NCBI GenBank assembly: GCA_910589415.1
Contig: OU342636.1
Coordinates: 5,934,437-5,998,436 of the forward strand
Length of the DNA stretch: 64,000 nt
From: Malachius bipustulatus
Taxonomy: Eukaryota; Arthropoda; Insecta; Coleoptera; Melyridae
Direction of reading: 5' to 3'
Shown here: piece by piece, positions 1 to 64,000 of the stretch
How positions within the stretch are numbered: position 1 is the first letter of the stretch
Layout: every line of letters starts with the position of its first letter
Translations under genes and position numbers: made by a program
The notes under the pieces: generated by a model
Seen by the model: the letters and a program-made list of their open reading frames with translations, nothing else
What the model was told of the DNA's origin: nothing
Databases searched by the model: none

Positions 1-168
1 TAGTTTTTACCCTATATTTTGAAAACCCCTGTAGATATTTTTGATTTCTAATCAGATTATGGGAGAGCATAAAATAGTGCAGCTTTTCTCTAATTTAACC
101 GACCCTGTATCTCTTACGGCTTACGAGATCCCAATGATGGGTAGTACAAAAATTTCCCACCCTGTATA
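1..168. mobile_element. Right arm of a CAGGGTG-ended foldback/MITE element
   Basis: The window opens inside an element whose right terminus reads CCCACCCTGTATA near 155-168. This is the reverse complement of the TATACAGGGTG termini that bound the long palindromes elsewhere in this window (36145, 39222, 47638). A second internal motif, GACCCTGTATC near 100-112, resembles a nested terminus. The left arm lies outside the window, so palindromy cannot be checked. No coding sequence is seen. Confidence 0.55.
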
Positions 169-1590
169 GCCGGTGCCGGCGAGATAACCTGCTAATCACC
201 GCTGTAAAAACTGTATCCTTCTGATAAACCCCTCGATTAATTAAAATAAATAATAATTAACTACGAATGCCTCGGAATTCGTTACAAAGCAAACACTAGC
301 CTAGCCTAGCACTAGCACTTCAACAATACACATATGCAACTACACAAATGGTAGAGTATACAAGATAAGACAAGACAAGTATACAACCACAACGGAAATG
401 GTGTGCACGCAAGCGCAGGAACACCAGTGCACCATGTGTCGGTAACGGTGTTATTGGGAATGCACATCGCGCAGATGCAGTTATTGATGTCAATGCAAAA
501 TAATAATAATTGTCCAAAATAGTACATTAATATATTATTAACAAAAAAAAAATAATAATACATAGTAACCTTTTACCTAATAAATAATTAAGGTATATAT
601 TATTTAGGTTAGATATTATTAAAATACAAACCTTATACCTACCTTAAAATAACCTACCTTAAAATAAAAATATTCAATTATATTGATATCACAGAATGCC
701 TGAGAGACACCTATATTATATTGATGCAATATGTTAGTTTTAACGGTAGAATTATTATAATACAAATTTATATAACATACATAATGTCCAGCACATATTT
801 CTAGTAATTTGCAGTTTACATGTCCAGTGCATGTCATTTCGGTACATTTACGGTATATCAAACATTTTTATATGCATGATACATCGATTGCATATTTAAA
901 AGTTCCACTGTTCTTTTTATATCATTATCATGAAAGTGTAGTTCACATACCTAAATAATGAGACCAATAATCAACACTATAATAATAAATTATTTGAAGC
1001 TAGATGTAATAAATACCACGTACTCGATAGTTCTCAAGATCCTTAATCTTCAAGAGATCGTTTCTTCCCAGTCGACGCAACCATAAATTCTTCTTAATTT
1101 CGTCTTTTGGAAAAGAAAATACGTTTTATTTTCTTGCCTGGGCAGATGGTGACACAGCACTTGAAAGGCATTTTAAACTCTGTGAGTTTATGTCAGAGCA
1201 CTAAAACTCAAGTTCACGGACAATTACAACGTCTCAAAGTAATTATTAGCGTAAAATCACAATCTTGAAACATAAATTATATAATTTAAATTCAAATTTT
1301 AATTAGCCAAACCGCATACGCATGCCTCAGTAGGTAGGAGCAAAGTAACCTAATGATGCCACCATCTTGACAGATGTGTCATTTAGCTTTCAGGCCTTGT
1401 TTCTACGAGGTGTTGGTTCGGCTCTACCAGCGGCCATCTCTCTGTGCCCCCATTGTCACGCATGCGCAATAATTAACTAAACTTGTATTGCCAACAGGTA
1501 AACCTGAGCATCTTAAAATAACTAAATAACAAATACACAACAGTAAATAAACTATAATGAATTATTGAAACATATTAATTAATAAAACAT
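169..1590. other. AT-rich intergenic stretch, nothing recognised
   Basis: Only short chance reading frames are present. A moderately GC-rich patch at about 1405-1475 stands out from the AT-rich surroundings. It lies downstream of the homeobox copy in that gene's orientation and shows no reading frame or repeat that I recognise. Confidence 0.5.
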
Positions 1591-1980
1591 TTAAACATAA
1601 ATACAATATACAAAATAAACTATAAAAAATATTAAATATTCACAAAAAATTGTTTGTTGGGAATTCCTAGTTTCGGCAGGGGCGTTATTCTTGTTCTTTG
1701 TCTGAAGAATATAGCGGGCCGGATCGTGCCCCTCTCTGCGCAGGATAGCCGGCAATTTTCTTTTCCGTGCGTTCCCAAACCAATACCTGACTTGCAAGGC
1801 CGTCAGACCGGCTTCCTGCGCCAACATGTCCCTTTCCGCCTCGCTAGGATATGCGTTAAATCTGTGTGCTTATAGCCATCGCTTCAGGATTTCTATCGAA
1901 TCATTATTTAATCTTTCTCCTCGCCGTCTCTGCTGGTCTCTTCCGTCTGCTGGTCTCGCCGTCTCTTCACTACCAGACAT
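1591..1980 (-). pseudogene. TGIF-like TALE homeobox pseudogene (intronless, one in-frame stop)
   Basis: Reading the minus strand from an ATG at 1978-1980 gives an arginine-rich lead, then helix 1 (ILKRWL), a TAA stop at 1870-1872 where TALE homeodomains of the TGIF class have Tyr, then in the same frame HRFNAYPSEAE, LTALQV and recognition helix WFGNARKRKLP, followed by a tail resembling the TGIF extension after the homeodomain. AYPSE is the hallmark three-residue loop extension of TALE homeodomains, which are nuclear DNA-binding repressors. The frame ends at 1591. Oddities: the residue before Asn in the recognition helix is Gly rather than the usual Ile, and no introns interrupt the domain, suggesting a retrocopy. 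I infer a non-functional copy; apart from the stop the frame is open, so it may be young. An assembly error at the stop is possible. Confidence 0.75.
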
Positions 1981-2180
1981 GTTCACTCTTATTTTCTTTG
2001 CAGTACTTACAGCCGAGAAGGACCGATGAGATATTATATAGCTACAAATATTTTTGTTGAAACAATTTAAATCCTGACAACGGAAAATTCCAATGCCAAC
2101 TTGGACTTAACTAAAAATTAAAAAACTAATGTTTTTGATGAACTGATAATTTTGGAAAATAAATTCATTGTTATTAAATA

Positions 2181-4265
2181 TAGGGTGTTCGAAAAGTAAT
2201 CCGTTATGGAGTAGGCCCTGACACGAAGAGGTTTGTCTTAGATTCTTTATCCACTATTTACACTTAATCCACTATTTACAACTGACAGCTCTTGATTTTT
2301 TTAGGTTAGGACAGTTGTCAAAACATTCAAGAACGTTAATAGCATAGGACCTCACTTTATTGACATTTTTCATAAAGCAGATAAATAAAATCAATTAATT
2401 CATATAGGAGGTGAGCGAAGTGCCCTCCACCTTCCTGGGCATATTTTAATACACGGTGTCTCACTCCACGAAGGGCACTTTGTAGGTGTATCATTTATCT
2501 CGGTGAACTTCTTCTCAATCCTGCATTCAGCCAATTCACGAGGTAATAACTCCTGCACCACCCTCACTCGAAAAGGATACAAGTGAACATTTTTCCAAAG
2601 TAACTTTGCGACAGGTTCCCACAGAAACATAAGGATAGATGACGAACTGATGTGTAAGGATCGTTTTGCATAACATTGCCAGCTCTTCAGTACTCTCTGT
2701 GATCTGCCACTTCCTGTTTTCACAACATTTCCTGTTCCTCGAAAATTTGAAATGTATCGCAAAACAGCTTCTCTAAAAATCTGGACAGTCACCACACCAG
2801 GATACTCCTCTTGAACTCAATTAGGCAGTTTTAGTAGATCCAAATCCCATCCATTTAGAAAATAACTTTCAACTAGAAACGTTTTTTGTTCTAACTTAAA
2901 TAGCATTTTTATAATTTTATAACTGAATGTAATTAATTTAAACAATAAAAGATAATCAAACGTGGGTAGGTACGAAATAATTATTGTTTTCCATGACCAT
3001 CATTTTATTATTCTCGGTTCAATAAAATAAACTAAATTTATTATTATCCTTTAAATGTTTAACTGCTTTGAAATGAACGTCAGTTCAGTGATGCGCCAAC
3101 CGAGCATCGAAGTCTCGACGATATGTCGATTCTTTTATAATAAAGACACCCCAGTGCAAAAAACACTACTTCAGAGTATTTGTCGCTTATGTGATGAAAT
3201 ATTTAGACTCGGGAACGAAATACTGACGATTCATTACTTGTAACTACCCGTAAAACTACAGTTATTTTGAAATAACGGACAAATAAATCACAGTTACAGG
3301 ACGTTACCGTGACAGCGTATCATAATCGTATAGTAGAAATAGAAACTTTGAAAGTAGAAAGTCGAATAGACTAGTCTACTAACACCGCATATAACAGAAG
3401 TTTGGTTAGGTTATTGTTATTTATTTATATCAGTAGGTAATCTACATACTTTGTCTTAATTCAATGGTTTATAATAATTATTCGTCAAATTAATTAAAAG
3501 CACTCACGTAAAAGCGAAAAACTGAAATAGGTTGAAAGTTTTTTCGCAATGGAATTAAACTGCATGGAATGTGGATGTTCTTTTTGGATCTGTCTAGAAT
3601 AATTAATTATCAAGATTGAAAACCCAAGAAAAGCTTCTAAAACTCGGTGCTTGGATTTCTGTTGGAACCTGTTATTACAAGTTTCTTAGAAAAGGTACTC
3701 GCTTTTGTCCTCATCCAGTGATATAGCAGTGGACTCGGCACTGGAAGTCTACCTCTACTAGGCAGGTAAATTTTGTTTTATTATGTCCCAAAACTTACAG
3801 TTTTAACCAAGACTTTTTTGCAGGCTTAGCATGGCTTAGAATATCATGTAGATCAGTTTCCAAAGTTGCCGAAAGAACATTTGCTATTTTGAAAAGTTCC
3901 GAAGCAACCGATTTAGCGAAAGAGATATGAGAAGATCGACTATATCTGTCGTAATATACCGATACCCTAGCAGTTATCCGATATCCGAATAATTACAGAG
4001 TGCCTTTAGTGGAATGCGGAAAACCGTTTATTAAAATGTGTCCAGGAGAATCCTTAAATGAATTAATTGGTGATTTTATTTTTATGTGTTATAAAAATGT
4101 CGATAAAGTGAGTGCTTATTTTATGTTGTTTTAACCTTGAATGTTTTGACAGCTGTACTAACGTAAAAAAATCAAGAGCTGTCAGATGTAAAGAGTGGAT
4201 TAAGCTAAGACAAACCTCATTGTGTCAGGGGCTACTCCAAAACGGATTACTTTTCGAACACCCTA
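2181..4265. mobile_element. Decayed Tc1/mariner-type DNA transposon with about 150-bp terminal inverted repeats
   Basis: Left end (2181 on) TAGGGTGTTCGAAAAGTAAT is matched in reverse complement by the right end at about 4115-4265. Similarity runs for roughly 150 bp and includes shared segments around TGACACGAAGAGG, GACAGCTCTTGATTTTTTTA and TCAAAACATTCAAG. The left repeat carries an extra internal duplication of about 20 bp at 2250-2280. The element is bounded by TA on both sides, the target of the Tc1/mariner superfamily. The interior holds a fragment of a helix-turn-helix transposase on the minus strand and otherwise eroded sequence; no DDE catalytic domain is readable. I take it to be a dead or non-autonomous copy. 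Confidence 0.75.
2400..2795 (-). pseudogene. Helix-turn-helix N-terminal region of an insect mariner-like transposase, degraded
   Basis: The 131-residue frame begins VQIFREAVLRYISNFRGTG, continues with VKTGSGRSQRVL, and later has HLYPFRVRVVQELLPREL. This order (FRRT..., then a G-R-P linker, then HLYPY-V-VVQEL) is that of the DUF4817-type helix-turn-helix region found at the N-terminus of many insect mariner-like transposases. The middle section is scrambled (a run of Ser/Leu/Trp replaces the second helix-turn-helix) and the C-terminal 30 residues do not fit, so frameshifts are likely. No DDE motif follows before the left terminal repeat, only 130 bp downstream. Family assignment is from remembered motif pattern, not a search. 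Confidence 0.55.
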
Positions 4266-4267
4266 TA

Positions 4268-4760
4268 TTATTATTATTTCTGGGGTATCTCATAGCTTTC
4301 TGCTATGGTTTTGTCGAAGAGGTACCGGGTGCAAACCTTGCACCTAGGGTATCTTTTCCTTTCTTTCTTGTTAGAGTACTTTACGTATTATATGAGCAGT
4401 GCCCAACAGAGCCGACATCTGCATTATCCTAAGGTTATGTTTTCCATGGAGATTTTTGATGGCTTCACATGTTGTATCTTATGATACAGGTCCTGTGGCT
4501 CCTATAACGACTGGTACTACCGTTGTTTTCATTTGCCATAATCGTTGTATTTCAATCTGGAGATCTTTATACTTCAGTTTTTTCTCAGCTTCTTTCTGTA
4601 TGATATTATAATCTGAAGGTACTGCTACATCTACAAGTATACAAGTTCTTAGTTTCTTGTTCTTGATTATAATATCTGGCTTGTTTGCTAATATGGTTCG
4701 ATCGCTCTCAACTTGAGTATCCCATATGATGGTGATGTTGGGAGTGTCAATAACTGCAAT
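4268..4760 (-). pseudogene. C-terminal restriction-like endonuclease fragment of an R4/Dong-like LINE
   Basis: The minus strand from about 4758 reads ITIIWDTQVESDRTILANKP, then DIIIKNKK, CILVDVAVP, then KYKDLQIEIQRLW and TTVVPVVIGATG. The spaced KPD ... D/E pattern with LVDVAVP matches the PD-(D/E)XK endonuclease at the C-terminus of R2/R4/Dong-type non-LTR retrotransposons, which nicks target DNA for target-primed reverse transcription. A stop follows VIGATGPVS, and the typical LLGTAHIIRKVL terminus is readable at about 4377-4415 in a shifted frame. The reverse transcriptase is absent, so this is a 5'-truncated copy. Its 3' end runs into an AAT-repeat tail at about 4263-4275, directly against the right end of the neighbouring DNA transposon. 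Confidence 0.7.
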
Positions 4761-6640
4761 AATAATAAATTATTCAAGATGAATTGTAACGGTGCTTACC
4801 TGGGTCCCTGCAGATTGTGTTAAATATCCCTGTGATTCCCTGATTTCTGTAGTCGGTCTCATAGTCCGGAACGATGGAAAATTTTGTATGGGAGGAGATA
4901 CGATACCAATGAGACAAAATTGTTTTCCTTAGCCCTCATTTATTTGAATAGTTACATTGTCTAGCAAGGTGTTGGCCATATTATCAGTTTTATACATTTT
5001 ACATCCAATTGGTATTACTTACAATTCTCCTTAATGCTATTAAATTGAATAGAAGAGGAGCCTTCACCTTGTAGAATCGTTTCTGGGCTTAATTATTTAC
5101 AAAACATTGTTACTCTGAGATTTCGTTCATATACGAATCTTTTGTTTGAGTTTGCCTATTCCCTGTTTGTACCTTTGTTACCTAGAGAACTCATTTATCT
5201 AAGTTTCTGCCTTAATATGGCAATAACTTGGTTTTATGACTTCAGTATCATGTGTATCTATTTTGCGGACCAAGTCCTTAATTTAGAATGCAATTATTCA
5301 CTCTCTCCAATTATGAATGTAATTTAACTGCAATTTATTTATTAATAATCATACATCAGTTTGTTTCAGATGTTTAAAACTTTGTATACGCTCCTTGTAT
5401 AAATAATAACTAGATGATTTGATTTATTCTCCTTAATCTATTCATTCCAAGAATGCTTTTGTTTTGAAGCTAAAATGCTTTTGCTTTGGCTTTCATGTTA
5501 TTAGACAGAATCCCAGTCTTGTTTCGATTTTACTTAAAGAAACTGTGTGTAAATTTTAAATAAAAAGATAGCTTGTATTGGAGCGAAATGAAGATCTCAG
5601 TTTTTTTATTAATTAAAATTTTAATTGCCATCCGTCGATTTCGTCAGTCTAGTTGTTTATTTATTTACACACCTAAAGAATGCAGACTGTATTGTATTAT
5701 AACATTCCTGATGAATTAGCTCACTATTTCCGAGGGCTGCGGCGTATTACCCACTTGTGAAATCATTCAAACAGATGCATAAATGGTCTAATATATAAAC
5801 ACACAAAATATCTCTGTCTCGAGAATTGGATTATTTTATTATTGAAGGACCGGAATTTTTTTACACCAACAATAGTTATTCATAATCATGGGCTTAGGCA
5901 AGACAGTCATTCGAGTTTCAAGTTTGTTGAATACTTCTTTCTCTCTAGCCGGTTCAAGGTCCAACTAATAAAGTAATCAAATAATCAGAATACTCTCCAG
6001 TATCCACAGTATTCATTCACACTCTTCCGAACCTTCTATACTGAAATACTAAAGTAATCAGTAATCAAAGCAACCAAAGTAATCAAAGTAACGATATTGT
6101 TCTGGAATTGGTATTCGTTACTTCGGGTATCAGGAAGTACCGAGTACTCAAGTAACGAATAGTTACTTTTCTGACATCTCTAAATTATTGTTATTATCTA
6201 CCACGTCTCCACGCTCACACGTCACTTATTTTCAGTTTATACGAAGTCTAATTATAAAAAATAATAATATTGTCGGTAGAATTAAATGATTTTACAGTAT
6301 ATAATAGTAATAATAAAAAGTCATTGGAAGAATTGAAAATAATACCTACCTAGGTGTAGGTAGGTAGTCTGAAAAAATAAACTTTAGTTAGGTACCTATC
6401 ATTATAATGGATTGTTTCTCTAAATCTGAAGCAGAAAATACACCACCTGAAGTCAGAAAACAAGCAGGTTTGTGTTCTTTGAATTTGATACCTGTAGTTT
6501 CGAGAGAAAAATACGAATCTGCTTATAAACGCATTTCATAAATTGGAGAAAAGGTCATAAAAGCAGAGCATTGTCAGAAAAAATAATTTATGTGTTAAAT
6601 TTGTTAAATAATTAATCTGTTAAATTGTGGTCGTAGGAAA
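4761..6640. other. Intergenic, no gene; possible hAT-type element end
   Basis: No frame with recognisable protein similarity. Around 6060-6182 there are several GTAATCAAAGTAA-like repeats followed by CGAATAGTTACTTTTCTGAC at about 6152-6175. The reverse complement, AGAGATGTCAGAAAAGTAAC, is similar to termini of insect hAT MITEs; I could not find the matching opposite end. The remaining sequence is AT-rich with nothing I recognise. Confidence 0.35.
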
Positions 6641-6647
6641 AGTACTG

Positions 6648-6770
6648 TGTGAAGCACGTGCGGAAAAGAAATTTCACACTCGTGTGAATTGTGACACTCG
6701 ACTTCGTCTCGTGTCACAATTGTTTCACACTCGTGAGAAATTTTCTCTTTTCCGCACTTGTTTCACAATA
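6648..6770. repeat. Short palindromic MITE-like repeat
   Basis: The left half contains CACGTGCGGAAAAGAAATTT, TCACACTCG and TTGTGACACTCGACTTCG. The right half is the reverse complement with few changes: CGTCTCGTGTCACAATTG, TTTCACACTCGTGAG and CTCTTTTCCGCACTTG. The two halves together form an inverted repeat of about 120 bp centred near 6708. It contains no reading frame. This type of short hairpin is a typical non-autonomous DNA element of insect genomes. Confidence 0.6.
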
Positions 6771-7089
6771 TACTATTGTCTATCTCTGGTTGTTTAGAAC
6801 TTTATAAAAGTTTCGTTTCGTGGTACACATTCTGAAATAGATAAGCTTGCTTATTTAATTCATGAACATTTATGTTGATGACTGCATATAAGATTTGATT
6901 GTTACTGATTTAATAAACTTTATGGCTCATTTCTTAATAAATGGCTTTCTGATTAATTTAATATTTAGTCATATTTCATTTTCACACTTTTAGGCTAATC
7001 TCGTTTATTTTGATTGAATTCATTAATTTATTTCATTTGATTGTTTTATTATAATTTGTCAGATTTCCTGACATAATAAGTTTTGCCAG

Positions 7090-7850
7090 TTTGGGCAAAT
7101 CTAATAACTTGTTACAATACGCTCGCCGGCATTATTTTGGTCAATTTCAGAATACGCTCACCGGCGTTATTTGGTCAATAAGTTATTTCTATATCGATTG
7201 TCAATTTTGACTTTGCTTTTATTTGCTCATAAGATATTGCCAGTTTCGGCTAATGTTGGTCGATTTAGCTTTTGTCACCTTTGGACTTGTTTAATTTTTG
7301 TTTATGCCTGTTTTTACTGATGTCACCTTTGGACAAATTTAATGTTTGTTTATAATATGTGGCCATTTTTGCTTGTGTCACCTTTGGACTTGTTTAGAGA
7401 CTGCCTTAAATATTTGTGATTTTGATTTGACTTGTTAAATTTGTCAACGCCGAGTTTTCCCTTCCCTCTTTTGATATATTAATGGGTTACTGTTTTATTT
7501 ACCAAGTTATAGATACGCACTACGGCGTAATTCCCAAAATTAGACCAATTCAACCAATTCGAACAATTTGAACAACTTCGCTCGTCAGCGGCATCGCTTT
7601 GCGGCATCGTTCGTCAACGGAATATTATTTATTACAATTTTTTATTATATTTTTGCTCCCCATTTTTGCTCCCCACGAGGGCACAGCAAACCAGACCTTC
7701 GCTCGCCGGCGGTATTTTATTTATTTGTATATCAATTTATTATTTATTTATTTATTTGTTTGTTTTTTTTTATATATATATTTATATTGTTACTTCCCCA
7801 CGAAGGCACAGTAACACTTCGCTCGCCGGCGGTATACCTAAATTATGTTG
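7090..7850. repeat. Cluster of degenerate short direct repeats
   Basis: A CGCTCGCCGGCG-type motif recurs near 7120, 7155, 7577, 7697 and 7818, each time near a TTATTT run. TGTCACCTTTGGAC recurs at about 7273, 7321 and 7376. A CCCCACGAGGGCACAG-type segment occurs at about 7669 and 7798. The spacing is irregular, so this is an old, partly decayed tandem or dispersed repeat rather than a satellite. Chance reading frames here are rich in Tyr/Phe/Ile and are not genes. Confidence 0.5.
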
Positions 7851-8554
7851 AAGCTTGATGACGATTTAATCTAGGAAAACACTAGGATATAGGTTACTCG
7901 GAAGAAAGACTCGAATTCCACACGCTGAAGGAGCCTAGAGTCCAACAACGGAAAGACGAGAGCACGCTAAAAAGTTTCTACGCACTTCGTAGCGTGTTAC
8001 TTTCTTACTAGAAGACTTTAGTAATTCTGAACTGAGTTTATGACGTTGCCTTTCTGAAACCTGCCTGGTCCACAGTGCTCAGTCCTGCCACCGACATTGT
8101 TTTTCTTCAGAGAGCGCAAGACTCTGCTACACGCCTAGAAAGCCGTAGAGCTAGAGTCTAAGCGGACACGAGCTAATCAAAAAGCAAAAGCGTCTAGGGC
8201 TAATGCTCAATGTAACGGCTACAAGATCCATAGAAAAAGTCTTTCAGAACAGAGCCCCATGAACCGTCAGCTTGCAAAAATGACAAGGTCGGGAATTATA
8301 ATATTTGTCATAATTTCTCTGAGAGTAGAAAAGTAGAAATGGTCTTATTGGAAGTGGCAAGTCAAGAGTGACTCATTCTATTGTTGAAATAACAGTTCAG
8401 AATATTTGAAAGTATTTTAAAAATTCAAGGAAAGCAATTTATTTCACTGATCATCCTTTTGGACTTAGAAACGTATATTTTGACAGTTTCGATTTATTTG
8501 TTAGGTTTTGCTTTCTTGTCAAGTGACGAATATTTCGTAGATCTGTATTAGATC
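7851..8554. other. Intergenic, no feature recognised
   Basis: A somewhat GC-richer part (7900-8240) has no extended reading frame. It is followed by AT-rich sequence up to the foldback element. Nothing else is visible. Confidence 0.4.
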
Positions 8555-10238
8555 TACAGGGTTACTGGTAACTGGATACATTCCTTTGGTGATCTGATAA
8601 AACAACAGGTAAGGAGTAAATTAACCCCAACATGCACTATACAAAACTCAATAGATTTTGAGATATTTCGATTTTCAACTTTTCTTAAAAAAATGGTTTC
8701 AAATGTCTTGAAATGTAATTTTCAAAAAAACTACTTAACTTTTTGATTTTTTTTTTGCTGGAATACTTGTTCAATACTATGCTTCCTTCTGGAATAAAAA
8801 ATATCCTGAGGTATTTCGATCGTGTGAAAATTTCAAAGAAAAACTTTCACAAACTATTTTTTTTAAATAAGATTTAAAAGTTTTTACAAGTTATTTTCGC
8901 AAAATTGTCAAGGCAACTTGCGTATAAATTGTTTTAAAAACTTCCCTAGTGTAGTAGCTATCTAACAAGGTACGAATCTTGTACAAGAATAACAGAATCT
9001 CCCCGCTATGTACCGTTACCGAGGAACAAATCCTTAAGTCGGGACGTTTTAAAAAAAATACGGCCCTGAACGGGGGTCTTAAAATTCTCGGATCCGGCCC
9101 ATCTTCAACAGGTCGTATTTGGGGGTCCCGAGCTTCGTCCCTACCAAGTTTCGTCCCGATCGGTAAAACTTTCAGACACTAAGAGTGTTTCCTAGGCTAT
9201 TCCCGAAAAATCCCGAAATTCCCGAAAAAATTACACTTCCCGGGAACGGATCCCGCTCATTTTCAATGGGCATCGTGCCACGGTGCGCCTCTTCAATCGA
9301 GCGAAATTTCAACTTTCCCACATGAAAACTGGCGGCTCTAGAGTGTTTCCTAGCAAAGTCACAGAAGTTTCCTAAGTATACGTATTCTTGTGCCCGAAAA
9401 ATGTCTGTCTGTCGGTCTCTCTGTCTGTGACTTTGCTAGGAAACACTCTAGAGCCGCCAGTTTTCATGTGGGAAAGTTGAAATTTGGCTCGATTGAAGAG
9501 GCGCACCGTGGCAGGATGCCTATTGAAAATGAGCGGGATCCGTTCCCGGGAAGTGTCATTTTTTCGGGAATTTCGGGATTTTTCGGGAATAGCCTAGTAA
9601 TAGCCACTCTAAGTGTCTGAAAGTTTTACCGATCGGGACGAAACTTGGTAGGGACGAAGCTCGGGACCCCCAAATACGACCTGTTGAAGATGGGCCGGAT
9701 CCGAGAATTTTAAGACCCCCGTTCAGGGCCGTATTTTTTTAAAAACGTCCCGATTAAGGGATTTGTTCCTCGGTAACGGTACATAGCGGGGAGATTCTGT
9801 TATTCTTGTACAAGATTCGTACCTTGTAGATAGCTACTACACTAAGAAAGTTTTTAAAACAATTTGTACGCAAGGTGCCTTGACAATTTTGCGAAAATAA
9901 CTTGTAAAAACTTTTAAATCTTATTTAAAAAAAAATAGTTTGTGAAAGTTTTTCTTTGAAATTTTCACACGATCGAAATACCTCAGGATATTTTTTATTC
10001 CAGAAGGAAGCATAGTATTGGACAAGTATTCCAGCAAAAAAAAAATCAAAAAGTTAAAGTAGATTTTTTGAAAATTACATTTCAAGACATCTGAAACCAT
10101 TTTTTTAAGAAAAGTTGAAAATCGAAATATCTCAAAATCTATTGAGTTTTGTATAGTACATGTTGGGGTTAATTTACTCCTTACCTGTTGTTTTATCAGA
10201 TCACCAAAGGAATGTATCCAGTTACCAGTAACCCTGTA
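8555..10238. mobile_element. Foldback element (FB-F, copy 1): two arms of about 810 bp around a 60-bp loop
   Basis: The element starts TACAGGGTTACTGGTAACTG and ends with the reverse complement at 10238. Left arm 8555-about 9362 and right arm about 9422-10238 match in reverse complement with scattered differences. The loop (9363-9421) contains GTCTGTCTGTCGGTCTC-like sequence. The ends abut TA dinucleotides. No transposase is encoded. The same family, with a third arm, lies at 49363-51911. Reading frames of 60-85 codons inside the arms are by-products of the repeat. Probably a non-autonomous TA-targeting DNA element. Confidence 0.85.
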
Positions 10239-11964
10239 TATTAGGAATTATAATAGAAGTTGTTTGATGCTTATTTTAAAACTCATTTGAAACTGAGAAA
10301 GTTGACATGTGTAATGACGTCATTGTGCCCTGAGGCAAACGTCTCTATGATACCTGCTAATAAGTATGCATGATGAAACATTTTCGACGAATTTTACGTT
10401 GTAATCGAGATGATCGATCCTTCTGGGTTTTCTTTGCCGTTTGTGATTAAATAATTCGGTAAAACATTTGTTTAATAATTGTGGTTTTGATGATCTTTTA
10501 TTTTACCTATTTCAAGAAATAAGGCCTTTTACCTATCACTAGGTTCCCTGCATAATGCTTACGGCATTTGCGACAAACTATCCAAGTCAATCAGAGGCTC
10601 TTTGTTTCCAACAAATCTGACTGTACAACCTTCAAAAATGCAGAAGACCAAAAATAACCCATTAATATCATTTTCTAACATTTCGAGAACGTATATTTTT
10701 CATATATGGACAGGTGTTTTACATTCACTGCCACACAGTCACACTTTACATACCTATTCTTATCTTAACTAACTTTTCTAATTTATGTTTATGGTTTTCC
10801 AATCATTGGCTTTTTTATACACACGCTCTTCAAAAATTGCTTTGCGAAAAGCCCCTGGCGTCATATACAAAGACACATACGTTCATAGGAGTTTTGTCTT
10901 TAGTGATGATGATTGCTGATCAATTAAGCCAAACTCCCAGTCGCGATTTCTATGAGAGAAAAAATCTCATATCTGACTTTTATCTTGGGAAAACTAGGTC
11001 GTTATAATTATTTTGTAAAGATAGAGATGCAGGCATAGCATACAGGCCCCACCCTGTACCCATGTGCATTCTATTATCATAATATTTATTCATAAAAGCT
11101 TATAGCTTATTTCATTTTAATTCATGTTTAAATGTCATGTAGACAAATTTCATAAGACACTTTATTAGTTATTTAATTGTTATTTGACAATCAAAAGAAT
11201 ATTAATTAAATTTGTCTTTTCACTAGACAGAATTTATAATAAAATTTATACGTAACAATTTTATGCAGCATCAATGAGTAATAAGTTTAATCAATGTACT
11301 GCTTGATTTTTATATGAAGGCGAAGGCTGGGCGTGAACTACGCATCTTGCGAGCTTTGCTCACCGCCACTAATAATTTACACGTTCGATGAACGGCGGAG
11401 ATACTCTTATCAGCCTTATCTGGTTGGTTGTTTTTTTAAGGTGGACGCCGACTAACATTGTTGATATTGGACAACAGATATTTATGGAGTCGGAGACGGT
11501 ACCCACCCTTTTTGCGCAGTAAGAATTTACTCGCCTTCCTATAGTAACAGGACTATATTTGTTTGCAAGCCTCTCTCCTTCAGAATATAATTTTGTAGTA
11601 ATAATTTCTAATTGCATAATTATTTATTCAATTATACTTGATTATGAAAGATCACCTATCTAATCCATAAATCCACACAACATTTAAAATCATACTTTTT
11701 ATAGTAATAAGATAAAATAAACAATTCAAATTATTCACAGAGTAAATAAAAATGTGGTGGTAACTTTTATTCCAACTTCGTTATTTCATGATTAGTTATT
11801 TCAGGAAGATTCTATTTATTAGTAATTTCAATTTCTTTAGTATTTAATATTAAAATTTTGTATATTACAATCCTTTCAATAAATTAAATATTTTGATTCG
11901 TTTTCCTATTTGGACTGGAGTTGGAAAATAAAGTTCTCACTTTAATTGAAAAGATCTGACCTTG
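10239..11964. other. Intergenic, no feature recognised
   Basis: AT-rich sequence with only short frames (for example about 97 codons on plus at 10714 and 82 codons on minus at 11617) that show no domain or similarity I recognise. No repeats or RNA genes seen. Confidence 0.4.
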
Positions 11965-12812
11965 TATACAACGTGATTCTTTTAAGGCGCCCATTAGAAT
12001 ATTTTCCACTTCTAATTGAGCTAGAGATCTAAAACTTGTAACCTAGGTAACATAAACAATTACGAGTCGAAATGAAATATTAGCAAGATGGCGGCACATT
12101 TAAAAATGGCGAAAGCAATGGCCATCTTTGTTTTTTTAAATGGGACACCCCATATATTAATGCATTTTCAGATTGTCTGAGAAAATGTAATAACAATGGT
12201 GCTTATAGTTGTATTTTAAATTGAGTAGGCTATGAGTTTGAAAATCGTGATCTTCCAACTTTAAAGACATTTACCACAAAAAACGGCTCAAGATATCAGA
12301 AAACGGTTTACATGTTCCTATCTTAACTTTTCATCTGGTATCCTACTGCATAGTTGAAATGTTTATACAGGGTGAACAAAAATCTGATAATTTTCACCAC
12401 CCTGTATAAACATTCCAACTCCATAATAGGATACCTCTTTAAAAGTTTAGGGACATGTAATCCGTTTTCTGATATCTTGAGCCGTTTTTGTTGGAAATGG
12501 CTTCAAAGTAGAAAAATTGCGAGTTTCACTTGTTTATAACTCATAGCCTACTCAATTTAAACTGTAACTATAAGTACCATTGTTATCACATTTTCTCAGA
12601 CAATCTGAAAATGCAATAATGTATGGGGTGTCCCATTTAAAAAAACAAAGATGGCCATTGCTTTCGCCATTTTTAAATGTGCTGCTATCTTGGTAATATT
12701 TCATTTCGACTCGTTATTATGTATGTTGCCTAAATTCCAAAATTCAGATTCCTAGATCAACTAGAAGTCGTACTTTTTCTAATGGGCGCTTTAAAAGAAT
12801 CACCCTGTATAT
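11965..12812. mobile_element. Foldback element with a nested mini-palindrome at its centre
   Basis: The right end GTGATTCTTTTAAAGCGCCC (read in reverse complement from 12811) pairs with the left end ACGTGATTCTTTTAAGGCGC at about 11970. Arms of roughly 400 bp match in reverse complement through segments such as TTTAAATGGGACACCCCAT and GACAATCTGAAAATGCA. At the centre (12364-12412) sits a smaller palindrome, TATACAGGGTGAA ... TTCACCACCCTGTATA, which is itself bounded by the same CAGGGTG terminus. Non-coding. Confidence 0.8.
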
Positions 12813-13571
12813 CCAGCGTCGTTCGCCGCAGGTACTTAATTCTTTGACTTTAGTACTACGGACTCTCTCCAAATTCTTCCCACATCAACATTGAGTGACT
12901 TATCATAACTTTTCCACTGATTCTAAGATATTTATGACCCAATAAATTACCGTATTTGTATGAAACAAATTTAAGATACTTTCATTAAAAATAGACCATT
13001 ATTGTAAGCACTTTTATTTCATTACACTTTAGGGATTAAAAATAGACCAGCAGGTCTAGCTTATTTCACCGCCTAATACCCAGTGAGTCTCCTAGTTGCG
13101 CCTTGCCTTCCAGACGCTCTTCACTTTCCCGGAATTTATATCCCCACTTTTCTTCATTTTGTGTATTCTGGAAATTAACTTGATCAGATCAGTGACTCCA
13201 TCTGGTAACAAAATCTTTCCATGTCGCATTTTCTTTCCCTGTATTTTCTACATTTTCTTTCCCTGTATTTTCTACTACAGTAATTCACATTTCAATAACT
13301 CTATACTAACGATTTCTGTTTTTACTCGATACTACTAGAGGTCGAGCGCGTACCATTCTCATATTATAATTTTATATTTCATACTTCCTGTTTCAGCCTC
13401 GACAGCTTGTGAAATTACTTTTATTTATTTGATTCTATAAATCGACACACTTAACTAGTTTAGGTATATATCCATTTCAATACTTGATTCATGTTATCAT
13501 GGACTTCGAATAGAAGGACATGATCAAAAAAAAATTTTTCTGTAGAGGCTAGGGGTCGGTATATTTCAGAA
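12813..13571. other. Intergenic with a 24-bp tandem duplication
   Basis: A 24-bp unit containing TTTCTTTCCCTGTATTTTC is present twice in tandem at about 13228-13275. No gene is recognised. The 5' edge of the following retrotransposon is not defined by an LTR, so its start within 13500-13571 is uncertain. Confidence 0.45.
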
Positions 13572-16500
13572 TTGAACAGTGTTACTGACTCTAGTACAGA
13601 AGGCAGTGATAGTAATTTTAATAATCAAAAAGTGGTTTGGACAGTAAAAAATACTGTTGTAAACTCAATAGAGTGGTTTGAACTAATCAAAATTAATGAC
13701 TGTCTAATAAACTTGAAAATAGACACTGGAAGTGATGTCAACATTTTAAACCGTGATGATTTTGATTGTCTTAAAATTAGTGTGGAGAAACTTTCAAATG
13801 TAGAATCGTTTTTGTCTTCATTCTCGGGACATAAAATAAATAATATACTTGGACAAATTTATTTATGCTGCTCATATAACGGTAAAAGGAACAAACTTCT
13901 ATTCTATATTTTAAACGAAAGTATGCCTAAATCCATTTTAGGTTTAAGCGCGGCAGAACATTTTAACATAATTAAAACTAAAATAGTGACTGAAATAATA
14001 AACAGAGACAATACGTTAAATGAAATCCTAGATGTCAACAAAAATGTGTTTTCGGGAATCGGGTGTGTGAATAAAGAGTGCAAGATTACTCTGAAATCAA
14101 ATGCTGAACCGAGCGTATGTGCCGCTCGAAAAATACCTATAGCTTTGCGGGATAGAGTCAAGAAAAAACTTGATGAGTTGGTATCACAAAAAATTTTGGT
14201 GCCTGTAACTGAACCAACAGACTGGGTCAATCCTATAGTGGTGGTCCCCAAAAGCAACGGTGACATCCGAATTTGCATGGATCCTCGTAACCTTAATAAA
14301 TATGTGAAGAGGGAATTTTTTGAAATACCAACGTATGATTGTTGATCTTCACAATTATCTGGAGCAAAGGTTTTCAGCTTACTAGATGCATCTTCGGCAT
14401 TTCTACAGATTCCATTGGAAAAAGAAAGTTCCCTACTATGTACGATAGCAACAAGCTTTGGAAGGTTTTTAGGAAGCTATTTGAGATTGCCATACGGGCT
14501 TACTTCTGCACCTGAAATATTTCAACATTTTATACATGAGATGTTGAGTGGTCTTCCTGGGATAATAGCATACTTCGATGACATTTACTTTATGGAAGCA
14601 CCATTGAAGAACATCATCAAAGGATAAGCCTAGTATTGGAGAAAATCAGAAAGAGTGGCATGACCTTAAATTTGGAAAAGTCCAAATTTTGTGTACCTAA
14701 AATCAAGTTCCTTGGACATGAAATTAGCGGCAGTGGTGTTTCACCGGATCAAAATAAAGTAGTAGCAATTAGAAACATGTCATCTCCAAAGGATAAAAAG
14801 GAACTGCAACGATTTTTAGGTATGGTAGTATATTTAGCTAAGTTTATACCTAACTTATCACAAGCGACGAGTCAATTGAGAAAATTACTTAGTGAAAAAG
14901 TAGAGTGGATATGGACACAAACTGAAGAAAACAGCTTTAAACATATCAAAGAATTGCTTGCTGCAGATGTAACGTTAACCTATTTCAATCCTGAAAAACA
15001 AGTAACTCTGTCTGTTGATGCGAGTCCATATGGCATTGGTGCTGTCATAGCTCAAGAGAATAAACCGGTGGAGTTTTCTTCAATTTCTTCATTTACCTCT
15101 CCGTTACAACCATATTACACAGACTCAGCAGCGTTACAACCATATTGATAAGGAATTGTTGGCGTTGGTGTTTAGCTGCGAACGTTTCCACTATTACCTA
15201 TATGGTAGAAGATTCAAACTTGAAACAGACCACAGACCTCTGATTGGTCTATTAAAGAAACCAATTGATGATATGTCGCCAAGAATACAAAGATTAACTT
15301 TGAAATTGTTACGATATCAATTTGAACTTGAATACGTACCTGGAAAAAACTTACAGGTGCCGGATACATTAAGCAGAAGTCCTACAAAAGACACAATGAA
15401 TACCAATTATTTGGATGATAATCTACGTGTATTTTCAGTAATCTCGACCTCAACTGAAAATGAGAAAAGACTCCTACAAGCAATTGAAGAAAATGAAACA
15501 CTGAAGAAAATTAAGTATTATACACTTAATGGTTGGCCACAGCACAAAAGCAGTATCAGTCCACCTTCAGTTAAGAAGTATTGGCATATTCGCAGCGAAA
15601 TCTTCATGCATAAGAATATCATCTTCTATCAAAAAAGATTAGTAGTCCCAGAGGCCTTAAAAGATGAATTTTTAAATCTTATCCATCAATCACACCAAGG
15701 AGTAGTATCCTGTAAGAAGAGAGCACAACAGGCTGTGTATTATCCTGGAATTACTTCCGATATTGAGAAATTGGTACTTAATTGTTCCGTTTGCCAAATG
15801 TACTCCAAAAGTAATCAAAAAGAACAATTAAAAAGTCATAAACCATCTGACTTACCGTGGGAGAAGATTGGAATTGATTTCATGCATGTGGAAATGGCTG
15901 ATTATATAGTCATTGTAGATTATTTTAGCAAGTTTACCATAGTAAACAAACTGGCGAGCAAAAATTCATCGACTGTTATATCATCCTTGAAAAATGTATT
16001 TACGTTATATGGCCTTCCATTGGAAATTTTTTCAGATAATGGTCCACCCTTTAACTCGCGAGAATTTCAAAATTTCTCAAGGAAATATGATATAAATTTA
16101 CCAACATCAAGCCCACTATATCTAAAGAGCAACGGAATGGTCGAAAGGACCATACAAACGGTGAAAGAATTGTTTGTCAAGGCGTATAGAGATAAAGAAG
16201 ATCCATTTCTTGCTGTATTGAACTACAATACAACACCAAAACAAGACCTTCCATCTCCTTCTATTTTACTAATGGGTAGATGCCTGAGAACTACGCTTCC
16301 TGTAAATAAAGAAATATTAAAACCAAAATATTCAACAAAGGGAATCAAGGAAAAACTTAGATCAAAACAAAGTAAACAACAGTGTCGATATAATAAAACA
16401 ACAAAACATTTACCCGAACTTGCAAAAGGTCAAAAAGTGTTAGTTCAAGATGGTGTTCGAAACTGGAAACCTGGTCATGTAGTAAATATAAACAGACCAA

Positions 16501-16789
16501 GAGACTATACTGTTCAAGTAAATGACACCAACTATAGACGAAACAGAATGAAGACCGTATAAAACAGAGTTTGAGGAAGATGAGAATGAGAAACAAGAAA
16601 ACGAGCAAGAAACTAAAACTCGGATAAAGCATGAATCTCCTATTAGAGAGGAAAGAAGAGTTATTGAAAGAGAACAAGAAGTGAAAAAAGATCAAGAAAC
16701 AGAAAGCAAAGAAACAGAAAAAACTGAAAGATGTGCTTACACAAGAAGTGGTAGAATAAGTAAACGTCCTAAGAAGTTTGATCTTTGAA
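13572..16789 (+). pseudogene. Ty3/gypsy pol (protease, RT, RNase H, integrase), broken by stops and frameshifts
   Basis: Domains in order: aspartic protease with IDTGSD near codon 52; reverse transcriptase with VVVPKSNGDIRICMDPRNLN, FSLLDASSAF, LRLPYGLTSAPEIF and the catalytic YFDD at about 14570; RNase H with SVDASPYGIGAV and TDHRPL; integrase with the HH-CC zinc finger (CSVCQ), DFM, SDNGPPF and NGMVERT giving D-D-E. Breaks: TGA at 14343; a frameshift near 14590-14605; a frameshift near 15100-15150, where a 15-bp segment is duplicated; and another near 16550, after which a Glu/Lys-rich tail ends TRSGRISKRPKKFDL at 16789. There is no gag and no 5' LTR. It would have made the enzymes for reverse transcription and insertion; this copy is inactive. 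Minus-strand frames overlapping it are shadows. Confidence 0.9.
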
Positions 16790-16916
16790 TAATAATTTGT
16801 TTTTCTGCATGTTAATTTAGTATGCATGTAATTATCTTTTTGCTGGTAAAAATTTATTTTATTTTGTTTAATATTAACATTAATTATTGTAAACAATACC
16901 ATAATAATGTACTCTG

Positions 16917-16928
16917 TTAAAAGGGGCG
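16917..16928 (+). promoter_or_regulatory. Polypurine tract next to the 3' LTR
   Basis: A purine-rich stretch (AAAAGGGGCG) lies immediately before the TGTGACG that opens the 3' LTR. This is the position where the plus-strand primer of LTR retrotransposons is found. Confidence 0.6.
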
Positions 16929-17098
16929 TGTGACGTATGTGATTTGGTAACCTTGGCAATAACGCCATTTTGTCAGTTCCAAAAACACAGTTCCGACCCA
17001 ACGTCATGCTCGTAAAGTGTTACCTTTTATTTATGTAATTTACCTAGTTTAAATAAAACATATATTAATAATCATCTTAATTAAATAAGAACATTACA
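16929..17098 (+). mobile_element. 3' LTR of the 13.5-kb Ty3/gypsy element
   Basis: Starts TGTGACGTATGTG and ends AACATTACA (TG...CA), about 170 bp, directly after the polypurine tract and 140 bp after the pol stop codon. It contains AATAAAACA near 17050, a candidate poly(A) signal. No matching 5' LTR was found upstream, so the element is 5'-truncated and boundaries rest on this single copy. Confidence 0.65.
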
Positions 17099-17699
17099 GG
17101 GAGGACGGACTCATAGGTGAAAAGAATCACAACAATGTGCAAAAACGAAATCAATTTATTTATTCAAATTAATAATTCAAAATATCGTGAACCGATTGTA
17201 TTTTCTTGGTCTTCCGGATGGCACCGAGTTCACCTATCGCAAGGGGTGTCTGGGTCAAGGTTATCGCTCCAGCTGGTCGCCTGAGGCCGTCAGGTCGCTA
17301 CAAAAACACACAACAATAAAAGATTAAATGCTCCTACCCGTGGAGCGTCTGTCGCATGGGAGTGAGAGAGATAGGAACACCTCGGTTGGTGTCGATATCC
17401 AGATAAGGTTTTTGCTAACAAAAGATCTCTCGATGCCGGAATTCATAAATAAAAACTGGCATTTTTATTAAGGCGGTAATAATTTTGAAATGAAATAAAA
17501 AGGGAGTTTGATTCTATTTCTGTTGTAAATTCAATATAATTCCTTATTGAAATAGCAATGCTCTATGGCGTTTTAATTACTTAAAATTGATTATCTTCAT
17601 TAAAAATGAAATTATTTACAAATAGAATAAAATAAGTAGGAATAAAATCTCCGCCACCGTATAATTGATCAGCATTCAACTCTACGATATACGGAGGAT
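17099..17699. other. Intergenic, no feature recognised
   Basis: AT-rich with one GC-richer patch at 17200-17420. No gene or repeat is assigned. Confidence 0.4.
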
Positions 17700-18415
17700 T
17701 TTATTTTAATTAATAAATAAAATAACGAAGGTAGGTCGAATGAGTATATAATAAAGCACATAAAGTGCAATTATAATAGCCTGTTAGGTGGGGTCGGAGA
17801 ATTTGGCAGTGCCCGAAACTCCAACGTATAGAGTTTTCCACATCCAACAGCAGAGCCAGCCAGAGTACCAGAACAAGCACAGACACGTGTTTCGCTCTAC
17901 TGGGAGCTCATCAGTGTGCTGCATCTGGAGTATCCGGAAGGATGCTGCTGGATGAATGGAAGTTGGCTTATCATAAGTCAAGAATTAATATGGATCTCCG
18001 TGTGGTGTAAAATGGAGCGACATCAAGCGGTCAGTCTAAAGAACTAACCGTGAGTTCACTCTATAGTATATTGCAGTTTCAGGCGCCAACAATGCTAGAC
18101 ATTGACAATCATGAATAAGAAAAATAAGGCAAGTATACTCAACGATTAATTAATAAATAAAATAACGAACGTAGGTCGAAGGTTGTTCTGGTACTCTGGC
18201 TGGCTCTGCTGTTGGATGTGGAAAACTCTATACGTTGGAGTTTCGGGCACTGCCATCATGACAACTGTTAGAGGAATTCTCCGACCCCATCTAACAGGCT
18301 AGTAATTGCACTTTATCTTTATGTGCTTTATTACGAGTATATACTCATTCGATCTACCTTCGTTATTTTATTTATTAATTAATCGTTGAGTATACTTGCC
18401 TTATTTTTCTTACTT
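17700..18415. mobile_element. Inverted pair of hammerhead-bearing retroelement copies
   Basis: The segment 17704-17875 is repeated in reverse complement at about 18180-18385 (shared: CAACGTATAGAGTTTTCCAC, GGGTCGGAGAATT, GTGCAATTA). The right copy has a 25-bp insertion near 18257. A further block, 18118-18180, is the reverse complement of 18350-18415. The left copy carries a full hammerhead ribozyme on the minus strand (17868-17928) directly upstream of the shared part. The copies point away from each other. Known relatives are the pseudo-LTRs of Penelope-like elements, which carry such ribozymes. No RT is present, so this is a non-autonomous or truncated insertion. Confidence 0.65.
17868..17928 (-). 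ncRNA. Type I hammerhead ribozyme
   Basis: On the minus strand: outer stem I CCAGA/TCTGG, inner stem I AGCACA/TGTGCT, core CTGATGA, stem II GCTC/GAGC with loop CCAGTA, core GAAA, minimal stem III CAC/GTG closed by A-U, and cleavage after the C of GTGTC. Every conserved core base of the hammerhead is present. Stem III is a self-complementary ACACGTGT, as in small retroelement ribozymes that act more efficiently as dimers. It would self-cleave RNA to give a 5'-OH end starting TGTGCTTG. Activity is inferred from the secondary structure only. Confidence 0.85.
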
Positions 18416-18610
18416 CTGATTTTATTTTAGTCTAGCCGACTAGATCTTCCATGTGCAGCATACATAGAAGATCTCGACCGGTGACTTGGCGCTAGAGCAA
18501 CATTCTAACGTCCAGGGAAAAGAAGTGACACCGCTCCAGAACAATTAAATCAGGGCAGGGCAACATGCTACCACTGGATTTGCGTTCGATATCCCGCAGG
18601 GCGCGCTCTG
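18416..18610. other. Unassigned sequence between the hammerhead element and an open frame
   Basis: Moderate GC, includes TTGGCGCTAGAGC near 18488. No feature can be assigned. Confidence 0.3.
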
Positions 18611-18970
18611 GTGAATCACCTGGAGGAAGGGGAACTTCCTAGCTCCAGCGTGAACTTGGATGAATTCCGCGCAACGTGCGAGATTCGGGATCGGATTAAA
18701 AGTACATCAGTGGAGGAGCAAGATTCCAACACTTTGTTCCTTTGGGAGGATTCCGAGAGCTATCAACAGAATATCAAAGGTCAACTTCCTAAGACGTCTG
18801 CATTCGCTCTCCTCTGTTCGTTCTTCGTCCGCTGGTTTTATAGCCGGTCTTCTCGTAAACAACGCCGTGTTATCGGTGCGCGTCCCTTTTTTGCCTATTG
18901 CTTCTTCATAGCAATAACAACATTCCTTTATTTAAATCGAAATATTAATAATTTTACCAGTGACGCCTAG
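18611..18970 (+). CDS. Unrecognised open frame of 119 codons
   Basis: The first 65 codons are acidic and hydrophilic (for example VNLDEFRATCEIRDRI, then EEQDSNTLFLWEDSE). The rest is hydrophobic with a basic patch (SSRKQRR) and a possible membrane segment near the C-terminus. Base composition is richer in GC than the surroundings, so it could be a fragment of a gag-like or host gene, but I recognise no family. A short segment, CGTAAACAACGCCGT, within it is repeated at about 18995. It may be non-coding. Confidence 0.2.
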   Translation: MNHLEEGELPSSSVNLDEFRATCEIRDRIKSTSVEEQDSNTLFLWEDSESYQQNIKGQLPKTSAFALLCSFFVRWFYSRSSRKQRRVIGARPFFAYCFFIAITTFLYLNRNINNFTSDA

Positions 18971-19930
18971 TCTACTTACAGACTAGTTTCTGACCGTAAA
19001 CAACGCCGTTTTATCTCTTAAGTTGGCTTGGCTTCGGTTTCTTATCGGTTACTACCTTTTTTTTTTATCGAATATTAATATTAAACATTCTATAAAATAC
19101 AAACGAATCGAATTTTGTATTTTTCAATTAAAAATTAATTTATTATTACTTTATTAAATTAATTGTTTGATTCGACGTTGCGGCGTCGTGACGCTTGACG
19201 TAACGTCACAATGGTTATGGGTATCTAATAACTTCTGAAAGCTTCATCTAACTGCGACTGAACAGATACGCAACTAAAAACGCGAAAAAGCACTTGCGCG
19301 CGTCTAGCTTTAGCTGACCGCAGCAGATCGGTACACTCCATTTAAGAATAATTACTATTATTAACTGATTATTATTAACATAACTGATACTTCACAAGTG
19401 TTATGAAAAATGCTTACAGAATAGCGGACTGCTATTCTGAAATAGTGGAGAACTGTAACAATTTATGAATATCGTCATAACTTAATAGCCAAGACACGAT
19501 GTTCGCCAGATACAGGATTGTAGGTATTTTTTAGGCTAAGGATAGGACACCATATTGTAATAACACAACTAAAATTAATATATTTAAAAAATTGTAAATA
19601 TTACCTGTATTCTGGAAAACAATGTAGAAAAATTTAAATAAAGGGGAATATGTAAAATTTTCTCCGTAGTACTCTAGCGTCACCTCCCTATAAGTTTCTT
19701 CCATTACGAATCAAATCAAAGCTACCGGAGTCCCAGCAGCAAACCTGGACGCAAGTTGTACCACATCTGCAGAGGAGGGGATAAATAACGGTGAATAGAA
19801 AACGTTAGGATATTACTTATTAGTGTCTATTGGTTTATTAACAATTATTATCTTACATGATAGAACTATTGTATAAGTAGTTATTTTATTATACAGTACT
19901 TAAGGGCTATTTGTTATTGCAGTTACGTCA
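18971..19930. other. Intergenic, no feature recognised
   Basis: AT-rich, no long frame, no repeat assigned apart from the short direct repeat near 18995 that echoes 18853. Confidence 0.4.
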
Positions 19931-19932
19931 TA

Positions 19933-20805
19933 TACAGGGTGGGCCACGGAATACGAAACGGAAGATTATGGCCGTGTCTCTGGATTTTAGGATCTTTTTA
20001 TTTTTGGAGTGAATAGAGACCCGGCAAAGGTACGTTTTAAAATTATATTCATAATGTACAGGAGGTCCCAAAAGCATAAAACATATCAAAGTTATGCTTT
20101 TTTTTAAATGGAATGCTCCTATGTTATTGCATTGTTAGATTGTCTGAAAAGAGAAAATAAGATTGGCTTTTACAGTTGGTGCTTAAATTCAGAAGTTTTT
20201 GAGTTATAAACAAGTGAAAATCGTCATTTTTCAAGTTCATGGCCCTGTACAACGAAAACGGCTGAAGATAGAGAAAAACGGCTTACATGTCCCTATTTTA
20301 ACTTTCCATGTACTATCCTACGATGTAGATGAATTGTTTATACAGGGTGATAAAAAATTTGAAAAATTCTGAGATTTCTCCACGCGTCACCAAATAAAAA
20401 AATCAAAGAAAGCACAAATGTTTCTATACCATAGGATAGTACATAAAAAGTTAAAATAGGGACATGTAAGCCGTTTTTCTCTATCTTCAGCCGTTTTCGT
20501 TGTACAGGGCCTTGAACTTGAAAAATGACGATTTTCACTTGTTTATAACTCAAAAGCTTCTGAATTTAAACACCAACTGTAAAAGCCAATCTTATTATCT
20601 TTTTCCAGACAATCTAAAAATGCAATAACATAGGAGCATTCCATTTAAAAAAACATAACTTTGATATGTTTTATGCTTTTAGGACACCCTGTACATTATG
20701 AATATAATTTTAAAACGTACGTCTGCCGGGTCTCTATCCACTCCAAAAATAAAAAGATCCTAAAATCCAGAGACACGGCCATAATCTTCCGTTTCGTATA
20801 CCGTG
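19933..20805. mobile_element. Foldback element (FB-A), left arm, centre and most of right arm, split by the provirus
   Basis: Left end TACAGGGTGGGCCACGGAAT at 19933. The outer arm 19933-20055 is matched in reverse complement by 20696-20805. Between them lies a nested palindrome (about 20057-20690) bounded by TGTACAGG...CCTGTACA-type ends, with another CAGGGTG terminus at its centre (20340). The right arm stops at CGTG (20802-20805), where the provirus LTR begins. The missing terminus, CGTGGCCCACCCTGTATA, is found after the provirus at 41204-41222, proving the interruption. Confidence 0.85.
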
Positions 20806-21209
20806 AATTACGTATGTGCCCTTTTCCAAAGTATTTTTAAAAAACAATTTTAAAGTTTTAAAATACTTTATTAAAAAAAGACAAATAACTAACTTATAAA
20901 ACTACGTTGAATTACGAATGCAGAAGCCAATGTTAAAGACTTGCCAGCAAATTCATAACTGCCTGTTGTCTTGTTCATTTCAAGCCAAGAGGTCGTTACT
21001 CAAAGTAACCTGAGATAACTGTTTGTTTGCTGGAGTTGCTAGCAAGCAGTTTCTAGAAAGATACAAGGCTAAAGGATGATGCAATACTCCCTAAGTATGA
21101 AATTATAATAATAAATGCAAGTTTGCTAAAAGTTACCCTAGAGTACATATAGTGTAAAAAGTATATATCTATAATTAAAAATAATACATAACTTAGTCTA
21201 TACGTAACT
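20806..21209 (-). mobile_element. 3' LTR of the errantivirus-like provirus
   Basis: 404 bp, bounded by AATTACGTATG at the low-coordinate side and ATACGTAACT at 21209. The adjoining PPT candidate on the minus strand is GGCATGGAGG (21210-21219 in plus coordinates). Matches 38324-38683 plus 41145-41203 of the 5' LTR with few differences, mainly around 21150. Confidence 0.85.
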
Positions 21210-21233
21210 CCTCCATGCCAAAAAGAGCAAAAT

Positions 21234-22781
21234 TTACACTCTGTTTAAATTTTGCATCGAAATGTCATTTATATTCATTGGTTTTTGGACTTCTTCCTGT
21301 TTCGTCTTAATGACTAACTTAAATATTAAGTACATGATTAACATAGCTAAAAGTAAATATAATATGATTGTCCACACACTGATATTATTAGCATGAATTT
21401 TAGGCACTATTATATCATTAAGTTTTTCTTTATTTTGATTCATATTGGTCACAATTTCTTTAAGTTCATCCAAATTTATGTCTTCTAATTGAATCATTGG
21501 ATTGTCTTTAGGGTCATCTGGTTTGGGGATTATCACTTTTATATTGGGAACACTGACGTACCTTTTGGGCACCGTAGGGTTGTGATAGATTCTGATGACT
21601 TCATGTTGTAGTTTCAGGAAGCAGTTCTCAGATAGCGTGATGAGGTAATTGCCTTGAAGGGCTGATTTGTCTTCGTCCTGGTCGCAAACTGTGGTTACGG
21701 TGGTTTCCTTTGGAAATATGGCTATCCATTTGTTTTCGGTAGCTTTTTGTATTTTTGTTTGAGTCACATTGACATCGATAGGGCTACAATTGTCGTACTT
21801 GTTGGAATACAGCAGGAGCTGGACTTCACAGGGGCTTCCCTCGTTGACGGCATTGTTATTCATTGAATGACATATAAATTCTTCGGGAACAACTTCTAAG
21901 CATATTTCGTTTGAGAACCCAAATTTTCGCTCATTCAGGAAAAGGTATTTATTTTTGGGAATAATCATTTGGAAGTGGTCGACGGATTTTACCGGGAAAG
22001 AGAATAAATGATATTAAGTATACGAGTCAGGTTCTAAGATCGGTATTTCTATAATAAAGACAATCTCGTTCAGCTTAGAATAAGCTTTGACGACAGCTAT
22101 TTTCTCAAATAAGAGAATATTGTCCTTTGTAATTTCAAATGGCATTTTATTAATTTTTATTAGTGGATGGATGTTGATTAACTCGTCTAGGGGCTCATCT
22201 GGATCTATTATGCTTGCATGTAAGGTATTTAATTTAGCAAAAGTTATAGCATTTTCTAGAGTCATTAGAATTTGTTGTATCGTATTGATTGCCACTAGTA
22301 ATTATTGATTAAATATAGCATTGAAGTTTACCATTTGGTAGGTACTCGCATCTCGAATGCTGGTATCTTTCATTTGTTGTTCCATTTGCATTATTCTACT
22401 CTCCATTACTAATTGATTGTGAAGTAATTTAACAGAAGTTTCATTAAATTTCTTGATAGCATTTTCTTTTAATGAAATTTGATTTTCTGTTAACAATTTT
22501 AATTTGTTTTGATTATCGCTTAGTTGTTGGATAGCATTGTCATATTTTTCTGCGTCTGACGCATCTAAATTCCCAGTTATTGCTTTAAATATACTGCCTA
22601 GACCGTTAACAAGTCCTCTAGGTTTTCTAAGGTGATTATTTTCAGGAATGATTTGTTGAAACTTTTTACTAGTTCTCGTTATGAGGTCTTCTACAAGATA
22701 TTGATAGTTAAACATTTCCTGAGAGTATTCTTTTCCAAATTGGGTATTATTCATGGAACTATTTAGTCTAAGATAATTTTA
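21234..22781 (-). pseudogene. env of the errantivirus-like provirus, main part; two in-frame stops
   Basis: The frame enters from the array border at 22781 and continues through 22754-22302 and 22295-22014 to 21968-21234. In-frame TAA codons lie at 22302-22304 and 22014-22016; downstream sequence stays in the same frame. A furin-type site RKPR followed by a Gly-rich hydrophobic fusion-peptide-like stretch lies at about 22610-22625. The coiled-coil-like heptads after it suit a class I fusion protein. A single hydrophobic transmembrane segment is at about 21315-21385 with a short basic cytoplasmic tail. These are features of gypsy Env and baculovirus F proteins, which mediate membrane fusion. 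The N-terminal part of env lies on the far side of the 315-bp array. This copy cannot make full-length Env. Confidence 0.85.
22770..22781. repeat. Target-site duplication, left copy, of the 315-bp array
   Basis: TAAGATAATTTT immediately precedes the first array unit. The identical 12 bp lies at the other end, 31723-31734. It falls within the env coding frame. Confidence 0.8.
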
Positions 22782-22832
22782 ACAAAAAGATGAACGACAT
22801 ATCGTAAAACGATACGTCATTCATTGATTTCA

Positions 22833-22919
22833 TGCTGTGAGTCAGGGGTGGAAATTGTAGACACGTGTTTCGTCCTAATTGGGACTCTTCAGTACAATGT
22901 ATCTTGCTAACACACAGCA
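22833..22919 (-). ncRNA. Type I hammerhead ribozyme, first of 15 in the left block
   Basis: Same structure as the right-block copy at 27660-27746, on the minus strand. Further copies follow every 315 bp, with starts at 22833 + 315n for n = 0 to 14 (last 27243-27329). Confidence 0.88.
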
Positions 22920-25900
22920 CAATCTTAGTCACTTAATAGTGAGAAAAATGATAAAAATAAATTAAAATAAAAATAGCACGGTGGGTTCGGCTTTCGCCAT
23001 AGGATGCAACCCCAGGCAGCTAAAACGCATGCCAACAACTGAGTGCAGTGCCTCCCGATGTGCGTAAAGGTAGGAAAGGCCTACTTCCAAAGTTTAACAA
23101 AAAGATGAACGACATATCGTAAAACGATACGTCATTCATTGATTTCATGCTGTGAGTCAGGGGTGGAAATTGTAGACACGTGTTTCGTCCTAATTGGGAC
23201 TCTTCAGTACAATGTATCTTGCTAACACACAGCACAATCTTAGTCACTTAATAGTGAGAAAAATGATAAAAATAAATTAAAATAAAAATAGCACGGTGGG
23301 TTCGGCTTTCGCCATAGGATGCAACCCCAGGCAGCTAAAACGCATGCCAACAACTGAGTGCAGTGCCTCCCGATGTGCGTAAAGGTAGGAAAGGCCTACT
23401 TCCAAAGTTTAACAAAAAGATGAACGACATATCGTAAAACGATACGTCATTCATTGATTTCATGCTGTGAGTCAGGGGTGGAAATTGTAGACACGTGTTT
23501 CGTCCTAATTGGGACTCTTCAGTACAATGTATCTTGCTAACACACAGCACAATCTTAGTCACTTAATAGTGAGAAAAATGATAAAAATAAATTAAAATAA
23601 AAATAGCACGGTGGGTTCGGCTTTCGCCATAGGATGCAACCCCAGGCAGCTAAAACGCATGCCAACAACTGAGTGCAGTGCCTCCCGATGTGCGTAAAGG
23701 TAGGAAAGGCCTACTTCCAAAGTTTAACAAAAAGATGAACGACATATCGTAAAACGATACGTCATTCATTGATTTCATGCTGTGAGTCAGGGGTGGAAAT
23801 TGTAGACACGTGTTTCGTCCTAATTGGGACTCTTCAGTACAATGTATCTTGCTAACACACAGCACAATCTTAGTCACTTAATAGTGAGAAAAATGATAAA
23901 AATAAATTAAAATAAAAATAGCACGGTGGGTTCGGCTTTCGCCATAGGATGCAACCCCAGGCAGCTAAAACGCATGCCAACAACTGAGTGCAGTGCCTCC
24001 CGATGTGCGTAAAGGTAGGAAAGGCCTACTTCCAAAGTTTAACAAAAAGATGAACGACATATCGTAAAACGATACGTCATTCATTGATTTCATGCTGTGA
24101 GTCAGGGGTGGAAATTGTAGACACGTGTTTCGTCCTAATTGGGACTCTTCAGTACAATGTATCTTGCTAACACACAGCACAATCTTAGTCACTTAATAGT
24201 GAGAAAAATGATAAAAATAAATTAAAATAAAAATAGCACGGTGGGTTCGGCTTTCGCCATAGGATGCAACCCCAGGCAGCTAAAACGCATGCCAACAACT
24301 GAGTGCAGTGCCTCCCGATGTGCGTAAAGGTAGGAAAGGCCTACTTCCAAAGTTTAACAAAAAGATGAACGACATATCGTAAAACGATACGTCATTCATT
24401 GATTTCATGCTGTGAGTCAGGGGTGGAAATTGTAGACACGTGTTTCGTCCTAATTGGGACTCTTCAGTACAATGTATCTTGCTAACACACAGCACAATCT
24501 TAGTCACTTAATAGTGAGAAAAATGATAAAAATAAATTAAAATAAAAATAGCACGGTGGGTTCGGCTTTCGCCATAGGATGCAACCCCAGGCAGCTAAAA
24601 CGCATGCCAACAACTGAGTGCAGTGCCTCCCGATGTGCGTAAAGGTAGGAAAGGCCTACTTCCAAAGTTTAACAAAAAGATGAACGACATATCGTAAAAC
24701 GATACGTCATTCATTGATTTCATGCTGTGAGTCAGGGGTGGAAATTGTAGACACGTGTTTCGTCCTAATTGGGACTCTTCAGTACAATGTATCTTGCTAA
24801 CACACAGCACAATCTTAGTCACTTAATAGTGAGAAAAATGATAAAAATAAATTAAAATAAAAATAGCACGGTGGGTTCGGCTTTCGCCATAGGATGCAAC
24901 CCCAGGCAGCTAAAACGCATGCCAACAACTGAGTGCAGTGCCTCCCGATGTGCGTAAAGGTAGGAAAGGCCTACTTCCAAAGTTTAACAAAAAGATGAAC
25001 GACATATCGTAAAACGATACGTCATTCATTGATTTCATGCTGTGAGTCAGGGGTGGAAATTGTAGACACGTGTTTCGTCCTAATTGGGACTCTTCAGTAC
25101 AATGTATCTTGCTAACACACAGCACAATCTTAGTCACTTAATAGTGAGAAAAATGATAAAAATAAATTAAAATAAAAATAGCACGGTGGGTTCGGCTTTC
25201 GCCATAGGATGCAACCCCAGGCAGCTAAAACGCATGCCAACAACTGAGTGCAGTGCCTCCCGATGTGCGTAAAGGTAGGAAAGGCCTACTTCCAAAGTTT
25301 AACAAAAAGATGAACGACATATCGTAAAACGATACGTCATTCATTGATTTCATGCTGTGAGTCAGGGGTGGAAATTGTAGACACGTGTTTCGTCCTAATT
25401 GGGACTCTTCAGTACAATGTATCTTGCTAACACACAGCACAATCTTAGTCACTTAATAGTGAGAAAAATGATAAAAATAAATTAAAATAAAAATAGCACG
25501 GTGGGTTCGGCTTTCGCCATAGGATGCAACCCCAGGCAGCTAAAACGCATGCCAACAACTGAGTGCAGTGCCTCCCGATGTGCGTAAAGGTAGGAAAGGC
25601 CTACTTCCAAAGTTTAACAAAAAGATGAACGACATATCGTAAAACGATACGTCATTCATTGATTTCATGCTGTGAGTCAGGGGTGGAAATTGTAGACACG
25701 TGTTTCGTCCTAATTGGGACTCTTCAGTACAATGTATCTTGCTAACACACAGCACAATCTTAGTCACTTAATAGTGAGAAAAATGATAAAAATAAATTAA
25801 AATAAAAATAGCACGGTGGGTTCGGCTTTCGCCATAGGATGCAACCCCAGGCAGCTAAAACGCATGCCAACAACTGAGTGCAGTGCCTCCCGATGTGCGT

Positions 25901-27458
25901 AAAGGTAGGAAAGGCCTACTTCCAAAGTTTAACAAAAAGATGAACGACATATCGTAAAACGATACGTCATTCATTGATTTCATGCTGTGAGTCAGGGGTG
26001 GAAATTGTAGACACGTGTTTCGTCCTAATTGGGACTCTTCAGTACAATGTATCTTGCTAACACACAGCACAATCTTAGTCACTTAATAGTGAGAAAAATG
26101 ATAAAAATAAATTAAAATAAAAATAGCACGGTGGGTTCGGCTTTCGCCATAGGATGCAACCCCAGGCAGCTAAAACGCATGCCAACAACTGAGTGCAGTG
26201 CCTCCCGATGTGCGTAAAGGTAGGAAAGGCCTACTTCCAAAGTTTAACAAAAAGATGAACGACATATCGTAAAACGATACGTCATTCATTGATTTCATGC
26301 TGTGAGTCAGGGGTGGAAATTGTAGACACGTGTTTCGTCCTAATTGGGACTCTTCAGTACAATGTATCTTGCTAACACACAGCACAATCTTAGTCACTTA
26401 ATAGTGAGAAAAATGATAAAAATAAATTAAAATAAAAATAGCACGGTGGGTTCGGCTTTCGCCATAGGATGCAACCCCAGGCAGCTAAAACGCATGCCAA
26501 CAACTGAGTGCAGTGCCTCCCGATGTGCGTAAAGGTAGGAAAGGCCTACTTCCAAAGTTTAACAAAAAGATGAACGACATATCGTAAAACGATACGTCAT
26601 TCATTGATTTCATGCTGTGAGTCAGGGGTGGAAATTGTAGACACGTGTTTCGTCCTAATTGGGACTCTTCAGTACAATGTATCTTGCTAACACACAGCAC
26701 AATCTTAGTCACTTAATAGTGAGAAAAATGATAAAAATAAATTAAAATAAAAATAGCACGGTGGGTTCGGCTTTCGCCATAGGATGCAACCCCAGGCAGC
26801 TAAAACGCATGCCAACAACTGAGTGCAGTGCCTCCCGATGTGCGTAAAGGTAGGAAAGGCCTACTTCCAAAGTTTAACAAAAAGATGAACGACATATCGT
26901 AAAACGATACGTCATTCATTGATTTCATGCTGTGAGTCAGGGGTGGAAATTGTAGACACGTGTTTCGTCCTAATTGGGACTCTTCAGTACAATGTATCTT
27001 GCTAACACACAGCACAATCTTAGTCACTTAATAGTGAGAAAAATGATAAAAATAAATTAAAATAAAAATAGCACGGTGGGTTCGGCTTTCGCCATAGGAT
27101 GCAACCCCAGGCAGCTAAAACGCATGCCAACAACTGAGTGCAGTGCCTCCCGATGTGCGTAAAGGTAGGAAAGGCCTACTTCCAAAGTTTAACAAAAAGA
27201 TGAACGACATATCGTAAAACGATACGTCATTCATTGATTTCATGCTGTGAGTCAGGGGTGGAAATTGTAGACACGTGTTTCGTCCTAATTGGGACTCTTC
27301 AGTACAATGTATCTTGCTAACACACAGCACAATCTTAGTCACTTAATAGTGAGAAAAATGATAAAAATAAATTAAAATAAAAATAGCACGGTGGGTTCGG
27401 CTTTCGCCATAGGATGCAACCCCAGGCAGCTAAAACGCATGCCAACAACTGAGTGCAG

Positions 27459-27459
27459 A
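27459..27459. other. Inversion junction of the array
   Basis: At 27458/27459 the left block stops within a unit (GAGTGCAG) and the right block starts with ACGATATGTCG. The two blocks end at different unit positions, so this is not a symmetrical palindrome. The right block begins at the first base of the 3' strand of the unit's 16-bp hairpin. Confidence 0.85.
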
Positions 27460-27659
27460 CGATATGTCGTTCATCTTTTTGTTAAACTTTGGAAGTAGGC
27501 CTTTCCTACCTTTACGCACATCGGGAGGCACTGCACTCAGTTGTTGGCATGCGTTTTAGCTGCCTGGGGTTGCATCCTATGGCGAAAGCCGAACCCACCG
27601 TGCTATTTTTATTTTAATTTATTTTTATCATTTTTCTCACTATTAAGTGACTAAGATTG

Positions 27660-27746
27660 TGCTGTGTGTTAGCAAGATACATTGTACTGAAGAGTCCCAA
27701 TTAGGACGAAACACGTGTCTACAATTTCCACCCCTGACTCACAGCA
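27660..27746 (+). ncRNA. Type I hammerhead ribozyme, first of 13 in the right block
   Basis: Outer stem I TGCTGTG (27660-27666) pairs with CACAGCA (27740-27746). Inner stem I ATTGTA (27681-27686) pairs with TACAAT (27720-27725), with internal loops of about 14 bases on each side that could make the usual tertiary contact with the stem II loop. Core CTGAAGA 27687-27693; stem II GTCC/GGAC with loop CAATTA; core GAAA 27708-27711; stem III CAC/GTG; cleavage after C27719. All invariant bases fit. Further copies follow at +315 to 31440. Such ribozymes process long tandem transcripts into unit-length RNAs, which can be ligated to circles. Confidence 0.9.
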
Positions 27747-30700
27747 TGAAATCAATGAATGACGTATCGTTTTACGATATGTCGTTCATCTTTTTGTTAA
27801 ACTTTGGAAGTAGGCCTTTCCTACCTTTACGCACATCGGGAGGCACTGCACTCAGTTGTTGGCATGCGTTTTAGCTGCCTGGGGTTGCATCCTATGGCGA
27901 AAGCCGAACCCACCGTGCTATTTTTATTTTAATTTATTTTTATCATTTTTCTCACTATTAAGTGACTAAGATTGTGCTGTGTGTTAGCAAGATACATTGT
28001 ACTGAAGAGTCCCAATTAGGACGAAACACGTGTCTACAATTTCCACCCCTGACTCACAGCATGAAATCAATGAATGACGTATCGTTTTACGATATGTCGT
28101 TCATCTTTTTGTTAAACTTTGGAAGTAGGCCTTTCCTACCTTTACGCACATCGGGAGGCACTGCACTCAGTTGTTGGCATGCGTTTTAGCTGCCTGGGGT
28201 TGCATCCTATGGCGAAAGCCGAACCCACCGTGCTATTTTTATTTTAATTTATTTTTATCATTTTTCTCACTATTAAGTGACTAAGATTGTGCTGTGTGTT
28301 AGCAAGATACATTGTACTGAAGAGTCCCAATTAGGACGAAACACGTGTCTACAATTTCCACCCCTGACTCACAGCATGAAATCAATGAATGACGTATCGT
28401 TTTACGATATGTCGTTCATCTTTTTGTTAAACTTTGGAAGTAGGCCTTTCCTACCTTTACGCACATCGGGAGGCACTGCACTCAGTTGTTGGCATGCGTT
28501 TTAGCTGCCTGGGGTTGCATCCTATGGCGAAAGCCGAACCCACCGTGCTATTTTTATTTTAATTTATTTTTATCATTTTTCTCACTATTAAGTGACTAAG
28601 ATTGTGCTGTGTGTTAGCAAGATACATTGTACTGAAGAGTCCCAATTAGGACGAAACACGTGTCTACAATTTCCACCCCTGACTCACAGCATGAAATCAA
28701 TGAATGACGTATCGTTTTACGATATGTCGTTCATCTTTTTGTTAAACTTTGGAAGTAGGCCTTTCCTACCTTTACGCACATCGGGAGGCACTGCACTCAG
28801 TTGTTGGCATGCGTTTTAGCTGCCTGGGGTTGCATCCTATGGCGAAAGCCGAACCCACCGTGCTATTTTTATTTTAATTTATTTTTATCATTTTTCTCAC
28901 TATTAAGTGACTAAGATTGTGCTGTGTGTTAGCAAGATACATTGTACTGAAGAGTCCCAATTAGGACGAAACACGTGTCTACAATTTCCACCCCTGACTC
29001 ACAGCATGAAATCAATGAATGACGTATCGTTTTACGATATGTCGTTCATCTTTTTGTTAAACTTTGGAAGTAGGCCTTTCCTACCTTTACGCACATCGGG
29101 AGGCACTGCACTCAGTTGTTGGCATGCGTTTTAGCTGCCTGGGGTTGCATCCTATGGCGAAAGCCGAACCCACCGTGCTATTTTTATTTTAATTTATTTT
29201 TATCATTTTTCTCACTATTAAGTGACTAAGATTGTGCTGTGTGTTAGCAAGATACATTGTACTGAAGAGTCCCAATTAGGACGAAACACGTGTCTACAAT
29301 TTCCACCCCTGACTCACAGCATGAAATCAATGAATGACGTATCGTTTTACGATATGTCGTTCATCTTTTTGTTAAACTTTGGAAGTAGGCCTTTCCTACC
29401 TTTACGCACATCGGGAGGCACTGCACTCAGTTGTTGGCATGCGTTTTAGCTGCCTGGGGTTGCATCCTATGGCGAAAGCCGAACCCACCGTGCTATTTTT
29501 ATTTTAATTTATTTTTATCATTTTTCTCACTATTAAGTGACTAAGATTGTGCTGTGTGTTAGCAAGATACATTGTACTGAAGAGTCCCAATTAGGACGAA
29601 ACACGTGTCTACAATTTCCACCCCTGACTCACAGCATGAAATCAATGAATGACGTATCGTTTTACGATATGTCGTTCATCTTTTTGTTAAACTTTGGAAG
29701 TAGGCCTTTCCTACCTTTACGCACATCGGGAGGCACTGCACTCAGTTGTTGGCATGCGTTTTAGCTGCCTGGGGTTGCATCCTATGGCGAAAGCCGAACC
29801 CACCGTGCTATTTTTATTTTAATTTATTTTTATCATTTTTCTCACTATTAAGTGACTAAGATTGTGCTGTGTGTTAGCAAGATACATTGTACTGAAGAGT
29901 CCCAATTAGGACGAAACACGTGTCTACAATTTCCACCCCTGACTCACAGCATGAAATCAATGAATGACGTATCGTTTTACGATATGTCGTTCATCTTTTT
30001 GTTAAACTTTGGAAGTAGGCCTTTCCTACCTTTACGCACATCGGGAGGCACTGCACTCAGTTGTTGGCATGCGTTTTAGCTGCCTGGGGTTGCATCCTAT
30101 GGCGAAAGCCGAACCCACCGTGCTATTTTTATTTTAATTTATTTTTATCATTTTTCTCACTATTAAGTGACTAAGATTGTGCTGTGTGTTAGCAAGATAC
30201 ATTGTACTGAAGAGTCCCAATTAGGACGAAACACGTGTCTACAATTTCCACCCCTGACTCACAGCATGAAATCAATGAATGACGTATCGTTTTACGATAT
30301 GTCGTTCATCTTTTTGTTAAACTTTGGAAGTAGGCCTTTCCTACCTTTACGCACATCGGGAGGCACTGCACTCAGTTGTTGGCATGCGTTTTAGCTGCCT
30401 GGGGTTGCATCCTATGGCGAAAGCCGAACCCACCGTGCTATTTTTATTTTAATTTATTTTTATCATTTTTCTCACTATTAAGTGACTAAGATTGTGCTGT
30501 GTGTTAGCAAGATACATTGTACTGAAGAGTCCCAATTAGGACGAAACACGTGTCTACAATTTCCACCCCTGACTCACAGCATGAAATCAATGAATGACGT
30601 ATCGTTTTACGATATGTCGTTCATCTTTTTGTTAAACTTTGGAAGTAGGCCTTTCCTACCTTTACGCACATCGGGAGGCACTGCACTCAGTTGTTGGCAT

Positions 30701-31722
30701 GCGTTTTAGCTGCCTGGGGTTGCATCCTATGGCGAAAGCCGAACCCACCGTGCTATTTTTATTTTAATTTATTTTTATCATTTTTCTCACTATTAAGTGA
30801 CTAAGATTGTGCTGTGTGTTAGCAAGATACATTGTACTGAAGAGTCCCAATTAGGACGAAACACGTGTCTACAATTTCCACCCCTGACTCACAGCATGAA
30901 ATCAATGAATGACGTATCGTTTTACGATATGTCGTTCATCTTTTTGTTAAACTTTGGAAGTAGGCCTTTCCTACCTTTACGCACATCGGGAGGCACTGCA
31001 CTCAGTTGTTGGCATGCGTTTTAGCTGCCTGGGGTTGCATCCTATGGCGAAAGCCGAACCCACCGTGCTATTTTTATTTTAATTTATTTTTATCATTTTT
31101 CTCACTATTAAGTGACTAAGATTGTGCTGTGTGTTAGCAAGATACATTGTACTGAAGAGTCCCAATTAGGACGAAACACGTGTCTACAATTTCCACCCCT
31201 GACTCACAGCATGAAATCAATGAATGACGTATCGTTTTACGATATGTCGTTCATCTTTTTGTTAAACTTTGGAAGTAGGCCTTTCCTACCTTTACGCACA
31301 TCGGGAGGCACTGCACTCAGTTGTTGGCATGCGTTTTAGCTGCCTGGGGTTGCATCCTATGGCGAAAGCCGAACCCACCGTGCTATTTTTATTTTAATTT
31401 ATTTTTATCATTTTTCTCACTATTAAGTGACTAAGATTGTGCTGTGTGTTAGCAAGATACATTGTACTGAAGAGTCCCAATTAGGACGAAACACGTGTCT
31501 ACAATTTCCACCCCTGACTCACAGCATGAAATCAATGAATGACGTATCGTTTTACGATATGTCGTTCATCTTTTTGTTAAACTTTGGAAGTAGGCCTTTC
31601 CTACCTTTACGCACATCGGGAGGCACTGCACTCAGTTGTTGGCATGCGTTTTAGCTGCCTGGGGTTGCATCCTATGGCGAAAGCCGAACCCACCGTGCTA
31701 TTTTTATTTTAATTTATTTTTT

Positions 31723-31734
31723 TAAGATAATTTT
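31723..31734. repeat. Target-site duplication, right copy, of the 315-bp array
   Basis: TAAGATAATTTT, identical to 22770-22781. The env frame resumes here on the minus strand. Confidence 0.8.
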
Positions 31735-31860
31735 GTCTTAAAGAAGCAAATTCTTCTTTCAGTGTTGTCAAGTCGTATTTTTGAATGAATGTCCAATAGT
31801 CAACTGAATTTTGCATTTTTCCTAATTTAATGGGCATTAACCCCGGATTATCAATAATTT
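31723..31860 (-). pseudogene. env N-terminal segment, separated from the rest by the array
   Basis: Downstream of the pol stop (31864) the minus strand has an open frame containing IIDNPGLMPIKLGK, typical of the N-terminal region of errantiviral Env. It runs to the array border at 31723. Removing the array and one 12-bp repeat brings this frame directly into the frame that resumes at 22781. The start codon or splice arrangement cannot be told; gypsy-type Env is usually made from a spliced RNA. Confidence 0.75.
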
Positions 31861-31863
31861 TCT

Positions 31864-34800
31864 TTATTTCCAAGCTTTTGGGACTTCCAGACGAGGTAAG
31901 GAAGTGGACGGCGAGGAGTATCCATCTGAAATAGATTTAATTTTGTCAGGGGGTTTAAGTTTAATGTTTTGAAGTATCTTTATTTTATCATTGGATTTTG
32001 ATTGATCTGGTTCAGTTTCAGAGGTAGAAGATTCGGTTTGAGGTGAGCGCGAATGACGAAGATTTTTGAGATGGACGTATCTATGATTACCGTTGTCGTT
32101 TATTAGCGCTAAATTTTTCTTAGTAATTTTAATTATCGTGTAGGGTCCTTTATTTCTTTCTAAAGTTTTATGTCGTTTGCTTTTGTAATTTACTTCAAAA
32201 ACTTCTTGACCTACTTCTAACTGTTTTAAGTCTGAATCCGCATTTCGTTTTTCTGCTACTCTCTGCTTTTCTTTATCGAGAGTTTGATTTACATTTTTGT
32301 AAGTAATTGCCAACTTTTCTTTATGATTTTTAGCGTATTCTTGGTACACTTGTTTATTGTAATGGATATCATAAGGATTGCGTGCACTTGAGTGACCTAA
32401 CGTAAGTTCATACGGGGTGAAACTCGTCGAATGGATCGTGTTATTGTAGGCAATGATTGCGTAAAGCATCAAGGTGGTAATTGGATCTGTCTTTGAATTT
32501 ATTCTCATCAGTCTAATTTGTTCTAACAAGGTTGAATGTAATCTCTCAATAAGTCCGTTGGATTCTGGATGGTTTTCGGTTACGAAATGTACTTTAATTT
32601 TATGTAACTCTAATGTATTTTGAACTGTCTCGTTACAAAATTCGACACCGTTATCAAAAGTTATCATTTCTGGGACTGAATAAAAAGAAAAGTACTGTAT
32701 GAGAGCATTGGCGATGCTAATGCTGTTCTTTGAGGCGATAGATATGGCCTGGCCTAGTTTAGTAAAGGCGTCTATGATTGTTAGAAAATTTTGACTTTCT
32801 ACTACAATCCATATGGAGTTTTTGAAAAGGTTTCTCCGGTGTACTGGTTATTACAAGTGGAACTTTAGGTGGGTTCCTATCGTACTTGGCTTTTTTGCAG
32901 AGGTCGCAATTATTAATGTACTGTGTAACTTTGTCTTTCATGTCTGGGAAGTAGTATTTTCTTTGAAGCTGTTTAAGAGTTTCTAAAATCCCTCTATGAT
33001 TAGTTTTTCCTTCATGTTGTTGTTTTATTGTCAAGGTCTGTTCTTCGGGATCGTCTATGGTCGTTAGTTTGACGGTGTATCTTATTATTTCAGGTCCATC
33101 ATTATTAAATAATTTTGTGTATACGTTACAGAATTTTTTATAAAGATTTTCGGTGGAAAAGTGAAAATAGTACCGTTTCTTACTTGAGGTGTAATGTTTC
33201 AGGAATTGGATTATTTCTTTTTCATTATTGTCTTTGGTAATTTGAACGTTATATTTTGACTGATTATTTTTCTTTATTATTTTTACAGGATGTGGGTTTG
33301 TAAAAACTTCAGTAATGAAAAATTGATTTGGCTTAGAATCGATAGCTTCATCTAAAATTTTAATAGAATTTTTAGGTTCAGGATTTTGATTGGAATGTAC
33401 GGTGTTGTCGTCAACATCGTCATTTAATTCTTCTAATGCATTTTCTGTTTCATCAAAGTTACCCATGATGGACTCGTTTTCGAGAGCATTGATGTGAATT
33501 CTGCTTAAAGCGTCTGCATTAGTATTTAATTTACCTTTTTTGTAAATTATTTGAAAATCATATTCGTGTAACCTAATTTTCCAGCGTTGTAATTTGCTAT
33601 TGGGATTTTTTAGTTTGAAGAACCAAACTAAGGGTCTGTGATCAGTATAGACCAGAAAGGGTCGTCCATATAAATAAGGGCGAAAATATTTCGTACTCCA
33701 AACAATTGCTAGTTTGTTCTTTTTCAAAAGCGTCATATTTTTGTTCTGTTTCATTTATTAGTGTTCTAGATGCATAACACACGGGTCTGTCATTCCCTAT
33801 ACTACTCTGACTCAAAACCGCCCCTAAACTTACATTTGATGCATCCGTCGTAAGGATAAAAGGTTTTGTAAAGTCAGGATATTGCAGGATTGGGTGGTTA
33901 GTGAGTAATTGTTTACATGTTTCGAAAGCTTCTACGAATTCTCGGGTGTGTTCTACCTTTCTACCCTTTTTTAAACAAATTGTCATTGGTTTGGTTAACT
34001 TTACAAAATCTTTAATGAATTTACGGTAGTAGCCTACTAGACCTAAAAAACTTTTGATTTCCTTTTGTGTTTTAGGAATAGGGTAATTTACTACGGCTGA
34101 GATTTTATCCGGGTTAGGTTTTACACCTTCTGGCGTAACAATGTGGCCAAGAAATTGTATTGTAAATTGTGTGAAAAATTGTAAATTGACACATTTTTCA
34201 TTATTAATGCCTCTAAGTACATTATCGATGACACGTTGGAATGTGCTAAGTGAATTTTTCATTCCGAAGGGCATGCGTTTGTATTCGTAGTGACCGCGGG
34301 GAGTGCTGAAGGCTGTTTTGCTTATGTCACTTTTTTCCATTTCGATCTGGTGAAAACCAGAGGCAAGATCTAATGTCGAAAAGTATTGACATCGACCAAG
34401 TTTGTCTAAAATATCCGAAATGTTAGGTAGCGGATACTTATCATCGATTGTCTTTTCATTGAGCAATCTATAATCTACGCAGAGACGATATTTTTTGCGT
34501 CCTGATGCGTCTGCCTTTTTAGGTACAATTATTATGGGACTGGACCATGGGGAATGAGAAGGTTGAATTATGTCTTGGTCTAATAATTCTTGTACTTGTC
34601 TGTCAGCTTCTCTTTGCAATACTTCTGGTAATCTATAAGCTTTTTTATAAATTGGAGTATCGTCTGTCAGTTTCACTTGATGTTTTATTTCATTAGTAAA
34701 TGATAAAGGAATTTTCTCACAGTGAAATATATCTCTGAATTCTAGACACAGTTTACGTATCTCGGTATATTCTTCCTTATTTAAATGATTAAGTCTCAGG

Positions 34801-35508
34801 TTTCGCATATTTTCTTTCAAGAGACGGTCGCATTCATAATCGTACTCGACTGGTAGTTCATTTACCTCACTATGATCGTAATTATTTAATTCTTCGGTTA
34901 CAATGGGTTGAGTTAATTTTAACTCTACAGGGTGATCATTGGAATTTATTATGGATGTGATTGCATAATTATTTTTTATCTGCACAAGTGCAGTGGGAAT
35001 TTCTAATCCTCTTTGAAATGATTGGTAATTAATTATTGCCGGACCAGAGATTTTATCGACTGGTATTTTGATCACTTTTTGAGTTCTAGCACCTACAGTG
35101 AATGAATGGATGTCATTATCATGAGATTGAAAATAAATTGGAATTTTGGCAAATCTAGTTTCTAAAATTTGATTTTTTAAGTTGATGTTGGCACTCAATT
35201 TTCTTAAAAGATCCATACCTATTAGTCCATTGTATTTTTCATTAAAATCAAATATACAAAATTTATGTTTCATTTTAATGCCAAAAGTTTTCGGCAATGG
35301 GATACTTGCGACATATTTATGACTGGTGGTGTTGTGAGCGGTTTTAATTTTAAACGGTTCAACTTCTACAAAATCTTTATAAAATTCCTCGACAGTTTGT
35401 TTACTGATTAGTGTCTTACTGCTACCTGTATCTATCAAAAATTTTAGGTTCGCGTGCGGAATTTTAATGTACGGTAGAATATGAACATTATCGATATTAT
35501 TTACATTT
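31864..35508 (-). pseudogene. pol of the errantivirus-like provirus; RT catalytic motif deleted, two frameshifts
   Basis: Protease with LIDTGSSKTLI at about 35430; reverse transcriptase with YRLCVDYRLLN, FSTLDLASGF and RMPFGMKNSLSTFQ. The YxDD block expected between GINNEKC and FLGHIV (about 34190) is missing, an internal deletion that leaves the frame open. RNase H has TTDASNVSLGAV; a frameshift at about 33750 leads to YTDHRPLVW and the integrase zinc finger (H-H, CDLC). A second frameshift near 32760-32830 separates the first catalytic Asp (HMDC) from FDNGVEF and SNGLIERL. The C-terminal domain ends at 31864. Pol is entered from gag by a -1 shift, since the pol frame is open back past the gag stop at 35510. 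Known role: replication and integration of the provirus; this copy cannot do so. Confidence 0.9.
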
Positions 35509-35509
35509 A

Positions 35510-37858
35510 TTATGTCTGATCGTTGTTGGCTTGACTTAAGTGAAAATTTTGGTAATTTTCGTCATGACTATTTTCATGGTTTAAAATTTCAGACTCATCG
35601 TACTGCTCATAAAATTCATTGCGATTTTCGGGTTGTTTACATTCCTCCTGATAGATTATTTCGTCTGAGGCTTCGGCTGCATAAGGATGGGATGAAGAAG
35701 AATGTGGTTCTTGATCATTATTTATTTCCTGATGATAAAGTTCTTGGGACATGAAATTATTTTGGAACGGTCGTTGTGTTCTCTGTGTCTGATAGGTTTG
35801 TCTAGTATTACCGGACGAAATGTCCATTGGCGTGGGCTCGTATTGTGTGGAGTTTGCATTTTTTGCAAATTGCTGAGATGGTGCAAATGAAGGTTTATTT
35901 TGTGCTTGAAATTTTGGATAGAAATTTTGGGTATTCCTATTCGGAATTGATGGGCGTGCATTAAAAGATGTTTGCGGTTGATTTTGGGAATAAAATGTTT
36001 GTCTTGGTGATTGTGGGTTGGAATAATAATTATTACCAGGTGGAGGTACATAAAAATTATTTCGAAAATTATTTTGAGGAAACGGTAATGGCTTGGCAGG
36101 TTGCAATTTCATTACTGGTTTATAATTTTTATTTAAATTTGGATTATACAGGGTGGTCCAACTTAAAACGTCAGGACTTTACCAAACGATAGATATCGTT
36201 AAAATAATGCCAGTTTCTCTAATACACTTATAGCCGGGAAAGCTTCCTTTTCAAGATACAGGGTGTTGAAGTTTTGGGGAAAAAAATAATGTTTTGTGAA
36301 TATTGTCAAAACGGCTGCTTTAAAAAATAGAAATTTGGCACGCAGCATGAGCTATAAGTATCTTTCATGATTTATGGCTTATGGTGAATGCGAAATTGCG
36401 AAAACCAGCGGCGGAGATATGGGTGTCATCGCCCCTTAAAAAAAAAATTGACGCCACTGACTCTATGGTTACTGACAATTGTTACATTAGTTAGGTGTTG
36501 TTTATTTCTGTTATTTAATTAATTAAGTAAAAGTTATTTGATTAGAATTTGTCTGTTATTCTTAAAATAGCTACGGATATTACCTAAGAAAACCTTAATT
36601 ATCTCGAAAACGGTGCGCCTAGTGAAAAAAATTAGAGAATACTCTTTTGTTTTAAAAAGCATGGGGCATTGAATAGTATTATTAACTTTTCCACAGAGTC
36701 AGTGGCGTCAATTTTTTTTTTGAAAAGGGGGCGATGGCACACCCATATCTCCGCCGCTGGTTTTCGCAATTTATCACCATAAGCCGTAAATCATGAAAGA
36801 TACTTAGCTCATGCTGCGTGCCAAATTTCAATTTTTTTAAAGCAGCCGTTTTGACAATATTCGCAAAACATTATTTTTTTCCCAAAACTTCAACGCCCTG
36901 TATCTTGAAAAGAAAGCTTTCCCGGCTATAAGTGTATTAGAGAAACTGGCATTATTTTAACGTTATCTATCGTTTGGTAAAGTCCTGACGTTTTAAGTTG
37001 GACCACCCTGTATAACCTGTTCCTGTAATAAGTTATATTTTCTTCCTCAACAATTAAATTCATAGCGGTTTCTAAATCTTTAGGAGAACGTATTCTAATT
37101 TTATCAGAAAGTCTCTCTGGTAAACCGTTTAAAAAGGTATCAAGAGCCATTTCATCATATAAATTTGCTTTAATTTTACGTATATTTTTATCGGCTTCCT
37201 CGAGGTTTAACTTTGTTAAAATTAGACTACGTACGTCTTGGCATTTCATACCAAACTGGTATGGTGTTTCATTTCATTCAATTCTTAAATTAAGCAAATC
37301 TCTAACTAAGCATTTAGTATTTCGTTGATCTCCGAAATAACTAATAAGTAATTGTTTAATAGTACCCCAAGTGGTGGCTTCTTCTCTGCTACCAATTAAA
37401 GTTAAAGCTCGACCTTCCAGTTTATTAACAACTATCCTTAATAGCCATTCGTTAACTAAGGGTTTGGTTGGATCATTAAAAGTTTCGAAAAAATTTTCGC
37501 AAGCTGATATAAAAATACCTAAAGTAGCTTGATCGCCATTGTATTTAGGAATAGCATCAATAAAAAATTTCTCAAGATTCATTTTTGGTAAAGCCGGCTC
37601 GCTTTTAATATTATTAGTAATCGAATTACTAGCTGAATCAATAATTATATTTTTACTCAACTTAGACTCTCTAATATAATTTTTTGAATTATTACTACTA
37701 CTACTAGTGCTAACCGTTGCTAAGGGTGAGCTTGAATTATTATTTATAAGTTTTAAAAATCTACTTTCAATATCTTCGGAATCTGTTTCTGAACTAGATT
37801 GTTCTTCTATAATAGATAATTCCTGAATTTTATTCAATATATCATTTACTTCCGACAT
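35510..37858 (-). pseudogene. gag of the errantivirus-like provirus, split by a foldback insertion and one stop
   Basis: Starts at the ATG at 37858 (MSEVNDILNKIQELSI). An in-frame TGA at 37274-37276 is followed by continued homology-like sequence. The capsid-like region (FINGLPERL-type motif, here TFLNGLPERLSDKIR) ends at the FB element (36145-37014). After that insertion the frame continues with an Asn/Gln/Pro-rich tail to the stop at 35510. No zinc knuckle is visible, as is common in errantiviral Gag. The first 75 codons are Ser/Asn-rich. The product would assemble the particle; the copy is inactive. Confidence 0.8.
36145..37014. mobile_element. Foldback element (FB-D) inserted in gag
   Basis: Begins TATACAGGGTGGTCCAAC and ends with its reverse complement, GTTGGACCACCCTGTATA (870 bp). 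Arms of about 330 bp match, for example around GTCAGGACTTTACCAAACGA and GGCGGAGATATGGGTG. A central region (about 36480-36690) is unique. TA repeats at each border. It postdates the provirus because it breaks gag. Non-coding. Confidence 0.9.
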
Positions 37859-38147
37859 AAATAATTAAAGACACAATTGGAAAAATGGAATAAGAATTAG
37901 GAACGAATGAGACTTACATGTAAAACATATTTCTTAATTTCGACTCCGCTGGCGATGTGGGTCCTTTGGAGAAGTGATGACTCAGCTGGGCGATGTAGTC
38001 CCTTGGAGTCTTGATGGCTCCGTAAGGCGATGTAGTCCTCTTGGAGTGTAGTTGAATTCGATTCTCGATGAATTGTTGAAACAAAAAGTCTTTGCCCGAA
38101 AAGTTACAGATTTTTGTGCACACTTTTTCGAACTAGGACCTTCGAAA
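37859..38147 (-). other. 5' leader between primer-binding site and gag
   Basis: 289 bp on the minus strand containing three GTAGTCC-type and GGAGTC-type repeats at about 37955-38045. No gene. Expected position of the packaging leader. Confidence 0.5.
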
Positions 38148-38165
38148 ATCCTACTGACTGCGCCA
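38148..38165 (-). promoter_or_regulatory. Primer-binding site of the provirus
   Basis: Minus strand reads TGGCGCAGTCAGTAGGAT directly at the LTR edge. TGGCGCAGTC-type sites complementary to a serine tRNA 3' end are characteristic of several errantiviruses. The assignment to serine tRNA is from memory of the family, not a match run here. Confidence 0.7.
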
Positions 38166-38323
38166 ATTACGTATGTGTTTTATATGTTTTATGCTTTTGG
38201 GACACCCTGTACATTATGAATATAATTTTAAAACGTACCTCTGCCGGGTCTCTATCCATTCCAAAAATAAAAAGATCCTAAAATCCAGAGACACGGCCAT
38301 AATCTTCCGTTTCGTATACCGTG
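38165..38323. repeat. Foreign segment inside the 5' LTR: copy of the foldback flank of the other LTR
   Basis: AATTACGTATGTG (38165-38177) is followed by about 145 bp that match 20670-20805, the foldback sequence flanking the 3' LTR, including the CCGTG before the LTR, and then by AATTACGTATGTGCCC again (38324). The foldback segment should not occur on this side of the provirus. See the matching finding. Confidence 0.8.
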
Positions 38324-38683
38324 AATTACGTATGTGCCCTTTTCCAAAGTATTTTTAAAAAACAATTTTAAAGTTTTTAAATACTTTATTAAAAAAAAGA
38401 CAAATAACTAACTTATAAAACTACGTTGAATTACGAATGCAGAAGCCAATGTTAAAGACTTGCCAGCAAATTCATAACTGCCTGTTGTCTTGTTCATTTT
38501 AAGCCAAGAGGTCGTTACTCAAAGTAACCTGAGATAACTGTTTGTTTGCTGGAGTTGCTAGCAAGCAGTTTCTAGAAAGATACAAGGCTAAAGGATGATG
38601 CAATACTCCCTAAGTATGAAATAATAATTATAAATGCAAGTTTGCTAAAAGTTACCCTAGAGTACATATAGTGTAAAGTATAT
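38324..38683 (-). mobile_element. 5' LTR of the provirus, larger part
   Basis: Matches 20806-21165 of the 3' LTR nearly base for base. It is interrupted at ATAGTGTAAAGTATAT (38668-38683) by the insertion 38684-41144 and resumes at 41145-41203. Confidence 0.85.
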
Positions 38684-38785
38684 TTAAATTATGAATGTAG
38701 TAAACCACCGTTATTTTTAATTATTTGAAAATTAGGTAAAGGCAAGCAGTGTGTCGCAAATAAAAGGTATGATCCTTTTTTGTTA

Positions 38786-38832
38786 AACTCAATATATTTC
38801 GATCTTAATTTAGATCTTCATCAGGAGAACTG
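38786..38832 (-). ncRNA. Degenerate hammerhead-like motif
   Basis: Minus strand: CTGATGA, one extra A, stem II GATCT/AGATC, GAAA, then a palindromic ATATAT-type stem III. The extra base after CTGATGA and a stem I of only about three pairs make activity doubtful. Mirrored at 41035-41085. Confidence 0.45.
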
Positions 38833-39221
38833 TAATTATAAGAAATCAATATTTTTTCAAAAAATCTTAAGATAAATACTTACAACAAATGATCAAAATA
38901 AAATTAGCATCTTTAAAATTCTAAAAATCTTCATAAGGTAATGTTAATAAAGTTCCTTTTGTAAATTTATGCCAAAAAACCATTTAATATTTATAAATAC
39001 ATATCAACATTTATGAATAATTTTGATGAGAATTTAGAAAAAAAAAATTTGATATATTTTATGACATAAAAGTTTTGAAGTTTTTTAACATTGTGAATAA
39101 TGGATTATTTTCTCAAAAATCAAAACAAAGGAATTTAAACAGTACTACTTTAACAGTTATTTTTATATATGTTCATTAGTTATTTATTTATTTATGAAAT
39201 TAGGTAGTAATGAACATATAA

Positions 39222-40187
39222 TACAGGGTGTTACTGAATAGGTGTTACAAACTTAAAGGGCATGTAGGAAATGCAAAAATAGGCGATAAATTTCCTGTAG
39301 ACATGGGTCGTTAAAGCTTTAGTTTTCGAGTTACAGGGTGTTAAAGTTCTTCGAAAAATTTAATTTTTTATTAATATCTTCAAACTGGCTGATCAGAATA
39401 ACTCGAATTTTTTGACAGCTGTTGTACTAATTGAAGTACATCATTTTGATACTTCCGATCAAAAATTCTTCACTCCAGTGGCAGAGATCTGGGTATGTTG
39501 TTACCTTTTTTATTAAATAATGTCTACGCCACTGACTTTAATGTACATTGATTATTTATGGTAGATATCCTGTTTTGTTTAGAGGAGAAAAGTCGTCGTA
39601 CATTTTTGTCGTAGGACGCACTGTTTCCGAGATCCTTCACAATGTAGGAACCCGTATGAGGTAAAATATCACAAAAATCAATGCTATTGAGTTTTTCCAA
39701 AATTAATCATTTTTGTGATCGTTATTGAAGCGTGTTACATTACAAAAAGCTTGCATGGGTTCCTACATTGTGAAGTATCTTAAAAACAGTACGTCCTACA
39801 ACAAAAACGTACAATGACTTTTCTCCTCTCAACAAAACGAGGTATCTACCAAAAATACCAAATTTGCATAAAAGTCAGTGGCGTAGAAATGTTTTAATAA
39901 AAAAGATAACAACACACCCAGATCTCTGCCACTGGATTGAATAATTTTTCATCGGAAGTATCAAATGATGTACTTCAATTAGTACAACAGCTGTCAAAAA
40001 ATTCGAGTTATTCTGAACAGCCAGTTTGTAGATATTCAAAAAATATTAAATTTTTTAAAGAACTTTAACACCCTGTATCTCAAAAACTAAAGCTCCAACG
40101 ACCCATGTCTACAGGAAATTTATCGCCTATTTTTGCATTTCCTACATGCCGTTTAAGTTTGTAACACCTATTCAGTAACACCCTGTA
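39222..40187. mobile_element. Foldback element (FB-B)
   Basis: TACAGGGTGTTACTGAATAG at the left is matched by CTATTCAGTAACACCCTGTA at the right. Arms of about 420 bp share segments such as GACCCATGTCTACAGGAAAT and GACAGCTGTTGTACTAATT (in complement). Non-coding. Nested in the centre of the inverted element 38684-41144. Confidence 0.88.
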
Positions 40188-40296
40188 TAAAAATAACTGT
40201 TAAAGTAGTACTGTTTAAATTCCTTTGTTTTGATTTTTGAGAAAATAATCCATTGTTCACAATGTTAAAAAACTTCAAAACTTTTATGTCATAAAA

Positions 40297-40822
40297 TACA
40301 GGGTGTCCCAGCTTATTCGAAGCGGTCTCTGTAGGCCAGACGATGGATTTTTTCCAAAAAATTTTTGCACATTCAAGTACAGGATCACAATGGCCAAAAT
40401 TTAAAATTATTTTGGGGTATACAGAGTGTCCCATATGACAGTGGCATATCAAAGTTATGTTTTTTTAAATGGAATGCTCCTAGGTTATTGCATTTTTAGA
40501 TTGTCTGAAAAGAGAAAATCAGATTGGCTTTTACAGTTGGTGTTAAAATTCAGAAGTTTTTGAGTTATAAACAAGTGAAAATTGTCATTTTTCAAGTTCA
40601 AGGCTCTGTACAACGAAAACGGTCCAAGATAGAGAAAAACGGCTTACATGTTCCTATTTTAACTTTTCATGTACTTTCCTATGATGTGGATGAAATGTTT
40701 ATACAGGGTGATAAAAAATTTGAAAAATTCTGAGATTTCTCCACGCGTCGCCAAATAAAAAAATCAAAGAAAGTGCAAATGTTTCTATACCATAGGATAG
40801 TACATGAAAAGTTAAAATAGGG
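40297..40822. mobile_element. Foldback element (FB-C), one arm plus centre, truncated
   Basis: Begins TACAGGGTGTCCCAGCTTAT and resembles the left half of the palindrome at 41780-42610 and of the inner palindrome at 20090-20690. It runs through the central TTTATACAGGGTGATAAAAA (about 40698) and then stops at GTTAAAATAGGG, where those relatives continue with ACATGTAAGCCG. The right arm is absent. Confidence 0.7.
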
Positions 40823-41034
40823 AAAATTTTTTTTTCTAAATTCTCATCAAAATTATTCATAAATGTTGATATTTATAAATATTAAATGGTTTTTTGGCCT
40901 AAATTTACAAAACGAATTTTATTAACATTACCTTATGAAGATTTTTAGAATTTTAAAGATGCTAATTTTATTTTGATCATTTGTTGTAAGTATTTATCTT
41001 AAGATTTTTTGAAAAAATATTGATTTCTTATAAT

Positions 41035-41085
41035 TACAGTTCTCCTGATGAAGATCTAAATTAAGATCGAAATATATTGAGTTTA
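41035..41085 (+). ncRNA. Degenerate hammerhead-like motif, mirror copy
   Basis: CTGATGA at about 41045, extra A, GATCT/AGATC stem II, then GAAA. Same features and reservations as the copy at 38786-38832, on the opposite strand. Confidence 0.45.
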
Positions 41086-41144
41086 ACAAAAAAGGATCAT
41101 ACCTTTTATTTGCGACACACCGCTTGCCTTTACCTAATTTTCAA

Positions 41145-41203
41145 ATAGTGTAAAGTATATATCTATAATTAAAAATAATACATAACTGAGCCTATACGTA
41201 ACT
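41145..41203 (-). mobile_element. 5' LTR of the provirus, outer part
   Basis: Matches 21153-21209 of the 3' LTR and ends ATACGTAACT, followed by the CGTG target duplication. Confidence 0.8.
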
Positions 41204-41222
41204 CGTGGCCCACCCTGTATAT
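41204..41222. mobile_element. Terminus of the split foldback element FB-A
   Basis: CGTGGCCCACCCTGTATA is the reverse complement of the FB-A left end at 19931-19950. It completes the right arm that is cut at 20805. Confidence 0.85.
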
Positions 41223-41475
41223 ATTATGATATTATGGATAGGCATGCTAAAATCATATACATATAAGTACCAAACCAATATCTAACTTTCAAGCTGTATA
41301 CAATAAATGTACAATGCATAAAAACTCTACTGCCTGTATCCTCAAACGAATTTCTCCAAAAATAATTAAGTAATCAATAATTATTTCATTTTATTCTAAT
41401 GCATACAAACCGTATACATACCAGGTCGCAAACTTTGAGAATACGGCTATAAAGCACCTCGAAACTGATACCTAT

Positions 41476-42937
41476 TAGTGGCGTGTGTGAGTCGGACGAA
41501 CATGTAAATATTTTGAGCCGGAACAAGATTACTTCCCCCCCCCGTTTTCGAGGATGCTGAACACGATGCCGTTGTCAGAATTTCTCTTTGGGGTTGCGCA
41601 ACCCCTCAAAACGGCCAAAAACCACCCCCTAGAGAGATAAACTGCGCTTCAATCCATTTCCCTGCAAAAAAAACCTTCGCCCCGTTTTCAAGGATGCTAA
41701 GCACAATGGAGGTGCTGGACATCGCGTGCGACCCCGACCAACCCCTCCACCGGCCAATACTCACCCCCGAAATTGGTGATTTTTTTTATGTATATGTAGG
41801 CCAAACGATAAACTTTTTCGAAAAACTTTTTGAAAATTCAAGTACAGAATCACAATGGCCATAATTTAAAATTATTTTGGAGTATAAAGAGTGTCCCATA
41901 TGACAGTGACATATCAAAGTTATGTTTTTTTAAATGGAGAGCTCCTATGTTATTGCATTTTTAGATTGTCTGTGAAGAGGAAATAAGATTGGCTTTTACA
42001 GTTGGTGTTTAAATTCAGAAGTTTTTGAGTTATAAACAAGTGAAAATCGTCATTTTTTAAGTTCAATACCCTGTACAACGAAAACGGCTAAAGATAGAGA
42101 AAAACGGCTTACATGTCCTTATTTTAACTTTTCATGTACTATCCTAGGATGTAGATGAAATGTTTATACAGGGTGATAAAAAATTTTAAAAAATCTGAGA
42201 TTTCTCCATGCGTTGCCAAATAAAAAAATCAAAGAAAGTACAAACTATACCATAGGATAGTACATAAAAATTTAAAATAGGGACATGTAAGCCGTTTTTC
42301 TCTATCTTGAACCGATTTCGTTGTACAGGGCCTTGAACTCGAAAAATGACGATTTTCACTTGTTTATAACTCAAAAACTTTTGAATTTAAACACCAACTG
42401 TAAAAGCCAATCTTATTTCCTCTTCTCTCAGACAATCTAAAAATGCAATAACATAGGAGCATTCCATTTAAAAAAATATAACTTTGATATGTCACTGTCA
42501 TATGGGACACTCTTTATACTCCAAAATAATTTTAAATTATGGCCATTGTGATTCTGTTCTTGAATTTTCAAAAAGTTTTTCGAAAAAGTTTATCGTTTGG
42601 CCTACATATACATAAAAAAAAATCACCAATTTCGGGGGTGAGTATTGGCCGGTGGAGGGGCTGGTCGGGGTCGCACGCGATGTCCAGCACCTCCATTGTG
42701 CTCAGCATCCTCGAAAACGGGGGGGAAGGTTTTTTTTTGCAGGGTAATGGATTGAAGCGCGGTTTATCTCTCTAGGGGGTGGTTTTTGGCCGTTTTGAGG
42801 GGTTGCGCTACCCCAAAGAGAAATTCTGACAACGTCATCGTGTTCAGCATCCTCGAAAACGGAGGGGGGAAGTAATCTTGTTCCGGCTCAAAATATTTAC
42901 AATTTTCGGTTTTTTTTCCGACTCACACACGCTACTA
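41476..42937. mobile_element. Large palindromic element with nested palindromes
   Basis: Left TAGTGGCGTGTGTGAGTCGG is matched by CCGACTCACACACGCTACTA at the right. The outer arms (about 41476-41800 and 42600-42937) contain GC-rich segments such as TCGAGGATGCTGAACACGAT and CACCCCCGAAATTGGTGATT. The inner arms (41800-42160/42180-42600) belong to the family seen at 40297 and 20090. A CAGGGTG terminus sits at the centre (about 42167). Non-coding. Confidence 0.85.
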
Positions 42938-43059
42938 TATCCTTAAAAAACGAAGACTAGAAAATTTTTGCCGATTTTCCTTAGTTTCGAGTCAAAAACT
43001 AAAAGAAGAAGAACGACAGAATAGATTACTGGAAGCAAGCAAGTTAACCACGGCAAAAT

Positions 43060-43671
43060 AAAGGAGTGATGGATGATAAATATAACACTACTTTAAAAAA
43101 AATTCTACTGAAAGATGGATATCATCAATGTTACACGTGTTTCGCTACTTTTAATTTTAAAGTATCATCTTCAGACATATGTAAATTAATCAATATTTAT
43201 TATTGATATGAATAATGATAATAATTATTGATATTATTGAATATCAATAATTAATAATGAATAATTATATTAATGAATAATTATTATTATTGATATGATA
43301 ATAGCAACTATGGTAAAATAGAACCAGAAATACATATAACGAAACGGAATACATATGGAACAACCGCATTTTATGACTTCAACAAGAATCATAAAAGTGA
43401 CCCCTTACTAATCTGCTACTCTACCTTTCCATTTGCATTATTTAATTAAAATGACAGCAACTGTGTGAAATCATCATAATAAAGCAGAAGTCGTTTCGTT
43501 ATATATTTTTACTAGCTATAATCTAAGTGATCATAAAACAAGTAACTAGATTCAAATGAATTTCAAGAGAACTAACTAGATTATAATATAATTTCTTCAG
43601 AATCTTCTTAGTTGTTGATATCAAGAAGAAAATAAAGTAGTGGAGAACGATGAGTCTAGCTCTTCATTTTA
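43060..43671 (-). mobile_element. 3' region (pseudo-LTR-like) of a Penelope-like element
   Basis: This AT-rich sequence lies downstream of the GIY-YIG coding fragment on the same strand and contains a hammerhead-like motif at 43126-43180, as pseudo-LTRs of Penelope-like elements do. It also has many ATTATTGATAT repeats (43190-43310). The lower boundary is uncertain. Confidence 0.5.
43126..43180 (-). ncRNA. Hammerhead-like motif in the Penelope-like 3' region
   Basis: Minus strand: stem I ATGT/ACAT, CTGAAGA, one extra T, an extended stem II GATACTTT/AAAGTAGC with one mismatch, GAAA, stem III CAC/GTG and potential cleavage after GTGTA. The ACACGTGT stem III is the same as in the 315-bp unit and the 17.9-kb ribozyme. 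The extra base weakens the activity call. Confidence 0.55.
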
Positions 43672-43983
43672 TTACTGTGTGTAATGTTGATTATGTAAAT
43701 GTCTGTGGATCTCTAGACATTCAAGGAAATTTAATTTGAAGTAATGATCATAGTGATGAAGTAATTCAATTTTATTGTTAGCTGTTAAAGTATGATTGTT
43801 TTCTATTAAGTGTTGTGCAAAATTTGATCTTTCTGGATGTTCGAGTCTGTAAGAGTTTAGATGCTCGTTGTATCTAATTTCTAGGTTTCTATAAGTTTGT
43901 CCTATATAAACTGAATTACAATGAGAACAGTTTAATCGATAAATTCCAGGTTTTTGTAAATTTAGATAACTTTTCCTTTGCAT
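43672..43983 (-). pseudogene. GIY-YIG endonuclease domain of a Penelope-like element (fragment)
   Basis: About 104 codons: KPGIYRLNCSHC, then VYIGQTYRNLEIRYNEH, FAQHLIENNH and a C-terminal tail with LECLEIHRHL. The GIY...YIG pair, the R in the R-x3-R-x2-EH segment, and the Cys pair between them match the endonuclease that Penelope-like elements carry after their RT; it nicks the target for insertion. A stop codon lies immediately upstream of the first Met, and no RT precedes it before the LINE at 44059, so the copy is 5'-truncated. It is the only clear Penelope protein domain in the window and a candidate family for the hammerhead-bearing repeats. Confidence 0.8.
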
Positions 43984-44058
43984 TTAGCAATATAGAACCA
44001 TTGCTAACAAAAGCTTTAAATGAAATATTAAATGAAGTCGTGTTAGAAATTATCTCAG

Positions 44059-45076
44059 ATGGCCAAGATGGCGCCTGGCAATTCAGAAGTGTCTGGTGAT
44101 TCTCTTGTTAATAATTGCAAAAGATGTAATAGACCAGCTCAAAGTGGTCTCAAATGTATTAATTGTGGTACGACTACTCATCATGGTTGTGCTAAGCTAA
44201 TGAGAAATGTGAAGTTTGTTGATGAAAAGCAGATAAATTGCTGCATAGGCTCTGCGGACCTTGAAGTGTCTAGATCACCATGCGTGCAGCTCGATGCAAT
44301 GTCAATTGAAATTAAGTATTTGAAGGAGATTGTGAAGCAAAAGGATTTAATAATTGAAGCACAGGCTAAAACTGTAAGTAACCAATCCGATCTCATTTTA
44401 GCCCTGAAGGATCAAATTAGTGGTTTATAAGGGAATATTCATTCTGGAAGGCCGATTTTCCCGCCAAAACTGTCGGACATTACCCGTGGTAATTCTGGTC
44501 TGGCCAGTGTTGCCAGCAGTGCCCCTGAAACTGGTGAATCCTCCAAGATTTCGAGAAAAAGCAGGCCTGCGGAACCTACGATTGATCCACAGCCTGTTAG
44601 TGCGAATGTGCCGGGAAAAAGTTTTTCAGAAATTCTTCGGCGGAAGACTCGAGAAAAGTTTGATGAGATAATTAACTTGGAAAATGATGGCTTTGCTGCA
44701 ACTACCCGCAGGAAAGAACATGCTAAAAACAAGTCATACAAAAAGCGGAACATACCTACAATTGGTGATTTATCTGGCAATGCTAGCTGTATCTTAAAGG
44801 CAGCAATAACATTCAAATATGTACTGGCATGTGTATAAACTGGATCCGAAGACTACAGTCGAAGACCTCTCCAATTACCTGAAGCCTAAATTTCCCGAAG
44901 TTCAGATTGAAATGCTTAAATCACGCAACCCTGCATCCTACGCAGCGTTCAAAGTGGCCGTCTGTGAAACCAGCACTGATAAGATACTCGATCCAAATTT
45001 GTGGCCGACTGGTGTGCGCATTAACAAGTTTTTTCTTTCTCGCAAGAAATCAGCTGATGAAAATGAAAACAAATGA
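44059..45076 (+). pseudogene. ORF1 of a LINE (Jockey/CR1-like), frameshifted
   Basis: The first 124 codons hold a PHD-like Cys/His finger (CKRC, GLKCINC, HHGCAK, INCC) followed by a coiled-coil segment (about codons 75-120) and stop at 44430. A downstream frame at 44608-44838 has a basic linker (RKTREKFDEIINL...). The frame at 44819-45076 has WHVYKLDPKTTVEDLSNYL and a WPTGVRINKF terminus. This order, finger, coiled coil, basic linker, then RRM-like WP-G-V domain, is that of CR1/Jockey-type ORF1 nucleic-acid-binding proteins. At least two frameshifts break it. ORF2 starts at 45057, overlapping. Confidence 0.75.
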
Positions 45077-47637
45077 TAGTGAATCTGTAGTTAATAAGTT
45101 GGAAAGTAATAATTCTTTAAGGTTATTTTATTATAACATTTTAAGTTTGTCTAAAAAGTGTGATGCATTAATGTTATACTTGGGTTCTTTTGTAGTTTCC
45201 AGTGATATTCTATGTATTGCTGAACACTGGCTGCAGAATGATAATATTCACTCAATAAATATCCCTCCATTTATCCTGGGAGCTCACTATAGCCGGACTA
45301 GTCGTGAACATGGTGGTGCGGCGATATATTTGCGCGAAGGAATTCACTTTCAATCCTTGGATGTTGCTTCTTTCTGTGCTGAGATGCATGCTGAATTTTG
45401 TGCGGTGCCTTTATTAGAGGTAAGAATAGTTATTATAGCATTTTATTTTATAGATCTTCTAATCACGGTGATTTTGGGGTATTTATTAAAAATCTTGAAT
45501 CATTATTGGATTCTATAGCCAATCAAAAGTGTGATGGAGTGATCGTCACTGGTGATTTCAACGTTGATTTTAACTTTATTAATAACCCTGAGGTGAGAGA
45601 GCTTATCCAACTCATGAACTCGTATGGTCTTTCTCGTAGAGTTTTTTTCAATACTCGAGTCACCGCCACTGGGGCTAGTTACATTGATAATGTATTTTCT
45701 AATATTGATCAATCATGCTGTCAAATTATTGAATCTGAACCATGTCTTTCTGACCCTAGAGCAGTTCATTTTACGTTTCCCACGAAAAGATCTAAAAAAA
45801 AGGCCCCATATGAGGAATGTAGAGTTATCTCTGATGACCGGATAAGGGAATTAAGGGATATTTTGACCAGTGTTGATTGGGAAGCTTACTTTAGTCAAGC
45901 GAATAATCTTGATGACGTGACTCAATTTATATTGAACATTTATAGTAACTTTGTAAAAAACAAATGTCCATTGTTTAAACGCAGAGTCAGAAATAATATA
46001 GTTAAATGGTTCACAGCAGATTTACACACAATGCGAAGCACTCTGCGTGCCCTAAAGAATATATCTGAGAGATCGGGCAAGGATTCTGATATTATGACGT
46101 TCAGATGATTTAAGAAAAGATATTTAAGATGTGTTAGGGAAGCCAAGCGGACTGCCTACAGTGATTTTCTGACAGACTCGGATAACATGAGTCGTTCAGC
46201 ATGGAAATTAATAAAACATGAAACTCATAGAGCACAGGCTAAAAAGTCTTGTTCTATAGGAGCTGAAAGTTTCAACGATAACTTCATTGATCAAGTAGAA
46301 CAAATTGTTAAAAATATCTCAGGTGCTACTGCCGGTTCAGATGTTTTCATAAAACCATTAGACCTTAAACAGTCTTTCTATCTTGAGCCCATCGTAGAGG
46401 CGGAAGTTTTGAATGCCATCATGACTAGGAGCAATAGTCGTACAACAGACTATTATGACATGAATATAAAACTCGTAAAATGCACGGCTGATATTATAGC
46501 ACCGGTCTTAACATTTCTATTTAACGCTTGTATTCAACAAGGATTTTTCCCACACCATTTAAAATTTCAAAAGTCATTCCGATTTACAAAAAAGGTGATA
46601 AGACTGCTGCTTCTAATTACCGACCAATTGCGATTACACCAATAATAGGTCGTGTCTTTGAAGTTGTACTTAAGACTAGAATTGATAGATATTTCGAAAC
46701 TAAGAACCTTTATAGTTCATCCCAATTTGGCTTTCGTTCGGGTTGCTCTACTTATGATGCCCTAAAGGGTGTTGTTGATGAGGTTGTCGGAAACTTTGAA
46801 AGGGGTAATCCCTCCTGTGCAGTTCTTTTTGATTTGAGAAAGGCATTTGATTGCATCTCACATGTACTACTTATTGAAAAAATGGAACGCTATGGAATAC
46901 GTGGGCTACCACTTGAACTTATACGAAGCTATTTAACGAACCGATCTCAGTATGTCCACATTAACAACAGTGTTTCAAAGATGCGTTGTATTGGGCTTGG
47001 TGTCCCACAAGGGTCTATCCTAGGTCCAATTCTCTTTTCGATATTCATCAATGATCTACCTGATTACATTCGGGCTGGTAAAGTCATTCTCTTCGCCGAT
47101 GATACCACTCTCTTGGTATCGGCAGATAATATACAAGAACTGAATTTTCGGGTTCACCACGCTGTTGAGTCCATAAATGATTGGTTCCAAGCCAACCAAC
47201 TACAAGTAAATGTTGAAAAAACCCAAAACATAATGTTCTCAACTAATGCCAGTATTCATCGTGGCCATGCGGTTAAGCTTCTTGGTATCTGGTTGGATGA
47301 TTCGCTCAGGTGGGGTGAGCATATTCATCATCTGTGTAATAGACTCTCAAGTCAGATATTTGCTTTAAGGCGTCTGCGTGAGATGGTTGGTCAGGGGGTG
47401 CTGCTGATGGCTTATCACTCATTAGTTCACTCTCACATAAAGTACTGCATTGGACTTTGGGGAGGCTCGACTTCAGCAGTGCATATTTTTAAGTTACAAA
47501 AACGAGGTTCGAATAATCAGTAGGGTGACACAAAGACATTCCTGTCGGTGTTTATTTAAAAAATTAGGTATACTCACGGTTGCCTCAGAGTATATATTTT
47601 CATGTCTGGTAGAAATACATAAGAGTAGACAACTATA
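45057..47637 (+). pseudogene. ORF2 of the LINE: endonuclease and reverse transcriptase, interrupted
   Basis: APE-type endonuclease: YYNILSL, CIAEHWL, GGAAIYLR, then after a frameshift near 45440-45480 YRSSNHGDF, VTGDFNVDF and SDPRAVHF (the usual SDH is altered). A TGA at 46106 interrupts the linker. A frameshift near 46560 leads to the reverse transcriptase: IPIYKKGD, NYRPIAI, SQFGFRSGCST, LFDLRKAFD, GVPQGSILGPILF and the catalytic FADDTT at about 47095. Another frameshift lies near 47515. The C-terminal part is interrupted at 47637 by a foldback element and resumes at 52473. It would copy LINE RNA into the target; this copy is dead. Confidence 0.88.
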
Positions 47638-48344
47638 TACAGGGTGTCCGGTAAGTACCTCCTAATCTCTCGGGAGCATACAGGGGAGGTCAAAATAAAC
47701 CTAGTCTGTCATAAAAAAAACATTCCTAGAGTGTCCCTAAACGGAGATACAGAGCCTCAAAATGGTACCCTAAGATTTACTTTTTTGGCTCTAACTTTTG
47801 AACCGACCTGTATATTTTGATGAAATTTTTTTTTTTTATAGAGGCCATAAAGACTCACTAAGCCATATCAGAGTGGATGTTTGACGTCCTAAAGGAAGTC
47901 AGGAACGGACTTACCACCACACTCATTGTGTCAAAGTTTTGACAGGTGTCATTTTACAGAGCTGAAAACTTATTTTTTAAATACGCTGGTCATTCATCTT
48001 CACAAAAGGTACTCTTAATTTATTTCGATAAAACTAGCGGTTCTCAAGATAAATCGACTTTTATGCGAATTTTGATCAAGTTCCGTCAATAGCAATCCAT
48101 TATGTAGGTAGGTTTATCAACATGAACCTGATTTTTACCTGTTTGTGTTTAGCATCAGTAACTTTTGAGTGTTTCGCATACCTAAAAACCTTCTTGCGCA
48201 TCAATCGCAGAAATAGTGTATTTTTATGCGATTCAATAATAAATATTTTCTTCCTATTTTTTTTTTTATAATGAATATAATGAAAAAATAATCCGATTTT
48301 TTGGGGGGGAAAAGCGGAAAACCACCTACCTACCAAAAAAAAAG

Positions 48345-48440
48345 AATAGCCGTCTCGTGGTTTCGAACCCGCATCAACAGTTTACTATTTAGGCAAGGGT
48401 ACACCCTTGCCTAACTAACTGAGCTAACGTGCCTTTCAAA
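48345..48440 (-). repeat. tRNA-derived SINE head
   Basis: The minus strand has an A-box-like TTAGCTCAGTTAGTTAGG and a perfect B box, GGTTCGAAACC (48359-48369 in plus coordinates), with spacing like a tRNA. It is followed by a run of T (TTCTTTTTTTTT) that can end Pol III transcription. The acceptor stem does not close, so it is not a working tRNA. In place of the anticodon arm there is a 12-bp perfect hairpin (TTAGGCAAGGGT/ACCCTTGCCTAA). The rest of the SINE body is not delimited. Confidence 0.55.
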
Positions 48441-49362
48441 TTTGTAGCGATCATCGAGTAGGTATATGTAGTACGTCCAATACTTCATCCTACACATTTT
48501 ATTTTTTAAACTGGTCGTATCTTTGTTATTAAAAAACCAATTTGAATACTTTTTTCACCTGCATGTAGGTGATTTAATTGTTGTTGCGTTTGCTCTTCTA
48601 ATTTTCAGAACCATTCATAATTGAATGTGTAAAAAAAAAAAAAGAAATTGCGAACCCTTTCATTGATTTAATAATTTTATCTAAGTGTAAGCTAATTTTG
48701 CACAAGCGAAAAACTTTTTTGTTTTTCGTTTAAAGTGCTACATTAATCGAGGCGAATTGAAGCTAAGACATCAAATTATATGTTAAAGCAAAAAAAAATG
48801 GAAAATTTCGGTTCAACTTCTTCAAAAATGGACTCATAAACGGTTATAGAATTGACACATTTTCACCCTTTTTCCTACCCACGACACTGGCTTATTAATG
48901 GAAAATATGCTAATTTTATTGCATTAACTCAAATTTCCAATAATTTTCTTCAAATCCTGTATAATTTGATTTCAAAGTTTTTTTGCCATCTTGCTCATAC
49001 GGGAGCTCAAAAAATTGGAAATTTTCCGAAAATTCAAATGGCTGCCATTTTGAAACGGCTCGGCCGATTTTGCTCAAGTGCAATACCAGACCACTCCTTG
49101 TGGATATCTTACTCCCACAAAAATTTCAGCCTCCTAGATTCAAAACTGCGACCTGAAATGAGATGACAAAAACCGGATACCTGGAATTTTGAAGGGACAC
49201 CCTGTAGAAGTGATGGGACTTTTGGAAAGTTTTTCAACGAAAATCCAACGTCATTCCCAAATTTTACAAGGACCCAAAATTTCGTTCACTAATCTTAAAA
49301 GATAAAGCCACAGGAGCGTTTTTAAAATCGAAATTTCGCGATTTTGGAGAAATATATATATA

Positions 49363-51911
49363 TACAGGGTTACTGGTAACTGGATACATTCCTTTGGTGA
49401 TCTGATAAAACAAGAGGTAAGGAGTAAATTAACCCCAACATGCACTATACAAAACTCAATAGATTTTGAGATATTTCGATTTTCAACTTTTCTTAAAAAA
49501 ATGGTTTCAGATGTCTTGAAATGTAATTTTCAAAAAATCTACTTTAACTTTTTGATTTTTTTTTTTGCTGGAATACTTGTCCAATACTATGCTTCCTTCT
49601 GGAATAAAAAATATCCTGAGGTATTTCGATCGTGTGAAAATTTCAAAGAAAAACTTTCACAAACTATTTTTTTTAAATAAGATTTAAAAGTTTTCACTAG
49701 TTATTTTTGCAAAATTGTCAAGGTAACTTGCGTACAAATTGTTTTAAAAAGTTTCTTAGTGTAGTACCTATCTAACAAGGTACGAATCTTGTACAAGAAT
49801 AACAGAATCTCCCCGATATGTACCGTTACCGAGGAACAAATCCTTAAGTCAGGACGTTTTAAAAAAAATACGACCCTGAACGGGGGTCTTAAAATTCTCG
49901 GATCCGGTCCATTTTCAATAGGTCGTATTTGGGGGTCACAAGCTTCGTCCCTACCAAGTTTCGTCCCGATCGGTAAAACTTTCAGACACTTAGAGTGGCT
50001 ATTACTAGGCTATTCCCGAAAAATCCCGAAATTCCCGAAAAAATGACACTTCCTGGGAACGGATCCCGCTCATTTTCAATAGGCATCGTGCCACGGTGCG
50101 TCTCTTCAATCGAGCCAAATTTCAACTTTCCCACTTGAAAACTGGCGGCTCTAGAGTATTTCCTAGCAAAGTCACAGACAGACAGACCGACAGACAGACA
50201 TTTTTCGGGCACAAGAATACGTATAATTACGAAACTTCTGTAACTGGATACATTCCTTTGGTGATCTGATAAAACAAGAGGTAAGAAGTAAATTAACCCC
50301 AACATGCACTATACAAAACTCAATAGATTTTGAGATATTTCAATTTTCAACTTTTCTTAAAAAAAATGGTTTCAAATATCTTGAAATGTAATTTTCAAAA
50401 AATCTACTTTAACTTTTTGTTTTTTTTTTGCTGAACTACTTGTCCAATACTATGCTTCCTTCTGGAATAAAAAATATCCTGAGGTATTTCGATCGTGTGA
50501 AAATTTCAGAGAAAAACTTTCACAAACTATTTTTTTTAAATAAGATTTAAAAGTTTTTACAAGTTATTTTCGCAAAATTGTCAAGGCAACTTGCGTACAA
50601 ATTATTTTAAAAACTTCCCTAGTGTAGTAGCTATCTAACAAGGTACGAATCTTGTACAAGAATAACAGAATCTCCCCGCTATGTACCGTTACCGAGGAAC
50701 AAATCCTTAAGTCGGGACGTTTTAAAAAAAATACGGCCCTGAACGGGGGTCTTAAAATTCTCGGATCCGGTCCATTTTCAATAGGTCGTATTTGGGGGTC
50801 ACGAGCTTCGTCCCTACCAAGTTTCGTCCCGATCGGTAAAACTTTCAGACACTTAGAGTGGCTATTACTAGGCTATTCCCGAAAAATCACGAAATTCCCG
50901 AAAAAATGACACTTCCCGGGAACGGATCCCGCTCATTTTCAATAGGCATCGTTCCACGGTGCGCCTCTTCAATCGAGCCAAATTTCAACTTTCCCACATG
51001 AAAACTGGCGGCTCTAGAGTGTTTCCTAGCAAAGTCACAGACAGACAGACCGACAGACAGACATTTTTCGGGCACAAGAATACGTATACTTACGAAACTT
51101 CTGTGACTTTGCTAGGAAACACTCTAGAGCCGCCAGTTTTCATGTGGGAAAGTTGAAATTTGGCTTGATTGAAGAGGCGCACCGTGGCACGATGCCCATT
51201 GAAAATGAGCGGGATCCGTTCCCGGGAAGTGTCATTTTTTCGGGAATTTCGGGATTTTTCGGGAATAGCCTAGGAAACACTTTTAGTGTCTGAAAGTTTT
51301 ACCGATCGGGACGAAACTTGGTAGGGACGAAGCTCGGGACCCCCAAATACGACATGTTGAAGATGGGTCGGATCCGAGAATTTTAAGACCACCGTTCAGG
51401 GCCGTATTTTTTTAAAACGTCCCGACTTAAGGATTTGTTCCTCGGTAACGGTACATAGCGGGGAGATTCTGTTATTCTTGTACAAGATTCGTACCTTGTT
51501 AGATAGCTACTACACTAGGGAAGTTTTTAAAACAATTTGTACGCAAGTTGCCTTGACAATTTTGCGAAAATAACTTGTAAAAACTTTTAAATCTTATTTA
51601 AAAAAAATAGTTTGTGAAAGTTTTTCTTTGAAATTTTCACACGATCGAAATACCTCAGGATATTTTTTAATCCAGAAGGAAGCATAGTATTGGACAAGTA
51701 TTCCAGCAAAAAAAAAAATCAAAAAGTTAAAGTAGATTTTTTGAAAATTACATATCAAGACATTTGAAACCATTTTTTTAAGAAAAGTTGAAAATCGAAA
51801 TATCTCAAAATCTATTGAGTTTTGTATAGTGCATGTTGGGGTTAATTTACTCCTTACCTCTTGTTTTATCAGATCACCAAAGGAATGTATCCAGTTACCA
51901 GTAACCCTGTA
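49363..51911. mobile_element. Foldback element FB-F, copy 2, with three arms
   Basis: The first arm (49363-50236) begins TACAGGGTTACTGGTAACTG. A second arm in the same orientation (50237-51100) starts without the first few bases, at TAACTGGATACATTCC. The third arm (51107-51911) is inverted. All three match the 8555-10238 copy. The loop repeat CAGACAGACCGACAGACAGA occurs at the end of both direct arms. It is flanked by AT-repeat runs (ATATATATA) at both borders, the presumed TA target. Sequence between the arms is not coding. Confidence 0.85.
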
Positions 51912-52472
51912 TATATATATCGTGGGAATTTTGGAAAACCACTTTTTCGTAATCTGGGGGTCATGATCGGTGGACATTTGATGAGTTTGGGTGATTTTTG
52001 GAAAGTGATGTCGTCCTCAATAGTGTATTTTTTTGTTAAAAAATACACTAAAACCGATTTATCTCGAAAACCGTCAGTTTTACCGAAATAAATTAAGAGC
52101 ACCGTTTTTAAAGATGAAGTATTAGACTATTAAAAAAAATAGTTTTTAGCTCTGTAAAGTGACACCTGTCAAAATTTAGACTCAACGAGTATGATGGTAA
52201 GTCCGTTCCTGTCTTCCCTGACGACGTCAAACATCAACTTTAATATGGCCTGATGGCTCTCTGTAGCCTCTATAAAGTGTTTAAATTCCATCCAATTATA
52301 CAGGTCGGTTCAAAACTTAGAGCCAAAAAAGTAAATTGCGGGGCACCCTTTTAGGGCTCCATATCTCCGTTTGGGGACACTTTAGGAAAAATTTTTTTAT
52401 GACAGACTAGGTTTTTTTGACCTCCCCTGTATGCTCCCGAGAGATTAGGAGGTACTTACCGGACACCCTGTA

Positions 52473-52935
52473 GAGTTCACTTGGATTTTCATACATATCT
52501 GACCCGTAACAGATCTGATCTGGTCATCCCAGCCTTGAGATTGGTAACATCCAAGCGCAACATTCCAAATGTCAATCTTTACAATAAACTACCTGATAAC
52601 ATTAAAGTGATGCAGTTAACAAATTTTAAAAAGAAAGTTAAAGCTTACCTTTTGACCAATTCGTTTTATTCATGTCATGAGTATTTGACTGCGCCTCCAT
52701 GGTGCGGCTATAGTGAACCACCTTAACCTTATCAAGACATATCACATGCATACATGTAATGTATCTAATGTTATCATCCATAGCTTATGTTGTATTATAA
52801 GAGTTTTGTTATCCTCACTCTTGTCTTATTATATGGTCATTATTATGATGAAATGTTATAACTAATATTTTGACGTTCATAGATGTATTTTTTTGTTGAT
52901 ACATAATATGATAATAAATATCTATCTATCTATCT
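52473..52935 (+). pseudogene. C-terminal end and 3' tail of the interrupted LINE
   Basis: The open frame 52481-52726 (FHTYLTRNRSDLVIPALRL, later NLYNKLPDNIK and FKKKVKAYLL) is the usual C-terminus of Jockey/CR1-type ORF2 proteins and continues the reading that ends at 47637. About 190 bp of 3' untranslated sequence follows, ending in TATC repeats (52918-52935). Such short tandem tails are typical of this LINE group. Confidence 0.8.
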
Positions 52936-53224
52936 TTGATATTTGTGTTGAAATGTTTCCACAGTACGTTAGTGAAGAATATTTTTTGTTTTCATTGTTT
53001 TGTTGAGGATAAATGAGGTTTATCGCTAATTTGTGTTGTTTTTTGAGTAATATGTAGTATGTTGTTTTTAGTAATGTTTTTCGATAACCATTCCTAATTG
53101 CAATTTGTCCGATAACAGAAATTCCTCTGTTAAAAATTTTATACTCACATTGGTATCGTAACAGCTTTGTGTACCTTTGAATTATATGCTGAAAGTTTGT
53201 GTGAAATACCCACTTAATACCCAC
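52922..53224 (-). pseudogene. Possible Penelope-like RT/linker fragment
   Basis: A 100-codon frame with VFHTNFQHIIQRYTKLLRY, then GQIAIRNGYRKTLL. The I-x2-IA-x-NGY pattern resembles the linker between RT and endonuclease in Penelope-like elements, but the match is short and from memory. The frame is AT-rich and could be non-coding. No neighbouring domain supports it. Confidence 0.3.
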
Positions 53225-53404
53225 GCAACAGATCTTCTCAACAAAGATGGACGATGGACAACAAGCATTTGGGTTGATTTTTACACGTTATAACCGACTT
53301 CCCATTTTTAACACTCGTTACTCGATGCTATTCCATGAACAGTTAGATTTAATTATTTGTTTTGAAATGAATATCATTGCACCCTAAATCTCCGGACCTG
53401 AATC

Positions 53405-53866
53405 TGTGATAAACTCGCAATCTCGGCATGCGATAGATTGGGTTTATTGGTCCATTAAGGTCAGGATCGCCATTCGGTAGAAGGTGGTGGAGAGGTTGGA
53501 GACACTTACTTTGTTTTAATGGGTTTTATTAACAATTAACAAGTACATGGTTAAACTTAACTAATAAGATTAATTGAATACTGATTAATCGAACTAATCA
53601 GCATCATGATAATAATAATACTCTTCTGTTACATTACATATCTAGCTCTATTTATATTCTATGTGGTTCGAGGTCGCTGGAGGTGCTTACATGTCTAGAA
53701 ACCCAAAGACGCTTAAGTCGGCAGGGCCGCGTGATTGTTTATAAACAAGTTTGTTTTATTAGTTCAATGCCAGGCTACGCAAGACATCTGTTTGTATACT
53801 TTAATTGTCTTATTGATAATATTTAGTTGTTACCAATTCAGGTAATAATCTTTGGTTTCCCTTACA
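53405..53866 (-). mobile_element. 3' LTR of the minus-strand Ty3/gypsy element (boundaries tentative)
   Basis: Minus strand starts TGTAAGGGAAACC at 53866, just after a polypurine tract, and a fitting TG...CA end (TTTATCACA) is at 53405, giving about 462 bp. It contains a TATA-like TATAAATAGAG at about 53650 and AATAAAACCC at about 53525, a candidate poly(A) signal. The partner LTR is outside the window, so the inner border is a guess. Confidence 0.5.
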
Positions 53867-53882
53867 CCTCCCCTCTTTGTGG
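53867..53882 (-). promoter_or_regulatory. Polypurine tract of the minus-strand Ty3/gypsy element
   Basis: Minus strand CCACAAAGAGGGGAGG immediately before the LTR start TGTAAGGG, the expected plus-strand primer position. Confidence 0.65.
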
Positions 53883-54035
53883 AAAGAAAAATGAGCTGCA
53901 GTAGAGCTCGTTTTTCTTTGGAAAATAATATACATACTCACTATAAATTACTAATTATAAAAGTTACAAAGTATGAAATTACGGATATAGGGTAAATGAA
54001 TATTCCAGTTCAGTCATTCGCTTATTAGCAATGAA

Positions 54036-55207
54036 ATACCTTGACTCTATTTTTGTGAATTTTTACATCCCTATTTCCTATCTTTACAGTTACGTTTGGG
54101 CCGTTATCTTCCGTTACTGTTATACGGTCCGTTATAAATATTGTCCGTCTTGTCTACTGTTGAGTCGTTCCTAATTAATACTTTTTCGCCAATTTCAAAT
54201 TCTACTTGTTTCGTTTTTGTATTAAAGTTTTCCTGTCTTTTTGTCTTAGATGCGATTAACTTGTCCCTTGCGTCGTTCCATGCTGTTTGTAGTCTAAATT
54301 TTAACTCGAGTGGATAATCGTCGAAGTTATAAACTGGATCCATCTTTCCTATGACGTTTGTCGGTATTCTCGATGTCTTACCAAAAACTAATTCGTACGG
54401 TGTATACGATGTTTCCGTATGTACGCTGTTATTGTAAGAGAAACACCAATATGGTATCCATGAACTCCAGTTCTGGGTATTTTCTTGGCATTGGATGCGT
54501 AAGAAAGCCCTCAAGTGCTTATGAGAGTTCTCTAATGCTCCAAGTGACTCGTGATGGTATGCTGTGGAATTGATTTGGTTTACTCTTAACAATTTGCATA
54601 CTTCCTTAAAGGTGGAAGACATGAATTCCGTTCCTTGGTCTGTGGCTATACCCTCAGGTACCCCGAAACGTAAGATGAAGTTTTCTACCAAACTTCGGGC
54701 GACTGTTACCGTTTCTTTGTTAGGTAAAGGGTAACACTCTATGAACTTTGATAATTCACATTGTAGTGTGAGAATGTACCTATTGTCGGATTGATCTGGT
54801 TCCAGTGGTCCCACTAAGTCAAGAAAAATCTTTTGAAACGCCGAATTTGCGGTGGTTGTAATCACCATAGGTTATTTCTTGATGACGCTGTGCTTACATC
54901 TTTGACAAAGTTCGCATTTTTTCACAAATTGTATCACATCGTTCTTCAATTCTGACCAAAAATAGTATCTTTTTATATTATTAAACATTCTATTAACACC
55001 TGCATGACCTCCTGTTGGTAGTATATGGAAATGATTTAAAATTAATGTTCGAGTGTCCTTATCGTTAATCTTTTGTCCGTTTTTCACTATACTTATTTTA
55101 ATGTTTAATTCTTTTATTAGCTCTTTTGCTTTGACTAATTGTTTGAAGAGTTGCTGATCAGCATTGGCTTTCCTTGCGATAAATATTTCGCTTATGCCAA
55201 ATTTATA
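54036..55207 (-). pseudogene. Integrase part of the minus-strand Ty3/gypsy pol
   Basis: Continues pol from 60770 across the LINE insertion. HH-CC finger (HILPTGGHAGVNR ... CELCQRC), an in-frame TAA at 54872, then FLDLVGPL, TDQGTEFM and the Glu in HHESLGALENSHKHL complete the D-D-E triad. A GPY-type C-terminal domain starts at NIYNGPY (about 54125); a frameshift there is followed by VKIGNRDVKIHKNRVKVF and a stop near 54036. Known role: insertion of the cDNA copy. Inactivated by the stop, the frameshift and the LINE insertions. Confidence 0.85.
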
Positions 55208-55217
55208 ATAAGCCAAG

Positions 55218-56247
55218 ATGGCTGATCGTGGCGCTCTGCCTTCAAGTTCTCTCTGCAAGTATTGCAGTAAAAACGTGACAAATAGTGTTGGATGTGTAAA
55301 ATGTAATAGTGCCTTTCATCCCTCTTGTGCTGGGCGAGTTAAAGGTGCAAAAAGAGTGAGTGACTTGGAGATAGTGTGCTGTGACAGCATTGATAATGGT
55401 GATGAAACAGAAAACAGTGGGATACTCACAATGATTTCAAAAGATGGTGATCACCTCAAAGAGGAGAATATATTGCTTAGGCAGTTGCTTTCAAGCAGAG
55501 AGGAAGTAATTGATGCTTTGAGAGAGGAGATTGCATTACTCAAGGAGAAAATATTGTTGATCAATGAATTGAAATCATTTAAACAATGTTTAAATGCAGG
55601 CAAGAATAAGGAAGATATTAAAGTAGTTAGTAAAGAACAAAAAACTTTGGATGATAAGAAGGCTGATAACCAGGATAACATCACAGCTGATTCAGTTCAG
55701 CTGGGCTTGAAAAAGGTAAATAAACATACTGTGGGAAGTGAACCAAAACAACACAAGTTTACAGTGCATCAAACCAGAGATGCTGTGAAAACAGTGAATA
55801 GGCAAATCATGGAAAACAAACAACTTGAAAAAATGAAAGAGATTATCAACCTCAATGATCCTGTGTTGAGGATCTCACCTACTGATGAGGATTTTCAATT
55901 AGTGCATAAGAAGCCAAACAAAAGATCCTTTGCTGCAGTAGCTGGCTCAGGACCACACAACAGGAGGAGGCCTAATGTGACTATAGGGACTAAGAAAATC
56001 GATGAAAGGGAGGAATTTAAAGCCAGACCATAAATTACCAACGATAGGTAGGTCTCCATCATTCAAGGTGGGTATTGATCGTAAATACTACGAAGATCTA
56101 AATAAGGCTGACTTCTGGCCTCTTGGAATAATAGTTAGAAGATATAACTTTAGAGGAGCAAAACATGGGCAAGTTTTGGAGAAAGGCGAACTTTTGTCGA
56201 CAAATTTTTTAGACAAAGACAAGGAAGAGATAGCTCAGATAACATAG
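55218..56247 (+). pseudogene. ORF1 of the second LINE
   Basis: The frame 55218-56033 begins MADRGALPSSSLCKYC and has a PHD-like finger (CKYC, GCVKCNSAFHPSC, IVCC), then a long coiled coil (LKEENILLRQLLSSREEVID and on, codons 75-120), then a basic tail. It stops at 56033, and an overlapping frame to 56247 has the C-terminal motif FWPLGIIVRRYNFRGAK, the end of the RRM-like domain. The RRM-like domain is much shorter than in relatives, which suggests an internal deletion. Role: RNA chaperone and packaging protein of the LINE. Confidence 0.75.
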
Positions 56248-56261
56248 ATGAAGGTCATCAG

Positions 56262-59200
56262 CCAACTCGCATGCTCAATGGGTCTACGGCACTACACTGT
56301 TACTATCAGAATGCTCGTAGTATAAGAAGAAAAGCTGAGGATGTATTTTCTTTTGCTAGCCTCGGCGAATATGACATCATTGCCCTCACTGAAACTTGGT
56401 TGACACCTGGCCATTTTAGTAGTGAGTACTTCCCTGATTCCTATTCAGTGCTCAGATGTGACAGAGATCCTCATCAGACCGGCTGTGGACGTGGTGGAGG
56501 TGTATTATTGGCAGTGTCAAACAGATTCTCTATTGTTCAACTTGATTTGGGTGAAACTTTTGCTTGTTTCTCACATATAGATGTTGTTGCTTGTAAGGTT
56601 TTACTGTTGCCTAAGCCTCTGTATATTGTAGTACTATATATTCATCCTAATGTTACAACAATGTGTTATGAGAACTTTTTAGAAACTCTCAGTAACTTTC
56701 TGTTACCAGTGGAACTAATAATCTTATTGGGTGACTTTAATTCTCCTCGCCTTTCTGACGTGCTAAACCTAGATACTAAATCGCATTATACTACAAAGGT
56801 TCATTACATACAATAATCTAAACCAAGTTAATCAAGTCCGTAATGTACATGGGCGTCTTCTTGACTTGATTTTGTGTAACAGTACTGACATGACTGGCTC
56901 AGTAACACGGGATGATGTCCCAATGGTTCAGGAAGACGCTCATCATCCAGCTGTGTCAGTTGAGATAGCGCTTGTTGGGGGGGGTGAGATTTCCCTTTTT
57001 TGCTGGTTCTGATGATCGTATTTTAAATTTTAGAAGAGCAAATTTCCCAGCACTTTACAAAGAACTCTTTGATATGGACTGGACCTGTATCCTAGATATT
57101 ACCAACATTTCTGAGTCATGTAATGCATTTTATGATAGACTTAATGAAGTTTTAAGGAAACATGTTCCATTTTTTCACAACAGAAAATCTAAATTTCCTT
57201 TGTGGTACACAAATGAAATTAAGCATAACATTGAACTAAAAAAAGAGCACACACTGAGAGAAATATTATTCTTGAAAGAACTAAAGGCTGAAGGTATTTC
57301 CTCCAGAGAATTTATTTAGTTATAAGAACAACTTTATCATTTACAGTACCAAATCTTAGTTGAATTCACTAAAATTGAGCAATTGATTGAATTAAATAAT
57401 TTAATTGAAGCTCATTTTGTGTAACGAAGTATTTTTCATATTGGCATAATAATATTACTCATAGCTAACAATCTAAGAATCTGTACTGGAACATAATTTA
57501 ATTCCAGCAACTAAACATATAAAGTTATCTTGTTTAAAGGAATCAAAGATTCTTAGAAGTTAGAAATTTGTGAGACAAATAGGTTTTTCTTGTCGGAGGT
57601 AGGAATAAATGTTTAACAGAATATTCCAAACATAATAGCGTGAAATATATCAGATTTTCATTATTCCAACTATGGTATGATTGTGTCAAGTAAAAATTTC
57701 TTGTGTAGTGTATTGAGAGGGTGCAATAATAGAACGTTTGTATTGAAGGAATTATACCAGGATTATGGCAATAAATATTTATTTATTTACTGTAAGAGAT
57801 TCATCTAACTGTGCAACCTCAGATAAAAATACATGCATCAGTCGCCATTATAGACGCCATCATGATGTAGCTGCGTTCGTCAAACGTGTGGTTGTTGCTA
57901 ATAATTTATCTTAAGTAAACTTTTCTTGCTTATTTAATGTAAATAAATAATTCGGTTTTATTTTTGATATTCTTTTGCAGCTTTGTTTGTATAAATCTGA
58001 CAAATCGTGAAGTTCAAATCACAGAAAGCCGTCATTACTGTTAGCTTGGTATATGTAGGTACTTAAATGGATTTCAGACAAACCAAACCAATAAATGGTA
58101 CAGTTTTGACTCGTCCCGGTCTACGCGTATATAACAATAATTAAAGGTAATTTATATATTTAACATTACTATGGACATGTGGATTATTAATATGGACAGC
58201 AAAATGTGCAGATACTTTTTATTGTTATATTGTTGATCGGGATGAGGAGAGCCGTGGCCCGTGGCACTGCGCATTTTGTACCTTTATTGGGTAGAAATTT
58301 TTTATTTATTGCTTGGGATTTCGGTTATTGGTAATATTATTATTTCACCAAGAACCGAAATCTCAACCGCAATAAATAAAAAATTTCAAAACGAAAAGTT
58401 CAATAAAATATTACCAAATTTTTAGGTTAGGTAGGTTAGATAAGGTAGGTAGGAAAAATCCAAACTAAGATTGGATTCGGAGAAGAGTTTCATTTAGTTG
58501 AGAGAACTCAAAGTAATATTGAGAGAACCTGATAATAGTTCTGCCCAGTTTTATTAAATTGACATAAGAAAGCTTACTGTGGTTCACTGAATTATTATTT
58601 AGTTCACAGCAGAAAGTTTTATTTGCGATCACTTTTATACAGTATCTTATGGCAACTAATTCTTGGTTGGATATCTCAAATTCTGGAACTAAATAATTTA
58701 GTTGACGCAACTAAATATTTAGTTGCTCGTTATCAATTAAATAATTTAATTGGCGGAATTGCAAATTTACTTCCGCCAATGAAAAATTTTTCTCAGTGCA
58801 CAGGAAATTTAAAAAATATAAAAATGAGATTGATTACTTGGAGTTTAAACACCTCAGAAGCATCATTAAGATGCAGGTAAAGGCAGCTTATATCAGTTAT
58901 GTAAGGGGTATTGAGGATGGCATCTCACAAAATCCCAAGCGTTTCTGGTCTTACATAAATAACAAACGGTCTACCGTTTGGGGTGTATGACTCACCCCAA
59001 CAGATAGTCGATGGTTTCTCTAACTACTTTGCCCGTGTGTTTATCCCTCGGACAGGCGTTGCCTGCCCTCCTAACTCAGAGTGTGATAAGCAATTGATTC
59101 AGATTGATAGGTTGCAAGAGGCGGAAATCTCAGCATCTATTAAAAGACTTAAAGGTGATTTGATCTCTGGGCCGGACGGTATACCGGTCTTCTTGATTAA

Positions 59201-60644
59201 AGATTGCTGTTCTGTCTTTGCCCCAGTCTTAACTTTCTTATATAATCTGGCACTGTCAACCTCATCTTTTCCAGATATTTGGAGCATTGCTAGGATATGC
59301 CCTATTTTGAAAAGTGGCACTGCGGATAATATGTGCAATTACAGGCCAGTGTCTGTCTTGAGCAACTTTGCGAAGATCTTTGAGATGACGTTGTACACCA
59401 GTATTTTTTCTCAGGTAAGGGATTTGATTTCCCCTCGTCAACACGGCTTTTTTGAAGGTCGTTCTACAGTCACAAATCTAACATATATGACTCATTATAT
59501 TTCAACTGCATTGGATAAACAGAGGCAGGTGGATGTGGTGTACACCGACTTCTCAAAGGCTTTTGATCGTTTAGATCATCAAGTTCTTCTAATTAAGCTC
59601 CTCAAATATGGTTTTAGTAACTCACTTCTCAAGCTTATATCATCTTATCTAACTAATAGAAAGTATTATGTTCAATATAATGGATATAGGTCAGGTTGTT
59701 ACATGGGGACCTCTGGTGTTCCACAGGGCTCCAATCTTGGACCACTTTTGTTTTTGTTATTCATTAACGACATTGGTGACGTTGTTGGAGAGGAATTTCT
59801 ATTGTACGCAGATGACCTGAAGCTGTTTTCATGTGTTGATTCACTAAACGATTGTGTAAAAATTCAAAGCCGTATTGATTCTATACAGACTTGGTGCGCC
59901 AAAAACAGCCTTGACTTGAACGTTGATAAATGTAAAGTGGTTACCTATTCCCGATCCAAAAAACAGCTGGCGTACCAATATAAGATTGGCTCAGCATTGC
60001 TCAAGCGTGATAACCATTTCAAGGATCTGGGGGTTTACTTTGACAGTGAACTAACCTTTTCAATGCATATTGATCAAACCGTTAACTCATCGCTCCGCAT
60101 ACTCGGATTTATTCAAAGGGCTTCACGTGAATTTTCAGAAAATACTATTAAAATGCTGTATTATTCGTTTGTTAGGTCTAGGTTGGAATATGCTGCTATT
60201 GTATGGAGTCCCTTTTATAAAACCTATAAGGTTGAAATTGAAAAAGTGCAACGTAAATTTTTGAAATACCTGTTTTACATTGCTCATAGAATATATCCCC
60301 CCCGTGGGTATGATCATAAATTACTTTTGAAAGAGTTTGACGTTTATTCCTTGGAATTTCGGAGGATTACAGCCTCTCTGGCTTTCCTTTATAAGATTCT
60401 GAATGGTGGGGTTGACAGTCCGGATTTGCTGACTTTCATCACTTTCCGCGTACCTCAGGTTTCAACGCGATATGATGCCATCTTTCAGTGCCCTCGAGCA
60501 TATACCAATATCATGTTCAAATCACCCATATACTGTATGATGGCAAATTTTAATTTAATATGTAGGGAGTGTGATATTTTTAAGTCTTCTCTTAAAGAAA
60601 TATTAAGTGTCGCTGCAATACACCTATTTTGCTCCACATTATAA
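56262..60644 (+). pseudogene. ORF2 of the second LINE: endonuclease and RT, split by a DNA transposon
   Basis: Endonuclease: YYQNARSIRRK, LTETWLTPG, GGGVLLAVSN, VLYIHP, LLGDFNSP; a frameshift near 56810 precedes LLDLILCNS and the DAHHPAV region; another lies near 56985. The frame is cut at 57247 by the element 57252-58798 and resumes with KFKKYKNEIDYLEFKHL. After a small frameshift at about 58980 the RT is open to 60644: NYRPVSVLSNFAKIFE, QHGFFEGRST, YTDFSKAFDRLDH, GVPQGSNLGPLLF, catalytic YADD at about 59810, and a normal C-terminus. The RT half is the longest intact coding stretch in the window (553 codons). Confidence 0.9.
57252..58798. mobile_element. Non-autonomous DNA transposon with CACTGAGA ends (CMC/Chapaev-like)
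   Basis: Left CACTGAGAGAAATATT and right AAAATTTTTCTCAGTG form short inverted termini, and CACA is duplicated on each side (57248-57251, 58799-58802). Removing the element and one CACA restores the LINE reading frame. Short CAC-beginning inverted ends with a 3-4 bp duplication are known from the CMC (CACTA/Mirage/Chapaev) group. Subterminal copies of AAATAATTTAATTG and TTTAGTTG motifs occur in both orientations near both ends. No transposase is visible; frames inside are short. Confidence 0.7.
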
Positions 60645-60733
60645 ATCTGTTTTTATGATGCATGCTTGTTTGCACTTTAATGTACTTTTTAAGTTAACCC
60701 TGTAAGTGGATGTATCATCTGTTGGGAAAATAA

Positions 60734-60766
<33 letters not shown>

Positions 60767-60770
60767 TATT

Positions 60771-61802
60771 TTTAATGTCTTTCAGGTCCCTTAACGACAT
60801 CCCGAGGATCGACGTTAATCGGTGTTCCTGCTTGACGTACATAATATTGGAATTCCTTTTAAAAATTATACTCTTCGTTTTATAATAATTTATATCATCG
60901 TCGCGACTGGTTTGTTTGTATAGTTTTTGAAATTCACTTCCGTTGATGGGTATCAGTTCGACACTTAGCTCTGGAGGCTTTAAAAGTTCCACGACTCCGG
61001 GGTGATCAATCCCATTGTCATGAGTTTCAGTGCTGAATTTTTCGGAGTGAGTGCGCTTACTCTGGCCACGAGTAAGTACGCATATTTCTTCGTTCTTATC
61101 GGACATTGCTTTTAGTTCTTCGGACTCGATTTTTACGCGCGACAGTGCGTCGGCTAGTACATTTTCTGTTCCTTTCACGTAATTCACGGTGAAATCGTAT
61201 TCTTCAAGTGTTAATCGGAATTTTGTTAAACGACTAGACGGGTTTACCATCCCGAATAGATATATTAATGGTTTATGGTCAGTATAGATGTCAAATTTCC
61301 TACCGTATAAATATGGTCTGAATTTTTTAATTGCCCATACTATTGCTAGAAGTTCTTGTTCTATAACGATGTAGTTTTTCTCCGCCTTATTTAAGGTTTT
61401 ACTTGCATATGCGACTGGCTTGTCGTTACCATTGCATAGTACTGCTCCAACTGCGATTCCAGATGCGTCAGTTTTCAGGATGAACCTATTGTTCTCCGAG
61501 AAATCTGGATATTCTAAGATTGGTGGCTCTATAAGACTCGTTTTCAGTTTTTCGAAAGCTTTTTGGCATTCCGGTGTCCATTCGAAGATGACTCCCTTCT
61601 TTGACAGTCGATTTAATGGTTCCGCAATTTCTGCGAAGTTTTTGATGAATTTTCTGTAGTAATTTGCAAATGCTACGAACCTTTTTACTTCTGATCCCTC
61701 GGTTGGGACTGGATAGTTTTTCATTGCAGAGATTTTTTCTGGATCTGGTGCTATGCCTTCAGATGAAATTACGTGACCTAAGTACAATACCTTCTTTTGT
61801 AA
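60771..61802 (-). pseudogene. RT thumb/RNase H part of the minus-strand Ty3/gypsy pol
   Basis: The frame from 61802 starts QKKVLYLGHVISSEGIAPDP (end of the RT), then the thumb and connection regions, RNase H with KTDASGIAVGAV, YASKTLN, ELLAIVWAIKKFRPYLYGR, YTDHKPLIYL and ADALSRV, and a linker. It runs to the LINE border at 60771. Upstream RT, protease and gag lie beyond the LINE at 61803-64000 and the window end. Open for about 340 codons without a stop, so this element decayed less than the others. Confidence 0.85.
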
Positions 61803-64000
61803 GAATTTATTTTATTTATTTATTTATTTAGATACACCATCATACAGCCAAAAGGCCAAATTAAGATGGGAAAAGTTTACATAGGTGAGAACAAATACAA
61901 TAGTTAAATTATGTACAACAGATAAATACAGTATGTATGTACAGGAGGTACAAAGCTAATAAGATTTGGATGAATCTAGAGCTTTACAGAAATGTTTGAT
62001 TTCACTAACACTGGTATGAAATATATCCAGAGAACCCTGAACGCGGGCGTAGTTGTTACAGAGTTGATGTAGGGGAGAAGTAATTAAAACACAAGTTCGT
62101 GGAATCGGCAGCCAAAATGTGTTGGGGTGCCGTGCTCCAAGTCTTGGTATTTTAAGGTTTATCCAAGAGAGTAAATTAGGGCAATCGACACTGCCATTAA
62201 TAAGCTTGAAGAGAAATATGAGGGCAAGAGTGTTACGTCGCTCTTCAAGACTGGTTTGACCGAATCTCTGAAGCAATAAACTTTCCTGATATCCGATCTC
62301 TGGATAGCTACCATCTACACGAAAGGAGAGGTATTTTAAAAACTTCCTAAGTATACGTTCAATGGTTCCGATTGAACCGAGGGTAGCAGGAGACCATACA
62401 ATAGAGCAGTATTCAAGCATTGGCCGAACCAATGAGTTAAATAGAGTGACCATAGTATTGTAGTCGGAAAACTCTCTGGAGTTATGGATAATAAATCCGA
62501 GGGATTTAAGAGCTCTCGAAGTCACATGTTCAATATGTGGTTTAAACGACAGTGAGGAGGTAAATGTAACCCCGAGATCAGTTACTTGATTTGTACGAGG
62601 AATAGGGGATGTATTTATCTCGTAAGGATACAAAAAAGGTGTTTTATTACGAGTGTAGGTGACCACGGTACATTTGGAAACATTCAGATCCATTCCATTA
62701 CGTGTGCACCATTCGGAGAATCTCCCCAAATCCTCCTGCAACAGGAGAGCATCTGCCATAGAGCGAATCTGCGAATATATTTTCATGTCGTCAGCGTATA
62801 GCAGGTGCTTAACCCTGAACACATCAGCGACATCATCACCGAGAATAGTAGAGGGCCGAGTACAGAGCCTTGCGGGACACCGGAGGGAGAGTTCAGCAAC
62901 CTAGACTTATGACCAGCGATCTCAACGTACTGGGAACGATCGTGCAGATAACATCGTATTAATGAAATCAGGTGGGGAGGTAGGCCATACCGCCCTAATT
63001 TCTTTACAAGAAGTTGGTGATTCAATCGATCGAAAGCCTTGCTGAAATCTGTATAGATTACATCCACTTGGATACCCTCATCCATAGATTTTGACAGGAA
63101 TTGCGTGATGACTGCTAGATTCGTTGTCGTGGATCTACCTTTTAAGAAACCGTGCTGATTATGGGAAAGTCTATGAGAAATGTGTTTTATTATCAGATCG
63201 TGAATTGTAAATTCGAAGAGTTTGGATATCGTACTCAGCAATGCAATCGGGCGATAATTCGCAACATCCCCTCTATCTCCCTTTTTGAAGACAGGAGTAA
63301 TTCTAGCAATTTTCCACTGACCCGGAAAGCATGATGTAGTGAGTAGCAGGTTGAATATATGTAAAATGGGAACGATTAACAAAGGGAAGCAGTCTTTCAA
63401 AAAGAATCCAGGAATGTTATCAGCTCCTGTGGAGATGCTAGGTTACAATCTACGGACAGCTTGTCTTAAGTTATCCTCGGTGAATCTAGAAGGAAACGAC
63501 AGAGTAAACGAGTCCTCCTCAGAAACAGTTGAGGAGCCGCAGTCCAGGGTTGAAGTCTTTATGAAACTCTCATTGAAAAACGATTGGAATGCATCGACAA
63601 TTTCCTGTTGCGACGAGAATGATTTGTTATTGTGGCTGATATTAGAGGGGACAGTGGAGGTTTTAGTTCGGTTGCTTATGTAGGACCAGAACTTATTTGG
63701 ATTTCTATTAAGATCACTCTCGGTTCTCCTGACGAACATCTGGTGACTCAAACTGATGTCATCTTTCAATTGCTTACGCTGTTGCTGAAAAAGGTGATAG
63801 AACTTGCTGTTACCGGAGGATTTGTATTTTCGTAGATAAGAGTACTTTAGTTTAATACTAGTAATGATTTCTCTGCTAAACCAAGGTGGATACCTGCGTG
63901 TTTTCAGAGGTGATGTCCTGGGTATATAGGCATCAAATGCAGAGTAAATAGAATTGACACTTTTGAGGATTAAGCTTCAGATTGGCTTTTTGCAGTCTGA
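61803..64000 (-). pseudogene. Third LINE (Jockey/CR1-like) on the minus strand, 3' half
   Basis: The 3' end has an AAAT-repeat tail at 61803-61830, inside the gypsy RT. Coding from high to low coordinates: a linker with FYHLFQQQRKQ, PNKFWSYIS and FQSFFNESF to a stop near 63443; then, in the RT, FKKGDRGDVANYRPIALLST, QHGFLKGRSTTTNLA, YTDFSKAFDRLNHQLL and GVPQGSVLGPLLF; a frameshift near 62820; YADD at about 62795; and the C-terminal part to 61956. It is related to but distinct from the LINE at 55208 and has the same domain order. The endonuclease lies beyond the window. Confidence 0.88.

What the first reader, a model, noticed from the sequence alone, without database searches (positions are those of the whole stretch)
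22782..31722. A 315-bp tandem array encoding about 28 hammerhead ribozymes (retrozyme-like)
Every full unit folds into a type I hammerhead: CTGAAGA core, GTCC/GGAC stem II, GAAA, palindromic CACGTG stem III, cleavage after GTGTC, inner stem I ATTGTA/TACAAT and outer stem TGCTGTG/CACAGCA. A long tandem transcript would be cut to 315-nt RNAs, the situation described for animal retrozymes whose RNAs circularise. The sequence supports the structure directly; self-cleavage, circularity and abundance are inferred. The unit has no convincing protein.
Basis: partly seen in the sequence, partly recalled or inferred. Interest (0 to 1): 0.95.

Follow-up and report, generated by a model that had tools for sequence, protein, structure and literature searches.

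The report
Two-way ribozyme array inserted by retrotransposon
A tiny non-coding parasite carrying a self-cutting RNA has been copied dozens of times into this probable beetle genome, and its insertions bear the same unusual signature as one particular Penelope-type retrotransposon, which points to the enzyme that may move it and to a two-ended copying process.

Summary
The array is real: 28 type I hammerheads in perfect 315-bp units. It is two head-to-head arms, 14.9 minus-strand and 13.5 plus-strand units, inside a Gypsy-type element and framed by a 12-bp target duplication. In the same 544-Mb genome I examined 22 arrays of the family: 15 have arms of at least one unit in both directions, always minus then plus; two more have a 7-8-nt second arm; five are one-way. 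In 14 of the 15, one arm starts near unit position 78 (site A) and the other near 220 (site B). Duplications are mostly 12-13 bp, inside a two-fold symmetric site, GNC-(12 AT-rich bp)-GNC. In several arrays, diagnostic variants fill both arms, pointing to one template. One Penelope-like family (RT plus GIY-YIG, open frame) has the same duplication, target motif, head-to-head arms and two-start asymmetry in 10 of 10 pairs sharing a duplication; none of eight pairs of other Penelope-like families showed it (ends unresolved in two). Best reading: a metazoan retrozyme whose RNA, probably circular, is reverse-transcribed from both ends of a 12-nt staggered break by Penelope-type machinery. Cleavage, circularity and enzyme activity are untested.

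The parts
22766..22768 (.). GTC flanking motif, left half of the symmetric target (GNC)
   Evidence: Sequence; consensus over insertions
22769..22780 (.). Left copy of the 12-bp target site duplication TAAGATAATTTT
   Evidence: last three bases (TTT) also match the unit
22778..27458 (-). Minus-sense arm, 4681 bp = 14.86 units, 15 hammerheads; outer end at unit position 79 (site A) once the duplication is taken off
   Evidence: zero mismatches
27458..27459 (.). Head-to-head junction, no microhomology
27459..31721 (+). Plus-sense arm, 4263 bp = 13.53 units, 13 hammerheads; outer end at unit position 222 (site B), followed by one extra T
27681..27725 (+). Representative type I hammerhead ribozyme; predicted cleavage after 27719
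   Evidence: Rfam RF00163, 53.5 bits
27720..28034 (+). One unit, cleavage site to cleavage site (unit coordinates 1-315 used in this report)
31723..31734 (.). Right copy of the 12-bp target site duplication
31735..31737 (.). GTC flanking motif, right half of the symmetric target
   Evidence: Sequence
20660..38695 (-). Host element of the insertion: Gypsy-type retroelement with pol-like frames (31864-35438) and an envelope-like frame (22302-22754), LTRs 20660-21178 and 38178-38695 (504 matches, 13 mismatches); array sits between pol end and env

Best explanation
This is one insertion of a metazoan (non-LTR) retrozyme family. Its 315-nt hammerhead-bearing RNA, most likely circular, is captured by a Penelope-like retroelement machine of the family called F2 here. 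The endonuclease, probably a dimer, cuts both strands just 5' of a GNC motif, 12 bp apart, leaving two 12-nt 3' overhangs. Each overhang primes reverse transcription of the same RNA: one at site A (unit ~78), the other at site B (unit ~220). Each polymerase usually runs round the RNA more than once. The two cDNA ends are joined in the middle by end joining (0-7 nt of microhomology or a short insert), which gives a head-to-head double array with a 12-bp target duplication. Shown by sequence: architecture, start sites, duplication, target motif, shared diagnostic variants in both arms of several arrays, and the same signature in F2. Inferred: RNA circularity, dimeric enzyme, F2 as the actual mover, simultaneous priming.
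For: Head-to-head arms, minus then plus, in 15 of 22 arrays examined, a 7-8-nt second arm in 2 more, one-way in 5. One end at A and the other at B in 14 of 15 (same calls and 120). Exact flank repeat of 12-14 bp in 13 of 16 loci, one of them an artefact, against 5 of 240 mismatched flank pairs at 10 bp or more. Target motif: G in 20 of 28 and C in 24 of 28 half-sites. Diagnostic variants filling both arms: L034 11/11 and 1/1, L036 4/4 and 13/13 or 14/14, two sites in L090 and three in L091. F2 PLE: 10 of 10 head-to-head pairs sharing a TSD use site 1 for one arm and site 2 for the other, TSDs 11-13 bp, half-site G 14 of 16. None of eight pairs of other PLE families showed the signature. Site B shares an exact 12-mer with F2 site 1. 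A written prediction for L091 held except for 2 nt. A purified PLE cuts and extends both strands and starts internally at two sites (PMC11167929).
Against: C7:31593625-31599544 has its right end at unit 123 and no shared repeat of 8 bp or more within the 371 bp read on each side. Five of 22 arrays are one-way; four of these lack an undisputed TSD. In L091 two variants (unit 99 and 255) are in 1 of 3 minus units but 6 of 6 and 4 of 5 plus units, so its arms are not wholly uniform, and 13 of 27 arms hold variants confined to some units. Site A has no clear counterpart in F2. Of ten F2 ends read without a TSD to fix the frame, by eye 3 fit the motif (L063, L069, L086), 5 do not (L061, L067, L068, L088, L089) and 2 are ambiguous (L085, L087). 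Two of the eight control PLE pairs had unresolved ends. LINEs of this genome were not tested as movers. A uniform linear multimer could also give identical units.
Confidence: 0.75

Rival explanations
1. The mover is another retroelement (a LINE, or a Penelope-like family not sampled) that shares the target; F2 resembles it by coincidence or kinship.
For: Not all PLE families were sampled; LINEs are present in the window. Site A is not matched in F2.
Against: 12-bp TSD, GNC motif and one-arm-each start asymmetry coincide only with F2 among the ten PLE pairs fetched.
Confidence: 0.15
2. The template is a long linear multimeric transcript of an existing array, not a circle.
For: Transcripts of a uniform array would also give uniform units; a purified PLE is reported to use unprocessed RNA as its main substrate (PMC11167929).
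Against: Hammerheads of most invertebrate retrozymes are reported to cut efficiently (PMC7229834, abstract), so long multimers should not last. In L024 the plus arm stops exactly at the cleavage site, as expected if the RNA was cut there. Circles are reported as abundant in other animals (PMC7229834).
Confidence: 0.2
3. The inversion comes from self-priming (snap-back) of one cDNA, as proposed for rotifer Penelope elements (PMC3846280).
For: Head-to-head is called the most frequently observed arrangement of Penelope elements in that paper.
Against: That proposal rests on palindromes at the inverted junction; the 12 junctions inspected join unrelated unit positions with 0-7 nt microhomology or 1-26 nt between exact arms. 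It does not predict two different fixed outer ends.
Confidence: 0.07
4. An ordinary satellite array that expanded by unequal exchange and later inverted.
For: Perfectly uniform long arrays exist.
Against: Dispersed loci with 12-bp TSDs, preferred ends and locus-specific variants.
Confidence: 0.02
5. Assembly artefact (fold-back reads).
For: 28 identical units are hard to assemble; copy number may be off.
Against: Different unique flanks on the two sides, TSDs, and the same architecture at independent loci.
Confidence: 0.02

Closest known systems
Metazoan non-LTR retrozymes (Cervera & de la Pena 2020, PMC7229834)
   Same: Type I hammerhead, 170-400-nt unit, tandem copies, low GC, TSDs above 4 bp, dispersed
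   Different: Head-to-head double arrays, A/B starts and a 12-bp TSD in a GNC-N12-GNC target are not mentioned in the parts read (words inverted, opposite, head-to-head: 0 occurrences in its main text; supplements not seen)
Penelope-like elements, e.g. PAc of Anolis (PMC11167929) and Adineta Penelope (PMC3846280)
   Same: Both DNA strands cut and extended and two internal RT start sites (PAc); AT-rich target; head-to-head copies and short TSDs (Adineta); hammerhead in the element (PAc)
   Different: The retrozyme is non-coding and its two starts lie about 140 nt apart; in F2 they lie about 35 nt apart (site 1 / 'tail')
L1 twin priming (recalled, from no call)
   Same: Both break ends prime on one RNA, giving a head-to-head insert with TSD
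   Different: In L1 an occasional outcome with variable TSD; here the usual one, with preferred starts and a 12-bp TSD, and repeated copying of the template
Plant LTR retrozymes (PMC4918200: listing and start of abstract seen; features taken from PMC7229834)
   Same: Hammerhead-bearing non-autonomous elements with circRNA intermediates
   Different: Type III hammerhead, LTRs, 4-bp TSDs

Membership tests
Metazoan non-LTR retrozyme | Canonical type I hammerhead in each unit | tested here: met
   28 Rfam hits at 53.5 bits
Metazoan non-LTR retrozyme | Tandem unit of 170-400 bp, GC below 45%, no protein | tested here: met
   315 bp, 129 of 315 G+C, frames with stops
Metazoan non-LTR retrozyme | Dispersed mobile copies with TSDs larger than 4 bp | tested here: met
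Metazoan non-LTR retrozyme | Expression as linear and circular RNA; self-cleavage | not testable with these tools
   No RNA data or bench
Penelope-like element (family F2, the proposed mover) | RT and GIY-YIG endonuclease in one frame | tested here: met
   RVT_1 38.2 bits and GIY-YIG 34.4 bits in an 810-aa frame of L092
Penelope-like element (family F2, the proposed mover) | Tandem/inverted copies with pLTRs and optional tail | tested here: met
   one arm ends at site 1, the other about 35 nt further at site 2
Penelope-like element (family F2, the proposed mover) | Minimal type I hammerhead in the pLTR | tested here: inconclusive
   Motif seen by eye and folded; no Rfam hammerhead match
Mobilisation of the retrozyme by F2 | Same TSD length, target motif and two-start head-to-head structure | tested here: met
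   one two-armed array does not fit
Mobilisation of the retrozyme by F2 | F2 protein acts on retrozyme RNA | not testable with these tools
   Bench assay needed
Satellite DNA (simple tandem array) | Array extended in place without insertion signature | tested here: not met
   TSDs and preferred ends at dispersed loci

The most novel reading that the evidence does not exclude
Animal retrozymes are circular-RNA parasites of one specific Penelope-like family. A dimeric PLE ribonucleoprotein makes a symmetric 12-nt staggered cut at GNC-N12-GNC and copies one RNA circle from both break ends at once, each subunit entering at its own fixed site. This two-headed rolling-circle target-primed reverse transcription would be the normal PLE mechanism and would also explain the head-to-head PLE arrays of this genome.
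Probability: 0.55. Interest if true: 0.92.

Novelty: new variant of a known kind. Interest (0 to 1): 0.82.

Why it matters
Which enzyme moves animal retrozymes is open in the papers read: PLEs are named as a strong candidate from shared features and co-existence (PMC7229834, Discussion). Here insertion anatomy links the retrozyme to one PLE family out of several in the same genome, with base-level predictions for a cleavage and priming assay. It also suggests a concrete mechanism for the head-to-head structure of Penelope elements.

Tried and rejected
Rejected: plain tandem satellite; self-priming (junctions join unrelated positions); assembly fold-back. Led nowhere: IMG/VR pattern scan, 0 hits; Rfam on PLE ends, no match at E 0.1 and seven weak matches at E up to 10, none a hammerhead; PDB search with the F2 protein, 0 hits; unit against the rest of the window, best E 0.009 over 35 bases; BLAST of the unit against PLE 3' ends gave only short AT-rich matches, among them the 12-mer at site B. 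Eight pairs of PLE families other than F2 served as controls: in 5 the ends lie in TA repeats (TSD length unresolved), 1 has a 12-bp repeat in AT-rich DNA without GNC, 2 have unresolved ends.

Rows dropped: L026's 13-bp 'TSD' is the unit itself. In one search the automatic placement failed for L023 (its TSD word occurs 6 times) and I took its ends; it also could not place the 7-8-nt arms of L024 and L033, which I read by eye. F2 pair C1:62474371/62476256 (also site 2 / site 1) was dropped because no TSD is shared. Two F2 pairs with 11-bp TSDs and the unpaired F2 ends were left out of the motif count. Three retrozyme insertions read after (L091, L094/95, L096/97) are not in its 28 half-sites; by eye they add G 4 of 6 and C 3 of 6. 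L062, L065 and L066 held no F2 match.

Not done: the full list of arrays (337-339 unit matches per search, lists cut); LINEs as movers; any tree of PLE families; RNA data.

Full report
Observation. Rfam finds 28 type I hammerheads, 15 on the minus and 13 on the plus strand, each 53.5 bits against a cut-off of 34. Tandem Repeats Finder gives two abutting 315-bp arrays. Base-by-base comparison shows no mismatch to one unit over 22778-27458 (minus sense) and 27459-31721 (plus sense). A 12-bp direct repeat, TAAGATAATTTT, frames it (22769-22780, 31723-31734), and GTC stands outside both copies. The array lies inside a Gypsy-type element between pol-like and envelope-like frames (the envelope match is to Baculo_F, 20.7 bits, below its cut-off of 24.1). 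That element's LTRs differ at 13 of 517 aligned bases; the array, lying inside it, is younger. The RNA of one unit folds better than shuffles (z -3.35, 1 of 100 shuffles as good).

The family in its genome. The assembly holding the window has 544 Mb in 52 contigs. Named relatives of a LINE RT of the window among the best 120 listed are from beetles (Tribolium, Callosobruchus, Photinus), so the host is probably a beetle. Three searches each report 337-339 unit matches as lower bounds. I examined 22 arrays: the window, L021-L036, L090, L091 (with L093), and three more by their ends and the listing (L094-L099). Fifteen have arms of at least one unit in both directions, always minus then plus. L024 and L033 have a minimal minus arm of 7-8 nt at site A before the plus array. 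Five (L021, L026, L030, L032, L035) are one-way. None of the 22 is tail-to-tail.

Two preferred outer ends. With unit position 1 defined as the base after the cleavage site, and the duplication taken off, outer ends fall at 77-80 (site A) or 214-224 (site B, mostly 219-224). The later arrays agree: site B about 217-220 in L090, L091, L094 and L096, site A at 77-79 in L091, L095 and L097; in L090 four further bases follow site A before the duplication. Of the 15 two-armed arrays, 14 have A on one side and B on the other; the exception is C7:31593625-31599544, whose right end is at unit 123 with no shared repeat. L024 and L033 are A/B as well. A may lie on either side. Neither site is the cleavage site. 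Site B lies in a stretch predicted to be mostly unpaired in the circular fold; site A is less clear-cut (paired in the minimum-energy structure, mostly unpaired in the ensemble). In L024 the plus arm stops exactly at unit 1, the hammerhead cut.

Target. Longest exact repeats between the two flanks were 12 bp in 9, 13 in 3 and 14 in 1 of 16 loci, and 4-6 in 3; L026's 13 is an artefact. Among 240 mismatched flank pairs only 5 reached 10 bp. In 12 insertions turned to the same orientation, G stands at -3 in 11, C at -1 in 9, G at +1 in 8 and C at +3 in 10, and TSD GC is 14% against 40% in the flanks. Counted as half-sites over 14 insertions, G 20 of 28 and C 24 of 28 (binomial p 6e-9 and 1.5e-13 at an assumed 0.2). 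Where the exact repeat is longer than 12 bp (L033, L034, L035, L036), the 12-bp frame was chosen by hand. GNC is its own reverse complement, so the site is two-fold symmetric: each strand is cut just 5' of GNC, 12 bp apart, leaving 3' overhangs (inference from the insertion ends).

One template per array. In L034 a one-base deletion is in 11 of 11 minus and 1 of 1 plus units; in L036 two variants are in 4 of 4 minus and in 13 of 13 and 14 of 14 plus units. In L090 two variants fill both arms (3 of 3 and 3 of 3). In L091 three do (3 of 3 minus; 5-6 of 5-6 plus), but two others are in 1 of 3 minus and in 6 of 6 and 4 of 5 plus units, which one uniform template does not explain. Across the 17 arrays, 11 of 27 arms have no variant at all, 13 hold variants confined to some units, and three hold only variants present in every unit. 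In the cut list the listed units have one length in both arms of an array: 316 bp at C7:31593625, 313 bp at C4:25518556, C1:85007475 and C3:54991087; unlisted units may differ (a 319-bp gap at C3). This fits repeated copying of one RNA from both sides. It does not separate a circle from a uniform linear multimer.

Junctions. The 12 junctions read have microhomology of 0 (3), 1 (1), 5 (2) or 7 (1) nt, or 1-26 nt between the exact arms (5); L031's 26 is largely a variant plus unit. Their unit positions differ. This looks like end joining of two cDNAs and not like the palindromic junctions taken as self-priming in rotifer Penelope elements (PMC3846280, passages and Discussion seen).

The mover. 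A GIY-YIG search lists 150 scored matches in the genome, many in frames of 823-855 aa and often as minus-then-plus neighbours. I fetched both outer stretches of ten such pairs. Two belong to one family, F2: GCC[TAAAAATCTATT]GCC and GCC[TTTTTTTAAAAT]GTC, with the two arms ending about 35 nt apart. The other eight pairs showed no such site: five end in TA repeats, one (L051/L052) has a 12-bp repeat in AT-rich DNA without GNC, and in two (L041/L042, L053/L054) the ends were not resolved. A search with the F2 3' end gave 41 matches. Eleven minus-plus pairs have one arm at site 1 (query end 162-171) and the other at site 2 (198-199). Ten of these share a TSD of 11-13 bp; one does not and was dropped. 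In one search mismatched flanks reached at most 8 bp. For the eight pairs with at least 12 bp, half-sites have G 14 of 16 and C 11 of 16 (T in the other 5). Ten F2 ends read without a TSD fit less well: 3 yes, 5 no, 2 ambiguous, by eye. F2 encodes RT and GIY-YIG in one open frame, its first ATG lies between site 1 and site 2, and its pLTR carries a motif that reads by eye as a minimal hammerhead, though Rfam does not score it. Retrozyme site B and F2 site 1 share the exact 12-mer TTTATCATTTTT at the start point (BLAST E 0.54 by itself, so only the position makes it notable).

Prediction test. Before fetching the right end of L091 I wrote that it must end at site B (219-224) and be followed by TCTTTATTCTAA and a G-N-C/T. 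It is followed by exactly TCTTTATTCTAA and GTT; the arm ends at about unit 217, two bases outside the range I had written. Of three further arrays, two fit (A/B ends, 13-bp exact repeat; one has GGT and GTT flanks, the other GGC but no G on the right) and one does not.

Mechanism and literature. Purified Anolis PLE protein is reported to cut and extend both strands, at AT-rich sites, starting at two internal RNA sites, and is predicted to be a dimer (PMC11167929, parts 1 and 2 of 4 read). Cervera and de la Pena propose PLEs as strong candidates for moving animal retrozymes and tandem cDNA from a circle (PMC7229834, parts 1-3 of 6 and the Discussion read). Of PMC8490949, PMC7761336 and PMC11722881 I saw passages only. 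My reading joins these: both 3' overhangs of one 12-nt staggered break prime on one retrozyme RNA. I found no description of head-to-head retrozyme arrays or of this target in the listings and passages seen; subscription papers, supplements and preprints were not searched, so this is not proof of absence from print.

What remains inferred. Transcription, self-cleavage, circularity, the dimer, and the action of F2 on the retrozyme were not tested. LINEs were not tested as rival movers. The copy number of 28 depends on the assembly.

Noticed in passing
G000 contig C11 (3382-82839), not in the window: Penelope-like units with a period of about 3327 bp, 6 minus then 18 plus, 21 of the 24 with an 833-aa open frame: a giant head-to-head PLE array like the retrozyme ones.
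   Followed up: no
L025 minus arm (C4:36967437-36970004): The minus arm carries three A-to-G changes at unit 36, 55 and 60, each in 1 of 9 units (whether in the same unit was not checked), all within the strong hairpin; could be editing of double-stranded RNA or chance.
   Followed up: no
window 22778-31721: A read-through transcript would contain more than 4 kb of inverted repeat and could feed small-RNA silencing of the family.
   Followed up: no
L091 (C16:17928722 onwards): Two variants (unit 99 and 255) are rare in the minus arm but near-fixed in the plus arm: mixed template, later conversion or mutation.
   Followed up: no
C4:39136284-39137688 (L038): A 1.4-kb secondary insertion splits the plus arm of the L036 retrozyme array.
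   Followed up: no
window 8549-10225 and 50240-51917: A 1.68-kb segment repeated in inverted orientation at 97% identity, with further copies at 49354-50245.
   Followed up: no
L092 1-290 (F2 pLTR): A short intron-like stretch (GTAAGT ... TTTCAG) ends directly before the hammerhead-like motif; introns in Penelope pLTRs are mentioned in a passage of PMC11722881.
   Followed up: partly
L039/L040, L047/L048, L049/L050, L055/L056, L057/L058: Pairs of other PLE families of the genome end in TA repeats, i.e. different families seem to have different targets.
   Followed up: partly
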